Shown here: positions 1 to 62,771 of the stretch, piece after piece | How the letters are laid out: every line of letters begins with the position of its first letter | Numbering within the stretch: position 1 is the stretch's first letter | Origin: a virus | Reading direction: 5' to 3' (one strand) | IMG/VR virus record: IMGVR_UViG_3300036980_000377 | Location: 1-62,771 of that record | Length of the DNA stretch: 62,771 nt | Notes under the pieces: generated by a model | Seen by the model: the letters and a program-made list of their open reading frames with translations, nothing else | Told to the model about the DNA's origin: nothing | Databases searched by the model: none | Translations under genes and position numbers: made by a program

Positions 1-81
1 CCCTGTAATTTCTATGATGAACCCAAAGGAGGACCTGAGGCGTCTGAGAATCCTCCGAGTGATCATCCTTATCGGAGATAA
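1..81 (+). CDS. C-terminal end of an upstream gene (partial)
   Basis: An open frame enters from the left edge and runs 26 codons to a TAA just before the next gene. The tail is rich in proline, glycine and acidic residues. The start lies outside the window, so no function can be given. It is called only because the frame is open and the next gene starts 3 bases after its stop. Confidence 0.35.
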   Translation, partial: PCNFYDEPKGGPEASENPPSDHPYRR

Positions 82-84
82 GCA

Positions 85-264
85 ATGACCGATATTTTTG
101 TACGCAGACTTAGTCTCGCCTTTATTATCATCCTCGCGCTTATCGGCTCCGTCTATTACCTGTATTCTGTTTTCTATTACATGCCGACTAAAGCGCAACA
201 ACAAGTTCGCCCCGAAATTGAAATCCACTTTGGTGGGCCTCCACTACAAGAAAAGGAAAAGTAA
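85..264 (+). CDS. Small single-pass membrane protein, 59 aa
   Basis: The protein has a short basic N-terminus, one hydrophobic segment at about residues 9-30 rich in Ile, Leu and Tyr, and a polar tail of about 28 residues. This predicts one membrane span with a soluble C-terminus. GGAG lies just upstream of the ATG, and the next gene starts one base after the stop. No family recognised. Confidence 0.55.
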   Translation: MTDIFVRRLSLAFIIILALIGSVYYLYSVFYYMPTKAQQQVRPEIEIHFGGPPLQEKEK

Positions 265-265
265 A

Positions 266-514
266 ATGGCAATGAAAGCTGAGATCATGGTGAACTTAGA
301 TAAGAAACTTTCTCTCAACTATAACTCTGTCGGAGTCTCCGCTTCTCTAAAAATAGTTAAAGAAGTGGATAGTACTGATCAACTCTCTGAGGAGCTCACT
401 ACCCTTAAAGTATTTCTCGAGGGTTGGATTGATCAACAAGTAGTCCTCTCTGCCCAGGGGCTTCCTCGACTCGCAAAGAACGCTAAAGCTGCGGCGGACG
501 ATATCCCATTATAA
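266..514 (+). CDS. Hypothetical protein, 82 aa
   Basis: A soluble, mixed-charge small protein starting MAMKAEIMVNLDKK. A longer in-frame start exists upstream, but it would cover the membrane-protein gene. The ATG at 266 has AAGGAAAAG just before it and is preferred. The C-terminus is alanine-rich. No family recognised. Confidence 0.55.
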   Translation: MAMKAEIMVNLDKKLSLNYNSVGVSASLKIVKEVDSTDQLSEELTTLKVFLEGWIDQQVVLSAQGLPRLAKNAKAAADDIPL

Positions 515-520
515 TCTAAT

Positions 521-913
521 ATGGGCTTATTTGACTACCTCACTTGTCATTACCCCCTCCCAGACGTAGATTTTAACTACGTGTTTAAAGAGCCGTTTCA
601 AACCAAGTCGTTTGATCCGTCAATGGAGCACTACACCCTTACTGTTGATGGTAGGATTATTCACCATAAAGTAAAGTATGAAACAGTTCCAGTTGAAGAA
701 CGGCCGCTCTTTGGTACTTCAAAATGGGATTCAAGTCCCCTCGCCAAGTTTATCGGAGCTTGCCGTTCAGTGCCTATTGGAGATGAGTACCTTGACTTAA
801 CCGATACAATACGATTTTATACTTCTATAGGTACGGAGTGGTTTCAATTCTCCGCAACATTTGTGGATGGTAAGTTGGTAGACTTACGTAGAGTGTATCA
901 TAGCTATACATAG
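521..913 (+). CDS. Hypothetical protein, 130 aa
   Basis: A soluble protein rich in Tyr, Phe and Asp with no membrane segment or recognised motif. The composition looks like a compact beta-rich domain. No good Shine-Dalgarno precedes the ATG, so translation may be coupled to the gene ending 7 bases upstream. Function unknown. Confidence 0.6.
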   Translation: MGLFDYLTCHYPLPDVDFNYVFKEPFQTKSFDPSMEHYTLTVDGRIIHHKVKYETVPVEERPLFGTSKWDSSPLAKFIGACRSVPIGDEYLDLTDTIRFYTSIGTEWFQFSATFVDGKLVDLRRVYHSYT

Positions 914-1014
914 TCGAACCTAAAAAATTTTTCTTTTTAAATGGCACTGATTTTTTTAGAGTTCCATTAAATTGGGAGTGGATATTAAATAGTTAATCTT
1001 TTATAATTAAACTA

Positions 1015-1042
1015 TGTCAAATTGTTTAGGTTAACCTATAAT
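1015..1042 (+). promoter_or_regulatory. Candidate sigma-70-like promoter before the sigma-factor gene
   Basis: In the 177-base AT-rich gap after 913, TGTCAA (1015-1020) and a perfect TATAAT (1037-1042) are 16 bases apart, about 50 bases upstream of the sigma gene. The -10 is good and the -35 is weak. Another AT-rich stretch with TATAAT lies near 1002. This is a motif match only. Confidence 0.3.
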
Positions 1043-1090
1043 CTGGGGGGAAGAAATGTCCGGGTGTAAAAACTTAGGGGGTAATATGAT

Positions 1091-1702
1091 TTGGAAAAAG
1101 AACGCGTGGATGACGAACGCACGGTTATCGAACACGCGCTTATACTTGACAATAAAGGATTTGTCTATTCAATGGCAAATAAGTACGCGTCAAGTGGAGT
1201 GCCATTCGGAGATTTAGTCAACGCAGGGATGTTAGGTCTTATTAAAGCTGCCAAGAAGTTCGATACTGAGCGGGAATCAAAATTCATTTCATTTGCTACT
1301 TCGTGGGTTCAACACGAAATGATTAAAGTTATCAGGGAGACTAGATTCCCCTGTCGCATTCCATTGAATCTTAATAAAGCGGTTAATAAAATAAGGAGAG
1401 GTGAGGGTGATGAAAGTTCAGCTGAGTTCGCCGCGATTATTCCTCTGCTTAAAACTACCACAGAAGAAGCTCCGGCTTCCAGTCATACTCATTCATTTGA
1501 AAAAGAAGTTATCGACAAGGTCTCAATCCAGCAAGCACTCGCAAAACTTGATGTCCGAACTCGTAATATGGTCACACTGTTTGCAGGGCTCAAAGAAGAT
1601 GCTCTTGGAATCTCTGAAATCGCAAGAGTGTTTAGTTTGTCTAAGCAGCGAGTACGGAGTTTAATCTGTGCGGGGTTAGCTCAACTAAAGGTCCATTTAT
1701 GA
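1091..1702 (+). CDS. Phage RNA polymerase sigma factor (sigma-70 family)
   Basis: This 203-aa protein should direct host RNA polymerase to phage promoters. Sigma region 2 spans about residues 25-90, with the typical pattern of an NAGMLGLIKAAKKFD-like helix, then F-x-S-F-A-T and a W-V segment for -10 melting. A linker follows, then region 4 near the C-terminus (about 150-203) with a helix-turn-helix ending S-K-Q-R-V-R. Region 1 is absent and region 3 is reduced, as in small alternative sigmas. TTG at 1091 is chosen as the start because a GGGGG tract lies 10 bases upstream and the nearby ATG is out of frame. The next gene overlaps its stop. Confidence 0.85.
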   Translation: MEKERVDDERTVIEHALILDNKGFVYSMANKYASSGVPFGDLVNAGMLGLIKAAKKFDTERESKFISFATSWVQHEMIKVIRETRFPCRIPLNLNKAVNKIRRGEGDESSAEFAAIIPLLKTTTEEAPASSHTHSFEKEVIDKVSIQQALAKLDVRTRNMVTLFAGLKEDALGISEIARVFSLSKQRVRSLICAGLAQLKVHL

Positions 1703-1857
1703 TTTTCTTTATTTTCCTTGCCTTATTAATGGGAGTCTGTGTTGGTGTTGATTTCAAGCACAGCCAATTCAAATTGCTCGCCGTGGATGCCCTTCTTTTT
1801 TCCGCTTGCATCAGTGCGGCGTTCCTTCTGAGAAAACGAAAGAGTATCAAATTGTAA
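1699..1857 (+). CDS. Small membrane protein, 52 aa
   Basis: It overlaps the sigma gene by ATGA. Two hydrophobic stretches (about residues 2-17 and 28-44) flank a short polar segment and are followed by a basic tail (RKRKSIK), predicting one or two membrane spans. It is translationally coupled to the sigma factor. No family recognised. Confidence 0.5.
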   Translation: MIFFIFLALLMGVCVGVDFKHSQFKLLAVDALLFSACISAAFLLRKRKSIKL

Positions 1858-1860
1858 GAT

Positions 1861-2121
1861 ATGACAACTCTCCCGATTGTTTATACAATTAAAGAGGTGG
1901 CCTGGATCTTTAGAATCTCAACACGTAGATTACGTCACCTCATTCGGGAGGGAGAAATAAAGTCGATCAGTATGGGAACTAGACATCAAGTCATTCCACG
2001 TAGTGAAGTTGAACGATATTTAGGGCAGGATTTAAGATTTGTGGATCTTACTGGGCTTGGTTTTGTCCAAAAACAAAAGCAACCTAATACATATAAACCA
2101 AAAGTCCGCTTTGTTAAATAA
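1861..2121 (+). CDS. Excisionase/MerR-like helix-turn-helix protein, 86 aa
   Basis: Residues 7-55 fit the HTH_17 (excisionase family) fold: a Y-T-I-K-E-V-A start, the helix-turn-helix I-S-T-R-R-L-R-H-L-I-R-E-G-E-I, then the wing I-P-R-S-E-V-E-R-Y-L. Such proteins bind DNA and usually act as excisionases or small regulators. No integrase is present in the window, so a regulatory role is more likely. The basic C-terminal 25 residues are unassigned. Confidence 0.75.
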   Translation: MTTLPIVYTIKEVAWIFRISTRRLRHLIREGEIKSISMGTRHQVIPRSEVERYLGQDLRFVDLTGLGFVQKQKQPNTYKPKVRFVK

Positions 2122-2133
2122 GGCATACGCGCT

Positions 2134-2682
2134 ATGAAAGAGCAAGAAATTTGGCAATTATACTGCGGCAGACATCCTGTAATAGATATTGGTTGTGGTT
2201 GGGATATTTTATTTAACTTTGAGTATGTTAGATTTGATATCGCAGTTCAAATTCTGGGACAGAAAACAACTGTTAATCATTTTGGGGATTTCCACGACAT
2301 GTCTGACTTCTCCGATGAAACTTTTGCATTTATAAACGCGGATCAAGTTATTGAACACGCGGAGTTTCCAAGAGTGGCGTTAAAAGAGTGGATTAGAATT
2401 TTACAGGTTGGTGGAATTCTACATTTATGTTGGCCACATTTAGATGTTTGGGATAGACAACGAATTGAGGACGCCAGAGACGCAGTGAGGCGTGGCGACA
2501 TGCAAGCGTACTACGCTTTAGGCGGAATCGATAACTGGATATCAGTGGGTCAACATGGGGAGAAGTTACTCGACGTACATTGGAATAAAATAAGTATGGA
2601 AGAAATGAAATTGATGCTACCTCCAAATGTAGTTATCCTCGCAGAATACCCGGGGATGTCATTAATATTGAAAAAGGTGTAA
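2134..2682 (+). CDS. Class I SAM-dependent methyltransferase, 182 aa
   Basis: Motif I is V-I-D-I-G-C-G-W-D near residues 17-25, and D-Q-V-I-E-H-A fits the post-motif region of the Methyltransf_11 group. L-Q-V-G-G-I-L-H-L-C-W-P matches the motif around strand 5. The substrate is not evident. The protein is shorter than most complete class I enzymes, so it may be a minimal domain. A cysteine-rich gene starts directly after the stop. Confidence 0.7.
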   Translation: MKEQEIWQLYCGRHPVIDIGCGWDILFNFEYVRFDIAVQILGQKTTVNHFGDFHDMSDFSDETFAFINADQVIEHAEFPRVALKEWIRILQVGGILHLCWPHLDVWDRQRIEDARDAVRRGDMQAYYALGGIDNWISVGQHGEKLLDVHWNKISMEEMKLMLPPNVVILAEYPGMSLILKKV

Positions 2683-2940
2683 GTGATTCGTGGAATAAAA
2701 AATTGCACTAAGTGTAAACGAGACAAGATTGAATGCTTATCCCAGCCATTTGAGAATTGCAATTACTGGCTTTATTATAAGGGACACCCAATTTCAATTC
2801 ACCACCTGGATGGGAATACTTGGTATATTTACTGCCTACAGGAGAAAATTCTCTACACTAAATACTCTGGGGATGGGTCCCGTTATTCCTACTTTGTTCT
2901 CTACAATTGCTATGCTGAAGACTATCCTTTTGCGGTGTGA
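2683..2940 (+). CDS. Cysteine-rich small protein, zinc-ribbon family member (N-terminal signature)
   Basis: The 85-aa protein begins at GTG immediately after the previous stop. Near the N-terminus it has C-T-K-C-K-R-D-K-I-E-C-L, the C-x2-C-x6-C-L signature seen in many small proteins of this window. The rest is Tyr-rich and ends Y-P-F-A-V. It is clearly paralogous to the next gene. It is inferred to bind one zinc; function unknown. Confidence 0.65.
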   Translation: MIRGIKNCTKCKRDKIECLSQPFENCNYWLYYKGHPISIHHLDGNTWYIYCLQEKILYTKYSGDGSRYSYFVLYNCYAEDYPFAV

Positions 2941-3234
2941 ATGCTCCCAAGATCTTGCAGTGTAAAGAGTTGTACCAAATGTAGGAAAGATCCAATAGAC
3001 TGCATTGTAGAGAACAAAGCGTGCGAAGCTGATCTATTCTACAACTCCGGGCAACTCGCCTTCCACTATTTTTGGAGTAATGGGAAACACAAGGTTTATG
3101 TGGTTTACTTTCATCAACGGAAGATCGAGTATTGTCTATTTGTGGATGGCAAAAAAGTAAACGCTGATGGAACTACCTTGCTTGACACTTGTAGTTATGA
3201 AAGTTACACCTCGAAATACCCTTTTATAGAGTAG
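2941..3234 (+). CDS. Cysteine-rich small protein, paralogue of the preceding gene
   Basis: The 97-aa protein starts at ATG directly after the upstream stop. It shares S-C-T-K-C-R-K-D-P-I-D-C-I near the N-terminus, an aromatic middle, and the Y-x-S-K-Y-P-F ending with its neighbour, so the pair arose by tandem duplication. Zinc binding is inferred from the cysteines. Confidence 0.65.
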   Translation: MLPRSCSVKSCTKCRKDPIDCIVENKACEADLFYNSGQLAFHYFWSNGKHKVYVVYFHQRKIEYCLFVDGKKVNADGTTLLDTCSYESYTSKYPFIE

Positions 3235-3244
3235 ATGTATAGAT

Positions 3245-4621
3245 ATGAAAATACACGTTACAAACTCGTGGTGCAAAGTCGACTTAGAGGGGCGCCCAGT
3301 TCCCCCAGAAATTTTAAAAGTCTTATCTTATGTTGACAAACAACAATCATTCCAATCATATAGATGGACTGGGCGATATGAACCTGTGGTTAAATGTTTG
3401 TATAATAAACGTAACAACTCGTTCCCAACTGGACTCCTACCACTCGTGGTCGCATTACAGGGGAGGAATTTGGAGTTGGAAATTATCGATGAACGCGTAC
3501 ATCCTGACATTGACTGGCAACCTATTCCGCCTGAGATAGCTGATTATGGGGAAGGTCATCAAAAAGTTGCTCTCGATGCAATGCGGGATAATTGTCGTGG
3601 GACCATTGAAGGGATCACAGCGATGGGTAAGACCTTCGTTGAAGCAGGCTTTGCTACAATGTTCCCCGGGAACGTTCTTATTCTTTCCCATCGCAGAGAA
3701 ATTTTCGACAATATCGTCGGACGATGCAGCGACCATTGTCCATCTTCTGACATCGGGATTATCAGTGCGGGTAAAGTACACCCAGCAAGAGTTACATGTG
3801 CCATGGTGGGAACGCTTAGCTCTAGGGTTAAGAGCCTCGGAAGTTATCTAAAGCAAGTAGATGCAATACTCATTGATGAAGCCCATCATTGTTCTATCAA
3901 ATCTCAGTACTTCCCTATCATCCAGTCTTGCGGCGAAGCTTATTACCGTTTCGGTCTCACGGCCACCCCTTGGAGAGAGGGCGGCGATACGATTGGAGTA
4001 TTTGCGGGAACTGGGCCCATCATATATTCTTATGATTATCATCAAGCCGTCGCTGAGGGGGTCGTGGTTCCGCTTGAAGTCTTCATCGCTTCGATCTCGA
4101 CGAGCTTAAAGTTACCAATACTACATGACTTCCACGATGTATATGAAATTGGAATAGTGAAGAATGATGAAAGAAACTCCAAAATCGTTAAGATTGCGAA
4201 GCATCTACACGACAAGGGAGAAAACGTTCTTATCTTGGTTTGGAGACTCGATCATGGGAAGAGGATTAGTCAAATGCTCCATGATACTCCACACGAGTTC
4301 GTTCATGGATCATCTGCTAATCGAGCTTCAGCGAAAGAAGATTTTGAGAGTGGAGAATTACCAATACTGGTCGCTTCGGCCATTTATGACGAGGGAGTTA
4401 ACATCGAAAGAATCCAAAATGTTATTATCGCTGCGGGTTATAAAAGTGAACGACTTTTGGTACAGAGGACTGGACGAGGAATGAGACCATTTGAAGGTAA
4501 AGAGAAATGTAGGATCTTTGACTTCATGGATGTCTCTCATGCAATGTTAGAAAAGCATTCGAGAGCGCGTCTAAAATATTATAAGAAACAAAAATTTATG
4601 GTACGGACTTTGGAGGTTTGA
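3245..4621 (+). CDS. Superfamily II DNA helicase, UvsW-like
   Basis: A 458-aa ATP-dependent helicase with two RecA-like lobes. Motif I is G-I-T-A-M-G-K-T (residues 123-130), motif II D-E-A-H (211-214), motif III T-A-T-P (239-242), and motif VI Q-R-T-G-R-G-M-R-P near residue 420. The order and the roughly 100-residue N-terminal domain before motif I resemble T4 UvsW and related phage proteins, which unwind or remodel recombination and replication intermediates. RecA and SbcCD homologues elsewhere in the window fit that role. Confidence 0.85.
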   Translation: MKIHVTNSWCKVDLEGRPVPPEILKVLSYVDKQQSFQSYRWTGRYEPVVKCLYNKRNNSFPTGLLPLVVALQGRNLELEIIDERVHPDIDWQPIPPEIADYGEGHQKVALDAMRDNCRGTIEGITAMGKTFVEAGFATMFPGNVLILSHRREIFDNIVGRCSDHCPSSDIGIISAGKVHPARVTCAMVGTLSSRVKSLGSYLKQVDAILIDEAHHCSIKSQYFPIIQSCGEAYYRFGLTATPWREGGDTIGVFAGTGPIIYSYDYHQAVAEGVVVPLEVFIASISTSLKLPILHDFHDVYEIGIVKNDERNSKIVKIAKHLHDKGENVLILVWRLDHGKRISQMLHDTPHEFVHGSSANRASAKEDFESGELPILVASAIYDEGVNIERIQNVIIAAGYKSERLLVQRTGRGMRPFEGKEKCRIFDFMDVSHAMLEKHSRARLKYYKKQKFMVRTLEV

Positions 4622-4797
4622 TGACTATGGACAAGATTAAAGATAAGATCGTGGAAGAGTTAGATGATATCCGGGATAGTGGAGATCATTTTAGTCCGCG
4701 GGGGTGGATTAAAGTTACCGCGGATATTGATAAACGAAGGACTGAAATAGGAGAGGAGCTGGAGTTCGACAAAGATGATGGAACTGACACAAATTAA
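4621..4797 (+). CDS. Small acidic protein, 58 aa
   Basis: It starts at ATG overlapping the helicase TGA by one base, so it is translationally coupled. It is highly charged (many Asp, Glu, Lys) with no cysteines or hydrophobic span. No family recognised. Confidence 0.5.
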   Translation: MTMDKIKDKIVEELDDIRDSGDHFSPRGWIKVTADIDKRRTEIGEELEFDKDDGTDTN

Positions 4798-4975
4798 TAT
4801 ATGTGGAAACTGCAATCACACCAATTTATACTCTACTTCACACTGGACTAATAATTGTTCTGTTTGTGGTCATCCTCTTATTGGCGTCGAAGATCAGGAT
4901 GTTGACCGCACAAGAAGAGCACTTGAAGACTTTATGGAGAAAATCCGAGGAGGGTTGGAGACTGTTGAAACATAA
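4775..4975 (+). CDS. Zinc-ribbon-like small protein, 66 aa
   Basis: Two cysteine pairs, C-G-N-C (residue 10 on) and C-S-V-C-G (about residue 29), are spaced as in a rubredoxin-type zinc ribbon. An acidic helix follows. Two ATG codons are in tandem; the first overlaps the previous gene by 23 bases. It lacks the C-x2-C-x5-C-L signature of the main expanded family. Confidence 0.55.
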   Translation: MMELTQINICGNCNHTNLYSTSHWTNNCSVCGHPLIGVEDQDVDRTRRALEDFMEKIRGGLETVET

Positions 4976-4989
4976 AAAGGAGAAACACG

Positions 4990-5196
4990 TTGGGAGAAGT
5001 AATTCACATCCACCTAGGCCCAGATCCTGACTTCTTCGATGAAGATTGTGAAGAGCGAATGCTTCTGACCCGTGACTATATTATTACAATACGTGTCGAA
5101 CATCAGAGAAGAAATCAAAGTCAACCATCAAAGACGCAATTAACGGATGAATTGGAAAAAATAGTGGGGAGGTTTTTGGGGACATCCTGCAGATGA
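4990..5196 (+). CDS. Hypothetical protein, 68 aa
   Basis: A TTG start preceded by AAAGGAGAAA gives a soluble acidic protein rich in Asp and Glu near the N-terminus. No motif recognised. It lies between the zinc-ribbon gene and the phosphoesterase. Confidence 0.5.
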   Translation: MGEVIHIHLGPDPDFFDEDCEERMLLTRDYIITIRVEHQRRNQSQPSKTQLTDELEKIVGRFLGTSCR

Positions 5197-5209
5197 GAGG
5201 TTATTACTC

Positions 5210-6229
5210 GTGCCCCCAAAATACGACGATCAAGTTTTACTCGAACGCTTTGCTGAAATTGTTAAACAACATAAGGTAACGGACTCTGGTGAATATGATT
5301 CCCTCAAAGTGGACAAGCCGACCCGTACTACTTTACGTAAACGCTTTGGATCCTGGAGAGCTTCCCTTGAAGCAGCTGGCGTACATCTTGGTGGAGGTAA
5401 AGTGGCACTCCCCAACTATGAGGAGGCTCCTGAGCCTCAGCCGGAAGAGCACCCAGAAGTTTGTATACTGAGGAAACAAGTTGAGGAGCTTACTCGACAT
5501 ATTCAAACTCCAAAACTCCATCTTGATGGAATAGTACAAACATTCGGAATTGTCTCTGACACTCACTTCGGAAGCATTTTCGCTGATCACGCTCTATTGG
5601 ATTTCGCTTATGACGTTTTTGAATCTGCTGGCGTTAAGACCGTCTTCCACGCAGGTGATCTGCTTGACGGCGAGAAGATGTACAGAGGGCATGAGTACGA
5701 AGTCGCTGTTACGGGTGCCGATGCTCAAGTTGATCTCTGTATCGAGAGATACCCTAAGCGGGATGGAATTACCACTTACTTCATTGATGGTAACCATGAT
5801 AGATCTTTTTGGAAGCGAGCTGGGCTTAACACTGGTATTAAAATTGCGGCGCGGCGTGAAGATCTCATCAACATCGGCTACATGGAGGCGGACGTCGTTA
5901 TTGGCGAAGGCGATTGTAAAGCCACAATAAGATTATTCCACGGTGAAGACGGTTCAGCGTATGCAATTTCGTATAAGCCACAGCGGTATATTTCTGAGCT
6001 CGCTTCCGGGACAAAGCCTGATATCCTCATTATGGGTCACTACCACAAAGCAGAGCAGTTGTTTTATCGAGGAGTTACCGCCTTCCAAGCTGGATGCACG
6101 CAAAGGCAGACGCCTTTTATGCGCGGAAGACGCCTTGCGGCCGCAGTTGGTTTCTGGCTTATCAAAGTCACTGTCGGACCTAGAAGAATTGTTAAAATCA
6201 GGTCGGAGTTCTATCCCGTGAGAAGTTAG
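5210..6229 (+). CDS. Homing-endonuclease-associated repeat fused to a calcineurin-like metallophosphoesterase
   Basis: The GTG start follows GAGAGG. Residues about 5-60 match the homing-endonuclease-associated DNA-binding repeat (T-x-L-R-K-R-F-G-S-W-x-x-S-L-E-A-A-G). A linker rich in Pro and Glu leads to a metallophosphoesterase domain from about residue 110: D-T-H (117-119), G-D-L-L-D-G (149-154), a G-N-H-D motif, and G-H-Y-H-K near residue 275. These provide the two-metal site. The likely activity is hydrolysis of a phosphodiester or phosphomonoester, possibly nucleic acid because of the fused repeat. The substrate is an inference. Confidence 0.8.
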   Translation: MPPKYDDQVLLERFAEIVKQHKVTDSGEYDSLKVDKPTRTTLRKRFGSWRASLEAAGVHLGGGKVALPNYEEAPEPQPEEHPEVCILRKQVEELTRHIQTPKLHLDGIVQTFGIVSDTHFGSIFADHALLDFAYDVFESAGVKTVFHAGDLLDGEKMYRGHEYEVAVTGADAQVDLCIERYPKRDGITTYFIDGNHDRSFWKRAGLNTGIKIAARREDLINIGYMEADVVIGEGDCKATIRLFHGEDGSAYAISYKPQRYISELASGTKPDILIMGHYHKAEQLFYRGVTAFQAGCTQRQTPFMRGRRLAAAVGFWLIKVTVGPRRIVKIRSEFYPVRS

Positions 6230-6363
6230 TGTTCTTTATCTGGAAGCCGTGGGGTGTATACCTTTTTGGTGAAGTAGTTTTCTATAATGAGTTTAAATCC
6301 GGGTTATACTTTTCAATGACCTATACTCCGGGTGATATTTGGTTTGTTCGGGGCTTCTTGTAA
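6229..6363 (+). CDS. Small aromatic-rich protein, 44 aa
   Basis: GTG overlaps the upstream TAG by one base, and the TAA abuts the next ATG, so the frame exactly fills the gap. It is rich in Phe, Tyr, Trp and Gly and has no cysteines. It is called mainly on the tight coupling. Function unknown. Confidence 0.45.
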   Translation: MFFIWKPWGVYLFGEVVFYNEFKSGLYFSMTYTPGDIWFVRGFL

Positions 6364-6699
6364 ATGAATTGGAAGTTCATATCAGTTAGGGTTACATGTC
6401 CGGAATGCAAAGTTGGTTACGATGTAAGTTTTTGGATGAAAGGATTAATGCCGTGCCTTTCATTTATTTGTAAAGCATGCAGGGGTAGGTATAAACTAAT
6501 ACCCCCCAAGATCGAAGAGAAAGTTTGTGTGATGTGTGAGAGGAGGATTGACTGTCTGGTCGACCCTCCTTTTATTGTTGAACGGTTTCGTGTCAACAAC
6601 GAGCATCTCGAGATTTGGAAGTACGACCCTGAATGTATTGATGGAGAGGAAGGAATGAGAGATTGCCACATCGATGATATATTAATCAATGATCAGTGA
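6364..6699 (+). CDS. Three-knuckle zinc-ribbon protein (expanded family)
   Basis: In 111 aa the layout typical of the family is clear: C-P-E-C at about residue 12, C-K-A-C after a 20-residue spacer, the segment Y-K-L-I-P-P, then C-V-M-C-E-R-R-I-D-C-L. These seven cysteines could hold one four-Cys zinc plus a second site. An acidic tail of about 40 residues follows. It is the first of a run of such genes reaching to 10.0 kb. The role is unknown; DNA, RNA or protein binding are all possible. Confidence 0.7.
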   Translation: MNWKFISVRVTCPECKVGYDVSFWMKGLMPCLSFICKACRGRYKLIPPKIEEKVCVMCERRIDCLVDPPFIVERFRVNNEHLEIWKYDPECIDGEEGMRDCHIDDILINDQ

Positions 6700-7078
6700 T
6701 ACTCGACTAATACTAGTTGGACATGCTATGCTTACCAGACCAAACATACAAAATACTTTCATTTATAAAAGAGAGTTCAATTCTCCATCTATTCCCCCCG
6801 TCTCTATCACTACACCGGGCACTAAAGAATGGAGACCACACTTATACCAACTTAAACTTATATGCCCCTTTTGTGGAAAAACTGGATACTCGCAATGGAA
6901 TATTGTCAGATTAGACGTCATGTTAAATTTTCCTTTATGCTGGACAGAAGAATGTTGCTACTGCAAAGAATCCTTCTTTATAAATAACGGCGTCGTTGAT
7001 GCCTGCGTTCTTTGTAGGCATCAACTCGATTGTCTAGAAAGACCCTTGGGAACATTGGAACTACTGCAGAATTATTAA
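6689..7078 (+). CDS. Zinc-ribbon protein of the expanded family, 129 aa
   Basis: It overlaps the previous gene by 11 bases. After a 55-residue unique N-terminus come C-P-F-C-G, a paired E-E-C-C-Y-C, and the signature C-V-L-C-R-H-Q-L-D-C-L. The cysteine order matches the upstream paralogue while the N-terminus differs, suggesting a conserved metal core on variable heads. Confidence 0.7.
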   Translation: MISDTRLILVGHAMLTRPNIQNTFIYKREFNSPSIPPVSITTPGTKEWRPHLYQLKLICPFCGKTGYSQWNIVRLDVMLNFPLCWTEECCYCKESFFINNGVVDACVLCRHQLDCLERPLGTLELLQNY

Positions 7079-7177
7079 AGCGTCCGATTGAATTTTAAGA
7101 AAGACCCTCAACTACTTCTAAGCATTTTAAAGATGCTTTAAGTTTTGACACTTTACATTTGAAGGAAAACCGGAATC

Positions 7178-7429
7178 ATGGACCCAGATTCTCTACCTAC
7201 TGAAAATGATTTTTGCACTTGGATATGCCCCCATTGTGAATCTGTTTGGTCCTATGGTAGAAATAAGACTAAAGCTTGCGAGCATTATCTCTGTGTGTGT
7301 TGTGAAGGAGTTGAGTGCTATACAAAATGGAGAGTTTGGGGTAAACGAAGTGTTACCCCTAAAACGAAAATTCCAATGATCTATGCCACTTTGACTAAAA
7401 CTGACGAGTCTTATAAGACCCAAGACTAA
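7178..7429 (+). CDS. Divergent zinc-ribbon protein, 83 aa
   Basis: GAAGGAAA precedes the ATG. It carries C-P-H-C then a compressed C-V-C-C-E-G-V-E-C-Y, apparently a shortened form of the family signature, with a basic C-terminal half. The 99-base gap upstream holds a small AAGCAT/ATGCTT inverted repeat and nothing else I can call. Confidence 0.6.
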   Translation: MDPDSLPTENDFCTWICPHCESVWSYGRNKTKACEHYLCVCCEGVECYTKWRVWGKRSVTPKTKIPMIYATLTKTDESYKTQD

Positions 7430-7431
7430 AA

Positions 7432-7779
7432 TTGTCTGACGAAATTTTCAGTGTTGGCCATAATCGTGGAAAACGTATTATTGAATTTTATATTTGTCCT
7501 AAGTGTGGGTCGGCCACTTACGACCTTTATACTTTAAAAGCATCCTTCGACTCCTATTGTTGTAAGTCTCAATGCCGTAGATGCGGTAAGCTGACCTTCT
7601 CTGTAGATTCCAGTCAAAGATGCGAAGATTGTTCCAAGCTCCTTGAATGTCTTTATGAAGATCGACCCCTCGCTGATTTATTTGCAATGTCACTACGTGA
7701 TCTTCGTGACTACGAAGTGCGCGAAATTTTGGTCGAACTCGACGAGCAGTTAAAAAGGTTCAAAGATGGCAACTGGTAA
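7432..7779 (+). CDS. Zinc-ribbon protein of the expanded family, 115 aa
   Basis: A TTG start two bases after the upstream stop gives an N-terminus MSDEIF. Cysteines: C-P-K-C-G, C-R-R-C-G, then C-E-D-C-S-K-L-L-E-C-L. The charged helical tail of about 40 residues has no equivalent in most siblings. Zinc binding is inferred. Confidence 0.65.
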   Translation: MSDEIFSVGHNRGKRIIEFYICPKCGSATYDLYTLKASFDSYCCKSQCRRCGKLTFSVDSSQRCEDCSKLLECLYEDRPLADLFAMSLRDLRDYEVREILVELDEQLKRFKDGNW

Positions 7780-8170
7780 AAAGTTATACAGCGTGGAAAC
7801 GAGCCACCAAGCTAATAATTGGTTTAACTTTAAAGCTTCTTCTCCGGCCGAAATTCCTGTGAAGCTTCAACAAATTAAAAAGGCATTAAGGAAGATCGGA
7901 GTTATAATAGCCAATGAAGATGATATGGATATCTTTAAAGAAGTCCCGCTCCATAAGAACAGAGAAGTTTATATAAAAGCGGTCTGTCCTTTCTGCGCTG
8001 ATTGGGTTTGGGAGGATTTAGAGGATTTTAAGTTAAAGAGGTGTTGGGTAGATTGCCCGAAGTGTGGCGAAGACTTTCTCATATTCCCAATGAAAGAATT
8101 ACTGGAGATGGGGGTTGGATGCGGGACTTGCGACCAGAGAGTGGACTGCTTGTCTGTCCCTAGTGAGTAA
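7766..8170 (+). CDS. Zinc-ribbon protein of the expanded family, 134 aa
   Basis: It overlaps the preceding gene by 14 bases. A 70-residue lysine-rich N-terminal region precedes C-P-F-C, C-P-K-C-G and the C-terminal signature C-G-T-C-D-Q-R-V-D-C-L. The signature is almost at the C-terminus, a common position in the family. Confidence 0.7.
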   Translation: MATGKKLYSVETSHQANNWFNFKASSPAEIPVKLQQIKKALRKIGVIIANEDDMDIFKEVPLHKNREVYIKAVCPFCADWVWEDLEDFKLKRCWVDCPKCGEDFLIFPMKELLEMGVGCGTCDQRVDCLSVPSE

Positions 8171-8171
8171 A

Positions 8172-8489
8172 ATGTACGCTACCTATATTAGAAAATATTT
8201 AATTTCAAGATGTCCCTTTTGTGGTAAGGAGACCACTGAAACGTTTCGTAATCCCTCTTGGTGTAAAAGAACCTTTTGTCATCCTTGTAGAACTTGGTAT
8301 CGCGCAGTCTTCAGACAAGATAATAAATGTAGACGATGCTCCACTCGAGGTAAATGTATAACTGAGGGAATGACTGATATGACCGTGCATGGGGGTATGG
8401 ATTGTAGTTCAGCTACTTCTATATGTACTTCCTTAATCTACTCCACTGTGTCCACTTATTCAACTTGGTATTATACGGACGGCACATGA
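8172..8489 (+). CDS. Zinc-ribbon protein of the expanded family, 105 aa
   Basis: The ATG at 8172, one base after the upstream stop, is preferred over a longer upstream start. C-P-F-C-G, C-H-P-C and C-R-R-C-S-T-R-G-K-C-I follow the family order. A Ser/Thr/Tyr-rich tail of about 40 residues is unusual among siblings. Confidence 0.65.
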   Translation: MYATYIRKYLISRCPFCGKETTETFRNPSWCKRTFCHPCRTWYRAVFRQDNKCRRCSTRGKCITEGMTDMTVHGGMDCSSATSICTSLIYSTVSTYSTWYYTDGT

Positions 8490-8875
8490 CATCTGTACAT
8501 CTACCCGATATTAATGGATCATCTTTTGAACGACAAAATTTGCATCATGTATGTATAAACTCTGACTGTCCTCACTGTGGGACTTTCAATATGCATAGAG
8601 CCCGCAATTTTTATCGGATCTTTATTTGCGTTGAAGCCAGATGTGATAAATGTCAAAATTCGTATTATATAATTCCTCCTCAAATAGTTTACCCTAACGT
8701 GGAGTGCTCGAAGTGTGAAGAGAGAGTAGGGTGCCTTTTAAATGGAAGTGTTCTAGCTCTTGCTTGGAAGGAAGGGCATGACTCTGAATATGTACTTCGT
8801 GAAGAGGGTATGTACAGCAAAAGACAGCGCAACTGGATTCGTAATCTTCAAGAAATGAAGGAAGATAATAAATGA
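8486..8875 (+). CDS. Zinc-ribbon protein of the expanded family, 129 aa
   Basis: Start and upstream stop overlap as ATGA. Motifs are C-P-H-C-G, C-D-K-C, the Y-Y-I-I-P-P segment also seen in the 6364 paralogue, and C-S-K-C-E-E-R-V-G-C-L. A charged helical tail follows. The shared I-P-P element between knuckles 2 and 3 supports common descent. Confidence 0.7.
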   Translation: MTSVHLPDINGSSFERQNLHHVCINSDCPHCGTFNMHRARNFYRIFICVEARCDKCQNSYYIIPPQIVYPNVECSKCEERVGCLLNGSVLALAWKEGHDSEYVLREEGMYSKRQRNWIRNLQEMKEDNK

Positions 8876-9408
8876 AACAAGCTGTTGTGAAAAGTTGTGA
8901 AGCTTGTGGGGGGTGGTGCTGCCGTGCAATCCTCGTTAGTAAAGAAGTTATTGCAGCCTCTACGCGAAATTTGTACGAGTTCTGGAGCGAAATTGCGCTC
9001 GAAGAAGCTGGAGAGATTAATCCGTTCCTCCCCAAACTCCAAAATCCGGATAGTAATTCATACTTCGTCTGCTCACATCTTAACTCTGGCCTTTGCGATC
9101 TTTACGCAGAGCGGCCAGACACATGTAGCGGGTATCCATATTACGAACATGGAATCGAAGAACTTGTAACTAACCCCTCCGCCTTTTATGTTCCATGGTG
9201 CTATTACAGAATGGAGGTGTTAGAATTTTTAGGTAGAGAGTACGACGTACTCGAGGATGGTGAATCATGTCGACAGAGATACCTGGAGATCCTGAAGGTG
9301 GATTCAAAGCTGTCTCAAGAATTCCTAAACCCCCAAAACTTATTGGTATCCAAGAAACGCAAGAGTTCCAAGGCTGGGACTCGGGGGAAATCTCAGACAC
9401 GGCGATGA
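8872..9408 (+). CDS. YkgJ-type CxxCxxCC protein, 178 aa
   Basis: The N-terminus has C-x2-C-G-G-W-C-C, and further on come C-S-H-L, G-L-C-D-L-Y, and E-R-P-D-T-C-S-G-Y-P. This order is that of the YkgJ (zinc/iron-chelating) family, whose biochemical role is not established. It is one of three such genes here. ATGA coupling to the upstream gene. A basic C-terminal tail overlaps the next frame. Confidence 0.7.
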   Translation: MKQAVVKSCEACGGWCCRAILVSKEVIAASTRNLYEFWSEIALEEAGEINPFLPKLQNPDSNSYFVCSHLNSGLCDLYAERPDTCSGYPYYEHGIEELVTNPSAFYVPWCYYRMEVLEFLGREYDVLEDGESCRQRYLEILKVDSKLSQEFLNPQNLLVSKKRKSSKAGTRGKSQTRR

Positions 9409-9725
9409 TCTTTGAATTTCAGCACGCCTGGAAAGATTTTCACGATAAACACTCTTGCCCAGTTAAACCTAATATAGAAGTTTTGCAGAGTGCAAAAAAA
9501 ATTTGCTTTGAGCTTGGCCTTCCCTTCAGATGGTATTTAAAATTGGCTATTCAAATTTTAGGGAGATTTCCCAAGCCTTGGGAGATAAATTATAAATGGT
9601 TACAAGAAGAGATTGCTTTAGAGTGGCTTGAATTAAAGCACACGAAAGTTGCAGTCGAAACGGATCATTCCCCGGAAGCAGAAGTAATTTTAAACCGTGA
9701 GGAGTCTAAAAATGGGATTCGATGA
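9267..9725 (+). CDS. Hypothetical protein, 152 aa (start uncertain)
   Basis: The frame opens at ATG 9267, with GAGG 10 bases upstream, and overlaps the YkgJ gene by 142 bases. An alternative ATG at 9405 overlaps only the YkgJ stop (ATGA) but has a poorer ribosome site. The segment after 9405 is helical and Trp-rich with no recognised motif. The overlap would be unusually long if 9267 is right. Confidence 0.55.
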   Translation: MSTEIPGDPEGGFKAVSRIPKPPKLIGIQETQEFQGWDSGEISDTAMIFEFQHAWKDFHDKHSCPVKPNIEVLQSAKKICFELGLPFRWYLKLAIQILGRFPKPWEINYKWLQEEIALEWLELKHTKVAVETDHSPEAEVILNREESKNGIR

Positions 9726-10017
9726 AGAATGGGATATAAAGTGGACTGACGTTTCAAGAGTAAATAATCAGCTACCCGAACATCCACCGTTCCGCGTATT
9801 TCAGGTAAACAAATTAACCTGTAAATTGTGCGGAGGCTCAATAAGTTATGGTACGCGGTGGGAATCTGATGGTTGGATGTGTAGTACTAGAGGCTGTCGA
9901 AACTGTGGATCTATTCATATCCTAACTGACTCCGCAAAATTTTGTAATGCATGTCATAAGAAAGACATTGCATGCCTTAGTTATCCACAAATCTTTATAC
10001 GGGAGAGTTATGTCTGA
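9712..10017 (+). CDS. Zinc-ribbon protein of the expanded family, 101 aa
   Basis: C-K-L-C-G-G, a C-S-T-R-G-C-R-N-C-G cluster, and C-N-A-C-H-K-K-D-I-A-C-L occur in family order; the last motif has six residues before the final cysteine. It overlaps the helicase gene by eight bases, placing the family directly against the replication genes. Confidence 0.65.
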   Translation: MGFDEEWDIKWTDVSRVNNQLPEHPPFRVFQVNKLTCKLCGGSISYGTRWESDGWMCSTRGCRNCGSIHILTDSAKFCNACHKKDIACLSYPQIFIRESYV

Positions 10018-11269
10018 TGCTCAAGGAATGATGACTGACGCGCAGATTATCAGCGCAATGATGCACCCCAGATTTGGTGCACATATTTTATCGAAATTTA
10101 AACCTGAGTGGTTGGGAACCCCAGAACTTAAACAAATTTTTGAAGAGGGCAAATCTTTCTATGAGAAGTTCAGGGAGATCCCAAATCCAACTACCATTAT
10201 CGAGTTTATCAAATTAGAAGGAAAGTATCCTAATGATCGAATTGAACAGTTTTCAAGTCTCGTTAATGGTATACCGCCACTTCTTAATCCGGAATTTTTT
10301 GAGTACCAGCTTGAAAAGAAATTACAAGGTAAGGCCCTTTATCGTGCCATCAAAGATGCCGTCGTACTTCTCCAAGATGAAAAGTATGACGACGTGTTCG
10401 GGTTATTTCATCGTGCACGAGTCGACTCTTTCATGGGTCAAAGAGGTGTTGGTAGCTTTTGGGAGGATTGGGAGCTTAGAGATGTTACACTTAAAGGATC
10501 TCCAACACCTACAGGGTTTACCCCTCTCGATACTTTATTACGGGGAGGGATTTTTCCTGGAGAATTGATGTTGACTATTGGTCTTAAATCTACTGGCAAG
10601 AGTTTTTTTGCCGTGTGGGTGGCCCGAGCCTCACTATTCAGTGGACGAACTACAGTCGTATTTACAATGGAGATGTCTCGAGGAGATCTGCTAAAACGGA
10701 TTGACTGCTCAGTCGCAAATTTTGACTTCGACGTTTACCAAGAAAACAAAGATATGATACAGCAACTGATCCTTGCAAAGAAGGAAGAGCTTCTTGGAGA
10801 TGTACAAGTCGTTGAATATCCATCAGGTTATCCTACAGTTCAAATCATGGAGAACGAAATCCTTGAAATTGAACAACGTCTAGGGAGAAAAGTTGATTGC
10901 TTTGTGGTTGACTACATCGATCTTATGCGTGGCACAGTTGTTGGATCTAAGGGCGACGCGAGATTTGGACTTATTTCAGCTGCAGTTGAGCTTCGGGGTT
11001 TGTGCGGTCGTAATCAACTCGCGGGGGTCGTACTTACGCAGTCTAATGCATTAGGAAAGAAGAGGGTATTCATTGAAGCTGAAAATGCAGCTGAGGCGTA
11101 CGGGCAAACTTGGTCCGCTGATTTTGTGCTCAGCATCAATGAGGTTATTGGAAGACCTGATCAACGTCGACTCTACGTGGCTGATTCTCGCCGGACACAG
11201 AAGAAAGTCAGCTTTCTTTATGAAGTTGATTTCTCTCGGGCGCAGTGGACTGAACGTGGTGGCTTTTGA
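10010..11269 (+). CDS. DnaB-like replicative DNA helicase
   Basis: GGGAGAG precedes ATG 10010, giving 419 aa. An N-terminal helical domain (about 1-140) is followed by a RecA-fold domain. Walker A is G-L-K-S-T-G-K-S near residue 193, followed by an M-E-M-S segment typical of DnaB helicases, and Walker B is D-C-F-V-V-D-Y-I-D. This fits a ring helicase that unwinds the fork and works with the primase at 12659. It could instead be a KaiC/RecA-like ATPase, but the two-domain layout favours DnaB. Confidence 0.75.
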   Translation: MSDAQGMMTDAQIISAMMHPRFGAHILSKFKPEWLGTPELKQIFEEGKSFYEKFREIPNPTTIIEFIKLEGKYPNDRIEQFSSLVNGIPPLLNPEFFEYQLEKKLQGKALYRAIKDAVVLLQDEKYDDVFGLFHRARVDSFMGQRGVGSFWEDWELRDVTLKGSPTPTGFTPLDTLLRGGIFPGELMLTIGLKSTGKSFFAVWVARASLFSGRTTVVFTMEMSRGDLLKRIDCSVANFDFDVYQENKDMIQQLILAKKEELLGDVQVVEYPSGYPTVQIMENEILEIEQRLGRKVDCFVVDYIDLMRGTVVGSKGDARFGLISAAVELRGLCGRNQLAGVVLTQSNALGKKRVFIEAENAAEAYGQTWSADFVLSINEVIGRPDQRRLYVADSRRTQKKVSFLYEVDFSRAQWTERGGF

Positions 11270-11862
11270 TGTTTAATCTCGCCATTTTCTCTTCCGGTGA
11301 AGGTACTTTGCTACAAACAGTCATTGATGCTTTTAATAGTGGCCATCTCAATATGCAGCCCCTAGTAGTGATTAGCAATAACGCGAAGTCTACCGCGCTT
11401 ACACGAGGCTCCAATGCCGGTTTAACTGCCTGGCATCTCTGCGCAGATCATTATTTTGGATCTGAAGAGATACTTGACGAAGTTATCACCCAACTTTTAG
11501 ATGGCTTTAAAATCGATCTAGTCCTCCTTCTAGGGTATATGAAGAAGATAGGCCCATCGATGCTACTCACTTTCCCAGATCAGATTTTAAATATACATCC
11601 CTCATTGCTTCCCAAGTTCGGAGGAGAAGGAATGTATGATATGCTAGTACACAGGGCGGTCATCTCATCGGGTGAAGTGGAGACAGGGATTACAATCCAT
11701 GTAGTTAATGAAGAGTACGATGAGGGTCGAATTATAAATCAATTAAGGATCCCCGTAGAGCCTGATGATACCCCTAAAACACTCCGTGCGAAAGTCCAAA
11801 AAATGGAGCATCCATTTTTAATAGAAACATTACAAGAGATTGAGAGAAGGGGATATGTCTAA
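11269..11862 (+). CDS. PurN-like formyltransferase
   Basis: It starts at ATG overlapping the helicase stop; 197 aa, close to the PurN length. The N-terminus F-S-S-G-E-G-T-L-L-Q matches the PurN phosphate loop, L-N-I-H-P-S-L-L-P holds the catalytic Asn108 and His110, and Y-D-E-G-R-I holds Asp151. T-G-I-T-I-H-V-V is also conserved. The classical reaction transfers formyl from 10-formyl-tetrahydrofolate to GAR. In a phage with QueC, QueD and FolE2-like genes it may instead formylate a modified deazaguanine; that is inference. Confidence 0.8.
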   Translation: MFNLAIFSSGEGTLLQTVIDAFNSGHLNMQPLVVISNNAKSTALTRGSNAGLTAWHLCADHYFGSEEILDEVITQLLDGFKIDLVLLLGYMKKIGPSMLLTFPDQILNIHPSLLPKFGGEGMYDMLVHRAVISSGEVETGITIHVVNEEYDEGRIINQLRIPVEPDDTPKTLRAKVQKMEHPFLIETLQEIERRGYV

Positions 11863-11947
11863 ACGTAAAATAAAAAAAGGGCGAAGAAAAATGGGGAGTA
11901 AGAAACGCCGCAACTTAAGACGTCGTCGTAAGACGAAAGGACATTGA
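11855..11947 (+). CDS. Very basic 30-aa peptide
   Basis: It overlaps the PurN-like gene by 8 bases and follows AGAAGGGGAT. About two thirds of its residues are Lys or Arg, with a few Gly and Ser. It is too short for family assignment. A nucleic-acid-binding or ribosome-associated peptide is possible, but composition is the only evidence. Confidence 0.4.
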   Translation: MSKRKIKKGRRKMGSKKRRNLRRRRKTKGH

Positions 11948-12037
11948 CCTAAATTTTAGGTGGCTCAATTTTGAGTACCCTTTCTTTTGCGTTTCTATGT
12001 TTCAAATTTATGATAGAATGAAAAGCAGGAGAAATGT

Positions 12038-12640
12038 ATGGCTCTTATGCCCAGTAACACGACAGTAGGTTGGTTTCCGAGCACCTTCCCAAGTACAGGT
12101 TCTTCTTATACAGTCCCAGCTTCATATCCCGTTTCACTGTATTTAGTTGCCTGTATGCATTGTGGGGAGAAGTTCGTAACAAAACCGCGTAAATCTCTTA
12201 CGTGTGTTCAAAGTCTGGAGACTTGTTGGGATGTTGAATGTCCTAAATGCACCCAAGAAATTCGATTATGCCTTCATGAATGTAGTGGCGACTGTGAACA
12301 TGTTCTTGATTGCCTCCTCGTTGGAATCTCTGATAAAATTATTGAACGCGCCTTGCAACTTGAATTTGAAAAGGGTGCTGAGGTTCATCGTTATGAACCT
12401 TATAATCCTCCTTCTTATTATCCGTGGGATCCAATAATTGGAAATCCAAATATAACTTATGGCAGTAGTACCGCGGTTGATTACACTATAAGTCCTTACA
12501 CAATTTCTTCGGGTGGAACTAATACAACTGGATTAACTAATCCTTCTAACAGTACAGTCACGATCTCTTTTAATGACAAGTTGCGAAACGCTTTACAAGC
12601 TCAACTCAATAAGGCCAACAAGAAAGAAACTATTGAGTAG
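12038..12640 (+). CDS. Zinc-ribbon protein with long Tyr/Thr/Ser-rich tail, 200 aa
   Basis: CAGGAGAAATGT precedes the ATG. C-M-H-C-G, C-P-K-C and C-S-G-D-C-E-H-V-L-D-C-L follow the expanded-family order with three residues in the first gap of the last motif. A low-complexity tail of about 80 residues rich in Pro, Tyr, Thr and Ser follows. The 90-base gap upstream has two short inverted repeats and a TATGAT that could be a -10. Confidence 0.65.
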   Translation: MALMPSNTTVGWFPSTFPSTGSSYTVPASYPVSLYLVACMHCGEKFVTKPRKSLTCVQSLETCWDVECPKCTQEIRLCLHECSGDCEHVLDCLLVGISDKIIERALQLEFEKGAEVHRYEPYNPPSYYPWDPIIGNPNITYGSSTAVDYTISPYTISSGGTNTTGLTNPSNSTVTISFNDKLRNALQAQLNKANKKETIE

Positions 12641-12658
12641 TAGCTAACGGATCTCTTC

Positions 12659-13495
12659 ATGAGCTTTTACAAGTATAGTTTTCCCTATAAGGAAACTGGC
12701 TCGGGAGAGATCCGTTTCTGTTGTCCTACGTGCACTGATCGAGAATATCATTTATATTATAATCCATCGAAAGGACTTTGGAATTGTTTTAAATGTGGGT
12801 ATAAGGGTAAGGGATTCCCTGAGGCTCTCAAAGCTGTTAAACTTCCTCCTCTCGAAGTAGTCGAAACACCGATACGAGAGTTAAAATGGAGTCCCTTACT
12901 CTACCCTCCATCGTGCACGCTTGAATCTGTTATTTGGGACTACTTACTATCTCGAGGAGTAACTAAAGAGGATGTAACAACGTTTCACATAGGGTGGAGT
13001 ACCGAGAAGCCCTTCATAGTAGTATTCCCAATAGTAATGCATGGAGTTATTAAAGCGGTACAAATAAGACACCTAGTTAAACTAGGACCAAAGTACGTAT
13101 TCTATGATGTTGGAAAAGTTAAAGTTAAAAAATCCTTGTTGTTGTATAATTACGACAATGTTATTAACGGGACCGATACTCTTTACATTATGGAAGGAAT
13201 CCTTGATGTCATCAGAGCAGCCCCAAATTGTGGAGTTTGCACCTTCGGAAAATCCCCATCCATTGATCAAGCATCCCTCATTCATGGGATTCCTAAGCGA
13301 AAGCTTGTCTTGGCGTACGATACTGATGTCACTGTAAAAGAATTAGCTCAATCAATTGATCGACTTGGAGCCTATGAATCAGTCTATATTAAACTATTAC
13401 CCAAAGGTAAAGATCCCGCAGATATGGGCGATGAGTTTTTCGCGCTACCCGAAATTCCAGCATTCGACTGGCTATTACAAAACGTCAGGGAGTAA
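12659..13495 (+). CDS. DNA primase (CHC2 zinc finger plus TOPRIM)
   Basis: 278 aa. An N-terminal zinc finger, C-C-P-T-C then C-F-K-C-G at about residues 21-45, is followed by a TOPRIM core: M-E-G-I-L-D-V near residue 178 (catalytic Glu) and Y-D-T-D about 40 residues later. This is the layout of DnaG and T7 gp4-type primases without a fused helicase, so it probably makes primers with the DnaB-like helicase at 10010. Confidence 0.85.
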   Translation: MSFYKYSFPYKETGSGEIRFCCPTCTDREYHLYYNPSKGLWNCFKCGYKGKGFPEALKAVKLPPLEVVETPIRELKWSPLLYPPSCTLESVIWDYLLSRGVTKEDVTTFHIGWSTEKPFIVVFPIVMHGVIKAVQIRHLVKLGPKYVFYDVGKVKVKKSLLLYNYDNVINGTDTLYIMEGILDVIRAAPNCGVCTFGKSPSIDQASLIHGIPKRKLVLAYDTDVTVKELAQSIDRLGAYESVYIKLLPKGKDPADMGDEFFALPEIPAFDWLLQNVRE

Positions 13496-13497
13496 CT

Positions 13498-14202
13498 ATG
13501 CCACCACTTATTGCACTTGAAACACCTAAACAAAACTTCGATCTACAACTGGAGCACAGTGATTATATCTTCGCTCTAGCACATCTTTGGGATGACAGCA
13601 GATATCGAAACTTCATCTTCAGAGCCCAAGCAGAGGGTAAGCAAATTTATTTAGACAACTCCGCTTTTGAGTTGAAAACCTCCATGGAAATAGATAAATA
13701 TATTTCTATCATAAGAGAGATTAACCCTCAAGTGATAGTTGTGCCCGATGCTCTAGGTGATATTGCTTCAACAATCAAACTCACAAAAATTTTCTATCAA
13801 GGACTTCCCGGAAATTTTTTCCAGAAATATAAGTTCATGATTGTTCCGCAAGGAAAAGATAATCGAGAAAGAATGAAGTGTTTTCATATCATGCGTTCAT
13901 TTGGATTTCCTATTAACATTATAGGGTTACCCCGTCATGCTTATCCTCATAGAGTCGAGCTCCTTAAGTTGGTTAAGAAATTCATGCCAAGAACAAAAAT
14001 CCACTTCCTCGGCTTACCTGATCCGGAAGAACTTAAAGGAGGAGTCGTACATGAAATTGATTCTCTTGATACCTCCTGGGTTGCGAAGTACTCAGTTGGA
14101 AAAGGAGGTTTTGAAATGCTCGACTTTGAATCCGATATCTGCGATCCAGATAAGTTCAATGAAGGACTGGGAATTTTAACTAAGTACTTTGAGGAGGAAT
14201 AA
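13498..14202 (+). CDS. TGT/DpdA-like TIM-barrel protein (putative 7-deazaguanine transglycosylase)
   Basis: 234 aa with alternating strand/helix pattern. L-D-N-S-A-F-E near residues 51-57 and V-V-P-D-A-L-G-D near 80-87 resemble the substrate-site motifs of small phage queuine tRNA-ribosyltransferase-like (DpdA) proteins, as I recall them; G-L-P-R-H and H-F-L-G-L-P recur later. Such enzymes swap guanine for preQ0 in DNA. QueC, QueD and FolE2-like genes in this window support the call. Sequence alone is suggestive, so another TIM-barrel function remains possible. Confidence 0.55.
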   Translation: MPPLIALETPKQNFDLQLEHSDYIFALAHLWDDSRYRNFIFRAQAEGKQIYLDNSAFELKTSMEIDKYISIIREINPQVIVVPDALGDIASTIKLTKIFYQGLPGNFFQKYKFMIVPQGKDNRERMKCFHIMRSFGFPINIIGLPRHAYPHRVELLKLVKKFMPRTKIHFLGLPDPEELKGGVVHEIDSLDTSWVAKYSVGKGGFEMLDFESDICDPDKFNEGLGILTKYFEEE

Positions 14203-14203
14203 T

Positions 14204-14560
14204 TTGGAATCTAAAAATCCATTAGATCTGGTTGCTGAAATTGCGAGAACCGTTGGAGGTAAAATCGAAGAGGTGGCGCTTTTTGATGATCACGGCTTTG
14301 CAACAATGTCTTTTGATCTGCCTAAAGATCACTGGCTGTATCAAGAGAACTACGATCCTCCACCCGCTCCCTTTCTCATGGGTACAGATAACCCATTAAG
14401 AGATCATCTTGCTAAAGCAATCAGGCAAGCAGGAATTTATGCTATTAGAGCTACGACCAATAGCGGCAAAATCGATGACTACGATCCTGATGCTTGGCTG
14501 CAAAACCTAGTGGTTGGTATGCTAGGTTACTGGACACCAGATGGACACTCACACCTTTAA
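14204..14560 (+). CDS. Hypothetical protein, 118 aa
   Basis: The TTG at 14204 follows GAGGAGG, an excellent ribosome site that decides the start. A soluble acidic protein rich in Asp and Pro in the middle. No domain recognised. It sits between the putative transglycosylase and the polymerase. Confidence 0.6.
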   Translation: MESKNPLDLVAEIARTVGGKIEEVALFDDHGFATMSFDLPKDHWLYQENYDPPPAPFLMGTDNPLRDHLAKAIRQAGIYAIRATTNSGKIDDYDPDAWLQNLVVGMLGYWTPDGHSHL

Positions 14561-14568
14561 GGAGCTTT

Positions 14569-17001
14569 ATGTCTGACGCACAAGATCTTATTAGGAAATT
14601 ACTTGTATCAACTTCCCCAAACTGTGTGGTGCCCGCCTCACGTCCAACAAAAGAATTCTCAGGGCTTGCCTTTGTGGGCATTGCTCCTGCCGAGAAAGAA
14701 GTTGAGCTTGGAGAACCATTTGTCGGTCCTTCTGGTAGGGTGCTTGACGGATGCTTATTTATGGCAGGAATTTCTAGGGAAGCTAGTTGGATCGGAAACC
14801 TTTGTCCTGTTAGACTTCAATCGGATAGAGGCCTCGCAAAATACGAAGTTGATATATTGCGTGAGCCTCTCATCGAGGCTTTACAGAAGCTCAAACCCAA
14901 GGTCGTGGTTACCCTAGGAGCTGAACCCACTAGAGCGCTTTTAAATGTTCCAGACGTTCAGATTATGCTTATGAGATCTCACGTCTATGAGATCCCTGAA
15001 TTACCTGGAACTAAGATCATCCCCTCGATTCATCCATCATTTGCACTGCGTCAAAGTCTAGCCTTAGTTGCTTTATTAGTTAGCGACTTAATGATTGCCA
15101 AGAAAGTCCTAAAAGGTGAAGAAAGGTACAAGCCGTGGACATATACTGAAATTAAAAGCATTCAAGAATTACGTCAAGTTCTTGAATCACACCGCGGACA
15201 AAAGATGTGTCTTGATACTGAAGCGACGAGTCGACACCCTAATCTCGCGGAACTCTTTATGATTAGCTTCGCGTTCTCGGATAATTTAGATCATGGTTAT
15301 GTTATTCATACTCCCACTAAACACTTTGGACTCAACGCTGAACTTCCTGGTCCCCCTGAACTTCTTGATGGACGAGACCACCCTACGCCTCGTGAAGATG
15401 TACTAGAGGTATTTAAAGAATATGATTACGATACGATCATCTTCAATATGCTTTATGACTACATTGTACTTGGAAAATGTGGCTACGAGCCAAGAGTCTT
15501 TGTCGATCCAATGTATGCTTTCGGATCTCTCGATGAGGAATGCCCTAAGAGTCTCGACGTTCTCGGTAGTTTCTTCAGCGGGATTGGTCCCTATACAATG
15601 GACTATCAATCTACAAATATCTCCGACTGGTTACCATATTCGGCATGTGACGCCGTCAATACAAACAGAGTCTGGGCCAGTATCGCTCCTCGCTTTAAAG
15701 AGAAGGCGAAAGACTTCGTTTTGTTTAAATACTTAATGCCTCTTCTCCACAGACTCGCTACGACTAGCATGATTGGATGTTATGTTGATCTCTCCCGTTT
15801 GAATGTCGTTGATGAGAAGATGAATCGAGATATTCAAACAAAAATAGCAATGTTGCATGGGGTAGCTGGATATGAATTCAATCATCGTTCTAACGATCAG
15901 CTTGCACTGGTATTTCAAAAACTCGGGATACCAACTATTGGTAAGACGAAGAAGACTGGAAAACCTTCGTTCCGAAAAGAACTCCTCGAAAAACTCTCAG
16001 GGCGATTCCCTTTTGTGGCTCTTATACGCGAGACCAAATCCTTAGAGAAAATGTACTCAAGCTACATCAAAAATATTAGGAATTATCTGGATGAACATTC
16101 GAGGGTGCACACAAACTTTGATATCAAGAAGACTGGAAGATTATCCGCGAGAGAGCCAGCTCTACAAACACTCCCCAGGGATTCAGTTATTCTTGAGTTG
16201 TTCGCAGCTAAGCCTGGCTGCGTCCTTATTAAATGCGATTTTAGCGCAGCGGAAATGCGCTGGCTCGGTTTTCTGGCTGGGGAGAAAAAGTGGCTTAATC
16301 CCTTTCTAGACATCCATAGATCTAATGCTTCCTTTTTCTACCAGGTTCCAGTGAATGAAGTTACTGATACAATGAGACAGGAAGTTAAATTTCTTGGGTT
16401 TGGTAAGGTTTATGGATCTGGAATTCAAACACTAGCCAAACAATTAGGTTGTTCGGAGCAAGAGGCCGCTAATCGTGAAGATCGATTCTTCGAAACTTTT
16501 CCCAATGTTAAAAAGTTTATGGATGCCCAGAAAGAGCGGGTTCTCAATATGGGCTTCGTTACCAATTATTTTGGTCTTGAACGGCACTTTCACTACGATG
16601 TCAACTTCGGCGTTGAGCAGGATAAAGCAAGAGCTGTCAGGGAGGCTTATAATTTTGGTCCACAATCAGCAACCGCAATGTGGACAAATATGTCTCTCAT
16701 GAAAATTCAAGAATGGTTCGAAAGTCATCTACCTAACTCTCGAGTCGTCCTTCAGATTCACGATGCTATTGTAGCTGAGGTTCCTATTGAAGATTTATTC
16801 ACTGCTTCTCATGCAATTTGGCAGATCATGAGAAGACCTGTTGATAGAAAGACTGGCTTTTTTGTACCCGCTGATATTTCAATTGGATCTAATCTTCTCC
16901 ATCAAGCCAAGGTTATTCCATTTTATGTAACCAACTTCGAAGAAGCATGGGATGCTTATATGTTAAAAACGAAGAAGGAGGAGGAAGCATGGGCTGGGTG
17001 A
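14569..17001 (+). CDS. Family A DNA polymerase with N-terminal uracil-DNA glycosylase domain
   Basis: 810 aa, started at ATG 14569 after AAGGAG. Residues about 25-185 match family-4 UDG: G-E-P-F-V-G-P-S-G (48-56) and H-P-S (155-157). A 3'-5' exonuclease follows: D216/E218, N293/D297, Y357/D361. The polymerase has motif A D-F-S-A-A-E-M-R (557-564), motif B R603/K607/F611/Y615, and motif C Q-I-H-D-A (729-733). The usual H-D-E of motif C is H-D-A, and Ile709 of E. coli Pol I is Ala. No 5'-3' exonuclease domain. It is the likely phage replicase. The UDG domain could monitor uracil in template or product, but whether it is active is unknown. Confidence 0.9.
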   Translation: MSDAQDLIRKLLVSTSPNCVVPASRPTKEFSGLAFVGIAPAEKEVELGEPFVGPSGRVLDGCLFMAGISREASWIGNLCPVRLQSDRGLAKYEVDILREPLIEALQKLKPKVVVTLGAEPTRALLNVPDVQIMLMRSHVYEIPELPGTKIIPSIHPSFALRQSLALVALLVSDLMIAKKVLKGEERYKPWTYTEIKSIQELRQVLESHRGQKMCLDTEATSRHPNLAELFMISFAFSDNLDHGYVIHTPTKHFGLNAELPGPPELLDGRDHPTPREDVLEVFKEYDYDTIIFNMLYDYIVLGKCGYEPRVFVDPMYAFGSLDEECPKSLDVLGSFFSGIGPYTMDYQSTNISDWLPYSACDAVNTNRVWASIAPRFKEKAKDFVLFKYLMPLLHRLATTSMIGCYVDLSRLNVVDEKMNRDIQTKIAMLHGVAGYEFNHRSNDQLALVFQKLGIPTIGKTKKTGKPSFRKELLEKLSGRFPFVALIRETKSLEKMYSSYIKNIRNYLDEHSRVHTNFDIKKTGRLSAREPALQTLPRDSVILELFAAKPGCVLIKCDFSAAEMRWLGFLAGEKKWLNPFLDIHRSNASFFYQVPVNEVTDTMRQEVKFLGFGKVYGSGIQTLAKQLGCSEQEAANREDRFFETFPNVKKFMDAQKERVLNMGFVTNYFGLERHFHYDVNFGVEQDKARAVREAYNFGPQSATAMWTNMSLMKIQEWFESHLPNSRVVLQIHDAIVAEVPIEDLFTASHAIWQIMRRPVDRKTGFFVPADISIGSNLLHQAKVIPFYVTNFEEAWDAYMLKTKKEEEAWAG

Positions 17002-17258
17002 GATTTGGGAAATGCCATCAATGCGGAAATTGCTGTCAAATTAAAAATTTACTGCAAGCCGCGTGTCACGTACAAACTACCGTAAGTGATACTGATGCAG
17101 TATGTAGGCATCTCTCGTTTGATGAAACTTCAGGATTGGCAATTTGTTTAGTCTTTAATAAAAAGGAGAGACCCGAGGCGTGTAGCCTGCATCCAGGTAG
17201 TCCAAAATCTTTAACAAGTGAAGAGTGTGGTTACTTCTTCATCTTCACAGACTCGTAA
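16989..17258 (+). CDS. YkgJ-type CxxCxxCC protein, 89 aa
   Basis: AAGGAGGAGGAAGC upstream fixes ATG 16989, overlapping the polymerase end by 13 bases. C-H-Q-C-G-N-C-C at residues 9-16, then C-R-H-L, A-I-C-L-V and R-P-E-A-C-S-L-H-P follow the YkgJ layout. The second of three such genes here. Confidence 0.7.
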   Translation: MGWVRFGKCHQCGNCCQIKNLLQAACHVQTTVSDTDAVCRHLSFDETSGLAICLVFNKKERPEACSLHPGSPKSLTSEECGYFFIFTDS

Positions 17259-17268
17259 GGAGAAATGT

Positions 17269-17508
17269 ATGGCGAATGATGTGTTACCTCCGACGCCGCT
17301 AGAAATGTCCCGATCGAATCTTTATGAGATTCAAAGTATGTTACAAGCTGTTTGCCAGGTTATGGGAGTACCAGCTGAAGTTGCCGGCCCCACAAAGCAG
17401 GCAGTAGAACCAATAACTCTTCAAGAAAAAATCGGTAGTGTCTTAACCATGACGTCAGAAATTCGTTCGAGTCTTGTAGGACTTCAAGACTTTATTTCAA
17501 GAATATAG
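17269..17508 (+). CDS. Hypothetical protein, 79 aa
   Basis: TAAGGAGAAATGT before ATG 17269 fixes the start. A helical soluble protein with no cysteine pairs. It lies directly before the QueD gene with a 10-base gap. No family recognised. Confidence 0.55.
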   Translation: MANDVLPPTPLEMSRSNLYEIQSMLQAVCQVMGVPAEVAGPTKQAVEPITLQEKIGSVLTMTSEIRSSLVGLQDFISRI

Positions 17509-17518
17509 GAGAAGCGGT

Positions 17519-17914
17519 ATGTATGGAATTACTAAAGAGATGACCTTTGAGGCGGCTCATCGTTTGCTTGATTACAATGGGCCATGTGGAAATCTTCATG
17601 GGCATAGCTACAAAGTTCAAGTAACTGTTTGTAGCGATGCTCTTGATAGCCAAGGTTTTGTAATGGACTTTGGTGATTTAAAAATCGCGGTCAATAAAAT
17701 TATTGGCGAATGGGATCACGCCGTCATTCTTCAGGATAGAGATCCTCTCGTTCCTACATTACAGGCACAAGGTCAGAAAGTCGTTGTATTTCATGAACAA
17801 CCCACCGCTGAGTATATGGCGAACGCTATTTATAATGGACTTCGTATGCAAGGATTAAACGTCTCTCAAGTTGTCGTCTACGAGACTGCTAATAATTGCG
17901 CGTCGGTGTGCTGA
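17519..17914 (+). CDS. queD: 6-carboxy-5,6,7,8-tetrahydropterin synthase (QueD)
   Basis: 131 aa, the usual QueD size. Zinc ligands His14, His27 and His29 (H-G-H) and catalytic Cys23 are present in A-A-H-x8-C-G-N-L-H-G-H. The C-terminus Y-E-T-A-N-N is typical. It converts dihydroneopterin triphosphate, the product of GTP cyclohydrolase, to 6-carboxytetrahydropterin, the second step to preQ0. FolE2-like (31691) and QueC (47399) genes are elsewhere in the window; QueE is not seen. Confidence 0.9.
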   Translation: MYGITKEMTFEAAHRLLDYNGPCGNLHGHSYKVQVTVCSDALDSQGFVMDFGDLKIAVNKIIGEWDHAVILQDRDPLVPTLQAQGQKVVVFHEQPTAEYMANAIYNGLRMQGLNVSQVVVYETANNCASVC

Positions 17915-18252
17915 TGGCAATCAATCCTTACACAATCTTTGACGTATCAGTCTTAGATGCAATTGAGAAGCAAGCACTTCTTGATGGATGGATCTATCTT
18001 GGCCTAGCTTTGGCTGCTTTAATCGGTATCGCTATCGGGATCTATTTTATCCGGTCCTCTCTCAAGTCTGAAGAAGGGGCTAATGAGAGATGGACTCTTT
18101 ACATCGGAGTTGGACTTGCATTATTTTGCTCTATCTTCTTCATAGTCTTTATTTGGATGTCCCTTGGACGACTACTAAATCCAAGCTTCTACGCGGTAGA
18201 GTATTTAAAAGGAATGTTGAAGATTCAACGGAAACTCCAACTTCCTTTTTAA
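17914..18252 (+). CDS. Two-span membrane protein, 112 aa
   Basis: ATG overlaps the queD TGA by one base. Two hydrophobic segments at about residues 27-50 and 63-86 are joined by a charged loop, with a basic C-terminus. No family recognised. It may be a small phage inner-membrane protein. Confidence 0.6.
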   Translation: MAINPYTIFDVSVLDAIEKQALLDGWIYLGLALAALIGIAIGIYFIRSSLKSEEGANERWTLYIGVGLALFCSIFFIVFIWMSLGRLLNPSFYAVEYLKGMLKIQRKLQLPF

Positions 18253-18261
18253 ATAAAGCAT

Positions 18262-18349
18262 GGTCGCAGCCTCCTCCCGGTTACTGAAGCTTGCCGGCGC
18301 GAGTAATCTATAGAGCGACCAGGTTGGTTAAACACCCAACATCTATAGA
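18262..18349 (+). ncRNA. Candidate structured RNA in an intergenic gap
   Basis: The 117-base gap holds nested complementarity: GGTCGC (18262-18267) with GCGACC (18315-18320), GTTACT (18280-18285) with AGTAAT (18302-18307), and GTTGG (18323-18327) with CCAAC (18336-18340). The palindrome TCTATAGA occurs twice, at 18307-18314 and 18342-18349. No clear protein reading is present. It could be a regulatory leader for the genes after 18370; it does not match a riboswitch I know. Confidence 0.35.
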
Positions 18350-18369
18350 CGAAGAGAGCTTCTACCTTT

Positions 18370-18471
18370 ATGAAAATTAAAATGGTTTGGTGGGCCGAGA
18401 TCGTTCTTTATCTGTACTTCATTATATTTGCATGTTACGGTTTGATAATCTACTACGCGTGGTTTGATTAA
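18370..18471 (+). CDS. Tiny membrane peptide, 33 aa
   Basis: A single hydrophobic, aromatic-rich span covers most of the peptide after a short basic start (MKIK). The TAA directly abuts the next ATG. No strong ribosome site. Called on hydrophobicity and tight spacing only. Confidence 0.4.
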   Translation: MKIKMVWWAEIVLYLYFIIFACYGLIIYYAWFD

Positions 18472-18678
18472 ATGGAATTCAGAGTTATATGCGAATGCGG
18501 TCTTGAGATGATCCCCGATCGAGATGTCGACGGCACCTTGAAGTACTCATTCCCAATCGCGACTATATCTTTTATGGGATATACCCGATTTCAAGGCAAT
18601 GGACTTTGGTTTATTTGTTCCGCGGACAACTGTCAAAAAGTGGTAGCAGTCATGCCTAGGGAGCCCTCAAATGTGTGA
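18472..18678 (+). CDS. Zinc-ribbon-like protein, 68 aa
   Basis: C-E-C-G near residue 8 and C-S-A-D-N-C near residue 49 could form a four-cysteine zinc site. It lacks the C-x2-C-x5-C-L signature. Its stop overlaps the next ATG. Confidence 0.5.
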   Translation: MEFRVICECGLEMIPDRDVDGTLKYSFPIATISFMGYTRFQGNGLWFICSADNCQKVVAVMPREPSNV

Positions 18679-18850
18679 AGCAGTTAAAAGATTGTCAATC
18701 ATGAAAATCAGAACGACAGAAAATGGATATGTTGTAGCGACTGATCAAAACTTTGAGTATTCATTTGAATCGTTTGATAACCTAATGAAGTTTATTAGGG
18801 AAAACTTGGAGCTACGTGAATCACAATACCAATGTCCGCGGTTAATGTAG
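18671..18850 (+). CDS. Hypothetical protein, 59 aa
   Basis: It starts at ATG overlapping the upstream gene and ends inside the start region of the nuclease gene. Charged and soluble, with an F-x-S-F-D-N-L-M-K-F-I stretch. A second in-frame ATG lies 10 codons in. No family recognised. Confidence 0.45.
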   Translation: MCEAVKRLSIMKIRTTENGYVVATDQNFEYSFESFDNLMKFIRENLELRESQYQCPRLM

Positions 18851-19569
18851 GTAAACGTGCAAAGACAAAAGGCTCTAATTATGAAAGAGACTTTGCGAAA
18901 CGTTTGTCTACGTGGTGGACTTATGGTCAAATGCAAGACGCGTTTTGGAGAACATCTCTTAGCGGCGGAAAGGCAACAATTTCTGGATCGGATGTGCATG
19001 TCGGAGATATTTGTGCCTTACGTCCGATTGCGGTACCTTTAGAAAATTGCGTTGTCTTTGAATTAAAAAGAGGTTATAATAAATCTATAATTCTTGATTG
19101 GCTTCTTTTAGGTTCTACTTCATTGATCGGTCAGTGGTGGAAGAAGGGGTATGATCAAGCTGCCGCATTGAATCGTAAGTTTATTCTAATTGTTAAACAT
19201 GACCAATCCCTTGAGATTGCGTTTATGCTTGAAGATCAAATTCCCGGCAATCCTCCAAGACGATTACTTCATAATGGTGGGATTGCCTGTTTTGTTCTTG
19301 AGGAGGTGCTATGGCAACAAGATCCATTAAAGGTCGCAAACCTACTATTGGATCCGAAAAACCTAAAAGGGTACGAAAAAGAGTCACGGAGATTCCGCAG
19401 CTTGATGATGATAAAATCTACGCGGACGTCCTCCAAGGTCACTTCGACGACCTCTCCCCGGAAAAAGGTAACGGTAAAAAAGGTAGGCGTAGAAAAAGAA
19501 AAAGTACCCAAAGAAAGTGGTGGTGGCCCAAGCATCCCCTTGAAACGTCGCCAGAGCGCGAAGCAATAA
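18832..19569 (+). CDS. PD-(D/E)XK-type nuclease, 245 aa
   Basis: The first 160 residues look like a resolvase-like nuclease: a basic K-G-S-N-Y-E-R-D-F-A-K-R-L start, a G-D-I-C acidic position, and F-E-L-K-R-G (the ExK of the motif) near residues 74-79. It probably cuts DNA, perhaps branched DNA. The last 86 residues overlap the next gene in another frame and are low in complexity (Lys, Ser, Thr, Arg), so the functional domain may end near 19310. Confidence 0.65.
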   Translation: MSAVNVGKRAKTKGSNYERDFAKRLSTWWTYGQMQDAFWRTSLSGGKATISGSDVHVGDICALRPIAVPLENCVVFELKRGYNKSIILDWLLLGSTSLIGQWWKKGYDQAAALNRKFILIVKHDQSLEIAFMLEDQIPGNPPRRLLHNGGIACFVLEEVLWQQDPLKVANLLLDPKNLKGYEKESRRFRSLMMIKSTRTSSKVTSTTSPRKKVTVKKVGVEKEKVPKESGGGPSIPLKRRQSAKQ

Positions 19570-19745
19570 TCGACGAATTAATCGCAATTAGGGAAGCGAA
19601 TGATTACTATCAAGAAGGAACCATGCCACCTGAGTATATGCCTACTGATCAATTAATACTCCACTTAACTCGTTTAAAAGCTGGACTGATTCCCATGATG
19701 ACAAAGAAGGGGATTTTAAGTGTCAAAACATCAAACGACAGTTGA
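19311..19745 (+). CDS. Basic hypothetical protein, 144 aa, overprinting the nuclease tail
   Basis: GAGGAGGTGCT gives ATG 19311 a very good ribosome site. The N-terminal 65 residues are rich in Lys and Arg; the C-terminal half is acidic and helical. It overlaps the nuclease frame by 259 bases. Both frames stay open, so either the genes truly overlap or the nuclease tail is neutral read-on. Confidence 0.55.
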   Translation: MATRSIKGRKPTIGSEKPKRVRKRVTEIPQLDDDKIYADVLQGHFDDLSPEKGNGKKGRRRKRKSTQRKWWWPKHPLETSPEREAIIDELIAIREANDYYQEGTMPPEYMPTDQLILHLTRLKAGLIPMMTKKGILSVKTSNDS

Positions 19746-19983
19746 ACTTCCAGATGGCTTTTCTTATGAGTGGCCATCTTATAATCTAGTCCTTAACGTT
19801 TCACCCTTTCCCGTTTTCCCTTGTTTGAAAATTTCGGAAATTACAGAATCGATTGAAGATGAACTAATTTGGATTAAAATCAATCCACATAAGTATGGCC
19901 TTTATGAGAAGAAACTGCTATTATCAATAAAGTGCCCTCTCTGCGGACGTACGTTTAATGGAGACAGTCATGAGCAATCTTGA
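19720..19983 (+). CDS. Hypothetical protein with a single C-P-L-C-G knuckle, 87 aa
   Basis: GTG start overlapping the previous gene by 26 bases. One Cys pair (C-P-L-C-G) lies near the C-terminus, followed by G-D-S-H, so a metal site could use His. Most of the protein is hydrophobic and aromatic. No family recognised. Confidence 0.5.
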   Translation: MSKHQTTVELPDGFSYEWPSYNLVLNVSPFPVFPCLKISEITESIEDELIWIKINPHKYGLYEKKLLLSIKCPLCGRTFNGDSHEQS

Positions 19984-20212
19984 TTGGAATTCTATCCACG
20001 CGGGTAAGATTACACAACAAGAAATTCTTAAATACTGCCAAGGAGTCAGCTGGCAAGCTTTAAGACGACTTTTAAAGGGTGCAACCCTTGAAGAGAAATT
20101 CCAGAAACTTAAGGAATGGCTTTCGTTACATAGTAACTCACGTGCATCTCAAGTACAAGTTACTAACTACATAAACGCTCTTAAAAGAGGGGGCATGATC
20201 AAAGATGAATAA
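19970..20212 (+). CDS. Helical hypothetical protein, 80 aa
   Basis: ATG 19970 with GGAGA eight bases upstream is preferred to an earlier in-frame ATG. The sequence looks all-helical with a possible HTH-like region (I-T-Q-Q-E-I-L-K-Y-C then S-W-Q-A-L-R-R-L-L). No confident family. It overlaps the next ATG by 8 bases. Confidence 0.5.
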   Translation: MSNLDWNSIHAGKITQQEILKYCQGVSWQALRRLLKGATLEEKFQKLKEWLSLHSNSRASQVQVTNYINALKRGGMIKDE

Positions 20213-21035
20213 CGGCCAAGATCAATGTCCGTGGTGTAGAGAGTCTGCTCCCAGCTCTGAATGTCAAATTTGTTTTGGAACTGGGTTTAAAGGAGCTACT
20301 GCTCCCCCTAAGATTGGATGGACTCCAATCTACATTACAGCAACTACCCTTGGAGACGCTTGGTTCCAATGCCTCTATCAGATCTGGAATAATGGAAGAC
20401 GCTATAAAATTACTAAAGGTTCTTATGAAGGAGCCTATAGACTCGAGTTCGACTTCGTCTCAGGATTCATCAAGCTTCCACACATTCGCCCTTTGTCTCC
20501 TCTTATGCCCGAGGGCGTACAAGTTCCTTCTCCAACCTCTGATGAAGAAATCGAAAAGTACTTCGCATCTTATATTATGGATCCCGTTCTCGAGCCAAAT
20601 GAAGAATATCGATACAGCTCTTGGATTAATGGAGAAGTAATTGAAGGTCACCCCTCTCCAGTAGAGTGGGTGATTAAACATTTCAAGGAAGCTGGCTATG
20701 GTACGAATCATTGTTACATCCAAGTCGGAAATGCTTCTTCAATCTTTGCATATGACCGGCCTTATACAACTGAGGCAGAAAGAGGTACCAGTCCTTGTCT
20801 ACGAGGGATTGACTTCAAAATTGTGGAGGATGAGCTCTTCATGCACGTTTATTTCAGAAGCTGGGACCTCTTCTCCGGATTTTGCACTAACCTTGGGGGT
20901 CTGGTCTTGCTCAATGAATACGTTAGCCACTGCCTTCCAGGAATTAAACCAGGGCCTATTGCATTTACAAGCAAAGGTCTCCACGTTTACGACTTCGCTC
21001 TCGAGCCTTTAAAAACTTTATTAAGGCAGGATTAA
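20205..21035 (+). CDS. Thymidylate synthase-like enzyme with N-terminal zinc knuckle
   Basis: 276 aa. The ThyA-type catalytic set is present: S-P-C-L-R-G with Cys198, R-S-W-D (218-221), Asn229 at the position that selects uracil over cytosine, and L-H-V-Y (His260, Tyr262). C-L-R-G-I-D resembles archaeal-type thymidylate synthases rather than E. coli ThyA. Residues 8-23 carry C-x2-C-x8-C-x2-C, an added zinc knuckle. It should act on dUMP, making dTMP or possibly hydroxymethyl-dUMP. The substrate is inferred from Asn229 only. Confidence 0.75.
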   Translation: MNNGQDQCPWCRESAPSSECQICFGTGFKGATAPPKIGWTPIYITATTLGDAWFQCLYQIWNNGRRYKITKGSYEGAYRLEFDFVSGFIKLPHIRPLSPLMPEGVQVPSPTSDEEIEKYFASYIMDPVLEPNEEYRYSSWINGEVIEGHPSPVEWVIKHFKEAGYGTNHCYIQVGNASSIFAYDRPYTTEAERGTSPCLRGIDFKIVEDELFMHVYFRSWDLFSGFCTNLGGLVLLNEYVSHCLPGIKPGPIAFTSKGLHVYDFALEPLKTLLRQD

Positions 21036-21036
21036 A

Positions 21037-21330
21037 GTGGATAAGCGAAGAAGGGGTTTTATTATAGGCACAATTCTCATCTGCCTCCCCGTTCTCATTC
21101 TCACCTTTGGTGCTATAAGTGTTTATTCACAATTTATCAATGTACGTACCACTATAGCAGAGAAGGGAGTACTTGATTCGGCCCCTGGAGGTGGGGGGAT
21201 TGGAATTACTATCTCTCACCCGCCTAAAGGTTTTTTTGATAGTACCGCACAAATTTTAATCGCGGTAGGCGTTTGCTTCACCAGTTTTTGTTCTGGCATT
21301 GCCGTAGTTATTAAAGCGATAAGGACATAA
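21037..21330 (+). CDS. Membrane protein, 97 aa
   Basis: GTG start one base after the previous stop. Basic N-terminus (DKRRRG), a span at about 9-30, a Gly-rich extramembrane region, and a second span at about 72-92. Predicted hairpin with both ends inside. No family recognised. Confidence 0.55.
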   Translation: MDKRRRGFIIGTILICLPVLILTFGAISVYSQFINVRTTIAEKGVLDSAPGGGGIGITISHPPKGFFDSTAQILIAVGVCFTSFCSGIAVVIKAIRT

Positions 21331-21333
21331 CCA

Positions 21334-21549
21334 ATGATTGATCGTGAAGATATACTCGAAGCAATTCAACAACTCGATGATCCTGAGGATCTAGTTGCCG
21401 ATCTCATATATGAGGCGACTTACTCTTTAGAGACTGGAGACTTTACCGGACTCGAAGAGCTCCTCCAAGGCGTTGATGAAATGATAGAGATCCGAGACTC
21501 TACTATGGTTGTTAAATCTTGGAGGGAGTTTTATAGCGATGAGGAGTAA
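21334..21549 (+). CDS. Acidic protein, 71 aa
   Basis: Very acidic (many Asp and Glu), helical, without cysteine pairs. It overlaps the next gene's ATG by 11 bases. No family recognised. Confidence 0.5.
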   Translation: MIDREDILEAIQQLDDPEDLVADLIYEATYSLETGDFTGLEELLQGVDEMIEIRDSTMVVKSWREFYSDEE

Positions 21550-22093
21550 ACAGAAGGAAATGCTCCGACGCACATTGCAGCAACATACTCACTATGGAAC
21601 TTTCGATCTTTCTTCGGGAGGCACCTCAGATTTTTATATCGACGTCCGCCCGGTGTTGCTTCACTCAAGTACTTCTCGAGCGGTCTCTATGGAGCTCCTC
21701 AAACGACTCAACTCCAATATTGACGTGGTGGCAGGAGTGGGAATTAGTGGCTCCTTACTCGTCGCCTCTCTCCTAGCATACACCGTCAGAGAGTTGAAAG
21801 GCTTGATTGTCCGCAAAGAAGAACGTACTCACGGATTAACTCGGGCTATTGAAGGTGATGCGTTAATTCATAATTGTAATATAGCTCTTGTGGATGATGT
21901 GCTTAATCGAGGTTCAAGTCTGACGTTTGCCACAAGAGCTCTTAAAGACTTACGTCATTGTAACGTCGTACAATGGATCGTCTTTGTTGATAGGTCTAGT
22001 GCACCAATTGAAGGAGCTCCAGAAGTATCGGCGGTACTGACAGCCGCAGAGATTCTCAACGGAGTTAGCTTTGGTCAATCACAAAAAATTTGA
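21539..22093 (+). CDS. Orotate phosphoribosyltransferase-like protein (PyrE-like)
   Basis: 184 aa. A type I phosphoribosyltransferase: G-T-F-D-L-S-S-G-G-T-S-D-F-Y-I-D near the N-terminus, I-V-R-K-E-E-R-T-H-G (the OPRT catalytic loop) and A-L-V-D-D-V-L-N-R-G-S-S (PRPP-binding motif). PyrE joins orotate to PRPP in UMP synthesis. Here it probably feeds pyrimidine pools for replication, or recycles a modified base. Confidence 0.75.
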   Translation: MRSKQKEMLRRTLQQHTHYGTFDLSSGGTSDFYIDVRPVLLHSSTSRAVSMELLKRLNSNIDVVAGVGISGSLLVASLLAYTVRELKGLIVRKEERTHGLTRAIEGDALIHNCNIALVDDVLNRGSSLTFATRALKDLRHCNVVQWIVFVDRSSAPIEGAPEVSAVLTAAEILNGVSFGQSQKI

Positions 22094-22104
22094 GGGGGTC
22101 TTCA

Positions 22105-22833
22105 ATGAGCGATTTAATCAGCTTCTCAGAAACAATTCCAGTTCTTGAGCTGGACACTTCCCCATGGAAAATAGATGTTGAGAATATTACTTCTAAAATC
22201 GATGGGTGTCTCTTTCCGGGGGAAGAGTTCTTTCTTGCTCAACTCGCAAAGTCATGTATTGGTAAAGGTGTTATTGTCGAGATCGGATCTTATCTTGGAA
22301 GATCTGGAGTCAGTCTCGGTCTTGGATCATTACAAGGAAGCCGAACAATGGTTTTTACTTTTGATCACTTTGAAGGTGATCCCTTCATGGCAGTCACGTT
22401 AGATCAATTTGAAATCTTAAAACGTAATGTCGCGAAGTCTGGAGTTGATTCAATCGTATTAACATCCATAGAATCATCCGATAGAGCGGCTTTAAATTTC
22501 TCGGATCCCATCGAGCTCTTATTCATTGACGCGAACCACACGTTTGAAGCTGTTGAAGATGATTACTTAACTTGGTCTCCTAAAGTTATGAGCGGAGGTT
22601 TAGTAGCCTTTCATGATACCTATGATCCTGTAATGCAAGGCCTTCGATTTGATGGCCCCCTCAGAGTGATCCAAAAATATTGTCTATCCCCTGAGTGGAA
22701 AATTGTGGGCCGCTTCCAGTCAATTACAGTCGTCAAGAAAAATGGTTTACCTATGAAGAAGGTAAAGGTGACTGAACCTGTAATGTCAAAGTCTGTACAA
22801 AAGAGGCACAAGATTCAAAAGGGAGTCAAATGA
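22105..22833 (+). CDS. SAM-dependent methyltransferase, 242 aa
   Basis: GAGGGGG precedes ATG 22105. I-V-E-I-G-S-Y-L-G-R-S (motif I) and L-L-F-I-D-A-N-H-T-F with V-x-x-D-Y-x-x-W point to the Methyltransf_24 group, often sugar O-methyltransferases. G-G-L-V-A-F-H-D-T-Y follows. First of six sugar-tailoring genes joined by 4-base overlaps. Confidence 0.75.
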   Translation: MSDLISFSETIPVLELDTSPWKIDVENITSKIDGCLFPGEEFFLAQLAKSCIGKGVIVEIGSYLGRSGVSLGLGSLQGSRTMVFTFDHFEGDPFMAVTLDQFEILKRNVAKSGVDSIVLTSIESSDRAALNFSDPIELLFIDANHTFEAVEDDYLTWSPKVMSGGLVAFHDTYDPVMQGLRFDGPLRVIQKYCLSPEWKIVGRFQSITVVKKNGLPMKKVKVTEPVMSKSVQKRHKIQKGVK

Positions 22834-23504
22834 TTAGCATTGTCGTCTTAACGTATAATCGGCTAGAGGCTCTGAAGTCATGCTTGCACCATATCGATTC
22901 ACGAACTTCAGAGCCTCATGAAATCATTGTGGTGAATAATGCTTCTACCGATGGCACAACAGAATACCTGGATGGACGTAAAGGCCCTATGTTCCATACG
23001 ATTCATATGCCTAACAACATTGGGGTTATCGCGAGAAATAGCGGCTTCCGCTTTGCGTCAGGTAACCACATCGCGCAGATCGATGATGACGTGGAAGTGC
23101 TTCCCAATTGGGACACAAGATGCATGGCCGTCTTCCGCGATGACATCACTGTTGGGTTGGTTGGACAACAAGGCGGGATAATCAAAACTTGGATGGATAT
23201 TCATTCACATGTCGGTCATACATATCAAGGTTATGTTGATTACATCACTGGCTTTTGTATGATGATGAAGAACGTAGGAATTCTATATGATGAAGCTTTT
23301 GGACAGTTTTGGCATGAAGAGTTGGATCTTTCTCTCCAGTTCAAGTATCTCGGTTACCGCCTTAAGACTTTGGGAGATCTTTGTCATCACCGTAGTCAGA
23401 GATCGGATCCCGTCAACTGGGAGCTTCATGACCGAAATCTCAATTACGCAAACCAGAAGTGGATTGACAAAATTGGAGAGCTTGAGTTAGAGGGGATGAA
23501 GTGA
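22830..23504 (+). CDS. Family 2 glycosyltransferase (GT-A)
   Basis: 224 aa. The start I-S-I-V-V-L-T-Y-N-R, V-N-N-A-S-T-D-G-T and the metal-binding I-D-D-D-V-E-V (near residue 87) are diagnostic of GT2. A later H-E-E-L-D-L-S segment fits the acceptor/base region. It transfers a sugar from an NDP-sugar to an unknown acceptor. Confidence 0.85.
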   Translation: MISIVVLTYNRLEALKSCLHHIDSRTSEPHEIIVVNNASTDGTTEYLDGRKGPMFHTIHMPNNIGVIARNSGFRFASGNHIAQIDDDVEVLPNWDTRCMAVFRDDITVGLVGQQGGIIKTWMDIHSHVGHTYQGYVDYITGFCMMMKNVGILYDEAFGQFWHEELDLSLQFKYLGYRLKTLGDLCHHRSQRSDPVNWELHDRNLNYANQKWIDKIGELELEGMK

Positions 23505-24154
23505 GAAAAATTGTAGATGATTTTCATACGCTTTACTATGACCACCAAGACCACTCTACGTGGACTGGATTAACTTTTATGGGGCACAAAACTCTTAAAT
23601 GCCCCCTAGATCTTTGGATCTACCAAGAAATTTTCAATGATATTAGGCCTGACTTCATCATTGAAACTGGAACGTTTGAAGGAGGCAGTGCAATTTACTG
23701 GGCATCTCTTTGCCACCTCTTCCAGACAGGTAAAGTTATTTCAATTGATTTAAACCCTAGGGCTCAACCCTCTCATCCCCTTGTAACATACATCAAAGGG
23801 GATTCAGTTGGTGCTGAAACACTCAAACAAGTTAAAGCAATAATCAGCGACACTTTAAACCCCAATCCTACTGTGCTTATAAACTTAGATTCATTACATC
23901 TATTTACTCATGTCCGAGATGAGTTAATAGCCTACCACCCTCTCGTCTCTCTGGGTAGTTATATGATTGTTGAAGACACCAACTTATGCGGTCACCCAAT
24001 CGAATGGGATCGTGCAGCTTTTGGGAATAAGGGGCCGTGGGAGGCTGTCGATGAGTTTCTTTTAACACACCCCGAATTTGAAGTTGACGCTTCACGGGAG
24101 AAGCTGTTAATGACTTTTAATCCCCGCGGGTATTTAAAGAGAGTCTCTCAATGA
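23501..24154 (+). CDS. Cephalosporin hydroxylase/CmcI-like methyltransferase
   Basis: 217 aa, GTG start overlapping the GT2 stop. I-E-T-G-T-F-E-G-G-S-A-I-Y-W-A, V-I-S-I-D-L-N-P-R and G-S-Y-M-I-V-E-D-T match the CmcI/rhamnosyl O-methyltransferase family, Rossmann proteins that bind SAM. L-D-S-L-H replaces the more common L-D-S-N-H. Probably methylates a sugar hydroxyl. Confidence 0.7.
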   Translation: MRKIVDDFHTLYYDHQDHSTWTGLTFMGHKTLKCPLDLWIYQEIFNDIRPDFIIETGTFEGGSAIYWASLCHLFQTGKVISIDLNPRAQPSHPLVTYIKGDSVGAETLKQVKAIISDTLNPNPTVLINLDSLHLFTHVRDELIAYHPLVSLGSYMIVEDTNLCGHPIEWDRAAFGNKGPWEAVDEFLLTHPEFEVDASREKLLMTFNPRGYLKRVSQ

Positions 24155-24810
24155 CCTTTCCCGAGCTTTTTAATCGTTTTTCCAACCCAGATCTTTTTGG
24201 ACCTCGTGCAATAACCGAAGAAGATGCTCGTACTTTACTTCAACTAGCTGACTCGATCGATTCGACTAACCCTCAATTTTTAGAAATTGGATGTTGGCTG
24301 GGGCATAGTACTCGATTCCTTGCACATAGTGCAGCTCGGCGAGGAGGCACACTCCATTGCGTTGATCATTGGAAAGGTAGTCCCGGGACTATATATGGCG
24401 AAGGAGAGCCCTTTCTAAAGTTTGAGCAAAATTTAAAAAGAGTTGGCCTCTACGAAAGTTTAAAAATTCACAAAATATCATCGGAAGATGCCTCCTTGCT
24501 ATTTACTGATGGTTCACTGGATCTTGTATTTGTTGATGGCGATCATATTTATCAATCATTTGTTAGGGACTTTACTCTTTGGAAGCCAAAAGTGAAAATC
24601 GGGGGAATTCTATGTGGGCATGATTGCCCCTTTAAGTTAACTTCGACTGCCCCTGAAGTCCAGAGATTCATTGAAGAATACTATCTTGAAGCTTACGTAT
24701 GCAGCCCACTGGGTATTGGAGTTCATCCGGGGGTTGTTAAAGGCCTTTATGATCTCACCGGAGATCAATACAATCAACATTCAGATATTTGGTGGATGGA
24801 GGTTAAATGA
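24151..24810 (+). CDS. SAM-dependent methyltransferase, 219 aa
   Basis: L-E-I-G-C-W-L-G-H-S-T-R (motif I), C-V-D-H-W-K-G-S, and L-V-F-V-D-G-D-H-I-Y-Q-S-F-V-x-D mark another Methyltransf_24 enzyme. It is similar in plan to the gene at 22105, suggesting duplication within the island. Acceptor unknown. Confidence 0.75.
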   Translation: MTFPELFNRFSNPDLFGPRAITEEDARTLLQLADSIDSTNPQFLEIGCWLGHSTRFLAHSAARRGGTLHCVDHWKGSPGTIYGEGEPFLKFEQNLKRVGLYESLKIHKISSEDASLLFTDGSLDLVFVDGDHIYQSFVRDFTLWKPKVKIGGILCGHDCPFKLTSTAPEVQRFIEEYYLEAYVCSPLGIGVHPGVVKGLYDLTGDQYNQHSDIWWMEVK

Positions 24811-25742
24811 ATCCTGAGCATATAGTCCATGTGAGTCTTGCTAGGCGGAGAGACGGATGCGCTGGAGGAGTTGAAAAATTTGCCTGGTACCTCGAACGAG
24901 CCATTGGCTGTCGACTTGTGGTTGATCACGAACTCCCAGGACTTCTTTCAACACTTCCTCGAAACTCATTGCTCATTACAGATGGGGGTCATGGACTTGA
25001 GATCCCCGACTCCATTCCAATCCTTTCCGTGTGTCATGGTACTTGGGTTGGGGTATGGGCGAGGTGGGGATGGACTCCGGAGATGGAAGGATATGTAAAT
25101 GCTCCATATGAAGAATCTCAAGTGGCTATGTGGGGAAATCACGATCATCCTGGTAAGCCAAACACTTTACCCGTTGCTTGCTCAAGTGGTGCGAAGCGAG
25201 AACTTGTTCAATATCACGCTCGATTTGACTCGCCAACCCTTCTTCATGGAATCGATCACGATGTTTACATCCCGAGAAAAACGACAAACACAAGACCGAA
25301 GATCATTCACGTTGCGAATGAATGGAGAAAAGGACATCATATCATTCCCGAACTTCAGTCTCGTCTACCCCAATTCGACTTTGAATTCCTCAACGCTGGG
25401 ATCGGAGAAGAGCCCGATAGGTTTATAAGAGGAGACATGTATATCCACATCTCATGCTCTGAAGGTAACTCATATGCTTGTCTTGAAGCAATGAGTTGTA
25501 ATTTACCGATGGTGGTGACAAACGTCGGTTTATTCGAAAAAGATGTAGGAGGTGAAGTAGTGGGAAAAGTTATTCCTTTTTATTCCACAGTTGATCAAAT
25601 GGCAGAGGCAATTATAGAAGTGTGGGAGTCTCGAGGAAAGTTTAATCCCCGAGATTGGATTATAAGAAATGCTACATTTGAAAAATTCAAAGAACGGTGG
25701 GAAAAGTTAATCAGAACTGCAGAACTATTTGGATTGAATTAA
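24807..25742 (+). CDS. Glycosyltransferase, GT-B fold (family 4-like)
   Basis: 311 aa. The C-terminal half holds the donor-site pattern: a K-G-H-H segment, S-C-S-E-G-N-S-Y-A-C-L-E-A-M-S-C with the E-x7-E-type motif, then P-M-V-V-T-N-V-G-L. The N-terminal domain has a Gly-rich G-C-A-G-G-V-E-K loop. Donor and acceptor unknown. Confidence 0.75.
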   Translation: MNPEHIVHVSLARRRDGCAGGVEKFAWYLERAIGCRLVVDHELPGLLSTLPRNSLLITDGGHGLEIPDSIPILSVCHGTWVGVWARWGWTPEMEGYVNAPYEESQVAMWGNHDHPGKPNTLPVACSSGAKRELVQYHARFDSPTLLHGIDHDVYIPRKTTNTRPKIIHVANEWRKGHHIIPELQSRLPQFDFEFLNAGIGEEPDRFIRGDMYIHISCSEGNSYACLEAMSCNLPMVVTNVGLFEKDVGGEVVGKVIPFYSTVDQMAEAIIEVWESRGKFNPRDWIIRNATFEKFKERWEKLIRTAELFGLN

Positions 25743-26612
25743 ATGTCCCGCGTAAAACTTCTTTTAGGTGGCTTGATGCTCGGGGATGCCTTTCACATCA
25801 TCCCCTACTTAAATAGATTACTACGAGAAGGGGCTACAAAAATTTATTGGGTGACTGGAACTTATGAACAACCCGCCGTTGAGTTTTTACAAAAGTTTTA
25901 TCCAATCGAGCCCCGGTTCTTTTCAGATGGTAGTCCAACTGATTTATCCGCAAGGTTTAAATTTTCTCGTAACCATGGTGCCGAGTTTAATAACATTGAA
26001 GCCGATATCTCGATTGCCGACGTGGAGGCGTCTTTATGTAGCGGCTCTTTCGAGTCAGATAGAAGTCTTTACATTCTAAATAATATCCACCTTCTAGATA
26101 CGTCGGAAGAAGACAGTATTGTCTTACATCCACAAACTGTGCATGACTGGAAGAAAGTTCCTGGAGTTAGTGAAGCGGATTGGCGAACTTTGGGAAAGAC
26201 ATGCTATACTGTCGGGCACTCAAGTGAAGTCATGATTCCCAACACCATCGATTTCAGAGGACGATCCTTTTTTGAAGTTGCTCAAAAGATCCGCTCCTCA
26301 AAACTTGTAGTCGGAATTCATTCAGCGGTAGCTTGCTTGACTTTACATCTTGATAAATCTATGATTGTGTGTCATCCGTGGAAAGAAAAACCTCCAAGCG
26401 CGTTCCTTCATTTTGGATACTTTAGAGAAAAAATGAAAGATATTATCAATCCTCCCGCTGCTGAGCTTCTTGAACTAGCTCGGAAAGTGCTCGAGGGTGA
26501 GTCGGTAGCAAGCGAACCTTTTGAGGAACCCAGAGGTTTAAGTGTAGAGGATCAGCGTGAAGTAATCGAAGCCCATTCTTTAGCTGAGCTAGCCGAAAAG
26601 CTTTCGATCTAG
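25743..26612 (+). CDS. Glycosyltransferase family 9-like protein
   Basis: 289 aa. The start has a basic strand then G-G-L-M-L-G-D-A-F-H, and the C-terminal domain has K-L-V-V-G-I-H-S-A-V-A-C-L-T-L-H-L-D-K, resembling the heptosyltransferase (GT9) donor-site region. It closes the sugar island. Assignment to GT9 rests on these two segments, so a different GT-B family is possible. Confidence 0.55.
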   Translation: MSRVKLLLGGLMLGDAFHIIPYLNRLLREGATKIYWVTGTYEQPAVEFLQKFYPIEPRFFSDGSPTDLSARFKFSRNHGAEFNNIEADISIADVEASLCSGSFESDRSLYILNNIHLLDTSEEDSIVLHPQTVHDWKKVPGVSEADWRTLGKTCYTVGHSSEVMIPNTIDFRGRSFFEVAQKIRSSKLVVGIHSAVACLTLHLDKSMIVCHPWKEKPPSAFLHFGYFREKMKDIINPPAAELLELARKVLEGESVASEPFEEPRGLSVEDQREVIEAHSLAELAEKLSI

Positions 26613-26627
26613 CTTTTAGGAGACAAA

Positions 26628-26840
26628 TTGGAAAACACAGACTCTTTCCGGATCCACGTTTTTAAGCTTGAAGGTGAAGCTATTATTTACGTAAAGGCTA
26701 ACTCAATTGAGGAAGCCCAAAACGCTGCGCTCCGAAAAGCTAAGGAGTTAACCTATACACCAAGTCGAGCTCCGTATATGGCGATCGCTTTTGAGGGGCT
26801 TGAAGAGGTTAGTTCACATCAGGAGGAAATTGACGTATGA
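26628..26840 (+). CDS. Hypothetical protein, 70 aa
   Basis: TTTTAGGAGACAAA fixes the TTG start. The pattern F-R-I-H-V-F then I-Y-V-K-A-N-S-I-E-E-A-Q-N-A-A resembles small beta-alpha phage proteins, but I cannot name a family. It overlaps the protease gene by four bases. Confidence 0.55.
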   Translation: MENTDSFRIHVFKLEGEAIIYVKANSIEEAQNAALRKAKELTYTPSRAPYMAIAFEGLEEVSSHQEEIDV

Positions 26841-27706
26841 AATACAGTTTAGGCTGGAGACCCGATCTTCCCGATTTTCGGGATTACACAGATCAAAATG
26901 GAAAAACCCGAGCACTCCTTCAACCTCTAGGTGTACCGGAAATACCTCAAGCTTTAAAGCCGTTTGTAGACAATCGTCAGTTTTGCTCCCCGATTGACGA
27001 CCAAGGCGGACTCGGATCTTGTACTGCTCACATGGGAGTAGGGATGCTTGAGTATTGTGAGTTCAAATCCTTCAAGAAGTTCATCCATGGCTCCCGCCTC
27101 TTTGTCTATAAGGCAACTCGAGACTACGCCGGATATACTGGTGATAGTGGGGCCGAGATTCGAAACACCCTTGGTGCTCTCGCTTTATACGGCGTGCCCG
27201 CCGAACGACTGTGGCCCTATACTGATGATCAACGTCAGTTCGATATTAAACCCCCCGTCGACGTCTACATTGCTGCTCAGAGTTATCAAGCGGCACAGTA
27301 CGTGAGATTGGATTATGCTGGAATTAATAATGAAGTCTTACTCCATAAGATCAAAGCCTATCTTGTCGCCGGCTTCCCTGTAGGCTTTGGCTTTTCCGTT
27401 TATAAGTCAATTGATCAAGCTGATCATGATGGCCGAATCCCCTTCCCCGGAGACACTGAAGAGATGGAAGGAGGCCATGCGATTATGATGGTTGGATTCG
27501 ATGATAGTATGGTAATCCCTAACAATGTCTATAGTATCTCAACGCGGGGAGCCTTTCTTATTCGCAACTCTTGGGGTACTGGTTGGGGTGATAAGGGGTA
27601 TGGGTGGCTTCCTTATGATTATGTTCTTAGAGAACTCGCAGAAGATTTTTGGGTTCTATTAAAGACCGAATGGCTTGATACTCAGCAATTCGGATTTAAA
27701 GATTAA
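26837..27706 (+). CDS. Papain-like (C1A) cysteine protease
   Basis: 289 aa. The catalytic set is intact and in order: oxyanion Gln and nucleophile Cys in Q-G-G-L-G-S-C-T-A-H, His in G-G-H-A-I-M-M-V-G-F-D, and Asn in R-N-S-W-G-T-G-W-G-D-K-G-Y-G. There is no clear signal peptide and only a short pro-region. Papain-family genes are uncommon in phages. Possible targets are a host protein or a phage precursor. Nearest neighbours are a sugar island and a secreted protein. Confidence 0.85.
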   Translation: MKYSLGWRPDLPDFRDYTDQNGKTRALLQPLGVPEIPQALKPFVDNRQFCSPIDDQGGLGSCTAHMGVGMLEYCEFKSFKKFIHGSRLFVYKATRDYAGYTGDSGAEIRNTLGALALYGVPAERLWPYTDDQRQFDIKPPVDVYIAAQSYQAAQYVRLDYAGINNEVLLHKIKAYLVAGFPVGFGFSVYKSIDQADHDGRIPFPGDTEEMEGGHAIMMVGFDDSMVIPNNVYSISTRGAFLIRNSWGTGWGDKGYGWLPYDYVLRELAEDFWVLLKTEWLDTQQFGFKD

Positions 27707-27777
27707 GGAGGGAATGACATGAAACGTAAAGGTTGTGGTGTCTAAATAATTAACCCTAACAAGAAGGAGAAGTAAAC

Positions 27778-28239
27778 ATGAGTAAAAAGATCTTAAAAAA
27801 GGTATTGGTGTCTATGCTCGCACTTGTGTTTGCATCAGCCGCCTTTGCTGGTTGTTGTACATGGACTGCAACCGATGGGACTGAGACTAAATCGTTTTCT
27901 AACTGTTTTAAAACAGCCCAAGACAAGGCTTGCAATCCTCCTGTAGCTGTCATGACTGTGATCAATGCGGCTGCTCCTTTAATCGCTTCGATTTTGAATC
28001 TTGCGGTTCCCGGCTCTTCTGTTTTCATTTCAGCGAGTAATGCCCTACAGTGGGTTACAACTCTCCAAAAAACTGGCTGTCTCGCTCTTACTGATTTAAA
28101 CAAACTGATCGCTTATCTCCAGAGTGCGGACTTTACACAAGGTCAAGCACTTGTTGCTACATCCCAAATGAAGAAGGGGCTACACGCAGCAGCACCAATT
28201 GAAGTTCAACCATTGGTTGATTGGAAAGCGAAATACTAA
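27778..28239 (+). CDS. Secreted protein with signal peptide, 153 aa
   Basis: AAGGAGAAGTAAAC precedes the ATG. A basic start (MSKKILKK), a hydrophobic core and A-S-A-A-F-A-G form a classic signal peptide cleaved near residue 25. A cysteine pair just after the cut (G-C-C) could make it a lipoprotein, but the lipobox is poor. The mature part has two further cysteines and an Ala/Leu-rich helix. Function unknown; export or surface action is inferred. Confidence 0.65.
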   Translation: MSKKILKKVLVSMLALVFASAAFAGCCTWTATDGTETKSFSNCFKTAQDKACNPPVAVMTVINAAAPLIASILNLAVPGSSVFISASNALQWVTTLQKTGCLALTDLNKLIAYLQSADFTQGQALVATSQMKKGLHAAAPIEVQPLVDWKAKY

Positions 28240-28251
28240 AAAAGGTATACA

Positions 28252-28710
28252 ATGAGAATCTTCCAACGAATTATTGGGGTGCCCGGAGTTGGTAATCTCG
28301 GAGCTGTTAAAGATGGAGCGATCTATCGCTCCGCGCAGCCTGAAATTTATGAAGCTCTACCCCAATACTTAGGGATAAAATCTGTTCTATATCTTCGCGA
28401 AGATTCTAAGCAAACTGAGGTTGAGGCGGCGGGAATGAAGTTTTTCTCCTTCCGCCTCAACGTCTTTTCTGATATCACCTTTGATGACTTCGATCTACTC
28501 TCAATGACTATGGCTGATCCCGAAAATCAACCAATACTAATTCAATGACTGCAGGGTCATGATCGCACAGGGGTCGCCTGTGCAGCATACAGATTAAAAG
28601 TAGATAAATGGTTGTTAGAAGAAGCACTCGAGGAAATGGACTCTTACGGATTTAATGAGTTGTGGCTTACATTAAAGCACCATCTAACTGCTTATGCTAA
28701 GTCACTTTAA
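28252..28710 (+). CDS. Dual-specificity/tyrosine phosphatase with in-frame UGA at the catalytic cysteine (candidate selenoprotein)
   Basis: From ATG 28252 the frame shows Y-R-S-A-Q-P (residues about 25-30), S-V-L-Y-L-R-E-D and P-I-L-I-Q, then TGA at codon 99 (28546-28548), and continues L-Q-G-H-D-R-T-G-V for 53 codons to TAA. The TGA stands exactly where the CX5R nucleophile cysteine belongs. A 7-bp hairpin with a GGTCG loop lies 16 bases downstream. Readings: selenocysteine, a broken gene, or a sequence error. TGA is a normal stop throughout this window, so general recoding is ruled out. Truncated at TGA, the protein would lack its active site. Confidence 0.7.
28546..28583 (+). promoter_or_regulatory. 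Candidate bacterial SECIS element
   Basis: After TGA (28546-28548), GCACAGG (28565-28571) pairs perfectly with CCTGTGC (28577-28583) around the loop GGTCG (28572-28576). Bacterial SECIS elements are hairpins just downstream of UGA with a G at the start of a short apical loop; the E. coli fdhF loop contains GGUC. The loop begins 24 bases after the TGA, inside the usual range. Part of the stem is constrained by coding for R-T-G, so chance remains possible. Confidence 0.45.
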
Positions 28711-28721
28711 TCAGGAGGCGT

Positions 28722-29660
28722 ATGGACTTACCCGCTTTAATTGTTGGAGATCTACATCTAGATGAACGAAATCTCCATCTCTTCCGAATTTTAAAACAAC
28801 AACTAAAAGAATACGAAGAGCAAGTCCCGTCCCTTGTTCTCATCGGAGATATCTTTAATTCGCCTGACTCCGTTAGGTGGATTTGTCTACTTGAGTTCAT
28901 TGAGTTTTTAGAAGATACTAAGTTTGAAGTTTACATGCTTACTGGAAATCATGATAGGCCGATGTATGGACAAATGCTTTCAAACCTTTCCACTTTCAAT
29001 CGTTATGGTCACGTCATTAAGTCACCTTGCGTCACTGGGGACTCTGTGGTTTGGTTGCCTCATATTGGTGAACAGGCAAGTCTCGACTTCATCAAAGAAA
29101 CGCCGGGTAGAGTTTGTTACTCTCATCAGATGATCCGGGGATTAATGCTAAATGATAAAGTCGCGACAGCTCAAGGTCTTGATAAGAAAGAATTTCAACA
29201 ACAGTACGAATTTACATTTAATGGACATATTCACCATCCACAGATCGAAACAAATTTTTTTAATATTGGATCCCCTTGGCAACACACTTTTACAGAAGCT
29301 GGTCAGAGGAAATTTATTTGGCTCTTTACTGGCGATAAAGCAGTTCCCGTACAGTGTAAGGTCGATTCACAGTATCTTGTCGGCTTTTTTGAAGACCTCC
29401 AACAGGAAAACTTTGAAGGCAAATCAATCAAGATCTACTTACAATCTGGAGATAACATACAATCAATCGCTGCCTTCCTTGAATCGCACGGCGCAACCAG
29501 GTGGGTCTTTGTTCAAACCCCGAAAACACAAGAACACTCTCAAGAGGAATATCGAACCCCGAAAGCTTCGTTAGACGAACTTGTAGTTGACTTTGGATTT
29601 AGGAAGGATCTATCACTAGATGATATTCTCATGGGACTCCAGTTCTTGGACGATCGATGA
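28722..29660 (+). CDS. SbcD/Mre11-like nuclease (T4 gp47-like)
   Basis: 312 aa. G-D-L-H-L-D (9-14), I-G-D-I-F-N, G-N-H-D-R, an S-H-Q segment and N-G-H-I-H-H give the two-metal phosphoesterase site of Mre11/SbcD. Paired with the SbcC-like gene 216 bases downstream, it should form the end-processing nuclease complex used in phage recombination. TCAGGAGG precedes the ATG. Confidence 0.85.
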   Translation: MDLPALIVGDLHLDERNLHLFRILKQQLKEYEEQVPSLVLIGDIFNSPDSVRWICLLEFIEFLEDTKFEVYMLTGNHDRPMYGQMLSNLSTFNRYGHVIKSPCVTGDSVVWLPHIGEQASLDFIKETPGRVCYSHQMIRGLMLNDKVATAQGLDKKEFQQQYEFTFNGHIHHPQIETNFFNIGSPWQHTFTEAGQRKFIWLFTGDKAVPVQCKVDSQYLVGFFEDLQQENFEGKSIKIYLQSGDNIQSIAAFLESHGATRWVFVQTPKTQEHSQEEYRTPKASLDELVVDFGFRKDLSLDDILMGLQFLDDR

Positions 29661-29737
29661 CAGTCAAAGAAGCTGTCGAAATTATTATACTGATTGTAAT
29701 CGTGGTGGGGATTCTATGGGCCAAACGTCGTCGTTGA
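29657..29737 (+). CDS. Tiny transmembrane peptide, 26 aa
   Basis: ATGA overlap with the SbcD gene. Nearly the whole peptide is one Ile/Val-rich span ending W-A-K-R-R-R, inside-positive. Called on coupling and composition. Confidence 0.4.
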   Translation: MTVKEAVEIIILIVIVVGILWAKRRR

Positions 29738-29745
29738 GGATTTTT

Positions 29746-29880
29746 ATGACATCGGGGACTGACTTCTTCCAAATTTTCCGTGGTCCGGGTCCTCCCGAAT
29801 TTTTTAAACTTGTGATCACTTTATTCCATTGGGAGCCCGGCGGGGGTTTTTTCAACAGTAGTTTCAGGCCTCAGGTATGA
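29746..29880 (+). CDS. Small protein, 44 aa
   Basis: GAGGATTTTT precedes the ATG, and the stop overlaps the next ATG as ATGA. Phe-, Gly- and Pro-rich with no motif. It fills the gap between sbcD-like and sbcC-like genes. Confidence 0.4.
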   Translation: MTSGTDFFQIFRGPGPPEFFKLVITLFHWEPGGGFFNSSFRPQV

Positions 29881-31688
29881 ATATTCAATTCACGTCGATT
29901 AAAGCGTCCAACTTTAGATCGTTTGAGAACTTCAAACTTGACTTGACTAAAAATGGAGTAACCCTTGTCCAAGGCAAAATTGAAGGTGGATCTGAAACCC
30001 TTGAATCTAATGGTGCTGGTAAGTCTTCCATTTTTTCAGCGATTTCATGGGCGCTATTTGGCAAGTTCCCTCATGTCAGTGGTTCGAAAGTCTCAGGTGA
30101 TAAAGTGGTTCGGCGGGGATCATCTGGTGGTTGTTACGTTACTGCTACATTTCAAGCTGCAGGACAAACCGTTTGTGTCACTCGATATCGCCTTCACGCA
30201 CTTCACGGAGACAAACTCACACTACGAGTAGAGGATAAGGAGGAGACTCAAGCAACAAATTTAAAGACCCAGCAAGTCGTAGAATCTCTACTTGGGATCT
30301 CCTTTGAACTGTTTGTAAATTTAATCTTCGTAACGGAAGCGACAATCAAAGAGTCCTTTGCTTTTGAAACGGATGCCAATCGTAAGAAGATGTTAGTCAG
30401 CGCCCTTCCCCAGTTTCAAACATTTGGTAAAGCTCGAAGTCGTGTCAAAGATTCTCATACTCAGTTCACTGGATTTTCTAGTAAACTTCAGGTAGAGAAG
30501 GATGCCTTCACAAAAGCATTTGAAGAGATGCAAACTGAGGTCATCCCTAACACCTCTCAAATTAACTTTCGTGTCAGTCAGTTGCAGATTGAGATTGCCA
30601 CCCTCAACCAATCTATCAGATCTAACATCAAGGAGTCTGAGGATAATTCACAACGTTTAAGTTCTCTGTGTGTCGAACCAAACGATACTGAGTTGTTGGA
30701 TTCAATTGAGAGTACGCGAAAAGAATTATCTTCTTATAAGCTTTATCATGAATCTGCTAAGTCCGGTTTTAAAAAGTGGGATGATATGGGTACTACGTGC
30801 CCTACTTGTGGTCAATCTATCTCTCACTCCGAGAAAATACAACATGCTCAAACATATAAGGACGAGATCGGAGAATTAGGTCTCCATGTAAATGCTCTAC
30901 AAATTGGACTTGAAGAACTTCGAAAAAAGAAAGCAATCTCAGACGTCAAGGAAGCCGAGGTTCAAAAACTTAAAGATTTAATACGTGCTCGAAAGGAAAT
31001 TGCAAGCCGTTCAATCCAATCTGATACTGCCGCAATCAATGCGAAGAATGCCGAGATCGAACAATTAGGTATTATCCTTCAAAACTTAGATGATGTAAAG
31101 ACCCAGAGTGATAATCAAAAGAAAACAGTCTATGATAAAATTCAAGAGATTGATCAACTACTCGCGGTCGTTAAAAACTTTGAAGGATCTTTGAGTGTTT
31201 GGTTAGATGGTTATGGTCCTCGAGGAGTTTTATCTCTCGCATTAAACCACGTAGTCGAAGTTCTTACAGGTAAAACTAGGAGATGGTTAGAGAGTCTTTG
31301 GCATGAAGGAGCTTCTCTCACATTTGAGTTCGTCGGCGACGATCTATCTAAGATCGAGTCCAAGCTGTACGTTAACCAGCGAGTTGTGGATTTGGAATCG
31401 CTTAGCTCTGGAGAGACGCGAAGGCTCTGCCTTGCGCTCTGTTTCGGACTACGTGAAGCTCTCCAAGAACTCACCGGATGGAAATCTAATCTTCTTATTC
31501 TCGATGAAGTTTTCGACGGACTAGATGGTGTTGGGAGAATCAAAGTATTGAGTGAACTTAAGCAGCTTCTAGATACGAGCGTTTTTGTGATTTCCCAATT
31601 TCCCCAACTTAGTGAAGATATCGATAGAGTAGCGCGTGTACGCTTCTCTAACAACGTGTCTGCGCTTGAAATCCTACATGAGAGGTAA
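29877..31688 (+). CDS. SbcC/Rad50-like ATPase (T4 gp46-like)
   Basis: 603 aa. Walker A S-N-G-A-G-K-S-S near residue 45, a coiled coil interrupted by the zinc-hook C-P-T-C-G-Q near residue 315, the signature L-S-S-G-E-T-R-R-L, and Walker B L-L-I-L-D-E-V-F-D-G-L-D. The coils are short, as in phage gp46. It powers the SbcD partner upstream in DNA end resection. Confidence 0.9.
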   Translation: MNIQFTSIKASNFRSFENFKLDLTKNGVTLVQGKIEGGSETLESNGAGKSSIFSAISWALFGKFPHVSGSKVSGDKVVRRGSSGGCYVTATFQAAGQTVCVTRYRLHALHGDKLTLRVEDKEETQATNLKTQQVVESLLGISFELFVNLIFVTEATIKESFAFETDANRKKMLVSALPQFQTFGKARSRVKDSHTQFTGFSSKLQVEKDAFTKAFEEMQTEVIPNTSQINFRVSQLQIEIATLNQSIRSNIKESEDNSQRLSSLCVEPNDTELLDSIESTRKELSSYKLYHESAKSGFKKWDDMGTTCPTCGQSISHSEKIQHAQTYKDEIGELGLHVNALQIGLEELRKKKAISDVKEAEVQKLKDLIRARKEIASRSIQSDTAAINAKNAEIEQLGIILQNLDDVKTQSDNQKKTVYDKIQEIDQLLAVVKNFEGSLSVWLDGYGPRGVLSLALNHVVEVLTGKTRRWLESLWHEGASLTFEFVGDDLSKIESKLYVNQRVVDLESLSSGETRRLCLALCFGLREALQELTGWKSNLLILDEVFDGLDGVGRIKVLSELKQLLDTSVFVISQFPQLSEDIDRVARVRFSNNVSALEILHER

Positions 31689-31690
31689 CC

Positions 31691-33037
31691 ATGTCAACTA
31701 TTCCATGGCCCAAGATTCGACCTGATCGCCAAATTCACTCCGCAGAGCAAATCTTAATCGGGAGTCTTCTAATGAACCCTGGGAGACTCACACGGTATGA
31801 GCAGAATATTATTTACCATGAAGAGCCTTTAAATGGCGCTGACTTTGAGCATCAGCAGTGGAAGACTCGTTACTTTTCTATGTGGGGTGGAAAGCTCACC
31901 CACAGCTCGGGACTCTCGTTCATAGTCCCTGAAAATATTTGTGTAAGGTTTAGCTGCGGAACAATCTTAAGTGGTGACACCTCACATTTAATGCCGATGC
32001 TTGATGATTTCGGTCTAGCTAATTGGTTTATGGAAAGTGGAGTAGTCTTAAGTAGCCGCCCTGAAATTTATCTTCCCCTGCCTCCGAGCTGGCGTTCTCA
32101 GAAGGGGGTTATGGAGAAACTTTTTAGTCGATTCGATGCCTTCGCAGACGTTAAAGGATTTCTTTCGATTCAAGATGTTGGTACATTTAAAGATGTTATC
32201 TTTCCAAACGTGATCCCATCTAAGCGATATAAGTTCAAGCATCTCAACGAAGAGATGCACGATGTCTCTAAGACGTCAACCCTGTCAGTCGGAATTCAAA
32301 AAGTAGGGATTAGGCAGGTTCCAATCCCCTTGAATATTCACTTGAAAGATCAAATCCAACCTACGATCGCTAAAGCTTCGATCTATACGGATTTAAGTGA
32401 AGACGTAATGGGCTCTCACCTAAGTAGACTCCTCGAAGTTCTTGATAAGGTTTCGTGCGATGTAGTCAGCACAGATTTACAAACAATGGAGTTGTATCTT
32501 AACACCTTAAAGGAAAGACTCAATGCCACGAACGCGTATTTAAAATTACGGTTTCCAATACTTCTTTCACAGCTCGCCCCTGTGACAGGAATTCCAGGAC
32601 ATATTCGATATGAATGTACCCTCTCAGGTGAGATTGATAGTGGTGATCTCAAAGTCTTCAAAACAATTCGTGTACCATATATGTCTGCTTGCATCTGTTC
32701 TAAAAGCATTTCACTCTTTAACGCCCACTGTCAACGATCGTTTGCTGATGTTACGCTTCTTCTAAAAGATAGCGACGTCCCATTTGAAGAACTTGTTGAG
32801 ATCGTTGAACATTCATGCTCCGCACCTATCAGAGCCACCTTAAAGAGAGAAGATGAAAAGTTCATTACTGAACAGGCGTACGACAGGGCAGGCTTTGTAG
32901 AAACAATCAGCCGACACATTGCCAAGCAACTGGACAATTTAAGGGTTAGAGGCTGGTTAGTTGTTTGTGAGCATGAAGAAAGTTTACACCAACATAATGC
33001 AGTCGCTCTCATCCGAGGCGGTGAGTATATTCCCTGA
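31691..33037 (+). CDS. GTP cyclohydrolase FolE2-like enzyme with N-terminal extension
   Basis: 448 aa, against about 260-300 for FolE2. From about residue 200 the FolE2 (type IB) features appear: P-L-N-I-H near the domain start, L-A-P-V-T-G-I-P-G-H, C-I-C-S-K-S-I-S-L-F-N-A-H-C-Q-R-S (metal/catalytic region; canonical form has A-H-N-Q-R-S), and K-R-E-D-E-K-F-I-T-E-Q-A-Y. FolE2 makes dihydroneopterin triphosphate, the QueD substrate. The first 190 residues are not recognised. It sits right after the SbcCD genes. Confidence 0.75.
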   Translation: MSTIPWPKIRPDRQIHSAEQILIGSLLMNPGRLTRYEQNIIYHEEPLNGADFEHQQWKTRYFSMWGGKLTHSSGLSFIVPENICVRFSCGTILSGDTSHLMPMLDDFGLANWFMESGVVLSSRPEIYLPLPPSWRSQKGVMEKLFSRFDAFADVKGFLSIQDVGTFKDVIFPNVIPSKRYKFKHLNEEMHDVSKTSTLSVGIQKVGIRQVPIPLNIHLKDQIQPTIAKASIYTDLSEDVMGSHLSRLLEVLDKVSCDVVSTDLQTMELYLNTLKERLNATNAYLKLRFPILLSQLAPVTGIPGHIRYECTLSGEIDSGDLKVFKTIRVPYMSACICSKSISLFNAHCQRSFADVTLLLKDSDVPFEELVEIVEHSCSAPIRATLKREDEKFITEQAYDRAGFVETISRHIAKQLDNLRVRGWLVVCEHEESLHQHNAVALIRGGEYIP

Positions 33038-33051
33038 TATAGGAGTTAACA

Positions 33052-33396
33052 ATGGAAAGCGTATTCTCTAATGAAGGCCTGGCTGAACAGCCGAATTTTG
33101 CTCCCGCAGCCCCCGTTCTAAATTCTGTTACTTTCGATGGCCGCGTCGCTAGAGTGTCTCTCACACTACCCGCAACAGATGCGGATGGTGGATCCCTTAC
33201 GGGTCTTGCAGGATGTAATGTCTTTTATAAAGACAGCTCATTTGCAGGTTCCACACCCGACGCAGAAAGAGCAGCTGGAACTCCTGTTGTCTCAGTTCCA
33301 GTTACTGATAGTCTCGCAGGTACTGACGTAGTAGTCTCTGTACCCGATTTGAAGTTTGGGATGCTTTACTACTTCGTTGCAACCTGTAACGATTAA
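33052..33396 (+). CDS. Fibronectin III/Ig-like domain protein, 114 aa
   Basis: AGGAGTTAACA precedes the ATG. A single beta-sandwich-like domain: P-x-A-P-V-L-N-S-V-T-F-D-G start, alternating Val/Ser strands, and Y-Y-F-V-A-T-C-N-D at the end, the usual Fn3 last strand. Such domains decorate phage virions. It lies far from the head genes, so a host-surface role is also possible. Confidence 0.55.
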   Translation: MESVFSNEGLAEQPNFAPAAPVLNSVTFDGRVARVSLTLPATDADGGSLTGLAGCNVFYKDSSFAGSTPDAERAAGTPVVSVPVTDSLAGTDVVVSVPDLKFGMLYYFVATCND

Positions 33397-33404
33397 TCAC
33401 TCTG

Positions 33405-33518
33405 ATGGAAAGTCAATTCTCTAATCAGAGAACTGCACTATTCGTCATCGTACCATCTCCGTGGTCGAGAATTTGGATTTGGATCCAGCGTCTTTGGCGC
33501 TGGATATTGTCTTGGTAG
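33405..33518 (+). CDS. Trp-rich 37-aa peptide (doubtful gene)
   Basis: The frame begins M-E-S-Q-F-S-N, close to the M-E-S-V-F-S-N start of the gene at 33052, and the DNA of both starts is similar over about 26 bases, suggesting a partial duplication. The C-terminal half has eight tryptophans alternating with Arg and Ile. It has no ribosome site. A perfect 8-bp hairpin (33483-33490 with 33498-33505) lies inside. It may be a relic rather than a gene. Confidence 0.3.
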   Translation: MESQFSNQRTALFVIVPSPWSRIWIWIQRLWRWILSW

Positions 33519-33589
33519 GATGCTTTGAAACGCTTGGCGGCGAGAAACCATATGAACTGTTACTTGACACCTATTTTTTTAATCAGCCA

Positions 33590-33647
33590 ATTTTTTCAAC
33601 CTTTTAATCATCCCAATTGAGCCATTATAATTATAATAAAAAATTAT
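33590..33647 (+). promoter_or_regulatory. 58-bp promoter-like repeat, copy 1
   Basis: 53 of 58 bases match the copy at 36231-36288. The element contains CATCCCAATTGAG followed by ATTATAATTATAATAAA, with two overlapping TATAAT boxes. It lies in the 327-base gap 33397-33723, upstream of the gene at 33724. That gap otherwise holds the doubtful 37-aa frame and, just before ATG 33724, a CCAGAA/TTCTGG hairpin. A promoter read by the phage sigma factor is inferred. Confidence 0.55.
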
Positions 33648-33723
33648 TACTTTTTGAACCTTGAACCTGCCGCCAACTAGTTCTTAAAAGCATCCTCCAG
33701 AAAATTCCTTCTGGGTGGTGTAA

Positions 33724-33927
33724 ATGAAAACTCCAACTCCGCTTGAACTTCGCAAGTCATGCGATTTCCTCTGTGAGAAAGCATGTGCATTAGCTGAGAC
33801 GGTTGAAACAGTAGTTTTAATGGAATGGCAAGCACGAGGTTGTGAGTCTGCTTTAAACGACCTTCATAACAAAATGGATGTAATGCTTGAGATCATCGGT
33901 AAACAACCTTTAGCAGTAGCAGGATAG
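33724..33927 (+). CDS. Hypothetical protein, 67 aa
   Basis: A helical protein with three cysteines in the first half, no pairs in zinc-ribbon spacing. It is the first gene after the promoter-like repeat. A CCAGAA/TTCTGG hairpin overlaps the ribosome-binding region and might control translation. No family recognised. Confidence 0.55.
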   Translation: MKTPTPLELRKSCDFLCEKACALAETVETVVLMEWQARGCESALNDLHNKMDVMLEIIGKQPLAVAG

Positions 33928-33936
33928 GGAGGCTCC

Positions 33937-34173
33937 ATGGTCGGATTTCTTATCAGCGTAGCTCTTGGCGCAGCTGTAGGTCTTGCGATGTCAAGAACAG
34001 AAGCTGGTAAAAAGCTTATTTGCTGGACACTGGAACGCTGGGAGACCTTAGAGGGACGTAAGCACGTTTCATCAATTCGTCAATTTGGAAAAGAGTGGGC
34101 TCGGTGGCCTGGAAATACGCCCACAAGATCCCCTCGCTCCTCTACAAAGCCATCTAAAGCGGGCTTTGTCTGA
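33937..34173 (+). CDS. Small membrane-anchored protein, 78 aa
   Basis: GGGAGGCTCC precedes the ATG. One N-terminal hydrophobic segment (about 1-18, V-G-F-L-I-S-V-A-L-G-A) is followed by a basic soluble part, resembling short YtxH-like anchored proteins. It leads into the tRNA region. Confidence 0.5.
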   Translation: MVGFLISVALGAAVGLAMSRTEAGKKLICWTLERWETLEGRKHVSSIRQFGKEWARWPGNTPTRSPRSSTKPSKAGFV

Positions 34174-34218
34174 TGTCCAAACTCTAAAGGCCTCGGCGAG
34201 GCTGATAAAAAATAATGA

Positions 34219-34293
34219 GCGGGATTAACTCAATTGGTAGAGTGCTAGACTGCCAGTCTGGTAGTACGGGTTCAAGTCCTGTATCCCGCTCCA
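34219..34293 (+). tRNA. tRNA-Gly(GCC)
   Basis: Acceptor GCGGGAT/ATCCCGC, D-arm ACTC/GAGT, anticodon loop CTGCCAG on stem CTAGA/TCTGG, T-loop TTCAAGT, encoded CCA. Confidence 0.93.
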
Positions 34294-34299
34294 CCTTTA

Positions 34300-34376
34300 T
34301 GCGGGTTAGCCTAGGGGTCTAAGGCGTGTGGCTCATAACCACAAAATCATGAGTTCGAATCTCATACCCGCTACCA
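34300..34376 (+). tRNA. tRNA with CAT anticodon (Met or lysidine-Ile)
   Basis: Anticodon loop CTCATAA on stem TGTGG/CCACA, D-arm GCCT/AGGC, T-loop TTCGAAT, encoded CCA. Positions 1 and 72 are both T, so the first acceptor pair is absent. The three G-C pairs of an initiator anticodon stem are missing, so it is elongator Met or Ile-CAU rather than fMet. Confidence 0.85.
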
Positions 34377-34490
34377 TTTTCATCACGATCGATTGTCCCA
34401 ATATCTGGAACAGATTGTTTCGTATATCAAGAGTAAAGGCTGCTTCCCAATTCTGGGGTAGCGGTAAACTTTTAGGTCACTTCTTTGGTT

Positions 34491-34670
34491 ATGAAAACAG
34501 GTCGAGTCAGATTCAAAAGATTCCTTGATAAAGTTCTTAAGTGTGAAGTCTGTAATCACTCTATGATTGTCAACCGCATGCCAAGTAGAAACAGACGTTC
34601 AGGACATATTAAACATATGTACTGTCCTAAGTGCCAAGAAACTACAGCGCATGTAGAGCAACCAATTTAA
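34491..34670 (+). CDS. Zinc-ribbon protein, 59 aa
   Basis: C-E-V-C-N near residue 18 and C-P-K-C-Q near residue 46 give a clean four-cysteine ribbon. A basic protein (many Lys, Arg), so RNA or DNA binding is plausible. ATG 34491 is preferred to one two codons earlier. It lacks the expanded-family signature. Confidence 0.55.
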   Translation: MKTGRVRFKRFLDKVLKCEVCNHSMIVNRMPSRNRRSGHIKHMYCPKCQETTAHVEQPI

Positions 34671-34685
34671 GGGGGGGGATAGTCG

Positions 34686-34952
34686 ATGTTCGTGTGGGTG
34701 ATCGTTGAGCCGATCTTAATGATTCTCGCCGCGATTTTTATTATCACGCAAGTCGCGGTGCCCGCGTGGAAAAACACGCCAACCTTTCCCCTCATCCGCC
34801 AAGTTCTCAAACGCCGTCGAGTGGCAGAAGAGAAGATGCGGGTGCTTAAAGCTACTAAAGAAGTTCAAAAGTTGGAGAAGTCCGCAGCAGTTTTAGAAGC
34901 GGAACTCCATGAAAAGCCCAAACGCCGTAAACCCACTAACAAAGGAGAGTGA
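34686..34952 (+). CDS. Membrane-anchored coiled-coil protein, 88 aa
   Basis: A span at about residues 3-26, then a basic linker and a Lys/Glu heptad-like helix of about 45 residues. GGGGGG lies upstream of the ATG. It overlaps or abuts the SPFH gene and could be its partner at the membrane. Confidence 0.55.
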   Translation: MFVWVIVEPILMILAAIFIITQVAVPAWKNTPTFPLIRQVLKRRRVAEEKMRVLKATKEVQKLEKSAAVLEAELHEKPKRRKPTNKGE

Positions 34953-34957
34953 TATTT

Positions 34958-36160
34958 ATGCTTAGACGGCCCGTTCTACTAGTGGTCAGTGTCTTACTGG
35001 TCATCCTGTTCTTCTCTTGCGCGGGAATGCTCTTTGAAAATGTCCCCGCAGATCAGATCGCGGTTATCCAATCACCGATCGCTGGAACTCTTGACTGGTA
35101 TCCTGATCAGGGTTTAAAGTGGCAAGGCTTTGGCAAAGTCACTTACTACCCTAAATCCGTCCAATATTGGTTCTCCGCGTCGGGGGATCAGGGAAAGAAA
35201 GTTGACGAAAGCATTAAGATTCGGTTCAATGACGGCGGTGACGGACGAATCTCAGGCTCCGTGCGTCTTGACTTACCTCGAGATAAAGAACACTTGGATT
35301 TAATCCATACTAAGTTCGGGAGTGCGGAAGCTTTGATGCATGAGCTCGTTCGTCCTCTCTTCGAGAAAGCTATTTATATGAGTGGCCCAATGATGTCGTC
35401 AGCCCAGTCTTACGCTGAACGGCGGAATCAGCTCATTGGCTACATTGAAGACCAAGCATCTCGTGGCATCTACCGTACCACCATGAAGGATGTTCGGGGT
35501 AAAGATCTTATCACCGGCGCCGAGAAGACGATCACTGTCGTCGAGTTGGTTATGGATCCTAAATCCCCCAACGGTATCGCTCGAGAGGAAGAGTCTCCAC
35601 TATCTTCATTTGGGTTGAGGGCTTATAACCTTTCAATCAACGCCATTAATTACTCCCCGATCATCGACAAGCAGATCGCCACCCAGCAAGAAGCTTTCAT
35701 GAGCGTACAAACGGCCATGGCTGAAGCTAAGCAGGCGGAGCAGAGAGCTCTAACGGCAGAGCAACAGGGACGAGCAAATGCTGCTACGGCTAGATGGGCG
35801 CAGGAAGTTATCAAAGCCAAGTTTGTCACTGAAGCTGAGCAGCATCTTAAAGTGGCAGAACTCGATGCCCAAACGGCCGCCCAACGTAAGAAAGAGCAAA
35901 TCCTTTTGGGTGAAGGTGAATCTCAACGGCGTCAACTGCTCATGGCCGCGGATAACCAATTGGAGATCAAGCTCGCAGCTTGGAAGGATGTTATGTCGAA
36001 GTTTGCCGACCAGATCGGCAAACAACAATGGGTGCCTCAAATCCAGCTGGGCTCTGACGGAAAATCTGGGGGTAGCGCAGCGATGGACTTGATCACACTC
36101 TTAACCGCTAAAACGGCTAAGGATCTCAACTTGGATCTTTCGCCGACGAAAAAGCAGTAA
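34958..36160 (+). CDS. SPFH/band-7 (prohibitin-like) membrane protein
   Basis: 400 aa; ATG 34958 with AAAGGAG 10 bases upstream, preferred to a GTG overlapping the previous stop. An N-terminal span (about 7-28) is followed by an SPFH-like domain and a long Ala/Gln/Glu-rich coiled coil (about 240-330), the layout of prohibitins and HflK/C. Such proteins form ring scaffolds that tune membrane proteases. A role in holding host membrane integrity or excluding other phages is inference. Confidence 0.75.
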   Translation: MLRRPVLLVVSVLLVILFFSCAGMLFENVPADQIAVIQSPIAGTLDWYPDQGLKWQGFGKVTYYPKSVQYWFSASGDQGKKVDESIKIRFNDGGDGRISGSVRLDLPRDKEHLDLIHTKFGSAEALMHELVRPLFEKAIYMSGPMMSSAQSYAERRNQLIGYIEDQASRGIYRTTMKDVRGKDLITGAEKTITVVELVMDPKSPNGIAREEESPLSSFGLRAYNLSINAINYSPIIDKQIATQQEAFMSVQTAMAEAKQAEQRALTAEQQGRANAATARWAQEVIKAKFVTEAEQHLKVAELDAQTAAQRKKEQILLGEGESQRRQLLMAADNQLEIKLAAWKDVMSKFADQIGKQQWVPQIQLGSDGKSGGSAAMDLITLLTAKTAKDLNLDLSPTKKQ

Positions 36161-36182
36161 AAGGTTACTACCTCGTGTCGAA

Positions 36183-36221
36183 GGGGAATCTCCTCTGGCT
36201 CAGGGGATTCCCCGATTTTTT
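36183..36221 (+). terminator. Rho-independent terminator after the SPFH gene
   Basis: GGGGAATC (36183-36190) pairs with GATTCCCC (36206-36213), followed by GATTTTTT. It ends the tRNA/SPFH transcript just before a promoter-like repeat. Confidence 0.85.
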
Positions 36222-36230
36222 ATGCATCCA

Positions 36231-36288
36231 TTATTTTCCACCTTTTATTCATCCCAATTGAGCAATTATAATTATAATAAAAAATTAT
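36231..36288 (+). promoter_or_regulatory. 58-bp promoter-like repeat, copy 2
   Basis: Near-copy of 33590-33647. It stands directly after a terminator and one base before ATG 36290, so if the TATAAT boxes are a -10 the transcript would be leaderless or nearly so. This placement is the best evidence that the element is a promoter. Confidence 0.6.
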
Positions 36289-36289
36289 C

Positions 36290-36571
36290 ATGAAATGTCT
36301 CCGCTGCGGGTACTGTTGTATTCATTATAATGTTATTATAGTAAAGCCGGGATATAAACGTATCACTAGGGCATCATTAATATACAAGCCGGGTGGTCAG
36401 CATTGTCCTCATTTAGTCTTTAACAAAGCTATAGCAACATGCGTGATTCACGATAAACCATTTTATAAGCGAACTCCTTGCTTCGAGTTTACTCAAATCG
36501 AAGCTTCACCTGAAGATGATTGTAGAATTGGAGCCGGGATTAGAGATAATAGGATCAAGCTAAATGCATAA
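36290..36571 (+). CDS. YkgJ-type CxxCxxCC protein, 93 aa
   Basis: It opens M-K-C-L-R-C-G-Y-C-C and continues with C-P-H-L, A-T-C-V-I-H and R-T-P-C-F-E-F, the YkgJ order. Third of three in the window. The start lies one base after the promoter-like repeat, without a ribosome site, consistent with leaderless translation. Confidence 0.7.
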   Translation: MKCLRCGYCCIHYNVIIVKPGYKRITRASLIYKPGGQHCPHLVFNKAIATCVIHDKPFYKRTPCFEFTQIEASPEDDCRIGAGIRDNRIKLNA

Positions 36572-36776
36572 TTGGGTAGAAAGTTTAGTAACATGGCTAA
36601 TAACTTCTCTTGCTGTTCTTCAATGTATTGCCGTGGCGGTAGGTTTATATCAAGAAAACAAAATTGCGGAGTGTAAAGCTGCAGTAGCAATACTTGGTAC
36701 ACTTGACCTTCATTTGATAAGGATTCTTTGGATTGGACATCTTGGACTTCAAAAGGAGGGGCACGAATGGCTCTAA
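36564..36776 (+). CDS. Membrane protein, 70 aa
   Basis: It overlaps the previous gene by 8 bases. One span at about residues 8-30, then a soluble part with a cysteine. No family recognised. Confidence 0.5.
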   Translation: MHNWVESLVTWLITSLAVLQCIAVAVGLYQENKIAECKAAVAILGTLDLHLIRILWIGHLGLQKEGHEWL

Positions 36777-37069
36777 TAGGTTTTTGCTACTCAGTGGCTC
36801 AATTCTTTTTAGGTGTTTTCTTTATTCTCGCGTGTGTAGTTGCGCTCGTAGTTGGAGTGATCGGCCTAGTATTGTTATGTACTCCTTTCCCGTACTTTCC
36901 GATTCATCGGGAATTTCTTATCCGGTTTTGGACTTTTGTAGTGACAGCAAGCTTCTTTGCAAACGACTATGGACATAAGTCCGAGTGGGATAAAGTTAAG
37001 AGTGAAATGAGACAACTTTCTTCTTGGCAGACCGCCAAGAATGTCATACACTTAACTAAAGAAGATTAA
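36767..37069 (+). CDS. Membrane protein, 100 aa
   Basis: ATG 36767 follows AAAGGAGGGGC. A long hydrophobic region (about 4-40, two spans) is followed by an aromatic loop and a charged tail. Ends 3 bases before tRNA-Pro. No family recognised. Confidence 0.55.
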   Translation: MALIGFCYSVAQFFLGVFFILACVVALVVGVIGLVLLCTPFPYFPIHREFLIRFWTFVVTASFFANDYGHKSEWDKVKSEMRQLSSWQTAKNVIHLTKED

Positions 37070-37072
37070 CGT

Positions 37073-37148
37073 CGGGATGTGGCGCAGTTGGTAGCGTGCA
37101 TGCTTTGGGAGCATGATGTCGGGGGTTCAAGTCCCTCCATCCCGACCA
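37073..37148 (+). tRNA. tRNA-Pro(TGG)
   Basis: Acceptor CGGGATG/CATCCCG, anticodon loop TTTGGGA on CATGC/GCATG, T-loop TTCAAGT, encoded CCA. Confidence 0.93.
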
Positions 37149-37156
37149 TTAATTGA

Positions 37157-37230
37157 GCGGGTGTAATTCAATGGTAGAAGAACAGCCTTCCAAGCTGTTA
37201 GTGTCGGTTCGAATCCGATCATCCGCTCCA
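37157..37230 (+). tRNA. tRNA-Gly(TCC)
   Basis: Acceptor GCGGGTG/CATCCGC, anticodon loop CTTCCAA on ACAGC/GCTGT, T-loop TTCGAAT,  encoded CCA. Confidence 0.93.
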
Positions 37231-37240
37231 AGAGGGTAGT

Positions 37241-37387
37241 ATGATTTGGAACTGGCATAATAAAATCAGTTTTCTTAAAAGCGGACTTCGAATCATCGGG
37301 TTTATATTTTTGCCCTTCAACCTTTTCCCCTCAGCTGTCTTATTAGTATTAGCTGAAGTGTTTGGAGTTTTGGAAGAGTTATGGTGA
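37241..37387 (+). CDS. Small membrane protein, 48 aa
   Basis: AGAGGGTAGT precedes the ATG, 10 bases after tRNA-Gly. Basic start then a span of about 25 hydrophobic residues. It overlaps the next gene by 7 bases. No family recognised. Confidence 0.5.
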   Translation: MIWNWHNKISFLKSGLRIIGFIFLPFNLFPSAVLLVLAEVFGVLEELW

Positions 37388-38064
37388 AAGTTGTCTTCTG
37401 CGTTCCAGGGCAAAGTTTTTCAAACACGTTTTTACAGTGCTGGACCGATTTACTTTTAGCGTGTCCACAACTTAAAGTGCAACCAATTTGCCCCGTATTT
37501 CCATATATTAGCAATGTTTATATTTCACGTAACGTTTGCTTGTTAGGGCAGCCTGAGAGGGGTATTGAACAAAAACCCTTTCAAGGAAAAATTGCTTATG
37601 ACTATTTGATGTGGATTGATTCAGATAGTGAATGGACTATTCAAGATTTTAAACGTCTTTTAGATATATTAGAAGCAAACAAACATATGCACATCTTATC
37701 GGGTGTCTATATGCATGGAAATGGAGAAACATTAGTAACTCTTGACGACGAAGGGGATTTATTATTACCTATAGATCTTGATGGAATGCCCGAAGTAGTA
37801 AGAATGCCCCATACTGGAATGGGGTTTATGTTAGTAAGAAGTGGTGTATTTGAATATATTAAATACCCTTGGTTCGTCCCGATACTTCCAACGGACGAAC
37901 AAGGTAATGTAATTGATATAATGGGAGATGACATTGCTTTTTGTGAGCGGGCAAGACAAGTAGGATTTATTACTTGGATTGCAACAACGGTTCGTATTGG
38001 TCATGAGAAATCAAGAATCTTGAGGGTGCCAAATGAGCGAGCAAAAATTATATGTTCACAGTAA
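37381..38064 (+). CDS. GT-A glycosyltransferase-like protein, 227 aa
   Basis: D-Y-L-M-W-I-D-S-D-S-E carries the D-x-D metal site near residue 80. G-D-D-I-A-F-C-E-R-A-R-Q-V-G-F near residue 185 resembles the acceptor/base region of GT2-type phage enzymes. It is a possible sugar transferase separate from the 22-26 kb island. Confidence 0.65.
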   Translation: MVKVVFCVPGQSFSNTFLQCWTDLLLACPQLKVQPICPVFPYISNVYISRNVCLLGQPERGIEQKPFQGKIAYDYLMWIDSDSEWTIQDFKRLLDILEANKHMHILSGVYMHGNGETLVTLDDEGDLLLPIDLDGMPEVVRMPHTGMGFMLVRSGVFEYIKYPWFVPILPTDEQGNVIDIMGDDIAFCERARQVGFITWIATTVRIGHEKSRILRVPNERAKIICSQ

Positions 38065-38236
38065 GTGCTGTAACTCGCACTGGGAATTATGCTATGAAGA
38101 TGGAGAGTGGTCGCTCGAATGTGAAGGATGTGGAAAAAGTGCGGGCTCAACATTTAAAGTGGAGGGACCATCTCTTGAAGGCTGTCAATGTGAGACCTGC
38201 AAGGCAGAAGGAAGTAAACCTCCTTCACGACACTAA
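38033..38236 (+). CDS. Cysteine-rich protein, 67 aa
   Basis: It overlaps the glycosyltransferase end by 32 bases. Eight cysteines include S-K-C-C, L-E-C-E-G-C-G and C-Q-C-E-T-C, probably holding two metals. Not of the C-x2-C-x5-C-L type. Unknown role. Confidence 0.55.
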   Translation: MSEQKLYVHSKCCNSHWELCYEDGEWSLECEGCGKSAGSTFKVEGPSLEGCQCETCKAEGSKPPSRH

Positions 38237-38432
38237 GTGTCCTCTTTGTGGTAAGCCCCAAAGAGTGAATCAAACATATACGACAACTATTTGTGAAGGT
38301 CAAGAGTGTACACGATGTAGGGGAAAGTTTGTCTCGATATATATTTTAGGTTTTTGTAATTTATGTTCAAACAGAGTTGAATGTTTACCTTTTCCAACGA
38401 TTGAATTTTTATACGACGCTTCTGTGGAGTAG
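38190..38432 (+). CDS. Zinc-ribbon protein of the expanded family, 80 aa
   Basis: GAAGG eight bases upstream supports GTG 38190, overlapping the previous gene by 47 bases. C-P-L-C-G, C-T-R-C and C-N-L-C-S-N-R-V-E-C-L follow the family order. Its TAG stop is the T8-A9-G10 of tRNA-Asn. Confidence 0.6.
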   Translation: MRPARQKEVNLLHDTKCPLCGKPQRVNQTYTTTICEGQECTRCRGKFVSIYILGFCNLCSNRVECLPFPTIEFLYDASVE

Positions 38433-38497
38433 CTCAATGGCAGAGTCCCCGACTGTTAATCGGGTTGTTGAAGGTTCGAGCCCTTCCTCCACAGCCA
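38423..38497 (+). tRNA. tRNA-Asn(GTT)
   Basis: Acceptor TGTGGAG/CTCCACA, D-arm GCTC/GAGT, anticodon loop CTGTTAA on CCCGA/TCGGG, T-loop TTCGAGC, encoded CCA. Its first ten bases overlap the upstream gene. Confidence 0.92.
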
Positions 38498-38751
38498 GTT
38501 GGAACATTAAAACAGGTCTAGCTGGAGTTAGTTCATATCCGCTAGTTTACGTGCGAGACTGTCCATATTGTAATTACGAATTGGACATAGAGCAATTCTG
38601 GTTTGATGGACCCATTAAATGTGTCTTAGAGCTTTGTCGGTATTGCGAGCGAGAATTCATCGCGGTCTTTATAAAAACGGCATGTACAATTTGTGAACAC
38701 CGAATTGATTGCCTCTGTTGGAAGATGGTCTATATAGAGGAGACCAAGTGA
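38497..38751 (+). CDS. Zinc-ribbon protein of the expanded family (start unresolved)
   Basis: C-P-Y-C-N, C-R-Y-C and C-T-I-C-E-H-R-I-D-C-L are in frame, ending at the next gene's GTGA overlap. No ATG lies between tRNA-Asn and the first knuckle. Candidates are ATT 38506 and GTG 38551; the frame is continuous with the A of the tRNA CCA. An upstream ATG lies inside the tRNA and is rejected. Confidence 0.55.
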   Translation, partial: SWNIKTGLAGVSSYPLVYVRDCPYCNYELDIEQFWFDGPIKCVLELCRYCEREFIAVFIKTACTICEHRIDCLCWKMVYIEETK

Positions 38752-38984
38752 CTGAGTGGGAGTGCCCAATTTGCAACTCCCAGAAATGGGAACCAACAAA
38801 AGAACTTTGTGAATTTTCAACCATGGGATTTGGTAAAAGTGATCCCTCGGCGTGTATCAGACTCAAATGTCATAAGACTGGAAAATTTTACTATTTAGTA
38901 TTTAACAAGGTTGAATGTCTCGTATGTACTAATCCAGAGTATTGCGAGCCGTACCCAAAACAATTTAAGTTCCACAGTTATTAA
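38748..38984 (+). CDS. Zinc-ribbon protein of the expanded family, variant tail, 78 aa
   Basis: GTG overlaps the upstream TGA. C-P-I-C-N starts the protein. The C-terminal motif is C-L-V-C-T-N-P-E-Y-C, preceded by F-Y-Y-L-V-F-N-K-V-E; the same arrangement appears at 41813 and 48111, defining a subgroup. Confidence 0.65.
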   Translation: MTEWECPICNSQKWEPTKELCEFSTMGFGKSDPSACIRLKCHKTGKFYYLVFNKVECLVCTNPEYCEPYPKQFKFHSY

Positions 38985-38985
38985 A

Positions 38986-39062
38986 GGGGCCCTAACTCAA
39001 TTTGGAAGAGTGTCGCCTTTGCACGGCGGAAGTTGAGGGTTCAAGTCCCTTGGGCTCCACCA
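38986..39062 (+). tRNA. tRNA-Ala(TGC)
   Basis: Acceptor GGGGCCC/GGGCTCC with G3-T70, the alanine identity pair, anticodon loop TTTGCAC on TCGCC/GGCGG, T-loop TTCAAGT, encoded CCA. Confidence 0.92.
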
Positions 39063-39107
39063 GATTTAAACAACTGTTTTACATGGTACTACTTATTCCA
39101 TTTTTAT

Positions 39108-39183
39108 GGTGGGTGTAGCCATTAGGTAAAGGCACTGGGATGTGGCCCCAGTAATGTGAGTTCGAGTCTCATCACTCACCCCA
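39108..39183 (+). tRNA. tRNA-His(GTG)
   Basis: Acceptor GTGGGTG/CACTCAC with an encoded G(-1) opposite C73, the histidine identity element. Anticodon loop ATGTGGC on CTGGG/CCCAG, T-loop TTCGAGT, encoded CCA. Confidence 0.93.
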
Positions 39184-39320
39184 TACGGGAGGGAGAAGGA
39201 TCTAAGTACGGAAGGGCTATACACGAATTGCCTAATGGCTCAGATAAGGCCTTTGGAAGGCTTTCAATCTCAGCGTCAGTAGCTGAAGCTTTTGACCTTC
39301 CAGCCTTTCTCAAACGTTAA
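39183..39320 (+). CDS. Possible 45-aa protein starting at the tRNA-His CCA (doubtful start)
   Basis: An open frame from ATA (overlapping the last base of CCA) to TAA encodes a balanced soluble sequence. No ATG, GTG or good TTG start is available near the beginning. The rest of the gap to 39419 shows no other frame or element. Confidence 0.3.
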   Translation: MREGEGSKYGRAIHELPNGSDKAFGRLSISASVAEAFDLPAFLKR

Positions 39321-39419
39321 GAGTTACGACCTCCGGGCGATATCAAAACTTACCACTTCGCACTTAGCTCTTCTCGAAAGGGTTCTTCAACCTCCCATCA
39401 CTTTTAAAGGAGAGAGACC

Positions 39420-39626
39420 ATGGCTGAAAAAGGAAAAAAAGGTAAAGAGGTTAAAGCGGTTGAGGAGCCCAAAAAGTCTTATGGGCGTGTGCGCCCTTGT
39501 AATTGTGAACACACCTTTCAGGATAAGGAGTACGGTAAAGGTATGAGGCTTCACACTGAGGCGAAAGGGGGCTCCGTAGACCAGGTTAAATACCGCTGCA
39601 CAGTCTGCCTGTCAATGAAAAGCTAA
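39420..39626 (+). CDS. Cys-containing basic protein, 68 aa
   Basis: AAAGGAGAGAGACC fixes the ATG. A Lys-rich first 20 residues are followed by R-P-C-N-C-E-H-T-F-Q-D and Y-R-C-T-V-C, which could bind zinc with His. No named family. Confidence 0.6.
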   Translation: MAEKGKKGKEVKAVEEPKKSYGRVRPCNCEHTFQDKEYGKGMRLHTEAKGGSVDQVKYRCTVCLSMKS

Positions 39627-39628
39627 AA

Positions 39629-39706
39629 ATGTTTTATAACTTTTTTATGGCCGGATCAATACTCTTAGTAATTACTCTAGGAGTATACGGCTACACAAAA
39701 TGTTAG
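39629..39706 (+). CDS. Tiny membrane peptide, 25 aa
   Basis: One hydrophobic span with a C-terminal K-C. Two bases after the previous stop. Called on composition and spacing only. Confidence 0.35.
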   Translation: MFYNFFMAGSILLVITLGVYGYTKC

Positions 39707-39719
39707 GGGGTTTAAGTTT

Positions 39720-40238
39720 ATGGTCATCGCCGAAGCACTAAACGAAATTAAAGACTTGGAGAAGCGTCGTCGGGATATCCAAACCAAGCTTCGTGGAAAC
39801 ATTTATATCCTCCCAGATCTCGAGGAAGGAGAGAAGCCGGATTCTTTGGAAGTTCAAATGGCTGAGCTTCAAGAAGTCGTCGCTAAAATCTCCGACTTGA
39901 GAATGCGTCTTATCAATACGAACGTGGCAACTAAAGTAGAGGTTGCGGACGCTGGGGGATTAAAAGTTACTATGACGTTAGTAAAGGCAATCAAGCACAT
40001 TGAGAATTGTCGGTACTATGAGACACAACTTAATGAGATTGCTGACGCTATGGAGAATAAAGGTTCCCGCTTCTATGATCGCGGCAACTACATGTCTCAA
40101 GGTGAGCCTATCAAGTTGGCTCCCAATTTTCAAACAACGTCCAAAGTCCTTAGACTGAGATCTCAGGCACACCGCGAAGATGCCCGCCGGACGGAACAAG
40201 CTTTAATTAAGGCGAATTGGAGTACGCCGATCGTATGA
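39720..40238 (+). CDS. DIP1984-family protein
   Basis: 172 aa. E-A-L-N-E-I-K-D-L-E-K-R start, a coiled coil, I-N-T-N-V-A-T near residue 70, and I-K-A-N-W-S-T-P at the end match the DIP1984 family as I recall it, a coiled-coil family of unknown function found in bacteria and phages. GGGGG lies just upstream. Confidence 0.65.
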   Translation: MVIAEALNEIKDLEKRRRDIQTKLRGNIYILPDLEEGEKPDSLEVQMAELQEVVAKISDLRMRLINTNVATKVEVADAGGLKVTMTLVKAIKHIENCRYYETQLNEIADAMENKGSRFYDRGNYMSQGEPIKLAPNFQTTSKVLRLRSQAHREDARRTEQALIKANWSTPIV

Positions 40239-40252
40239 GCGAAGAGAAAAAA

Positions 40253-40328
40253 TGGGGAGTAGCTCAACTGGTAGAGCGCCGTCCTTTGGAGTCGGATGTT
40301 GGAGGTTCAAGTCCTTCCTCTCCAGCCA
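40253..40328 (+). tRNA. tRNA-Gln(TTG)
   Basis: Acceptor TGGGGAG/CTCTCCA, D-arm GCTC/GAGC, anticodon loop CTTTGGA on CCGTC/GTCGG (one T-T mismatch), T-loop TTCAAGT, encoded CCA. Confidence 0.85.
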
Positions 40329-40516
40329 TTATCATTACAACTTTAAGACCAGAGTTCCTTGATTGTATTCCTCAAGACTCAATAGGTGTACTTGAAAAGG
40401 AGTTCGGAAGATTCAAAACTAAGTGGATATCCATTCTACCGATCACAAAAGCGATGTTAGACGAAGGGATTAAACCCGGTGATTTATTTACATCTGGATA
40501 TTTTTATATGGATTAA
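40328..40516 (+). CDS. Hypothetical protein, about 62 aa, start at or near the tRNA-Gln CCA
   Basis: The frame reads I-I-I-T-T-L-R-P from ATT at the last base of CCA and ends 2 bases before tRNA-Thr. A soluble protein with several Ile, Asp and Lys. An ATG upstream would read through the tRNA and is rejected. If real, it uses a non-AUG start. Confidence 0.45.
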   Translation: MIITTLRPEFLDCIPQDSIGVLEKEFGRFKTKWISILPITKAMLDEGIKPGDLFTSGYFYMD

Positions 40517-40518
40517 AA

Positions 40519-40595
40519 GCCAGCGTAGCTCAGCAGGCCAGAGCGGAAGTTTTGTAAACTTCGGGTCGGGGGTTCGATTCCTCTCGCTGGCTCCA
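40519..40595 (+). tRNA. tRNA-Thr(TGT)
   Basis: Acceptor GCCAGCG/CGCTGGC, anticodon loop TTTGTAA on GAAGT/ACTTC, T-loop TTCGATT, encoded CCA. Confidence 0.93.
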
Positions 40596-40606
40596 CCCCA
40601 ATAACA

Positions 40607-40789
40607 ATGTTATCAAACTTGAAAATACAATGTCACCATTGCTTACGTGAGAGGGTAACCTTACGTGAGCATATGCAGTTGGGTGGAATCTGTCCCGCGT
40701 GTAATAAATACATAGTGATAGACTTTGAAAATGTACCGTTAGATGAACTTATAAAGGCGATCATTAATTTAGAAACTGGGCCGGTGTAA
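40607..40789 (+). CDS. Zinc-ribbon protein, 60 aa
   Basis: C-H-H-C near residue 9 and C-P-A-C near residue 29 form a ribbon-type site; a helical C-terminus follows. Its TAA stop is T8-A9-A10 of tRNA-Cys, a 10-base overlap. Confidence 0.6.
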   Translation: MLSNLKIQCHHCLRERVTLREHMQLGGICPACNKYIVIDFENVPLDELIKAIINLETGPV

Positions 40790-40853
40790 CCAAATGGCCG
40801 GGTGTTAGGTTGCAACCCTAACTACGCAGGTTCGATTCCTGTCGCCGGCTCCA
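40780..40853 (+). tRNA. tRNA-Cys(GCA)
   Basis: Acceptor GCCGGTG/CGCCGGC, anticodon loop TTGCAAC on TTAGG/CCTAA, T-loop TTCGATT, U73, encoded CCA. Confidence 0.93.
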
Positions 40854-40865
40854 AAAGGAACTATT

Positions 40866-41060
40866 ATGCTATGTCAGAGTTGCGAATTGCGCGAAGCTAC
40901 TCAGTCCTTCGCGCAGGATGAAATGAGTTTCATTCATGGAATGTCTCAACAGTGGTGTGATCACTGCGTTATCTCTACTCAACTAGATTTCGCGCGAAAG
41001 TCCGCTGAAAGAATTCCCGAGCTTGAAGAAGCGTTACGTAAATTAAATGAGCCCGAGTAG
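40866..41060 (+). CDS. Zinc-finger-like protein, 64 aa
   Basis: C-Q-S-C-E near the N-terminus and C-D-H-C near residue 31 are followed by a charged helix. AAAGGAACTATT precedes the ATG. Its stop is T8-A9-G10 of tRNA-Leu(GAG). Confidence 0.6.
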   Translation: MLCQSCELREATQSFAQDEMSFIHGMSQQWCDHCVISTQLDFARKSAERIPELEEALRKLNEPE

Positions 41061-41136
41061 CCGAATAGGTATAGGCGTCTGGTTGAGGGCCAGATACTCC
41101 TGGAGTGTGTAGGTTCAAGTCCTATCTCGGGCACCA
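41051..41136 (+). tRNA. tRNA-Leu(GAG)
   Basis: Class II tRNA. Acceptor GCCCGAG/CTCGGGC, anticodon loop TTGAGGG on TCTGG/CCAGA, long variable arm, T-loop TTCAAGT, encoded CCA. Confidence 0.92.
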
Positions 41137-41152
41137 ATATTATGAGGATTTA

Positions 41153-41413
41153 ATGCCCCTGCTACATTGCAATTCCTGTCACCATGAATGGGAAGGTCGA
41201 CTTAACTCTAAGTGTGACTGGTGTGGAGACTCGGGAAATGTCCTGGAAGAGAAGACTTCTTTGGAAAGGTTTATGGAGGGGGACTTAAAGGGTTTTATTG
41301 AGCGTTGGAAAAAGGAACGCTTGAATATCAAACCCGAACCAATTTTTGGTGAGACTATCAGAGGTGCAATCCGAATCGTTCGGGACTTCAAGGCGAGACG
41401 TAAAAAGGATTAG
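41153..41413 (+). CDS. Zinc-ribbon protein with helical tail, 86 aa
   Basis: C-N-S-C-H near residue 6 and C-D-W-C-G near residue 21 form a compact ribbon; the rest is a charged helix with W-K-K-E-R. ATG 41153 follows GAGGATTTA. Its TAG shares its G with the first base of tRNA-Leu(TAA). Confidence 0.6.
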   Translation: MPLLHCNSCHHEWEGRLNSKCDWCGDSGNVLEEKTSLERFMEGDLKGFIERWKKERLNIKPEPIFGETIRGAIRIVRDFKARRKKD

Positions 41414-41498
41414 CTCGGGTGGTGGAATCAGGCAGACACATCTGGTTTAAGCCCAGATGCCGAAAGGCGTGCGGGTTCAACTCCCGCCTCGAGCACCA
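41413..41498 (+). tRNA. tRNA-Leu(TAA)
   Basis: Class II. Acceptor GCTCGGG/CTCGAGC, anticodon loop TTTAAGC on TCTGG/CCAGA, variable arm, T-loop TTCAACT, encoded CCA. Confidence 0.92.
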
Positions 41499-41813
41499 AT
41501 GAAAAGAAAACATAAACTACATACGATGGAGTGGTGGTTTGTTAAGAGCAGACAAATCCCGATTCATTTTAAATGTCCATGTTGTAGTAAAAGGATTGAA
41601 TACAACGTGAACGTTTTTTGGAGCCACAGTATGTTGAATGTTTGCCCACATTGCTCTCAAGAATTTAACCTTTGCTTTGATTGCGGGTGCCCATGTCGAG
41701 ATCGGCTTGATTGTTTAACGATTCCAAGCGTTGGATCCATTTGGGTTGATCCCGTCTTTATTCATTATATATGCGATGATCCGTGGATTAAAAAACAGCA
41801 GGCTCTCAAGTAG
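41499..41813 (+). CDS. Zinc-ribbon protein of the expanded family, 104 aa
   Basis: ATG follows the tRNA-Leu CCA with no gap. C-P-C-C, C-P-H-C and D-C-G-C-P-C-R-D-R-L-D-C-L are present. There is no room for a ribosome site outside the tRNA, so translation may depend on tRNA processing or a leaderless mRNA. Confidence 0.65.
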   Translation: MKRKHKLHTMEWWFVKSRQIPIHFKCPCCSKRIEYNVNVFWSHSMLNVCPHCSQEFNLCFDCGCPCRDRLDCLTIPSVGSIWVDPVFIHYICDDPWIKKQQALK

Positions 41814-42052
41814 TGCAAATAAGAGTCTATTGCCCCCACTGTGAAGAGTTAGAAGTTCGCAACTTCGACTTTCGCGGGTGGATGAAAAACGAAAAATGCT
41901 TTCAAGTTTATTGTTTAAGAACCCGAATTCCATATAAAATAGTTTTTGATCGAGTCCATTGTCTTATATGTAACTGTGAGGATAAAAAAGTGAGCCCAGC
42001 GAAGAAAACCAAAAAACAGTCCCGTAAGTGGGCTCGTAACTCAACAGGTTAG
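41813..42052 (+). CDS. Zinc-ribbon protein of the expanded family, variant tail, 79 aa
   Basis: GTG overlaps the upstream TAG. C-P-H-C-E then F-D-R-V-H-C-L-I-C-N-C, the subgroup pattern of 38748 and 48111, then a Lys-rich tail. The last 23 bases lie inside tRNA-Lys. Confidence 0.6.
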   Translation: MQIRVYCPHCEELEVRNFDFRGWMKNEKCFQVYCLRTRIPYKIVFDRVHCLICNCEDKKVSPAKKTKKQSRKWARNSTG

Positions 42053-42105
42053 AGTACATGACTTTTAATCATGAAGCGGAGGTTCGAGTCCTCCCGGGCC
42101 TACCA
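42030..42105 (+). tRNA. tRNA-Lys(TTT)
   Basis: Acceptor GGGCTCG/CGGGCCT with two G-T pairs, anticodon loop CTTTTAA on CATGA/TCATG, T-loop TTCGAGT, encoded CCA. Confidence 0.9.
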
Positions 42106-42120
42106 ATAAGGAATTAAGAA

Positions 42121-42369
42121 ATGCGACTCAATGTGTGTAAGAAATGTCCAGATAGAGACGCGGAGTGTCTTTCTGAGGGAGAGTGTAGACACAAATTTTG
42201 TGTCGTATGTGCATTTCACCGCCGAAAGCTTTTCTTTTGGCATAAATGTTGCTCACCCCAGCTTTGCCATGCAATAACTGGACGAGCTAAAATGAGTTGT
42301 CATGAAGCACGAAAGTGGAGTTCAAATTGTGGCCATGAAGGTAACCTTTTTAAGTTGAGAGGAACTTAA
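42121..42369 (+). CDS. Cysteine-rich protein, N-terminal family signature, 82 aa
   Basis: The signature C-K-K-C-P-D-R-D-A-E-C-L is at the N-terminus, as in the 2683/2941 pair, followed by C-V-V-C, C-C and further Cys and His residues. AAGGAATTAAGA precedes the ATG. Confidence 0.6.
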   Translation: MRLNVCKKCPDRDAECLSEGECRHKFCVVCAFHRRKLFFWHKCCSPQLCHAITGRAKMSCHEARKWSSNCGHEGNLFKLRGT

Positions 42370-42560
42370 TGAAATCCCCATATGTAGGCACATTTGTCGG
42401 TTGGACTGACAAAGCAATTGAGTGTTTGGTTCAAGCAAGTGGTGTAGCTCGAGCTGCTCGTGATGATGAGGTAGAGGCTCTTATAGACCAGGCAAGAAAC
42501 TTGCTTCATAAAGCTAGGCAAAAAGCAAGCGATCAACCTGAATCAAAAAAGGTCCTGTAG
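42369..42560 (+). CDS. Hypothetical protein, 63 aa
   Basis: ATG overlaps the upstream TAA by one base. Helical, Ala/Lys-rich C-terminus. The TAG stop is T8-A9-G10 of tRNA-Ile(TAT). No family recognised. Confidence 0.55.
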   Translation: MKSPYVGTFVGWTDKAIECLVQASGVARAARDDEVEALIDQARNLLHKARQKASDQPESKKVL

Positions 42561-42625
42561 CTCAACGGTTAGAGCAGACTCCTTATAAGGGTCAGACTTA
42601 GGTTCAACTCCTAACGGGACTACCA
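42551..42625 (+). tRNA. tRNA-Ile(TAT)
   Basis: Acceptor GGTCCTG/CGGGACT, D-arm GCTC/GAGC, anticodon loop CTTATAA on GACTC/GGGTC, T-loop TTCAACT, encoded CCA. A UAU anticodon reading AUA is uncommon in bacteria, which usually use lysidine-modified CAU. Confidence 0.88.
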
Positions 42626-42626
42626 A

Positions 42627-42702
42627 GCCCCCGTAGTTCAGAGGATAGAACAACTGCCTTCTAAGCAGTAAGTCGCAAGTTCGAGTCTTGCCGGGGGTGC
42701 CA
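42627..42702 (+). tRNA. tRNA-Arg(TCT)
   Basis: Acceptor GCCCCCG/CGGGGGT, anticodon loop CTTCTAA on ACTGC/GCAGT, T-loop TTCGAGT, encoded CCA. Confidence 0.92.
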
Positions 42703-42708
42703 AATATT

Positions 42709-42787
42709 GAGCCCACATGTTCCAAGGACTTGGCGAGTTGGTCTCCAAAACCGACTGTGGTAGGTTCGATTCCTACTGGGTTCGCCA
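42709..42787 (+). tRNA. tRNA-Trp(CCA), irregular D-arm
   Basis: Acceptor GAGCCCA/TGGGTTC, anticodon loop CTCCAAA on TTGGT/ACCGA, T-loop TTCGATT, encoded CCA. The D region is 2-3 bases long for the class, does not form a clean four-pair stem, and lacks T8. It may be altered or degraded. Confidence 0.75.
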
Positions 42788-42788
42788 T

Positions 42789-42862
42789 AGTCCCGTAGCT
42801 CAATGGTAGAGCGCGCGGCTGATAACCGTGATACACAAGTTCGACTCTTGTCGGGACTACCA
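42789..42862 (+). tRNA. tRNA-Ile(GAT)
   Basis: Acceptor AGTCCCG/CGGGACT, anticodon loop CTGATAA on CGCGG/CCGTG, T-loop TTCGACT, encoded CCA. Confidence 0.92.
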
Positions 42863-42872
42863 AATTTTTATT

Positions 42873-43088
42873 ATGGGAAAGTCATACACAGGAAGACCCT
42901 TATGTGATGTCTACTGGCACTTCAGAGATGGACTGCCTTGGAGAAGACATTACAAACCATATTACAAGCCGAGTAAGTGGTTTAAGAAGTTACGCATCGC
43001 CAGAGTCAGAGCTCAAGAGAAGCAAGCTCTTAGGAGGGGACGAGAACTTCCCGTTAATAGGAAGGTTGATATTTGGAATTGGAATTAG
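42873..43088 (+). CDS. Basic hypothetical protein, 71 aa
   Basis: ATG 42873, ten bases after tRNA-Ile(GAT). Rich in Arg, Lys, Trp and Tyr. The final G of its TAG is the first base of tRNA-Tyr. No family recognised; nucleic-acid binding is possible. Confidence 0.5.
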   Translation: MGKSYTGRPLCDVYWHFRDGLPWRRHYKPYYKPSKWFKKLRIARVRAQEKQALRRGRELPVNRKVDIWNWN

Positions 43089-43172
43089 GAGGAGTGGCCG
43101 AGTGGTTAAAAGCGGCGGGCTGTAAACCCGCTCTCTCTGAGTTCGGAGGTTCGAATCCTTCCTCCTCCACCA
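43088..43172 (+). tRNA. tRNA-Tyr(GTA)
   Basis: Class II. Acceptor GGAGGAG/CTCCTCC, anticodon loop CTGTAAA on GCGGG/CCCGC, T-loop TTCGAAT, encoded CCA. Confidence 0.93.
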
Positions 43173-43176
43173 CTTT

Positions 43177-43476
43177 ATGACAACAAGAATTAATGAACCA
43201 CATGGCACTTGGTATTGGGAGGCCACGGCCAAGAATAAATCGTATGAATGGAATCCTCCCGGCTTCCCTAGTACCCAACGACAGTGCTTTTCGTGGAAGT
43301 GGAAGACGAATTTAAAACAGAACTGCGAGACCTGCAAATTACGAGTCGAGTGCCTAACAGTTGAAAGCTCGAAGTGCTCGATGATTTTAGAAACGCGGAT
43401 CACTTTGAGTGAAATTACTGGTATGGTAGATGAGTACGAAGGCTTTAAAAGATTTCCATATGAGGTGAAAGAATGA
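43177..43476 (+). CDS. Expanded-family protein with single C-terminal signature, 99 aa
   Basis: C-E-T-C-K-L-R-V-E-C-L near residue 50 is the clear family signature, but the two upstream knuckles are missing, leaving Trp-rich sequence. ATG is five bases after tRNA-Tyr. Possibly a reduced member with one metal site. Confidence 0.55.
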   Translation: MTTRINEPHGTWYWEATAKNKSYEWNPPGFPSTQRQCFSWKWKTNLKQNCETCKLRVECLTVESSKCSMILETRITLSEITGMVDEYEGFKRFPYEVKE

Positions 43477-43643
43477 TCTGGATGTGCAAAGTGTGCAAAG
43501 GAAAAGAGTCCGCTTGGAGTTTACCTGGAGAGGAAGAGGTTATTCTTTATTGTAATGAATGTAAAGAGGAGAGACCGTTTGAGCGGTGGAAGCATGGTCC
43601 ATCTAAAGAAGCTGAAACGGAAGATGTTTTTCTGATAGAATAA
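43473..43643 (+). CDS. Zinc-ribbon protein, 56 aa
   Basis: C-K-V-C-K near residue 5 and C-N-E-C-K near residue 26 give a minimal ribbon with an acidic tail. It overlaps the upstream gene by ATGA and ends 3 bases before tRNA-Ser. Confidence 0.55.
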   Translation: MIWMCKVCKGKESAWSLPGEEEVILYCNECKEERPFERWKHGPSKEAETEDVFLIE

Positions 43644-43646
43644 ATT

Positions 43647-43734
43647 GGAGGGATGGCCGAGTACGGCTTAAGGCGGCGGTCTTGAAAACCGCAGGGTGGA
43701 AGCCCCGTGGGTTCGAATCCTACTCCCTCCGCCA
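43647..43734 (+). tRNA. tRNA-Ser(TGA)
   Basis: Class II. Acceptor GGAGGGA/TCCCTCC, anticodon loop CTTGAAA on GCGGT/ACCGC, variable arm, T-loop TTCGAAT, encoded CCA. Confidence 0.92.
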
Positions 43735-43739
43735 ATCTT

Positions 43740-43814
43740 CGTGGAAGTACAACGGACAAGGCTCTGGCTCGTAATCAATCGAGGTGGGAAGCGAGTGGTT
43801 GACCAACTTCCACG
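43740..43814 (+). ncRNA. tRNA-sized hairpin element of unknown type
   Basis: CGTGGAAGT (43740-43748) pairs perfectly with ACTTCCACG (43806-43814), closing a 75-base element in a slot of the tRNA array. Inside, CTCG/CGAG closes a TAATCAAT loop. No T-loop (TTCRA) or encoded CCA exists, so it is not a normal tRNA. It could be a decayed tRNA or a separate small RNA. Confidence 0.4.
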
Positions 43815-43832
43815 TTAGTTAAATGAAAATAT

Positions 43833-43910
43833 GGCGAGATAGCTCAGTTGAGGTAGAGCGCGGGCCTGAAGAGTCCGGCGGCCTTGGTTCAACTCCAAGT
43901 CTCGCCACCA
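43833..43910 (+). tRNA. tRNA-Phe(GAA)
   Basis: Acceptor GGCGAGA/TCTCGCC, D-arm GCTC/GAGC, anticodon loop CTGAAGA on CGGGC/GTCCG, T-loop TTCAACT, encoded CCA. Confidence 0.9.
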
Positions 43911-43918
43911 GCTTATGC

Positions 43919-44005
43919 GGAGAGTTGGCCGAGCGGTTGATGGCAACGGTTTGCTAAACCGTCGAGGTAATACTCACGCAGGTTCGAATCCTGCACTCTC
44001 CGCCA
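43919..44005 (+). tRNA. tRNA-Ser(GCT)
   Basis: Class II. Acceptor GGAGAGT/ACTCTCC, anticodon loop TTGCTAA on an ACGGT/ACCGT stem, variable arm, T-loop TTCGAAT, encoded CCA. Confidence 0.92.
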
Positions 44006-44018
44006 ACTAATAGTCATT

Positions 44019-44102
44019 GGGAGTGTGGCGGAATGGCAGACGCGCTAGCCTTAGGAGCTAGTAGAGAAATCTGTGGGGGTTCAAGTCCCCCCTCTCCCAC
44101 CA
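44019..44102 (+). tRNA. tRNA-Leu(TAG)
   Basis: Class II. Acceptor GGGAGTG/CTCTCCC with one T-T mismatch, anticodon loop CTTAGGA on CTAGC/GCTAG, variable arm, T-loop TTCAAGT, encoded CCA whose last A is the first base of the next ATG. Confidence 0.9.
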
Positions 44103-44476
44103 TGAAACAATTGAAACTTTTTGAAATGGATGAAATTCCTTTCTTTCCACCGAATCTTAAGCCAGGGCGAAAGACTGGTAGACTCGAAAGAGTATTTACC
44201 TGTCCTCAATGTGACGCTATTTTGTTTCTATCTTATGACGTGGACGAAATCGTCCACGGTATCTTTCGGGGGTGGTCAAATCCAAAGAAAAGTTGTTATC
44301 ACTGGGCATGTCAACACTGTAAACACAAATTCGTTTTAATGTCTTCCCGCTCTAAGTGTGAAATATGCAAAGACCGCGCTGACTGTTTATTACATGGAAC
44401 CGCGGAAATAATTACACGGAAAGTGTATAAACCCTACTCAACTATAAAACCTAAACGTTCGACAGTGTGGGAATAA
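44102..44476 (+). CDS. Zinc-ribbon protein of the expanded family, 124 aa
   Basis: Its ATG begins on the final A of the tRNA-Leu(TAG) CCA. C-P-Q-C-D, C-Q-H-C and C-E-I-C-K-D-R-A-D-C-L are in family order, with a basic tail. Exact tRNA 3' cleavage would remove the A of the start codon, so translation and tRNA maturation may compete. Confidence 0.7.
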   Translation: MKQLKLFEMDEIPFFPPNLKPGRKTGRLERVFTCPQCDAILFLSYDVDEIVHGIFRGWSNPKKSCYHWACQHCKHKFVLMSSRSKCEICKDRADCLLHGTAEIITRKVYKPYSTIKPKRSTVWE

Positions 44477-44643
44477 TGTCCGCTCTTCATTATTTAATTT
44501 TTGGAGAATGGCCCACAGTGCAACAACTGCAAGTTAATCTTATTGTATATCTTATCATTTTGGCGTTGCTCTCACCTTTAATATTTCATATTATAAAGAA
44601 GGAAATGAAGTCAAATGGTAAATCAAAGGATAACAACGGATAG
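44476..44643 (+). CDS. Small membrane protein, 55 aa
   Basis: ATG overlaps the previous TAA by one base. One span at about residues 17-36, then a Lys/Asn-rich tail. No family recognised. Confidence 0.5.
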   Translation: MSALHYLIFGEWPTVQQLQVNLIVYLIILALLSPLIFHIIKKEMKSNGKSKDNNG

Positions 44644-44857
44644 AGACAAAGCCGTTTCTCTTGCTCAGTCCATGAGAGGACAGTATATTATCTCTCAAGC
44701 ACTTTGTCTTGCTATTAGGTCTATTAACTGCAGACCTGATGAACTACAAGAACCTTCAAACGTTGCGGATATGGAATTTCTAGTTCAACACCTCTTCCCG
44801 ATTTACAGAGTTGTTGAATCTTCAGAAGAACAGTTCCAGCAAGGTCTAGGGAGATAA
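44615..44857 (+). CDS. Hypothetical protein, 80 aa
   Basis: GAAGGAAATGAAGTCAA precedes the ATG, and it overlaps the upstream gene by 29 bases. Soluble, helical. No family recognised. Confidence 0.55.
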   Translation: MVNQRITTDRDKAVSLAQSMRGQYIISQALCLAIRSINCRPDELQEPSNVADMEFLVQHLFPIYRVVESSEEQFQQGLGR

Positions 44858-44860
44858 GCT

Positions 44861-45682
44861 ATGGGCCTTGATGTTTATCTATACTACTATACTGACTTTG
44901 AGAAATCCCAACAGCTTGAAGCTGAATATGAGGAACGCTCAAATATTATCTATGCTGAGTATGGCGGATACGACGCCATGTCACAAGCTCAGAAAGACGA
45001 AGCGTACGTTCGTTGTGAGCAGCTTGGAAAAGAGCTAGGGCTGAATAATTGGGGTACTGATGAAACATTCAAACAAAGAATTGAGCTTCAGTCGGAGCTC
45101 CATCCTGATGAGAACTTGTTCAAGATCGGATATTTCCGCAGCTCTTACAACTCTGGTGGAATCGATCGAATACTTGACACGAATTGCGGTGGTAAATCCC
45201 TCTCCTGGATTTTCGGTGTTAGTGATGACTATTGCGTACGACCAGACTGGGAGTCAAGCCGTAAACGAGCTGAAGAGACCCTAGAAGAACTTCAAAACCA
45301 TATCGCGAGGTATGGAAGTTTAAAAATCGAACGAATCGACTTGTATGGATCCCCAAAGAGCAAGGCACCCGGAAGTGACGAAGAAGCAATGGCTTTGGTT
45401 CAAAAGCACATTGAGCAACAAGTTTCACAGTCGAGATCGTCATTTGGCTCTTATAGTTCAAGCGAAGGGTGGTTTTTTCTGGATGAACCTCGACCTGTCA
45501 CTGCTCTTATTCCGGGAACTTCAAGTATATTCGGTAAGACGGTGCCCTGTTTATATGCGGTATTCAAAGCGGAAGATTCATTTGTTTTCTACCGTAACGC
45601 ATTAGAAATAATTATTGAAACAATTGATTATGTTTTAGCCCAACCAGATCCAGAAAAGTATGTCTTACACTGGAGTGGTTAA
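44861..45682 (+). CDS. Hypothetical protein, 273 aa
   Basis: A soluble protein opening M-G-L-D-V-Y-L-Y-Y-Y, a start shared by some phage and bacterial proteins of unknown function, then an acidic helix and a mixed alpha/beta region. No catalytic motif recognised. Confidence 0.65.
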   Translation: MGLDVYLYYYTDFEKSQQLEAEYEERSNIIYAEYGGYDAMSQAQKDEAYVRCEQLGKELGLNNWGTDETFKQRIELQSELHPDENLFKIGYFRSSYNSGGIDRILDTNCGGKSLSWIFGVSDDYCVRPDWESSRKRAEETLEELQNHIARYGSLKIERIDLYGSPKSKAPGSDEEAMALVQKHIEQQVSQSRSSFGSYSSSEGWFFLDEPRPVTALIPGTSSIFGKTVPCLYAVFKAEDSFVFYRNALEIIIETIDYVLAQPDPEKYVLHWSG

Positions 45683-45736
45683 ATCGTTAAACACTGAGGA
45701 GGAGTGGGGTGTGACTAATTTTGGAGGTCACGCTGA

Positions 45737-46159
45737 ATGGAGATCTTGGTCAAACCCCTTTACTCGTATTCCAAACCACCTATTAAAAAACGGAGAGCAG
45801 ATGCCGGTTGGGACTTATATTCTCATCAGCCCTACCTGGTCAAGCCTGGAGAAACGATTAAGTTGGATTGTGGTGTAGCTATTTGGATTCCGGATGGTTT
45901 TGCGGGAATTATATTTCCAAGAAGTTCGTGGAGAGAAAAGGGACTCTTATGTCAGTCCGTCTATGATCATGGTTTCACCGGAGCTGTGGAGCCATTTACA
46001 ACGAATGCTTCAAGTGAAGATATTGAAATTCCAACAGGTGAGCGAATCTTGCAACTCATGTTCATGCACGTGCAGTTGGGAGGTCGCATTAGGTTGGTTA
46101 AAGAACTCCCGATTTCGGATCGGGGTATAGCTGGAGCAGGAAGCACTGGAAAAAAATAA
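45737..46159 (+). CDS. dut: dUTPase (trimeric type)
   Basis: 140 aa with the five conserved motifs: D-A-G-W-D-L (1), P-R-S-S-W (2), V-Y-D-H-G-F-T-G (3), G-E-R-I-L-Q-L (4) and R-G-I-A-G-A-G-S-T-G (5). It hydrolyses dUTP to dUMP, limiting uracil in phage DNA and supplying dUMP to the ThyA-like enzyme at 20205. Confidence 0.92.
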   Translation: MEILVKPLYSYSKPPIKKRRADAGWDLYSHQPYLVKPGETIKLDCGVAIWIPDGFAGIIFPRSSWREKGLLCQSVYDHGFTGAVEPFTTNASSEDIEIPTGERILQLMFMHVQLGGRIRLVKELPISDRGIAGAGSTGKK

Positions 46160-46180
46160 TCTTTATCGTGGGAGGCATCA

Positions 46181-46945
46181 ATGGCAAAGTTACACGAAGT
46201 TTTGGCAGTGGACAAAGACCTCGAGCAAGTAGTGGCGAAGGTCGTTGGGGAGGCCGTCGTAACCTTCACCAAGAAAGTGGATCACTTCACCGGCCACGTC
46301 CGCACTCTGAGAATGTTTGATGAGAAGCGGAAGGATGAAGAGGCCGGTCAGGGTGAAGTAAAAGAATTAACCACAACCATTCCCGCAAAGCTGACCTATG
46401 TGGCGGAGCACGTCATTCGTCATTACGACGCTCTGGCTCAGAAGGAGGCGACTAACCAGTTAGCCAAAGCCGACGTCAAGATGCCCGATGGCTCCTTGCT
46501 CTTAAAGGACATTCCGGCGACGTTGCTTTTAGGCTTGGAAAACAAACTCGCCAGACTCCGGGAAATGTATGATTCCATTCCCACGCTGCAACCTGGAGTT
46601 GAATGGGCTCCTGAGCCTCAGGCTGCGTTAAAGGGTGTTTACAAGGCGGTTCACGACGAGGTCAGCTTAAAGTCTGAGAAGGATTTCAACTTCCGGATCC
46701 TCGTGGCGCCCACTGACAAGCACCCCGCTCAAGTTGAGAAGTGGAACGTCGACAAGCCCGTCGGGGAGTATACTCGTAAGCGGACTTCGGGTATGCTCAC
46801 TCCCAAACAAAAGTCTGACTTACTGGGTCGTCTCGACGATCTTATTTCCGCGGTGAAACAAGCCCGCTCACGTGCCAACGTCCAGGAGGTTCAAGAGCTT
46901 GCGGTGGGCAAAGTTATCTTTGACTACCTGCACCAGGGGCTTTAA
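46181..46945 (+). CDS. Conserved phage protein, DUF7873-like, 254 aa
   Basis: M-A-K-L-H-E-V-L-A-V-D-K at the start, P-A-T-L-L-L-G-L-E-N-K-L near the middle, K-H-P-A-Q-V-E-K-W and a C-terminal S-G-M-L-T-P-K-Q-K-S-D-L-L-G-R match a phage protein family I recall as DUF7873, of unknown function. The base composition is a little richer in GC than its neighbours. Confidence 0.6.
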   Translation: MAKLHEVLAVDKDLEQVVAKVVGEAVVTFTKKVDHFTGHVRTLRMFDEKRKDEEAGQGEVKELTTTIPAKLTYVAEHVIRHYDALAQKEATNQLAKADVKMPDGSLLLKDIPATLLLGLENKLARLREMYDSIPTLQPGVEWAPEPQAALKGVYKAVHDEVSLKSEKDFNFRILVAPTDKHPAQVEKWNVDKPVGEYTRKRTSGMLTPKQKSDLLGRLDDLISAVKQARSRANVQEVQELAVGKVIFDYLHQGL

Positions 46946-47313
46946 AGCTTAGGGCTAAGCTTATCGTCAGGTTGATCGTTGCTGTCCCAGTGGGTGAAAC
47001 TATGAAATCACCCACGAACTTATCGTAATGAGCCCTCAAACTGACGGCAACATGCATTCTGATTAGGCGGTGCGATGAAAACCAACTGCAGATAAGGGTT
47101 CGAATCCCTTCTTGGCCTCCATAACTACTAAGTTTGTGAGGAACTTTACATACGGCCAAGTCGTTCAATGGGAGGACATGTAGTCCTGTTATCCTCACGC
47201 TTCGCACGCGATGAAAGGAATGTTGGCCACAATTACGCATGGAATGCTAATCCATCTACGTGATTGATTACACCGGGGAGGAGGATAGGGTAATCTTCCT
47301 CCCCACTTTTTTT
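46946..47313 (+). ncRNA. Large structured RNA with permuted tRNA-like halves
   Basis: Strong pairings: GTTGCTGTC (46978-46986) with GACGGCAAC (47043-47051), and GTGGGTGA (46990-46997) with TCACCCAC (47008-47015). Then comes a full tRNA 3' half: T-arm AAGGG-TTCGAAT-CCCTT (47094-47110), acceptor CTTGGCC (47111-47117), T73 and CCA (47119-47121). Its exact partner GGCCAAG (47154-47160), with T8 and a GTTC/GGAC D-arm (47163-47177), lies 32 bases downstream, the reverse of normal order. TGTAG (47079-shifted partner at 47179-47183) can pair with CTGCA (47086-47090). A terminator ends the unit. An alternative 5' strand GGCTAAG (46953-46959) lies upstream. The G3-U70 pair and tag reading frame of tmRNA are absent. 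Confidence 0.5.
47275..47313 (+). terminator. Rho-independent terminator
   Basis: A 12-bp stem (47275-47286 with 47293-47304, one G-T pair) with loop AGGGTA is followed by AC and seven T. It ends the structured RNA. The 85 bases from here to 47399 show no clear gene or riboswitch. Confidence 0.9.
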
Positions 47314-47398
47314 AACTCTTTTGGAGGGACTTATGTGAAAGGTAACGATGGAAGAGACAAATTCTAAGTATCCAATCTTAATTTTAATGAGGTAGAAT

Positions 47399-48133
47399 AT
47401 GGCTGGTAATGAATCTTGCATCGTTCTTCTTTCGGGAGGAATGGATAGTACTACTCTGTTGGCTGAAGCTGTCCAGCGATTTCAAAAAGTTAGAACTCTT
47501 ACGTTTAATTACAATCAACGACATAAGCGGGAAATCGAGTCCGCGAAGACTGTTTCGGACTTCTATAAAGTTCCGAATAAGGTTGTTGATATCACCATGA
47601 TCAATCCCCTTCTTCAAGGTTCTTCCCTTACGTCAGATGAAGTTGACGTTCCGAAAGGACACTACGAAGAGAAGTCCATGCAAGCAACAGTTGTCCCTGG
47701 AAGGAACACCATCCTTTTAAGTATCGCGGCCGGACATGCGGCAAGTCTAGGGTATTCTCATGTTTCCTTTGCAGCGCATGCAGGAGACCATGCAATCTAT
47801 CCGGATTGCAGAGGGGAGTATGTTGATGCGATGAATAAAGTGCTCAGCCTCTTTCATTACTTTCCCGTAAAAGTTTGGGCTCCCTTTCTCTTTGGTACTA
47901 AGGTTCAAATCATCCAAGCGGGGCTTGAGATGAAAGTACCATATCAATTGACTTGGACATGCTATGAGGGTAAAGAGTTAGCGTGTGGAAAGTGTGGGAG
48001 CTGCGTTGAACGTATTGAAGGTTTTATGTTGAATCAAGTCGTTGATCCCGTTCAATATGAAGGCGGCTGGGAGACTGCAAGTCAAGCCGCAATGTCGATT
48101 TTAAGATCCGGTGCCAAATCTTCAGTTCTATAA
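47399..48133 (+). CDS. queC: 7-cyano-7-deazaguanine synthase (QueC)
   Basis: 244 aa. The PP-loop L-S-G-G-M-D-S-T-T (11-19) and C-terminal zinc cysteines C-Y-E-G and A-C-G-K-C-G-S-C are all present. QueC makes preQ0 from 7-carboxy-7-deazaguanine using ATP and ammonia. With QueD and a FolE2-like gene it gives the phage three of four steps to preQ0. Confidence 0.92.
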   Translation: MAGNESCIVLLSGGMDSTTLLAEAVQRFQKVRTLTFNYNQRHKREIESAKTVSDFYKVPNKVVDITMINPLLQGSSLTSDEVDVPKGHYEEKSMQATVVPGRNTILLSIAAGHAASLGYSHVSFAAHAGDHAIYPDCRGEYVDAMNKVLSLFHYFPVKVWAPFLFGTKVQIIQAGLEMKVPYQLTWTCYEGKELACGKCGSCVERIEGFMLNQVVDPVQYEGGWETASQAAMSILRSGAKSSVL

Positions 48134-48359
48134 AGGATACTCAACAGAGAAGTCTTTACGGAAAGTAATCAGTTGGTCTTGTCCTTTTTGTGGGCGGAAA
48201 CACAATCAAGAGACTCTTCCCCCACCGACTTGTTTTCTGATGTCCTGTAAAGTAGGAGGTTCATTCTATCGCGTAGTTCTTGATAAACTTGATTGTCTAT
48301 GTTGCCAGAACAGCTACTCCTGTAAGACCATTATTCTAGGTGCGGTTGAAACAAAGTAA
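48111..48359 (+). CDS. Zinc-ribbon protein of the expanded family, variant tail, 82 aa
   Basis: GTG 48111 overlaps the QueC end by 23 bases. C-P-F-C-G, then F-Y-R-V-V-L-D-K-L-D-C-L-C-C-Q-N-S-Y-S-C, the same tail layout as the genes at 38748 and 41813. Last family member in the window. Confidence 0.65.
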   Translation: MPNLQFYKGYSTEKSLRKVISWSCPFCGRKHNQETLPPPTCFLMSCKVGGSFYRVVLDKLDCLCCQNSYSCKTIILGAVETK

Positions 48360-48385
48360 AAAATTTTTGCTTGAAGGTGGACCCG

Positions 48386-48835
48386 ATGCTTAATCAGCTT
48401 AAAGAATGTTTCGAAAAGCAAGAACTCTTTCAAATTCTAATTGAAGGCTTACAGCGGGATCTTGCAGCAGTTGTAAAGATACAAGACGCAAACGCCGACT
48501 TTGAAATGTTACCCGGCCAGATTCAATATTGGCTGAGCATGAAAGCAGAACTTGAATTTTTGAAACGTTCAATTGAGAGACAAATGAAATTGACTTCGGT
48601 TCCCCGTCTCATCGAACTCGTTAAAAAATCGAACTACGTCTCATCTAAACTTCTAGACACCGCGCTAGAAAGTATGCCTGAATACTCCCTTTTAAATGAA
48701 CACCTGTCGATGACTATCCTTGTCGTTGATATGATTCAATCCGCGGTAACTGGAATGTGGTACAAGAAAGACGCACTCGTAAATCTTACAGCATCTAAAC
48801 GTCGACAAATGGATTCGGAACGATTTGAATACTAA
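48386..48835 (+). CDS. Helical hypothetical protein, 149 aa
   Basis: ATG 48386 has AAGGTGG upstream; a TTG five codons earlier is possible. Long amphipathic helices, few aromatic residues, no motif. It precedes the lipoprotein gene with an 11-base overlap. Confidence 0.6.
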   Translation: MLNQLKECFEKQELFQILIEGLQRDLAAVVKIQDANADFEMLPGQIQYWLSMKAELEFLKRSIERQMKLTSVPRLIELVKKSNYVSSKLLDTALESMPEYSLLNEHLSMTILVVDMIQSAVTGMWYKKDALVNLTASKRRQMDSERFEY

Positions 48836-49115
48836 AATAAAACTTCTCTCCTTTTTACCCTTTTGCATCCTGCTTGGATGTGGAACTGGAATGTCTCTAG
48901 TAGGTACATATCATTGTCCGGATGGTAAGAGTGTGACTTATGTTAAGGCTTCAGCTTCGAAGGGACTTATAGATAGAACTACTTTAATTGTCTTCGATCG
49001 ATACATGTACGATCCAAAGAAGAACGAAACTTCTCTCATCCGTTCTGATTCTACAAGTGCAACTGGCAACATTTTAGAGTCCCTTAAGGGACTTCCAACC
49101 CCAATACCTTTCTAA
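48825..49115 (+). CDS. Lipoprotein, 96 aa
   Basis: TTG start. A basic N-terminus, hydrophobic core and L-L-G-C lipobox with Cys at about residue 19, followed by G-T-G-M. Predicted to be lipid-anchored in the cell envelope. The mature part has no recognised domain; exclusion or lysis roles are possible. Confidence 0.65.
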   Translation: MNTKIKLLSFLPFCILLGCGTGMSLVGTYHCPDGKSVTYVKASASKGLIDRTTLIVFDRYMYDPKKNETSLIRSDSTSATGNILESLKGLPTPIPF

Positions 49116-49135
49116 TTTAATCGGAGGAATTTGAA

Positions 49136-49969
49136 ATGACTACTGAATTGCTCGACATGCTCAAAGGACAACTGGATCCCGACTCTTACCGTAAGTTGAT
49201 CGAGGTCCGCTCTTCAATGGAAAAACGCTTCATGCGTTTAACTGATGAGACGAACGTTACAAGAGTTCTCCCATCAATCATTCAGGGTAAACTTTGGTTC
49301 CGGGAAGTGCAGAATCACTTCCGCGTTGGTGGATTTGATAAGAAAGGAGTTACGGCGTGCAACGCCCAGGAGAATCCTCCAACTCCTTGTTTCATCTGCG
49401 ACGTGATGAACTTCATGAAACTTTCCTCGGCACCTCAAGATCAGGAATACGCTAAGGCCTTAAGGCCGAGTCGTATTTATTGGGTTAACGCGTATCATCC
49501 AAAGGCAGATATTCCGACTGTTAAAATCCTACCTTTGAGCTACACCACCTTCCAACAACTGTTCCAATTATTCTTGAGTGGAGAAGATTCATTCTTAAAC
49601 ACCGAGAATGGAGTTAACGTCATCATCAACAAGCAACCGGGTAATAAGTACTTCGTACGATTAGATCGTACTGCAAGTGCCATCGCCTCAGAAGATCTCC
49701 TAGATCAACGTCACGATCTAGAAAAGATTGCTCAAGAGCAACGCCGCTCATATGAAGAGCAAATGGCTATGTACCCCCCAGAGCTTATCAAAGCAATGCG
49801 TGATGCAGGATTCATCAAGACCCCTGGTTCTTTAGCGCCTAGCGTGACCTCAGCTCCTGCAGTAGAGGCATCTAAAGGTTCAAGTCCTGAGGACATTAAA
49901 GCTTCAATGGCTAACTTAATGGCAGCTGTTTCAAAAGCTCCAGCTGTTGGTTTAGACGAAGTAGGCTAA
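49136..49969 (+). CDS. Single-stranded DNA-binding protein, gp32-like
   Basis: 277 aa. V-L-P-S-I-I-Q-G-K-L-W-F-R-E-V-Q-N-H, a C-N-A-x7-P-C-F-I-C-D zinc-type segment and R-P-S-R-I-Y-W-V-N-A-Y resemble large-phage gp32-like SSBs. The C-terminus is a flexible Ser/Ala-rich region ending acidic, as in SSBs that recruit partners. RecA follows directly. GGAGGAATTTGAA precedes the ATG. Confidence 0.6.
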   Translation: MTTELLDMLKGQLDPDSYRKLIEVRSSMEKRFMRLTDETNVTRVLPSIIQGKLWFREVQNHFRVGGFDKKGVTACNAQENPPTPCFICDVMNFMKLSSAPQDQEYAKALRPSRIYWVNAYHPKADIPTVKILPLSYTTFQQLFQLFLSGEDSFLNTENGVNVIINKQPGNKYFVRLDRTASAIASEDLLDQRHDLEKIAQEQRRSYEEQMAMYPPELIKAMRDAGFIKTPGSLAPSVTSAPAVEASKGSSPEDIKASMANLMAAVSKAPAVGLDEVG

Positions 49970-49977
49970 TTCAATTA

Positions 49978-49997
49978 GGGGGGCCCATGGGCCCCCC
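49978..49997 (+). other. 20-bp perfect GC palindrome before recA
   Basis: Six G, CCCATGGG, six C: a perfect palindrome in the 42-base gap between the SSB-like and RecA-like genes. As RNA it would be a very stable hairpin with no following T run, so it may be an attenuator or mRNA-stabilising structure rather than a plain terminator. Confidence 0.6.
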
Positions 49998-50011
49998 TTC
50001 ATGGGGTTTTT

Positions 50012-51064
50012 ATGGCTGACGTTGTTGAAAAGAAAGAAGGAGAGGAGAAAGACAAGGACAAGGACAAGAAAGCTAAAAAGAAAGATCCTGTCTTTACCGA
50101 GGTTGATTTTGATTCTCCCGAGTGCCATTCAAATATTCGTGAGTTTATCCCAACAGGTGTTCCCACTCTTGATCTGGCGATTGGCAGACCAGGGATTCCT
50201 GTGGGTCGTACGACTGGACTGGTCGGGGATCCAGGAGTTGGGAAAAGTTCACTTACCTACTCAATTCTCGCGCAAACACAGAAGATGGGTGGGATCGCGG
50301 TTTTAAGTGACTCCGAGATTGTACTTGAAAAGTCACGAGCTCAAGTTGTAGGTTTGGATATAGAGAAGCTAATCTTATTCCAAGGATTACAACTTGAAGA
50401 TACCGTTCCTCTTATTGAGGAGATGATTGCAAAACGAAATAAGGTAAACAAAGATGCTCTTTTGTGTATCGCAATCGATACAGTTTCAGCATTGGCTAGT
50501 GAAAGCGATCTTACAGTTAAACCTGATGCTATGCCTCAGCCAGGTTTTCATTCACGGTACCTCAGCTTTGCATTTAGACGATTGGTCAACAAAATCGCAG
50601 GAAGCCGGACTGCGTTGCTTCTTGTACACCAGCCAAGAGTTAAAATCGCAACAATGGGGTACGGAAGTCCTCTTACCTGGATAGGCAAGATTCCTACCAC
50701 TCTCTACTCTTCTTTAATTATCCAGCTTAATCGTTTCAAGAACATCAAGCAAGGGGATCAGGTGGTTGGAATTGAAGTGCTTGCGAGAGTCATTCGAAAC
50801 AAAATCGCCCCACCTTTTCGTTCTTGCAAATTTTTTATCAAGTTCGATTCAGGAGTCGACGGAATCACCCCCATTCTCGATATTCTCGTTTTGGGTGGAA
50901 AACTTTCGAAGAAGGGTGGATGGTACACTACACTAGATGGTGAGAAGTTTCAAGCTGGGAGCTTCAAGGAGTACTACGGAGATCACCAAAGTGAGATTGA
51001 CGAGTGGGTAAATGAGATTATTAACTTAGTCGATCCTGAAGATTTATTAATTGAAGCTGAGTAA
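50012..51064 (+). CDS. RecA/UvsX-like recombinase
   Basis: 350 aa. A very charged Lys/Glu/Asp N-terminal tail (about 5-30) precedes the core. Walker A G-D-P-G-V-G-K-S-S near residue 73, Walker B L-C-I-A-I-D-T near residue 150, and an L-L-L-V-H-Q segment (motif C region). It should form filaments on ssDNA with the SSB-like protein and the UvsW-like helicase. Confidence 0.85.
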   Translation: MADVVEKKEGEEKDKDKDKKAKKKDPVFTEVDFDSPECHSNIREFIPTGVPTLDLAIGRPGIPVGRTTGLVGDPGVGKSSLTYSILAQTQKMGGIAVLSDSEIVLEKSRAQVVGLDIEKLILFQGLQLEDTVPLIEEMIAKRNKVNKDALLCIAIDTVSALASESDLTVKPDAMPQPGFHSRYLSFAFRRLVNKIAGSRTALLLVHQPRVKIATMGYGSPLTWIGKIPTTLYSSLIIQLNRFKNIKQGDQVVGIEVLARVIRNKIAPPFRSCKFFIKFDSGVDGITPILDILVLGGKLSKKGGWYTTLDGEKFQAGSFKEYYGDHQSEIDEWVNEIINLVDPEDLLIEAE

Positions 51065-51080
51065 TGAACGGGAGGGAGAT

Positions 51081-51242
51081 ATGAGTGACAATATTGAAAA
51101 GAAGGTAGCAAAGGAAGGAAGTGAATGGGTTGTGCGTGCCACATCAACTGGAAGAGTGCTGGGGCGTCACAAAACAAAAAGGGAGGCTGAGAGACAGCTA
51201 CGTGCGATAGAAGCTAATAAGCACACCCCTAAAGGAAATTAA
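51081..51242 (+). CDS. Small basic phage protein, 53 aa
   Basis: GGGAGGGAGAT fixes ATG 51081. E-W-V-V-R-A-T-S-T-G-R-V-L-G-R-H then K-R-E-A-E-R-Q-L-R-A-I is a short beta-hairpin plus helix seen in small phage proteins placed near head genes. Function unknown. Confidence 0.6.
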   Translation: MSDNIEKKVAKEGSEWVVRATSTGRVLGRHKTKREAERQLRAIEANKHTPKGN

Positions 51243-51243
51243 C

Positions 51244-51555
51244 ATGGCTAATGGTCAACCTGTACTTGAAGAAGTACCCGTAGGAGAAGTCATGCCCGAT
51301 CCCCCCATTGGTTCTAAGGCAACGGTTGCGATTGAAGTTATTCGTGAACTCGCTCGTAATCTTTTAGGTATTGGAGCGGTAGCCTATATTCTTTGGATGC
51401 TAGGCCACTTCGTGGAAATTGCCACCGACAAAGAAAACGTAATGTTTCTCGTCATTGGAAACCTCACCGGCTTTCTCGCTGGAATCGGAACTTGGTACTT
51501 TGGAGGGGCTATGAGATCGGCTCTCCAGGCGTTGAGAACAAAGGCTGAGAAGTAA
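51244..51555 (+). CDS. Holin-like membrane protein, 103 aa
   Basis: Two hydrophobic segments at about 38-57 and 66-86 with a short charged turn and a basic tail. Size, topology and position before the spanin-like genes fit a holin, but no holin family is matched. No endolysin is recognised nearby. Confidence 0.45.
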   Translation: MANGQPVLEEVPVGEVMPDPPIGSKATVAIEVIRELARNLLGIGAVAYILWMLGHFVEIATDKENVMFLVIGNLTGFLAGIGTWYFGGAMRSALQALRTKAEK

Positions 51556-51557
51556 TC

Positions 51558-52106
51558 GTGTCGAGTAAAGACTTAGAACAACATAAACAAGCGTTCGAGC
51601 TATACACTCAAGGTCTCACTCTCGAGGAGATTGCCTCCCAACTCGCGATCAGCCCTAACACGTTACGATATTGGAAATCCGAAAGGTGTAAGTGTACTTG
51701 TGGATTTCATGGTTGGGTTCCCTTTAAAAAGAAACTTCAAGTTCAAGTCCCTCAAGTAATCATCGACCAAGTCCAGCAAGCATTACAACCAAAGCTTACC
51801 GCACATCAAATGATTGCAGTCCTCGAAACTATTTGTGCAGACTCTCTAACGTCACCTCAAGGGCTCAAACCTAGAACCTGGCGAGAACTTCTCGAGACTT
51901 TCAAACTCATCCTCGATCTCAAGAAAATATATGGAGCGGGTGATGAGGGTGGAGAGTTTGAGATTTCCCAAACACAAAAGATCACCGGCAGAATGGATCT
52001 CCACAACTTGATTGATCAGTTTATGCATAAAGTTGAAAAAGAGGATCGGACTTCTGGAGCTGATATTGTTGGTGATCTTATGAAACTATCAACTGAAACT
52101 AATTAG
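51558..52106 (+). CDS. Terminase small subunit-like protein
   Basis: 182 aa, GTG start. An N-terminal helix-turn-helix (L-T-L-E-E-I-A-S-Q-L-A-I-S-P-N-T-L-R-Y-W) and a helical C-terminal part match small terminase layout; C-K-C-T-C follows the HTH. It lies 1.1 kb before the large subunit. It would recognise the packaging site. Confidence 0.65.
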   Translation: MSSKDLEQHKQAFELYTQGLTLEEIASQLAISPNTLRYWKSERCKCTCGFHGWVPFKKKLQVQVPQVIIDQVQQALQPKLTAHQMIAVLETICADSLTSPQGLKPRTWRELLETFKLILDLKKIYGAGDEGGEFEISQTQKITGRMDLHNLIDQFMHKVEKEDRTSGADIVGDLMKLSTETN

Positions 52107-52114
52107 GAGAACAA

Positions 52115-52759
52115 ATGTTCATTCCGACTTGGAAATGGGAGGGTGGAGTAGCCCTCGTAGGGGCTGAGTCTAGTGGTAAGAGTACTCTGCGTCACAAGCT
52201 TCGCTCCCAACTAGGCGTTCCCATTGTTGGAGAGATTGTTCGTGGGACATTAAAAACAATGGAACTCGAAACTCCCCCAGCTTATGGGTGTGACTTTGGA
52301 CTAACCGCTAAATTTCAAGCTACGCTTCAACAAGAACGAGAAAGAGAAGAATCTAAACACCGTTGCTTTCTAGCCGATCGAAGCTCAATTGATAGTTATG
52401 CATATACTCTCGCTTGTTGTGGTCGCGATCCAAAATCTCAAGAGTGGCTAAAAGGATTTCAAAGAGAGAGCGTGGAGTACGCGAAACGGAGGTATAAACT
52501 TTTCATTGTAGTTCCCTCCGGAAAGTTTCCTGTTGTCCCTGATGGTGTGCGTAATCCTCTAACCTTCAATGCAATGATGATGCACTATATGATTTTAGGC
52601 TTACTGTCTTCACACGATCTCCCGTACTATATCTTACAATCTGTCAATATTGATTGTAGAACTGCAGAAGTCCTCGATGTCTTACAACAGCACGAACTTG
52701 TCGAGGAAGTTGACGGAGGTTGCAAATGTGGAATTGGATTCTTAAAATCGCAGACTTGA
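52115..52759 (+). CDS. NadR/AAA_28-like P-loop kinase
   Basis: 214 aa. G-A-E-S-S-G-K-S-T (Walker A near residue 16), V-G-E-I-V-R and F-L-A-D-R-S-S-I-D-S-Y-A-Y (a D-R-S substrate loop) match the AAA_28 family that includes the NadR ribosylnicotinamide kinase domain. It may phosphorylate a nucleoside, possibly in NAD salvage. A Cys pair sits at the C-terminus. Confidence 0.7.
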   Translation: MFIPTWKWEGGVALVGAESSGKSTLRHKLRSQLGVPIVGEIVRGTLKTMELETPPAYGCDFGLTAKFQATLQQEREREESKHRCFLADRSSIDSYAYTLACCGRDPKSQEWLKGFQRESVEYAKRRYKLFIVVPSGKFPVVPDGVRNPLTFNAMMMHYMILGLLSSHDLPYYILQSVNIDCRTAEVLDVLQQHELVEEVDGGCKCGIGFLKSQT

Positions 52760-53004
52760 TACGTGCCTTGTTATCACAGAAGGCGGAGTTGTCTAAAAAA
52801 CAGGAAGAGGAGAATAGGGCTCTTGAGGAACAGCGGAAGGAAATCGAAGCTAAGGTGGATGCAAAATATGATCAAGAAGAAAAGGACATTCCAAACAGTG
52901 GTGCTGAGTTGGTTGATTATTGGTCTAATCGCGGGGTGCACAGTAGCTCCCCAGATTCAACCCCAAGTACAGGTAGCGGTAAAGGAGGAACCAATTCTAA
53001 ATGA
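52726..53004 (+). CDS. Possible i-spanin (Rz-like), 92 aa
   Basis: ATG 52726 overlaps the kinase end. A Trp/Ile/Leu-rich start (about 1-17) is followed by a Glu/Lys/Gln coiled coil and a Ser/Gly tail. The overlapping lipoprotein at 52868 suggests an Rz/Rz1 pair. The N-terminal hydrophobic part is short for a membrane span, so the call is tentative. Confidence 0.45.
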   Translation: MWNWILKIADLIRALLSQKAELSKKQEEENRALEEQRKEIEAKVDAKYDQEEKDIPNSGAELVDYWSNRGVHSSSPDSTPSTGSGKGGTNSK

Positions 53005-53239
53005 AGAATGGTTTCAAACTGAAGTAATTCCAGAAGAGCAACGCCTTGAAGTCAAACCTATGAACATGAGAGGCATTATCTGGACTTGCTTTTCTCCAGC
53101 CAGCTCTAAGGCTCTCGCGATTGAAAACAAGGAGTTAAGACGTAAGATTGAACTTATGAACACTCGGATGGCAATCCTTTATAAGAGATACTTTCATAAA
53201 GATCATCCGACATGGAAACTACCTGATACGACTAAATAG
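52868..53239 (+). CDS. Lipoprotein, possible o-spanin (Rz1-like), 123 aa
   Basis: ATG 52868 gives a basic start, a hydrophobic core and the lipobox L-I-A-G-C near residue 22, then a Pro/Gln/Val-rich stretch. It overlaps the coiled-coil gene by 137 bases in another frame, as spanin genes often do. It is longer than most Rz1 proteins. It would fuse outer and inner membranes at lysis. Confidence 0.5.
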   Translation: MIKKKRTFQTVVLSWLIIGLIAGCTVAPQIQPQVQVAVKEEPILNEEWFQTEVIPEEQRLEVKPMNMRGIIWTCFSPASSKALAIENKELRRKIELMNTRMAILYKRYFHKDHPTWKLPDTTK

Positions 53240-55737
53240 TGACGACTCCATTTGGACTTAAGAAATTATCGAGAGCTGAATGTGAGCTTCTCAGAAAAAT
53301 GGCAGAAGAACGTTTTGACTTCTTCAACGCTGTATTTCTGGATACTGTTCTACAACCCTTTCACAAGAAGTGGTTTGAGTTTCAACAAGCCAATCAACGT
53401 ACACTAGTCCTAGGCCCTCGCGCAAGTTGGAAATGTGTCGCCAGTGATAGTTTAATTCCAACTGCCGAGGGTCTTTCTTATCTTCACGAGCTTCTCCCCT
53501 CCTCTGATCTTCCCTATACCGCCGAGATTCAATCCAACGTTAATTCGTGTCTAGGTATCACTGAAGCCACTCAAGCATTCTGTAATGGGCGTGAGGCGGG
53601 TCTTGAGATTGAAACCGAAGATGGTTTCACTTTATCTTGCGGACCTGCGCATGGAATCTTTGTTTGGGATGATCACTATCTAAGATTTAAAAAAGCGGAG
53701 CGTCTCAGGCCCGGAAGTCAAATCCTTTTTAAATGTGGATGGCACTCGTATGCAAACTCCGATAGTAATCCTTACAATGTCCCAAGAGGCCTTTGGTTCC
53801 AATTCCTCTCTTTCTTTTGGGCCGCGGGGTCGTCTCGCTGGGGAATCATATGGCGACAACGAACTTTCCGTAAGAAAGTGGCAACTCCACTATGGAAGTT
53901 TTTCGGGCATCGAGATTGGAGCAGTTTACCACCTCAAGTTGAAGAATTTTTGAGCACCAAAACCGAGGGTCAATTCCTTCCGCTATTTTTACGTCAGTGT
54001 ACAAAAGAGGCCGCAAAGGAGATTGCGAAAGCTTTTTGGTGGTACAATCAACATGTAAAGTTTACGGAGGAGCAAGCTAAGGAAGTTCAGATTTGGTTTC
54101 TTAATTTAGGTTTACCTTTGAAGAGGGTGGGATCAACTCTGCTTCATCGTAGCCCAGAACTACGGAAGCAGTTTTATAACTTTCTAAAAGATAATTCCCA
54201 ACCTCTTCCCTATACTGAAAATCAGATAGAGAATTTAGCTGATCTAACGCTATTAGAACTTAATAACAGCGCGTTTACTCCACCATTAATAAAACTACAT
54301 GCAAAGATTAAAGGTAGAAATGGATTCCAAAATCGTACCAGAAAAGCCCAAGAGTTCGTCAGTGAATACCTACAGTATGCCCCAAACATTAGACGCTTTG
54401 CCTTTATGTTCCGATTTCCCTTCTTTCTTCAAACTGTTAAGCAAGTCAATAAAAAAGAAATCACAACCCTCGACCTCGCAACCCGTGAAGGAAATTATAT
54501 TGCTAACGGGCTTATCACCCACAATTCAACAATTCTTGATAAGCATTATAGCATATGGCGTGCTCTACGAGATCCAAATATACGAATTGGAATTGTATCT
54601 AAATCGTCGCTGCTGTCGTCCAGTTTCGTCTCTCAGATTAAGCACGTTCTTGAAAGCAACCAGCGGATCCGGATGGTCTGGCCTGACTTAATCAATCCAG
54701 CTCAAGCGCCTAAATGGAATAACAACGAAGTTACCCTTATTCGCCCTCTCTCCAGTTCTGAAGCAACATTCACAGCTATGGGAGTTGGTACAACACTTGC
54801 TGGGCGCCACTTTGATATTCTCATCTTCGACGACGTAGTTGATACAGACTGTCAAGCATCCCCCATCCTTAGAAAAAGGATTTGGGATTGGTTTAGATTT
54901 GTCGCAATGCAAACACTCAGCGTAGCTCAGTATACTCAAGCACACATCATTGGGACCCTATATCACCCCGAAGATTTGTATCACCGAGTACTCGATTTCG
55001 AAAAAGACGGAAAAGGTAACTGGCTAAGTAGTATCCAACCGGCTATTAACCCAGACGGAACCTCTTTCTGGGAAGAAGCGTTTCCACTAACCGAACTACA
55101 AAGTATTGAAGCTACTTACGGCGTCGACGTCTTTAAACTCCAATATCAAAATGATCCTGAGTTTGGAGGGACTGGACTTTTAGACTGGTCATTCTTTGAT
55201 GATAGTTACTACGATACTGATGATGTCAACACCGATAAACTCGATATTGTTATGGGTGTAGATCTTGCCGCACCTGGTACAGATAAAACATCTCATCACA
55301 GCTCATTTGCAATTGTTATTGTTGGGACTGACTCACAATCCAGGAAGTCTTATGTCATTGATGCCATTAAACGTAAGAGCTTACGCATGGCAGATCAGCG
55401 AGATATGATCATCGACCGTTATCAAATTTATCCCAGTATGCACTCGATTCAGGTGGAAGCATATGCAGTTCAAACATATTTCCATGAATATTTGAATGAA
55501 GTAGAAATCCCGCTTCCAATTTATCGAGTCCAAACCGGAGGGTCAAAAGAGGGGCGCTACGATTTTATTGTTTCTTTGATTCAAAACGGTAGACTTTTCT
55601 TTAAGGAAAACCTACATCGTGAACTAATTGAAGAGATTTGCAACTTCCCCCAAACCTCCGCAGACTTAATCGATGCGTTGTATCTTGCTTTAAAGGGAAT
55701 CCAACGAGAGCCCCGTCTCCGATTCTTGACCATGTAA
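53239..55737 (+). CDS. Terminase large subunit with intein
   Basis: 832 aa precursor, GTG start overlapping the upstream TAG. The ATPase Walker A region reads G-P-R-A-S-W-K, is interrupted by an intein at residues 66-429, and resumes S-T-I-L-D-K. Walker B is I-L-I-F-D-D-V (after the intein). The nuclease domain has M-G-V-D-L-A-A-P and later D-A-L-Y-L-A-L. The spliced protein of about 468 aa pumps DNA into proheads and cuts it. Confidence 0.88.
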   Translation: MTTPFGLKKLSRAECELLRKMAEERFDFFNAVFLDTVLQPFHKKWFEFQQANQRTLVLGPRASWKCVASDSLIPTAEGLSYLHELLPSSDLPYTAEIQSNVNSCLGITEATQAFCNGREAGLEIETEDGFTLSCGPAHGIFVWDDHYLRFKKAERLRPGSQILFKCGWHSYANSDSNPYNVPRGLWFQFLSFFWAAGSSRWGIIWRQRTFRKKVATPLWKFFGHRDWSSLPPQVEEFLSTKTEGQFLPLFLRQCTKEAAKEIAKAFWWYNQHVKFTEEQAKEVQIWFLNLGLPLKRVGSTLLHRSPELRKQFYNFLKDNSQPLPYTENQIENLADLTLLELNNSAFTPPLIKLHAKIKGRNGFQNRTRKAQEFVSEYLQYAPNIRRFAFMFRFPFFLQTVKQVNKKEITTLDLATREGNYIANGLITHNSTILDKHYSIWRALRDPNIRIGIVSKSSLLSSSFVSQIKHVLESNQRIRMVWPDLINPAQAPKWNNNEVTLIRPLSSSEATFTAMGVGTTLAGRHFDILIFDDVVDTDCQASPILRKRIWDWFRFVAMQTLSVAQYTQAHIIGTLYHPEDLYHRVLDFEKDGKGNWLSSIQPAINPDGTSFWEEAFPLTELQSIEATYGVDVFKLQYQNDPEFGGTGLLDWSFFDDSYYDTDDVNTDKLDIVMGVDLAAPGTDKTSHHSSFAIVIVGTDSQSRKSYVIDAIKRKSLRMADQRDMIIDRYQIYPSMHSIQVEAYAVQTYFHEYLNEVEIPLPIYRVQTGGSKEGRYDFIVSLIQNGRLFFKENLHRELIEEICNFPQTSADLIDALYLALKGIQREPRLRFLTM
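53434..54525 (+). other. Intein (364 aa) in the terminase Walker A motif
   Basis: Cys1 in C-V-A-S-D-S-L-I-P-T-A-E-G (block A), block B G-L-E-I-E-T-E-D-G-F with a G-P-A-H histidine, and block F/G T-L-D-L-A-T-R-E-G-N-Y-I-A-N-G-L-I-T-H-N, with Ser as +1 residue. The extra 200 residues resemble a LAGLIDADG endonuclease (F-L-S-F-F-W-A-A-G-S-S), but the motif aspartates are Ala, so cleavage activity is probably lost. Confidence 0.88.
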
Positions 55738-55755
55738 GTTGCAAACCGCGTGCCA

Positions 55756-55784
55756 TGTAGACAAATTTTCGAATGAAGTCTACA
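55756..55784 (+). other. Hairpin between terminase and portal genes
   Basis: TGTAGAC (55756-55762) pairs with GTCTACA (55778-55784) across a 15-base AT-rich loop, in the 67-base gap. No T run follows, so it is not a clear terminator; it may mark mRNA processing. Confidence 0.4.
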
Positions 55785-55804
55785 GTGGTTGACAGGGGGG
55801 CCTC

Positions 55805-57223
55805 GTGGGTGTTCTTTTAGATTTAGTAAAGCATCTCCAACCAGTTGAAAAGAAACGGATTATTTCTCCCGCAGAGTCCAGCGCAGAACAACGTAATCAA
55901 TCACGTCAAACTCGAGACCTTCAATGGGAGTATTATAGTCCTCCAACTGATTTTAAAATGTTACTCTCAACCTATGTTACCAACGCGTGGGTTTATTCCG
56001 CAGTATATCTTATCGCAAGCACCGCAGCCTCAGTCCCGTTTCGTCTTTTCACCCGCAGATCAAAACAAATAATTGACCCCAATCACTTTCTTCAAGACGT
56101 ATTCGTTCAACCAAATAATTGGATGACTTTTACAGATCTTTTGGAGTCTACCTTTATTTGTTTGGAGTTAGTTGGAAATGCGTTTTGGGAAATCGTTTAC
56201 AATGAGTATGGTATGGTTAAGGAAATTTATTTCCTCGATCCCGCAAAGGTGCACATCCTCCCCGACGAGGAGTACTTCATTCGAGGTTATGAATATCATG
56301 TAAACGGGCAAGTCATCAGATATGATCCGGGTGAGATTGTTCATTTTAAATACGCCAATCCTCTAAATCAGTATTGGGGCATTGGAAGTATTCAAGCTAT
56401 TTGGGATCAAGTAATTCTTGATTCATACGCGAAGGAATACAATGCTAGATTCTTTCTTAACGATGCAACTCCAAGCGGTGTTATCTCAACTCCCCGCCCC
56501 CTTTCAGATAACGCTTTCAACTCGCTTCAGAATCGTTGGGAATCTAGACACCAAGGACACAAACGTTCGTTTAAGATTGCTGTTTTAGACGACGGTATGA
56601 AATTTGATTCCATCGCAATGACTCCACGCGACGCTTCCTTTATTGAAATGAGGAAGATTGTTCGTGATGCTCTCTTCGTCGGAACTGGCGTGCCACCCGT
56701 TTTAGCGGGAGTTCCTGACGTTGCTAATTACTCCACGGCACGTGTAGCTCAAAGTATTTTCTATGACAGCACTATTGCACCCAAGTTAAGGAAAGTTGGG
56801 GAAGCCATTGATATGCAAATTATCAAACCCCAAGATAACTTCGTGATGGGCGCCTTCGATACTTCAGTCGCGCCGATCAACATCATCAAGCTTTCTGCTA
56901 ACTCTCGTATTGTTGAGCGGTTGGTCAAAGCTAAGCTGGTTACGATGGATGAAGCTAGAGCACTTCTAGGCCTCCCTCCTCTACCGAAAGATCAAGAAGA
57001 AGATCCAAACCTTGATATTTCAGGTTTAGGCGGAGATGCAACAACAGGTGAGGCCGAGAGTGATGATTCAGGAGGTCAAGATGCAACGGGCCAAGGTGGA
57101 GATGAATCCGGAGGCAGTGGACCAACTCCTAGTTATAGCGGACCCCGAGCTCCTGCGACCCCAAAACCATCTACAACCGTTAGCGCATTTAAAGGTGCAA
57201 AAGGGGCTGGAAAGAAAAAATGA
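55805..57223 (+). CDS. Portal protein (HK97 type)
   Basis: 472 aa; GGGGGG upstream supports GTG 55805. A long N-terminal Y-V-T-N-A-W-V-Y-S-A-V segment, F-L-D-P-A-K-V, G-E-I-V-H-F-K-Y-A-N-P and W-G-I-G-S-I match the Phage_portal family. The C-terminal 90 residues are Gly/Ser/Asp-rich. It forms the dodecameric DNA gate of the head. Confidence 0.85.
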   Translation: MGVLLDLVKHLQPVEKKRIISPAESSAEQRNQSRQTRDLQWEYYSPPTDFKMLLSTYVTNAWVYSAVYLIASTAASVPFRLFTRRSKQIIDPNHFLQDVFVQPNNWMTFTDLLESTFICLELVGNAFWEIVYNEYGMVKEIYFLDPAKVHILPDEEYFIRGYEYHVNGQVIRYDPGEIVHFKYANPLNQYWGIGSIQAIWDQVILDSYAKEYNARFFLNDATPSGVISTPRPLSDNAFNSLQNRWESRHQGHKRSFKIAVLDDGMKFDSIAMTPRDASFIEMRKIVRDALFVGTGVPPVLAGVPDVANYSTARVAQSIFYDSTIAPKLRKVGEAIDMQIIKPQDNFVMGAFDTSVAPINIIKLSANSRIVERLVKAKLVTMDEARALLGLPPLPKDQEEDPNLDISGLGGDATTGEAESDDSGGQDATGQGGDESGGSGPTPSYSGPRAPATPKPSTTVSAFKGAKGAGKKK

Positions 57224-58293
57224 AATTAAATCAGATTACCCCCGAATCGATTCGGCAAGCTTCGGATCGTGAAGTGCTTGCACTTCACTGGCGGATGCAT
57301 CAACTAGCCGCACCCTTCATAAAAGCTCAAAATTTCGATGACCCCAGATTTCAAAACATTGTATCCAGACACCGTCTAATTGTTTTTGAAATGATTCGGA
57401 GGGGTCTACGATTTAAAGTCAATGACGAGTTAGACAAACGCTCAGCTCCCGAAATTTCCGCTTTCCTTGAAGTGTTCACCAAGAGTATACCTAGTCGTCT
57501 TGGAGATATGTCCAAGCTTGAATTAATCCGTATGCACAACCAAGTACACTCTGTTTGGGAGGTCATCCATTCTAAAGATGTCTCGATTACTCAACAAGAG
57601 CAGTTGTGGAATTGGCACAAGCTAATTATTCGAGAATTAGAGAAGCGTGGAATAGAGCATCCCACAAACTGGGATTCTCTAGATCAGCCATTGGGCCGAG
57701 CACTAGGCTCCCCCAATATGTACCCATCTGGAGAGGAAGTTGGCAATTGGGTATTTATCGAAGAGGTGGTCCAAAACGTTCCAAAAGAAATTACAATTGA
57801 AAAACAGATTGTATTAGTTGACTCCGAAAAGAAATTGATCTATCTTTCGGATGTGGGCGGACGGCAGTTAATTAAAGTTATGTACTTCCGAATCCTTCGT
57901 CAATTCCCCCGGGAAGAGTGGAGTGCTTTTAGAGCCGCTAAAATGGATGAAATTGAGAGCGTCAACGTATCCTATGACCTTTGTCTTAAAAAACTTGAAC
58001 CACTTTGGACGGTACAATTGAGTCTTCAATTTGGAGATTTGTGCTTGGTAAAACCCTATCTTTATCTTGTAGGTGGTGTTGTAACTCAGGGCGCATCTAA
58101 AAACGATATTGACGTTCTTTTACGGGGTGGGCTCGAAGCTCCGCTAGAAGATAAGGTCTTTGGCACGTTCGTTAATCAATTCCCAGAACGACTGAAAAGT
58201 CGTTTCTCAAAATTAAGAGATGAAGGTTTAGGACCTTACACGAGTTATGTAGGAGTTTATTCATTACACCTCGTTAAGGGGGAGGATAAATGA
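57220..58293 (+). CDS. Head-module protein with nucleotidyltransferase-like C-terminus
   Basis: 357 aa, ATG overlapping the portal stop. The first 180 residues are helical with repeated R-M-H and R-E-L-E-K-R-G segments. Near residue 285, Y-L-V-G-G-V-V-T-Q-G-A-S-K-N-D-I-D-V-L-L resembles the G-G...G-S-x-x-D-x-D core of nucleotidyltransferases. It is followed by the ligase-like gene with a 4-base overlap, so the two may act together on nucleic-acid ends. Inference. Confidence 0.6.
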   Translation: MKLNQITPESIRQASDREVLALHWRMHQLAAPFIKAQNFDDPRFQNIVSRHRLIVFEMIRRGLRFKVNDELDKRSAPEISAFLEVFTKSIPSRLGDMSKLELIRMHNQVHSVWEVIHSKDVSITQQEQLWNWHKLIIRELEKRGIEHPTNWDSLDQPLGRALGSPNMYPSGEEVGNWVFIEEVVQNVPKEITIEKQIVLVDSEKKLIYLSDVGGRQLIKVMYFRILRQFPREEWSAFRAAKMDEIESVNVSYDLCLKKLEPLWTVQLSLQFGDLCLVKPYLYLVGGVVTQGASKNDIDVLLRGGLEAPLEDKVFGTFVNQFPERLKSRFSKLRDEGLGPYTSYVGVYSLHLVKGEDK

Positions 58294-60962
58294 AGGACCG
58301 TAAAGAAAATATAATTGACGCACAACGTCAAGCGAAAGCTGATAAGTTACTCGGCCCCGGCTATTTTGTTTATCCCCCGAAGACCACACTTTCAGTTACA
58401 TCTTACCGAGAGGCTGAAGTCTTTTCGGAACAACAGCTTATTGAGTACATCCACGGTTGGGCTCTTAAGGTCGGACAGGACCATCTTGAAGTTGCAATTC
58501 AAGGTAAGTATGATGGAAATTCTTGTTTTCTACAAAGAGATATGGATGGAAATTTCTTCGCATTCACTGAAGATGGTTCCGATATTACTGAACGAATTCC
58601 CCACTTAATTCAACAAGCGAAGAGTCAATTTCCAAAGATTTGTTATATCCTTTTGGGGGAGATCGAGAAGTGGGTCTCAGTGGGTGGAAAGAAAGTACAT
58701 CAAGGTCGTGAATTTGTAGCTGGAGAACTCCACAGTAAGAATCCAACCAACGATAAAGAATATGTTTGGAACATATATGACTGTATTTGGTTTGATGGTA
58801 AAGATCTCCACAAAGAAGATTACTCCGCGAGATATGATATTCTCGAAAAAAACTTTAAAATTAGACAGTCTGTCTTCACCGCCCCATCTCCTGGATTCAA
58901 TCTCGTCCCTACAAATATTTGTAAGACGGACGAAGAAGTCCGTAGGGTCATTCGCACCTTAGTTAGATTTGAATATCTTGAAGGTGCGATGATTAAACGT
59001 TGGGATGGATATAAGTTTGAATTGGATGGGCGTACTACTGATATGGTGAAGTTTAAAAAGTACGCGGAGGGCCATTTCTGGGTCATTGATAAACGCCTCA
59101 TCCGGGGTGCTCAAAACACTTTTCAATATAAAGTGGCTCTTGAAGTCCTCCCCGCGGAAGAGGAAGATTGTGATCCAAGTGTTATAATCGACTTTAAAGG
59201 CAAGAAAGCAATGCCGGTAGCTGATTCCTTCAATACCAACGTTGCCGCGAAGGTTGGGGATGTCGTAACAGTACAATTCCATAATCTATTTGTAACAAAG
59301 AATCCCGAGGGAAAGATTCGGATCACTTTGTATGAACCAAAAGTTTATGAAAATCGTACGGTAGCAAACCCCAAAGAACTTCCCGATACGATTTCAACAA
59401 TAATGAAGATTGGAATGGATTCAACACTCTTACGATACAAGTCTCAAGACGTTATCCCATTTGAACTCGTCAAGCAAATCAGTATTTTTGAGCAGTATCC
59501 TGATGAAGATAAAGAGTATAAGTTCATTATCCACAATCATTGGAGAGGTAAGACTGTTCATGGCGATTTGCGAATGGAACACACGAATCAACAATACCTT
59601 CTTGGGTATACTCTCAATATTCAAATGCCTGGAAAAGCACCAGAAGTCACAACTCATCAGCAAGCGAAGGATGAAATCACCAACAAGGAGCTTTGGAAGT
59701 TCAACGCCCACACTGGAGAGTTTCAACCGAGACAGACTCGTGGGGGATTAAAGCCAGCTACTTCCATTGTTGTTGAATTGAAAGAACCTGAACCCCTTCA
59801 GTGGCTTACTTTTCAAGGGGTGGTGAATCCTGGTGGAGTAGGTTCAACCAAAGAGTTTCCAGGAGTATTTGTAATTGTAGCGAATGGAACCGTCGAGTAT
59901 GGTTTCAGGAATGGATATTTTCACGAGTACTTCTTCCACTGCCCGACCTGGAAGAACGGGGGACAAAGACTCCTATTCCGCCAATTATCTTCAGATATTG
60001 GCGACCCCGCCGCAGATGGCAAGAGTTTAGTCCCCATTTCTAAATTCCTACAATGGTCGTTTGAAACATCAAACCCTATCTCCGAATTTGAACTTATTGG
60101 GGGTTCAATTATTTGTGACTACGGCGAAATTTTCTTGCCTGAATTTTTGACCCCAGATTACGAGGGTCAATTAATCGTGCACAAAGATGTTCTACCTCCT
60201 TCTGAACCTGCTTCAATCCGCACTCCTACTATGTGGTTGCTCATTAAACCCAATGATGCAATTCCCTATGTATTATCTCGACGTGCGGTGAAGATGGAAA
60301 GAATGACACCCTTCGGAGCTTCTGCACTTCCGAAATCAATTCGCCACCAAATTCCCAAAGAGTATCAGTACTGGACAATGCATGATCCTGCTATTGCTTT
60401 AAAGATCAGGCAAGAGTTAGTCGATGCTATTACCAAGAAACAGGTTGAGATTAACTACGGAGAAGTCTTCAAAGATACAATGTCTGAAGAAAAAGAGATG
60501 ATTCAGAAGGAGGGGTTAGATAGGCCCTTTCTTCTAAACCGTAGAACTTGGAGAGGTCCGATTGTTGTAAGAGTTGGTTATAGTGCTGAGATGTATGATC
60601 TCTGGTTTGATATGGGCGACGAAGCTTATCTGTTTGCCTTCAATCAAGATCCACGAAGTGGTCATGCAACTGGAGTATTAATAAAGGTTCAAGATAAATC
60701 TTTAATGGATAAAGTTGGAGAACAACCGCCTGGTACTTTATTAAACCCGAATAAAAAAATCCCCGTGACTATCGAACGACTACAAAAGGGGAAGGCTTTA
60801 ATGTACTTCGATCAACCTGGTTTAAAGAAGTTCCAGGTTAAAACCCCAGAGTGGAAGGGGCTTTTTCTACTAGAACAGGACGGAAATACAAATATCTGGA
60901 CTCTTAAAGAAACAGCCAGCGTAGGTGGTCCTGTCGAGAACGTTCAAGATGCCCCATCTTAA
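58290..60962 (+). CDS. ATP-dependent DNA ligase-like protein fused to LigD phosphoesterase-like domains
   Basis: 890 aa. Ligase motifs in order: I K-Y-D-G-N (near residue 73), III L-L-G-E-I-E, IV E-G-A-M-I-K-R, V D-M-V-K-F-K-K. An OB-like region follows. Near residue 420, F-I-I-H-N-H-W-R-G-K-T-V-H-G-D-L-R-M-E resembles the His-x-Asp-Leu-Arg centre of the LigD 3'-phosphoesterase. A second, weaker copy near 750 (F-L-L-N-R-R-T-W-R-G) lacks the His/Asp. Location between portal and protease genes is unusual. Confidence 0.7.
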   Translation: MKDRKENIIDAQRQAKADKLLGPGYFVYPPKTTLSVTSYREAEVFSEQQLIEYIHGWALKVGQDHLEVAIQGKYDGNSCFLQRDMDGNFFAFTEDGSDITERIPHLIQQAKSQFPKICYILLGEIEKWVSVGGKKVHQGREFVAGELHSKNPTNDKEYVWNIYDCIWFDGKDLHKEDYSARYDILEKNFKIRQSVFTAPSPGFNLVPTNICKTDEEVRRVIRTLVRFEYLEGAMIKRWDGYKFELDGRTTDMVKFKKYAEGHFWVIDKRLIRGAQNTFQYKVALEVLPAEEEDCDPSVIIDFKGKKAMPVADSFNTNVAAKVGDVVTVQFHNLFVTKNPEGKIRITLYEPKVYENRTVANPKELPDTISTIMKIGMDSTLLRYKSQDVIPFELVKQISIFEQYPDEDKEYKFIIHNHWRGKTVHGDLRMEHTNQQYLLGYTLNIQMPGKAPEVTTHQQAKDEITNKELWKFNAHTGEFQPRQTRGGLKPATSIVVELKEPEPLQWLTFQGVVNPGGVGSTKEFPGVFVIVANGTVEYGFRNGYFHEYFFHCPTWKNGGQRLLFRQLSSDIGDPAADGKSLVPISKFLQWSFETSNPISEFELIGGSIICDYGEIFLPEFLTPDYEGQLIVHKDVLPPSEPASIRTPTMWLLIKPNDAIPYVLSRRAVKMERMTPFGASALPKSIRHQIPKEYQYWTMHDPAIALKIRQELVDAITKKQVEINYGEVFKDTMSEEKEMIQKEGLDRPFLLNRRTWRGPIVVRVGYSAEMYDLWFDMGDEAYLFAFNQDPRSGHATGVLIKVQDKSLMDKVGEQPPGTLLNPNKKIPVTIERLQKGKALMYFDQPGLKKFQVKTPEWKGLFLLEQDGNTNIWTLKETASVGGPVENVQDAPS

Positions 60963-61034
60963 TGGGACGTTACGTTTCTTTTTATACCTGACTGTGACAA
61001 AATAAATTACGAGTCTATCTTTGGAGGATATGAA

Positions 61035-62186
61035 ATGACAGAACCTGCCGTGGTATTAGGAGATAAAGGGTTGACCTTCGAAGATGCGATTTTCGACATC
61101 AAAAAAGCTCAGGATACTATTGGAGAAACAGATGGCGAACTAAAACGCATCGTAACTGGCTATGCGGCTGTTGCGGACGTCGTGGACTCACAGTACGAAA
61201 TCATCACCAAAGAGGCTTTGGATGGTGCTTCGAAAGATTTACTATCTTATACAACCGTACTGTACAACCACGATCCTGATCGGCCAATTGGTAAAGTTCT
61301 CGAGGCGCGGCCAGAAGGAACAGGACTTTTTGTAAAAGTTCAAATTTCCTCTTCGGAGGATGAGATTTGGAATAAGATCACTGAAGGTATTATTTCCAAG
61401 TTTAGTTTCCGGGGAACTGTAACTGACTATTCTGAGCAATTTGATAAGAGCCATGACCGGTATATAACCGTAATCAAGGGTTTTCGCGTCTTTGAAATCT
61501 CTCTCGTATCCGTCCCAGCTAATCCACACGCACGGACGTTACATTATTATCTTTCTAAAGCTTTAGAAACAATACGTAAAGAATCTCAGTCTCGGGGAAA
61601 CCCCGAGAAGGCTGAGGAAAAAACTCCACAAACAGGAGGGTCTACTAAAACTATGGACCAAGATACGGTGAAATCCGCAGAAAGGATGAAGCTTATTTCA
61701 AGTTTATGTGATAAGCTAATCGCCGCCCTCCAAGATATGCCGCATGTGGATGCACGGTTACTCGCCGTTGCAAAACGGATTAAGGCTGAAGCCCAGGCTG
61801 AAGCTACTGGTGATGAGAAGTACCCACAACCACAACCAGCAGAAACAGATCTGGATATCGAAGGCTACAATCCAGCAATGGAAGGCTTGAAGAGTCGCTT
61901 ATCGGCACAAGAAGATAAGCTGACTTCTCTCGAAAAGAGTATGACCGACCTCTCACAAACTCTCTCGGACTCTGTCACAGAGACTGTGAAAGGTTTAGCT
62001 GAAACAATGATCACCGAGCGCCTCACCCAACTCGACGAGAAGTTTGACGTACAGTCAGACGTTATCAAGAGCTTTGCTGAGCTGCTCGACTCACTGCGGC
62101 CTGCCCTGGGTTTGGATGCCATTGTCGAAAAGACTGAGGCAACTGAAAAAACCGAGGAACAAAATAATCAAGGGGGTGAAACCTAA
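61035..62186 (+). CDS. Prohead protease with C-terminal scaffold-like region
   Basis: 383 aa. G-Y-A-A-V-A-D-V-V-D-S, the active-site His in Y-N-H-D-P-D-R-P-I-G, and the Ser in S-K-F-S-F-R-G-T with I-S-L-V-S-V-P-A-N-P match the HK97 prohead protease (U35). From residue 190 the protein is a coiled, Glu/Thr/Ser-rich tail resembling a scaffold fused to the protease. TTTGGAGGATATGAA precedes the ATG. Confidence 0.85.
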   Translation: MTEPAVVLGDKGLTFEDAIFDIKKAQDTIGETDGELKRIVTGYAAVADVVDSQYEIITKEALDGASKDLLSYTTVLYNHDPDRPIGKVLEARPEGTGLFVKVQISSSEDEIWNKITEGIISKFSFRGTVTDYSEQFDKSHDRYITVIKGFRVFEISLVSVPANPHARTLHYYLSKALETIRKESQSRGNPEKAEEKTPQTGGSTKTMDQDTVKSAERMKLISSLCDKLIAALQDMPHVDARLLAVAKRIKAEAQAEATGDEKYPQPQPAETDLDIEGYNPAMEGLKSRLSAQEDKLTSLEKSMTDLSQTLSDSVTETVKGLAETMITERLTQLDEKFDVQSDVIKSFAELLDSLRPALGLDAIVEKTEATEKTEEQNNQGGET

Positions 62187-62771
62187 TGGCTAACGAGAAT
62201 CTGGATAAGGCGAAATCACTGATTAGCCAGTTGGTTAGCGATTACTCCGCTAAGAAAGACAACGACAAAGTCGAGAAGATCCTTGGCGACGTAATGACTG
62301 AACTTAAAAAGGCGAACCCCGGAGACAGAAAGGGGCGCTTTGATGTTAAAGATGCAAGAGATGCGAGAAACGCAGCTCCTACACCAAACATCGGCATCGA
62401 AGCAATGCTGAGTTATCCTACCGATGACCCAGTCGTGAAATCATTCCAACGCATGAATGATGACGTTCTTCTTCTGTCACAGATGTTAGACACACGTCCT
62501 GAAGACCTCAAGCTATATAAGCAGCTTCGTGCGCATCCGCTCATGAAGGCTGACGACCATTTTGATTCAACCGGCAGAGCAACAGTTCCTTACACTGGAA
62601 CTGAAGCCTACGGTTCAGACTGGATTCCGCTTGGATTTTCTACTGACCTGATCGACATCATCCGGCTTCAACTAAAAGTGGCAGCATTGCATCGTCGGAT
62701 CAATATGCCTACACCGCAGTACAAGATCCCAGTTGTAGGAAGCACAGATATGACTGCTTACCTCGTGGGTG
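62186..62771 (+). CDS. Major capsid protein (HK97 fold), partial
   Basis: ATG overlaps the protease TAA; the gene runs off the right edge after 195 codons. A helical N-terminus (delta-domain-like) is followed at about residue 135 by an E-A-Y-G-S-D-W-I-P-L-G-F-S-T-D-L-I-D segment, P-T-P-Q-Y-K-I-P-V-V-G, typical of HK97-type capsid N-arms. GGGGGTGAAACCTA precedes the start. Confidence 0.8.
   Translation, partial: MANENLDKAKSLISQLVSDYSAKKDNDKVEKILGDVMTELKKANPGDRKGRFDVKDARDARNAAPTPNIGIEAMLSYPTDDPVVKSFQRMNDDVLLLSQMLDTRPEDLKLYKQLRAHPLMKADDHFDSTGRATVPYTGTEAYGSDWIPLGFSTDLIDIIRLQLKVAALHRRINMPTPQYKIPVVGSTDMTAYLVG

Follow-up and report, generated by a model that had tools for sequence, protein, structure and literature searches.

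The phage record and the phosphatase reading frame

The window analysed here, 62,771 bases in length, covers the entire virus record IMGVR_UViG_3300036980_000377. It represents a tailed phage with portal and terminase genes and 21 tRNA genes, and it also encodes an A-family DNA polymerase and RecA-like, SbcCD-like, QueC and FolE2 proteins. No similar phage record was found when parts of the window were compared at the DNA level. Near relatives of the phage were sought with the DNA polymerase, which gave none, and with the terminase, which gave two, both distant. For host inference, the best matches of the portal and DUF7873 proteins led to unrelated hosts.

The terminase large subunit (53239-55737, 832 residues) contained an intein-splicing match at residues 111-429. 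One frame at 14494-17001 combined the A-family DNA polymerase with an N-terminal uracil-DNA-glycosylase domain, and in a 276-residue protein (20205-21035) the thymidylate synthase match was limited to residues 196-274. QueC (47399-48133) and FolE2 (31691-33037) together suggest a 7-deazaguanine pathway for modification of DNA or tRNA. The FolE2-type GTP cyclohydrolase domain was confined to residues 189-439 of its 448-residue frame; the N-terminal part gave a weak LAGLIDADG match and may stem from the insertion of a homing endonuclease or an intein-like element.

The phosphatase reading frame lies on the plus strand at 28252-28710. It begins with ATG at 28252 and runs for 98 codons to a TGA at 28546-28548 (codon 99), beyond which 53 open codons lead to a TAA at 28708-28710. 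Translated with read-through, it would give 152 residues. If the TGA were a true stop, 173 nt would separate it from the next gene in a tightly packed region. Directly before the frame, at 27778-28239, a small protein was encoded that had a signal-peptide-like N-terminus with a cysteine and lacked a Pfam match. A papain-family cysteine protease was located just upstream, at 26837-27706. L150 carries a related phosphatase and, directly downstream of it, a related protease with 33% identity (L150:1852-2385 and 2412-3194), and this adjacency in both sequences raises the suspicion that protease and phosphatase may travel as a pair.

The read-through product, scored with the TGA counted as a residue, matched the PF03162 (Y_phosphatase2) profile at residues 17-136 with 37.5 bits (cut-off 27; E 2.4e-9). 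Matches to PDB sequences were obtained with TpbA (4r0s and 2m3v, residues 23-136) and with At1g05000/SIW14. An AlphaFold2 model, built from an alignment of 32 members, showed a complete phosphatase fold with a pLDDT of 94.3. The best fold match was TpbA 4r0s (TM 0.78), and SIW14 gave TM 0.77-0.80. As judged from sequence and model, the frame is by family of the TpbA/SIW14 type, and phosphatase activity is predicted. The Pfam and PDB alignments crossed the TGA uninterrupted and placed it at the invariant Cys of CX5R. An earlier note, made from the sequence alone, had described phosphatase similarity before and after the TGA and had assigned codon 99 to the catalytic nucleophile of a CX5R phosphatase; both statements agree with the Pfam and PDB alignments and with the relatives described below.

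Conservation around codons 98 and 99

Viral contigs were scanned with the Cys-codon version of the motif pattern, in which Cys was required and the position before it could be His or Gln. This yielded 118 stretches, of which 112 were true phosphatases by profile. His preceded Cys in all 112. The TGA aligned with Cys in 112/112 of these homologues, Cys being preset by the pattern, and such a Cys/Sec pairing is a criterion for selenoproteins. The same Cys was present in the Pfam and PDB alignments and in the closest relatives from IMG/VR, L124, L125 and L130 (56%, 45% and 41% identity over the full length). These three share the N-terminal region and the motif with the window protein, and all have His-Cys, encoded by CAT TGT, CAC TGC and CAT TGT, respectively, whereas the window has CAA TGA. 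The earlier note had proposed a look among related phages for Cys or TGA at codon 99; Cys (TGT or TGC) was found in all relatives examined and TGA in none.

Codon 98 (CAA, Gln; 28543-28545), a change that the earlier note had overlooked, thus stands where the 112 homologues have His. Compared with the relatives, each of the two HC codons is altered at its third base, in each case to A. The remainder of the P-loop (LQGHDRTG, 28549-28572) was fully conserved in the alignment to relatives. In an alignment with 38 relatives, 17 positions were conserved at a level of 80% or more; the window kept 15 of them and differed only at the HC pair. In terms of the signature His-Cys-X5-Arg-(Ser/Thr)-Gly, Arg-Thr-Gly was present, His was replaced by Gln and Cys by TGA. 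L125 and L130 were closer to the window protein than to L124. With synonymous sites saturated, pN against L124 was 0.26 before the TGA and 0.30 after it. These values point to purifying selection on both sides of the TGA with no sign of relaxed evolution, which indicates that the change at codons 98-99 is either recent or functional.

A recent change would fit a freshly inactivated gene, in which a multi-base event turned His-Cys into Gln-stop, leaving a fragment of 98 residues that lacks the P-loop. We consider this a serious contender, somewhat short of an even chance. The HC pair is altered at both residues while the rest of the conserved set is intact, the relatives all have Cys, and both changed third bases (28545 and 28548) sit in the same arm of an inverted repeat (ATGAC/GTCAT, 28545-28560) that is a possible template-switch site. 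Perhaps a single template switch in this repeat produced both; short switches between inverted repeats are described as a known source of such changes (PMC8604942). The repeat is weak evidence, however, since 11% of simulated double changes fell in such a repeat. Inactivation would also require the stop to strike the single catalytic codon, one of 53 codons in the frame that are one step from a stop, with no other decay.

An artefact of sequencing or assembly, with ordinary codons at 98-99 in the phage itself, is the least probable explanation weighed here. The sequence comes from one record only, and in an ocean survey no decision was reached on single TGA sequences accompanied by SECIS candidates, as errors could not be excluded (PMC2398784). 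An error would nevertheless have to place a wrong A in the consensus twice, at positions three bases from each other, in an otherwise perfect frame.

If the stop were leaky and read as an ordinary amino acid, a catalytically dead full-length pseudophosphatase would be made beside the truncated form. The loss of His and Cys with retention of the arginine loop and the fold has the look of a dead binding version. Leakiness can occur at a UGA with C as the next base, as is the case here. A missense codon would have sufficed for such a protein without any stop, and no dead version was seen among the homologues, though the scanned pattern required Cys. We regard this explanation as improbable.

TGA ended 34 of the 98 plus-strand ORFs in the window, the phosphatase frame counted, in accordance with the earlier description of TGA as an ordinary stop elsewhere. 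Reassignment of TGA to Trp, Gly or another amino acid was rejected on this ground and because other genes lacked a coding extension beyond a TGA like that of the phosphatase. Re-initiation after the stop was rejected as well; the first in-frame ATG, GTG or TTG occurs at codon 121, beyond the P-loop.

The hairpin downstream of the TGA

A SECIS-like hairpin was located on the plus strand at 28565-28583 (GCACAGG / GGTCG / CCTGTGC), 16 nt from TGA to stem and 23 nt from TGA to loop (28572-28576). The perfect 7-bp stem, the GGTCG loop and the 16-base distance were exactly as first described. Its energy was −11.7 kcal/mol bare and −13.2 kcal/mol within a 28-nt segment. The published bSECIS model has a loop of 3-9 nt, a stem of 4-16 bp, G in the first two loop positions, a distance of 16-37 nt from the UGA and an energy of −7.5 kcal/mol or lower (PMC13188914). 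Scoring with a bacterial SECIS model had been suggested in the earlier note, and the hairpin agreed with the published model in every respect (loop 5, stem 7, GG, 23 nt, −11.7 kcal/mol). It matched no known RNA family. A transcription terminator was rejected, as no T run follows the hairpin.

Chance rates were estimated from 4000 synonymous recodings, in which amino acids were fixed and codons were redrawn from the usage of the phage. The bSECIS model was satisfied by 240 of these (6%) and the observed energy was matched by 31 (0.8%). At 6166 codon positions in 17 genes of the phage, 45 positions satisfied the model and none matched the energy; for 89 distinct Cys homologues the numbers were 6 and 1. 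The post-motif hairpin of L124, L125 and L130 was never as strong as that of the window. With a chance rate of about 6%, agreement with the model counts as weak evidence; the stability of the hairpin, at about 1%, is stronger. If the gene was inactivated, so strong a SECIS-like hairpin must be there by luck.

Proposed selenocysteine reading of the TGA and comparison with known systems

We favour the reading in which UGA99 is decoded as selenocysteine by host SelB, with Sec replacing the His-assisted Cys, at a rough probability of 0.45. It is ranked narrowly above recent inactivation; the two are near even, and the odds are a judgement rather than a computation. The gene product would be soluble and short, a TpbA/SIW14-like phosphatase belonging to a phage subfamily. 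On arrival of the ribosome at UGA99, the hairpin, with GGUC in its loop, would recruit host SelB with Sec-tRNA(Sec). Sec would be inserted, and translation would continue to the TAA, giving a product with Gln-Sec in place of His-Cys. In tyrosine phosphatases, the His of the HC pair lowers the pKa of the Cys. The pKa of a selenol is about 5.2, against 8.3 for a thiol (PMC13188914), so Sec would be an ionised nucleophile with no need for this His; on this chemical argument, loss of an otherwise invariant His would be tolerable. We infer the use of host SelA, SelB, SelC and SelD, the Sec in the product, the phosphatase activity and the role of Gln98.

The selenocysteine reading is supported by the position of the TGA exactly on the catalytic Cys among the 53 codons at risk, by a protein about as conserved after the TGA as before it, and by retention of 15 of 17 family-conserved positions. 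It is also supported by a hairpin that fits bSECIS with an energy rare among recodings, codon positions and Cys homologues, and by a read-through product that models as a complete phosphatase (pLDDT 94.3, TpbA TM 0.78). Otherwise a 173-nt gap would have stayed undeleted in a tightly packed region.

The search for relatives with TGA weakens it. The TGA version of the motif was sought in 2.9 million viral contigs and 84,980 species genomes, and no second TGA phosphatase was found; the pattern matched 46 + 22 + 6 = 74 stretches, each checked frame by frame, and none was a phosphatase. Two phyla were also covered, with about 150 PF03162 matches listed in all. Among the matches listed from 395 genomes of Desulfobacterota, the phylum of a Desulfobacteraceae genome and a group known for selenoproteins, none had an in-frame TGA and one had a TAA. 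Among those listed from 398 genomes of Pseudomonadota, the phylum of a Thiodiazotropha genome, no stop of any kind was seen. TGA homologues in other organisms, a further criterion for selenoproteins, were therefore missing from these sets. Siblings could exist unseen, since the collections may omit records very near that of the window.

The reading is further weakened by the loss of His98, which an active-site lesion could explain, by the 6% of recodings that agree with bSECIS by chance, and by the low prior probability that a phage would encode a Sec phosphatase. No tRNA-Sec gene was present among the 21 tRNA genes of the window, which belongs to a single metagenomic contig; the statement of the earlier note that no tRNA has a UCA anticodon thus holds (0/21). 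A 2026 review of prokaryotic selenoproteins does not contain the words phosphatase, phage or virus (PMC13188914), which also counts against it. The selenophosphatase proposed in the earlier note is therefore borne out in its phosphatase family, in the TGA at the nucleophile, in the flanking conservation and in the bSECIS hairpin, and is set back by the lack of a TGA relative and the loss of His. The present analysis adds the second altered HC codon, the bSECIS fit of the hairpin with its chance rates and the missing TGA relatives. That the locus holds a phage-encoded selenocysteine phosphatase which borrows host SelB, with Sec making the active-site His dispensable, is a tentative reading, a little under even odds. 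Two outcomes stand side by side, a selenium-containing phosphatase that would be the first carried by a phage and a gene broken very recently, and sequence alone cannot quite decide between them.

We know of no earlier phage-encoded selenoprotein, and almost all of the prokaryotic selenoproteins described so far are redox enzymes. If the selenocysteine reading is true, the frame would represent a new family of selenoproteins, and the CX5R phosphatases would gain their first such member. Natural Sec use would extend to phosphoryl transfer, with Sec as a phosphatase nucleophile, and what the HC histidine does could be tested in a natural variant. A phage could then depend on host Sec machinery, which would link the range of its hosts to their use of selenium. 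If the lesion is fresh, the locus is a warning that a catalytic-site TGA and a SECIS-like hairpin can co-occur by chance.

TpbA of Pseudomonas aeruginosa, SIW14 and the plant and fungal atypical dual-specificity phosphatases resemble the window frame in the PF03162 profile, PDB sequence match and fold, and share with it the CX5R arginine and DRTG. The window frame differs from this group in TGA for Cys and Gln for His, in being phage-encoded and in being short, with little sequence ahead of the catalytic domain. The rhodanese fold is related to Cdc25 phosphatases. Rhodanese-like selenoproteins are among the known prokaryotic ones (PMC13188914) and carry Sec in an active-site loop, as proposed here, but have a sulfurtransferase-type fold and chemistry and belong to a different family. 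Other virus genes tied to selenocysteine appear in passages of PMC8310308, which link poxvirus glutathione peroxidases to it, and of PMC6145125, which report a tRNA-Sec gene in Basilisk-like phages; these passages name no phage-encoded selenoprotein. The former are redox enzymes of eukaryotic viruses and the latter tie is a tRNA gene only. The earlier note had likened the hairpin to bacterial SECIS elements such as that of fdhF, and this resemblance is limited. E. coli FdhF and the window frame both have an in-frame UGA at the catalytic Cys and a coding-sequence hairpin just downstream, and the likeness holds for the loop, GGUC in both (the fdhF segment was checked in genomes). It does not extend to the stem, which in fdhF is interrupted by a bulge and extended by a lower helix, or to the spacing (loop start 18 nt after the UGA in fdhF and 23 nt in the window), and FdhF is a redox enzyme.

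Follow-up and report, generated by a model that had tools for sequence, protein, structure and literature searches.

The DNA analysed here (the window) is a 62,771-nucleotide stretch of the viral record IMGVR_UViG_3300036980_000377. Close to its end, two genes are placed between those for the portal and the prohead protease, one for a putative nucleotidyltransferase (NT) protein and one for a protein combining an ATP-dependent DNA ligase core (LIG) with two phosphoesterase copies (PE1 and PE2). The features of this region are as follows:

55805..57223, + strand: portal gene (PF04860, E=2.7e-63), overlapping the NT gene by 4 bases
57220..58293, + strand: gene for the NT protein, 357 aa, with two helical repeats, a degenerate NT-like copy and an NT domain
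57250..57675, + strand: two helical repeats, ~aa 11-72 and 91-152, seen as helices in the predicted model
57733..58005, + strand: probable degenerate first NT copy, ~aa 172-262, placed by alignment, without GG and DxD
57997..58290, + strand: predicted Pol-beta-type NT domain (G285-G286, D296-x-D298; HMM E=2e-25 with a profile that includes the window protein)
58290..60962, + strand: gene for the ligase-PE protein, 890 aa (PF01068, E=6e-16; predicted model with pLDDT 80.9)
58485..59063, + strand: predicted ligase adenylation domain, aa 66-258, with motif I K73 at 58506-58508
59064..59387, + strand: predicted ligase OB-fold domain, aa 259-366, spanned by a profile alignment with an archaeal DNA ligase (E=3.1e-31)
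59511..59999, + strand: PE1, predicted LigD-type 3'-phosphoesterase domain (H417, H424, D426, R428)
60207..60929, + strand: PE2 region, aa 640-880, a further PE-like domain that lacks the HxDxR centre
61035..62186, + strand: prohead protease gene (PF04586, E=1.1e-13; PF14550, E=2.7e-6)
62186..62770, + strand: probable capsid protein gene, start only, cut by the window end

The portal and NT genes, and the NT and ligase-PE genes, overlap by 4 bases each, and 72 bases separate the ligase-PE gene from the protease gene. An initial annotation had reported repair-type enzymes in this head operon as unexpected; its coordinates, the overlaps and the placement between portal (PF04860) and protease (PF04586) were reproduced exactly. 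The fragment at 62186..62770 gave no family match in a Pfam scan, and is a homologue of the ORF at 11836-13218 of the viral relative L001, which comes after the L001 protease. The order TerS-kinase-TerL-portal-NT-LIG/PE-protease-capsid is kept in L001 and in a second viral relative, L005, with a ligase-PE identity of ~58%, and the arrangement in the window is thus far from chance. The window also contains 21 tRNA genes. An Rfam search of four loci and the window returned the window tRNAs only, and the interrupted ligase in L015 is therefore not explained as a known intron.

The 890-aa protein carries an ATP-dependent DNA ligase core, for which nick joining via lysyl-AMP is the predicted activity. 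It matches PF01068 with 59.2 bits against a cut-off of 26.2, and motifs I (K73), III (E124), IIIa (D164), IV (E231) and V (K254) are followed by the OB-fold, in agreement with the initial annotation, which had read motifs I, III, IV and V from the sequence. Structure prediction of the whole protein, which had been proposed as a check, gave a model in which residues 19-371 align with the LigD ligase 6nhz (Z 20.7, rmsd 3.1, 267 residues), and the best Foldseek matches of the ligase are DNA ligases (E=1.8e-16). A phmmer search of the PDB returned 0 matches for the ligase-PE protein, and for the NT protein no NT match and one chance match (E=0.16); since neither single-protein search gave anything useful, profiles were required. 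Over 66 lineages, the catalytic residues are present in 63 (motif I K), 66 (motif III E), 65 (motif IV E) and 65 (motif V K), a conservation that is partly by construction for motifs IV and I and for the E546 motif, because the degenerate patterns used to recover the loci contained motif IV (SEGA), part of the E546 motif and, once, motif I. The initial annotation had named mutation of the catalytic lysine in relatives as evidence against its reading; the 3 lineages without this lysine have E in 1 case and alignment gaps in 2, a result in its favour.

The phosphoesterase-like H-G-D-L-R centre noticed originally proved to belong to a predicted LigD-type PE domain, with the motif H417...H424-G-D426-L-R428. 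These residues are equivalent to the Mn triad His42, His48 and Asp50 and to Arg52, and are present in 45, 60, 61 and 59 of 61 lineages, respectively, the first His being missing in 16 of 61 in the alignment used. Profile searches of the PDB gave 3p4h as the nearest solved structure to PE1 (E=0.0011), while PE2 matched 3p43 (E=1.3e-7) and 3p4h (E=2.3e-6), both archaeal LigD-type 3'-phosphoesterases. The viral PE differs from these nearest structures in being duplicated, elongated and contained within a head-operon protein, and from its sequence PE2 is a second, non-catalytic copy. No match to PF13298 was obtained for the window PE domain; 7 of 24 PE members matched this family at E<=0.1, L058 scored over its cut-off (36.4 against 31.1 bits), and a six-frame search found it over the cut-off in 0 of 50 records. 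The available text of PMC8656161 describes His84 and Tyr88 as essential in P. aeruginosa LigD. The corresponding positions in window PE1 are E501 and W505; across the lineages, the His84 position is Q or E in 51 of 61 and His in 5, and the Tyr88 position is W in 61 of 61 and Tyr in 0.

The Pol-beta-type identity of the partner has weak support from the window protein by itself and is secure at family level, where it is derived from profile and motif. A Pfam scan of the window NT protein detected no NT family; a profile built from 33 members has DNA polymerase beta as its top PDB match (E=0.0067), and PF01909 matches 5 of the 33, bearing out the nucleotidyltransferase-like core noted earlier. 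The G-G/S and D-x-D signatures of the Pol-beta superfamily are present (G285, D296 and D298 in the window; 61, 60 and 61 of 61 lineages). The third catalytic acidic position is D in 47 of 61 lineages and S348 in the window, whose lineage is without this residue. Foldseek with the whole NT protein returned nothing at E<=0.001; a second fold comparison was dominated by the helical half, and its match to the MNT antitoxin 8xeo (Z 5.5, rmsd 3.3, 82 aligned residues) was not above background; the NT assignment therefore rests on profile and motif. The degenerate first copy is probable, as suggested by the alignment and by a weak NT-profile match in the L001 homologue (E=0.0027). Of 72 ORFs with both NT and this helical domain, 70 have the helical domain on the N-terminal side. 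A match of the NT protein to Pyr_excise, the pyrimidine dimer glycosylase family (E=2.6e-4, 21.7 bits against a cut-off of 23), was rejected, as it covers 26 residues of a single helix, one found repeatedly in the helical domain.

Like bacterial LigD (POL-PE-LIG), the viral module combines a nucleotide-adding enzyme, a 3'-phosphoesterase and a minimal ATP-dependent ligase core, the last with a predicted fold matching mycobacterial LigD. In LigD, however, POL is of the archaeo-eukaryotic-primase type, whereas the viral enzyme is a predicted minimal Pol-beta NT; a Pfam scan at E<=1 found no primase-type POL family in either window protein. The viral PE also differs in its lack of His84 and Tyr88 and in its second, non-catalytic copy. 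A search for Ku (PF02735) in 50 viral records, the window among them, gave 0 matches, a count that refers to possibly incomplete viral records and not to host Ku. The domain identities, the unexpected location and the idea of packaging from the initial annotation were retained, but its 'NHEJ kit' in the usual sense was not: classical NHEJ is unsupported because there is no Ku in these records, no LigD-type polymerase, an altered PE pocket and, in the window NT, no third acidic residue.

Scans for the module yielded 67 ligase lineages (clusters at 80% identity), of which 56 have NT, LIG and PE, 36 of them in one ORF; the LIG, PE and NT HMMs were run on the same loci from which they were built. 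A first contig pattern scan, using part of the E546 motif, recovered no loci, and a second, from another alignment, recovered 16. A Rhizobium phage ligase (L004; tblastn, 342 aa, on a 13.8 kb stretch with no annotated portal or protease) was excluded from the lineage counts. Portal and protease were in none of the recovery patterns. The 50 viral records include 29 with a detectable portal, 8 of these scoring below the family cut-off. In all but one of the 29, the portal is no more than 10.3 kb upstream of the module and shares its strand (28 of 29; P=2e-25 for 28 or more under uniform placement; 20 of 21 when only portals above the cut-off are counted). This survey of portal neighbourhoods, suggested in the initial annotation, agrees with the position in the window. 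By sequence comparison, NT, LIG and a predicted LigD-type PE constitute a conserved unit, which tailed viruses of widely differing kinds have among their head genes, downstream of the portal. The relatives with the module are many and distant, and infect bacteria and archaea.

Of the 23 records with a strong XkdF protease match (at least 64.8 bits; 23 of the 30 matches at E<=0.001), 22 have it in an ORF shared with NT, LIG, PE or PE2, and fused XkdF always lies 1-15 residues from the ORF C-terminus. The 7 matches left out comprise G001, G002 and G017, which are over the cut-off but, like the window, have the protease as a gene of its own, and 4 below the cut-off; for one set of matches among these family counts, the 7 over the cut-off were used and the 2 below it dropped. 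In L062 the protease is at the opposite end of the record, perhaps reflecting a permuted circular genome. DNA methyltransferases are fused to the module in about 10 of 50 records: PF02086 is over its cut-off in 11, in 9 of which ORF length places it in the module ORF or its XkdF part, and a C5 methylase is fused in 1 further record. phiPsa374, considered as a cultured example of a methyltransferase-protease fusion, was rejected, its protease gene being short and standing alone. Selection on the module is purifying: of 39 domain comparisons, 29 yielded a dN/dS value, all between 0 and 0.126.

These fusions resemble the polyvalent proteins of phages and conjugative elements (Iyer et al. 2017, PMC5512222), in which, according to the available text, an assemblin-like peptidase, if present, is always C-terminal. 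Both are large multi-enzyme chains with fused methyltransferases, a C-terminal head-maturation-type peptidase and predicted injection with the DNA, while the core of the viral module is an NT-LIG-PE unit that is often split into genes. Unrelated enzyme domains in one chain with a C-terminal peptidase of this type were found in relatives (22 of 23), and the window is a split version of this arrangement, as its three genes are separate. The module is best read as a new variant of phage 'polyvalent' proteins that would be packaged and injected; the packaging idea of the initial annotation gains support from the protease fusions. In its available main text, PMC5512222 names neither LigD nor XkdF and uses 'ligase' for RNA ligase only. 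An annotated member of the same family, AJP62006.1 of the ANMV-1 virus ('ATP-dependent DNA ligase'), likewise has NT, LIG and PE, in one 866-aa protein directly 3' of the portal gene, but is a single gene instead of two, with 27% identity (tblastn) and a portal of another Pfam family. The ANMV-1 genome paper, in the text available, does not mention 'ligase', and no description of a head-operon NT-LIG-PE module was found in the literature searched, mostly papers outside subscription and without supplements.

The arrangement suggests that the viral particle may contain a DNA repair kit of its own, and we hold it to be probable, if only just, that the window genes are a capsid-delivered DNA end-healing and sealing module. 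The NT, LIG and PE proteins would join the prohead with scaffold or protease, separately in the window and as a protease-processed fusion in relatives, remain in the mature head and exit through the portal with the DNA. In the new host they would act on the incoming viral DNA ahead of viral gene expression: wherever a nick or break has a blocked 3' end, PE would trim it, while NT may fill in or add nucleotides and LIG would seal, so that particle-acquired damage would be repaired, or nicks and ends of the genome closed. Capsid delivery is supported by the co-occurrence of NT, LIG and PE in 56 of 67 lineages, the upstream portal (28 of 29), the XkdF fusions (22 of 23), the methyltransferase fusions, the near-invariant catalytic residues and the low dN/dS. 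It is further supported because G002, with a separate ligase at 17.7 kb, ~31 kb from the portal, still keeps a head-operon ligase at 54.5 kb, and because polyvalent proteins, injected with DNA and carrying a C-terminal assemblin-like peptidase in the available account (PMC5512222), are a precedent. Counting against it are the separation of the window enzymes from the protease, the replacement of His84 and Tyr88 in PE1, the first PE His missing in 16 of 61 lineages, the missing third acidic NT residue in the window lineage, and a head-cluster position that would also fit a packaging-time enzyme.

Such an enzyme would act in the infected cell, at the portal or in the prohead, ridding the concatemer of nicks, gaps and blocked 3' ends for the terminase motor, with the fused protease destroying or releasing the enzymes at head maturation. 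Phage packaging motors stall at nicks and branches, and T4 requires ligase and endonuclease VII late in infection; these needs, the portal neighbourhood and the protease fusion fit this alternative likewise. We nevertheless regard it as unlikely: the methyltransferases in the same chain (~10 of 50 records) better fit protection of incoming DNA, and packaging could make do with viral or host ligases and would need no copy in the head operon.

An ordinary late-expressed repair or replication ligase, cytoplasmic and cotranscribed with head genes by chance, is improbable. The ligase could double as the replicative one, because it is the only ATP-dependent ligase match in the window record, but its constant placement in 28 of the 29 records where a portal was detected, the fusion to the prohead protease in relatives and the second, separate ligase of G002 speak against this reading. 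A role at the RNA level early in infection, with repair or modification of tRNAs from host or virus against RNase-based immunity, would draw on the action of LigD PE domains on 3'-ribonucleotides (available text of PMC8656161), the 21 tRNA genes and a weak RNA_ligase match seen in the relative L012; that match is below its cut-off (18 against 27 bits), DNA ligases are the top matches by family, in the PDB and by fold (archaeal E=3.1e-31; Foldseek E=1.8e-16), and we judge this highly improbable. Least probable of all is an exapted structural or scaffold role, with enzyme folds serving as internal head proteins without catalysis, which would suit PE2, the degenerate NT copy and the PE-XkdF protein of L016 without a ligase family match, but not the near-invariance of the LIG residues and of PE1 H424/D426/R428 over 61-66 lineages or the strong purifying selection.

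Extended beyond the window, capsid delivery would amount to a Ku-independent repair machine borne by tailed viruses that infect many uncultured bacterial and archaeal hosts, in which a Pol-beta NT, a minimal ligase and a variant LigD-type PE, assembled independently of LigD and processed by a fused prohead protease, would be injected so that the genome of the virus is healed and sealed ahead of any gene expression, a proposal whose chances we put slightly below even. Phages are generally assumed to mend entering DNA by host or newly made enzymes; a ligase and end-healing unit tied to the portal and prohead protease makes the presence of repair enzymes in virions directly testable. Alongside LigD, the module would be a second case in nature where nucleotide addition is combined with 3'-end healing and sealing, this one found in bacterial and archaeal viruses, and it would account for a group of giant head-operon proteins that mostly lack annotation.

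The initial annotation had placed a DNA ligase–phosphoesterase fusion and a nucleotidyltransferase-like partner between the portal and prohead protease genes. An ORF check of the window, a virus record of 62,771 bases, reproduced the coordinates and the 4-base overlaps of the two enzyme genes exactly, and domain searches bore out the ligase identity and both flanking genes:

55805-57223, portal (PF04860, E = 2.7e-63)
57220-58293, nucleotidyltransferase (NT) protein, 357 aa
58290-60962, 890-aa protein with an ATP-dependent DNA ligase core (LIG; PF01068, E = 6e-16) and LigD-type 3'-phosphoesterase copies (PE1, PE2)
61035-62186, prohead protease (PF04586, E = 1.1e-13)

Among other genes in the window, the terminase large subunit (53239-55737) has an intein-like insertion at aa 111-429 (PF14890, E = 1.5e-4, below cut-off), and the terminases of the related loci L001 (841 aa) and L005 (837 aa) are of similar length. 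An AAA_28/thymidylate-kinase-like gene (52115-52759), retained in L001 and L005, lies between the small and large terminase genes. A family A DNA polymerase (14494-17001; PF00476, E = 7e-69) carries an N-terminal uracil-DNA-glycosylase-superfamily domain (PF03167, E = 5e-17), and 21 tRNA genes occupy 10 kb (34219-44102).

A LIG profile built from 20 relatives matched archaeal DNA ligases (E = 3.1e-31) and the mycobacterial LigD ligase 1vs0 (2.2e-15). The 890-aa protein was modelled with AlphaFold2 (mean pLDDT 80.9, pTM 0.47), and the predicted structure resembled a Thermococcus ligase (Foldseek, E = 1.8e-16) and the LigD ligase 6nhz (Z 20.7, rmsd 3.1 over 267 residues). Motifs I, III, IV and V, as originally described, are present, and across 66 lineages the catalytic residues are nearly invariant: motif I Lys in 63 (one Glu, two gaps), motif III Glu in 66, motif IV Glu in 65 (one gap) and motif V Lys in 65 (one gap). 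Motif I takes the form KxDG in 45 and KxNG in 19.

The PE1 profile matched the LigD-type phosphoesterases 3p4h (0.0011) and 3p43 (0.022), aligning around H-x-D-x-R. PF13298 was found in 7/24 PE1 members at E<=0.1, and over cut-off in the related locus L058; it did not match PE1 of the window. PE2, near the C-terminus, gave stronger matches (3p43, 1.3e-7; 3p4h, 2.3e-6) and lacks the HxDxR centre. According to the available text of PMC8656161, Pseudomonas aeruginosa LigD is inactivated by mutation of His42, His48, Asp50, His84 or Tyr88. The equivalents of H42, H48, D50 and R52 are conserved in 45, 60, 61 and 59 of 61 PE1 lineages, respectively, while that of H84 is Gln in 30, Glu in 21, His in 5 and another residue in 5, and that of Y88 is Trp in all 61. 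By comparison with these mutants, PE1 should bind metal, although the phosphate pocket is altered.

The nucleotidyltransferase-like core was supported at the family level, although the 357-aa protein searched singly gave no clear family match. A profile of 33 members matched DNA polymerase beta (0.0067), with polymerases X and lambda and an MNT antitoxin ranked lower, and PF01909 was found in 5/33 members. The structural model (mean pLDDT 87.4, pTM 0.57) had no significant fold match by Foldseek or a second fold comparison. The first half of the protein is a helical domain, located N-terminal of NT in 70/72 ORFs bearing both, and the real NT domain probably has a degenerate NT copy ahead of it. 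Across 61 lineages, the Gly and the first, second and third Asp are conserved in 61, 60, 61 and 47, respectively; the third acidic position is Ser in the window.

Scans of viral and genome contigs yielded 67 ligase lineages at 80% identity, leaving out one ordinary Rhizobium phage ligase. NT, LIG and PE are all present in 56, in a single ORF in 36; the remainder have LIG+PE (5), NT+LIG (5) or LIG only (1), some loci being fragments. Titles of the genome-contig loci, in which binning errors are possible, include Methanosarcinales, Methanophagales, Omnitrophota, Myxococcales, Deltaproteobacteria, Archaeoglobales, Thermoprotei, Hecatellales and 'Bacteroides sp.', among others. dN/dS was 0-0.126 in 29/39 comparisons (7 others saturated, 3 without a domain pair), a set that excludes the window's own relatives as too divergent. 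A named relative, ANMV-1 (KP703175.1), a virus of uncultured methane-seep archaea, encodes NT+LIG+PE as one 866-aa protein. The gene just upstream (1913-3193), annotated as a 'MutT-like phage hydrolase', is wrongly named and encodes a portal (PF06381, E = 3.2e-22).

The position near the portal recurs in relatives. Among 50 viral records searched whole, 29 had a portal match at E<=0.001 (PF04860 26, PF06381 3). In 28 of these the portal precedes LIG/PE at a distance of 0.6-10.2 kb and shares its strand; the exception, L017, has its portal on the opposite strand. Portals over cut-off alone gave 20/21. Under a uniform-placement null, which ignores gene clustering, 4.0 are expected and P(>=28/29) = 2e-25. 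The related record G002 contains two ligases: that of the family sits in the head cluster, at 54.5 kb, and another, with a 428-aa frame, is found at 17.7 kb, separated from the portal by about 31 kb.

Ligase-PE frames are interrupted in L015 (4519-9911; also L025), L090 (647-6919), L096 and L029. In L015 and L090 the interrupting insertions measure about 2 to 3.5 kb; the L015 break adjoins ligase motif IIIa. An Rfam search of four loci and the window found no family beyond the window's tRNAs. The L053 ligase ORF (2-2917) matched LAGLIDADG (PF14528, 1.2e-4) and intein-splicing (PF14890, 0.0039) domains, perhaps representing an intein within the family. L020 (7279-13023) encodes a 1,914-aa protein in which NT is flanked by one ligase domain at aa 155-321 and another at aa 847-1019. 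In L099 (4599-8237; contig titled Archaeoglobales) a beta-lactamase-superfamily domain (PF12706, E = 1e-14) is fused to NT and LIG on their N-terminal side. The 1,604-aa protein of L010 (5451-10265) has about 550 extra residues between its N-terminal domain and NT, with a PEGA domain (E = 1.5e-4) and, by eye only, a peptidase-like look. L016 (7113-10133) encodes a PE + XkdF protein directly after the portal, its ligase-like region degenerate, with no PF01068 match. A complete Methanosarcinales chromosome contains short pieces of LIG and PE2 (L102, 8680-9569), possibly the remnant of a decayed provirus.

The prohead-protease family XkdF (PF14550) was detected in 30/50 records at E<=0.001, 26 of them over cut-off; PF04586 was over cut-off in seven, as in the window. 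In all 23 strongest XkdF matches 1-15 residues separate the end of the domain from the ORF C-terminus, and in 22/23 the same ORF contains NT, LIG, PE or PE2 (20/23 counting LIG and PE only). The methyltransferase PF02086 was over cut-off in 11/50 records; in 9 of those 11, judging from ORF length, it falls inside an ORF that belongs to the module or to its XkdF part. L050 encodes a single 2,838-aa chain with NT, LIG, PE, XkdF and five C5-methylase matches. The sequences show the NT-LIG-PE family, its placement, its fusions and its residue conservation.

From these data we infer the packaging, injection and substrate of the module, with the protease fusion the strongest argument for packaging. 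Prohead proteases act in the interior of the assembling head, so NT, LIG or PE joined to such a protease should be taken inside. Polyvalent proteins follow the same logic, their assemblin-like peptidase always being C-terminal, and P1 DdrB is processed and packaged in the head (PMC5512222, available text). The main text of that paper has neither LigD nor XkdF, and in the passages available 'ligase' refers only to RNA ligases. The available texts also describe MuF-fused effectors packaged in heads (PMC9503650) and XkdF as a proposed head protease of some jumbo phages (PMC7824862).

The initial annotation had likened the pair to a virion kit for non-homologous end joining. Ku, the partner of LigD, was found in 0/50 viral records, which makes repair of nicks, gaps and 3' ends more likely than a double-strand-break role, though a host-encoded Ku is possible. 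No prior description of an NT-LIG-PE head module was found in the literature searched. The module would be a variant form of the capsid-delivered polyvalent enzymes, a kind already known.
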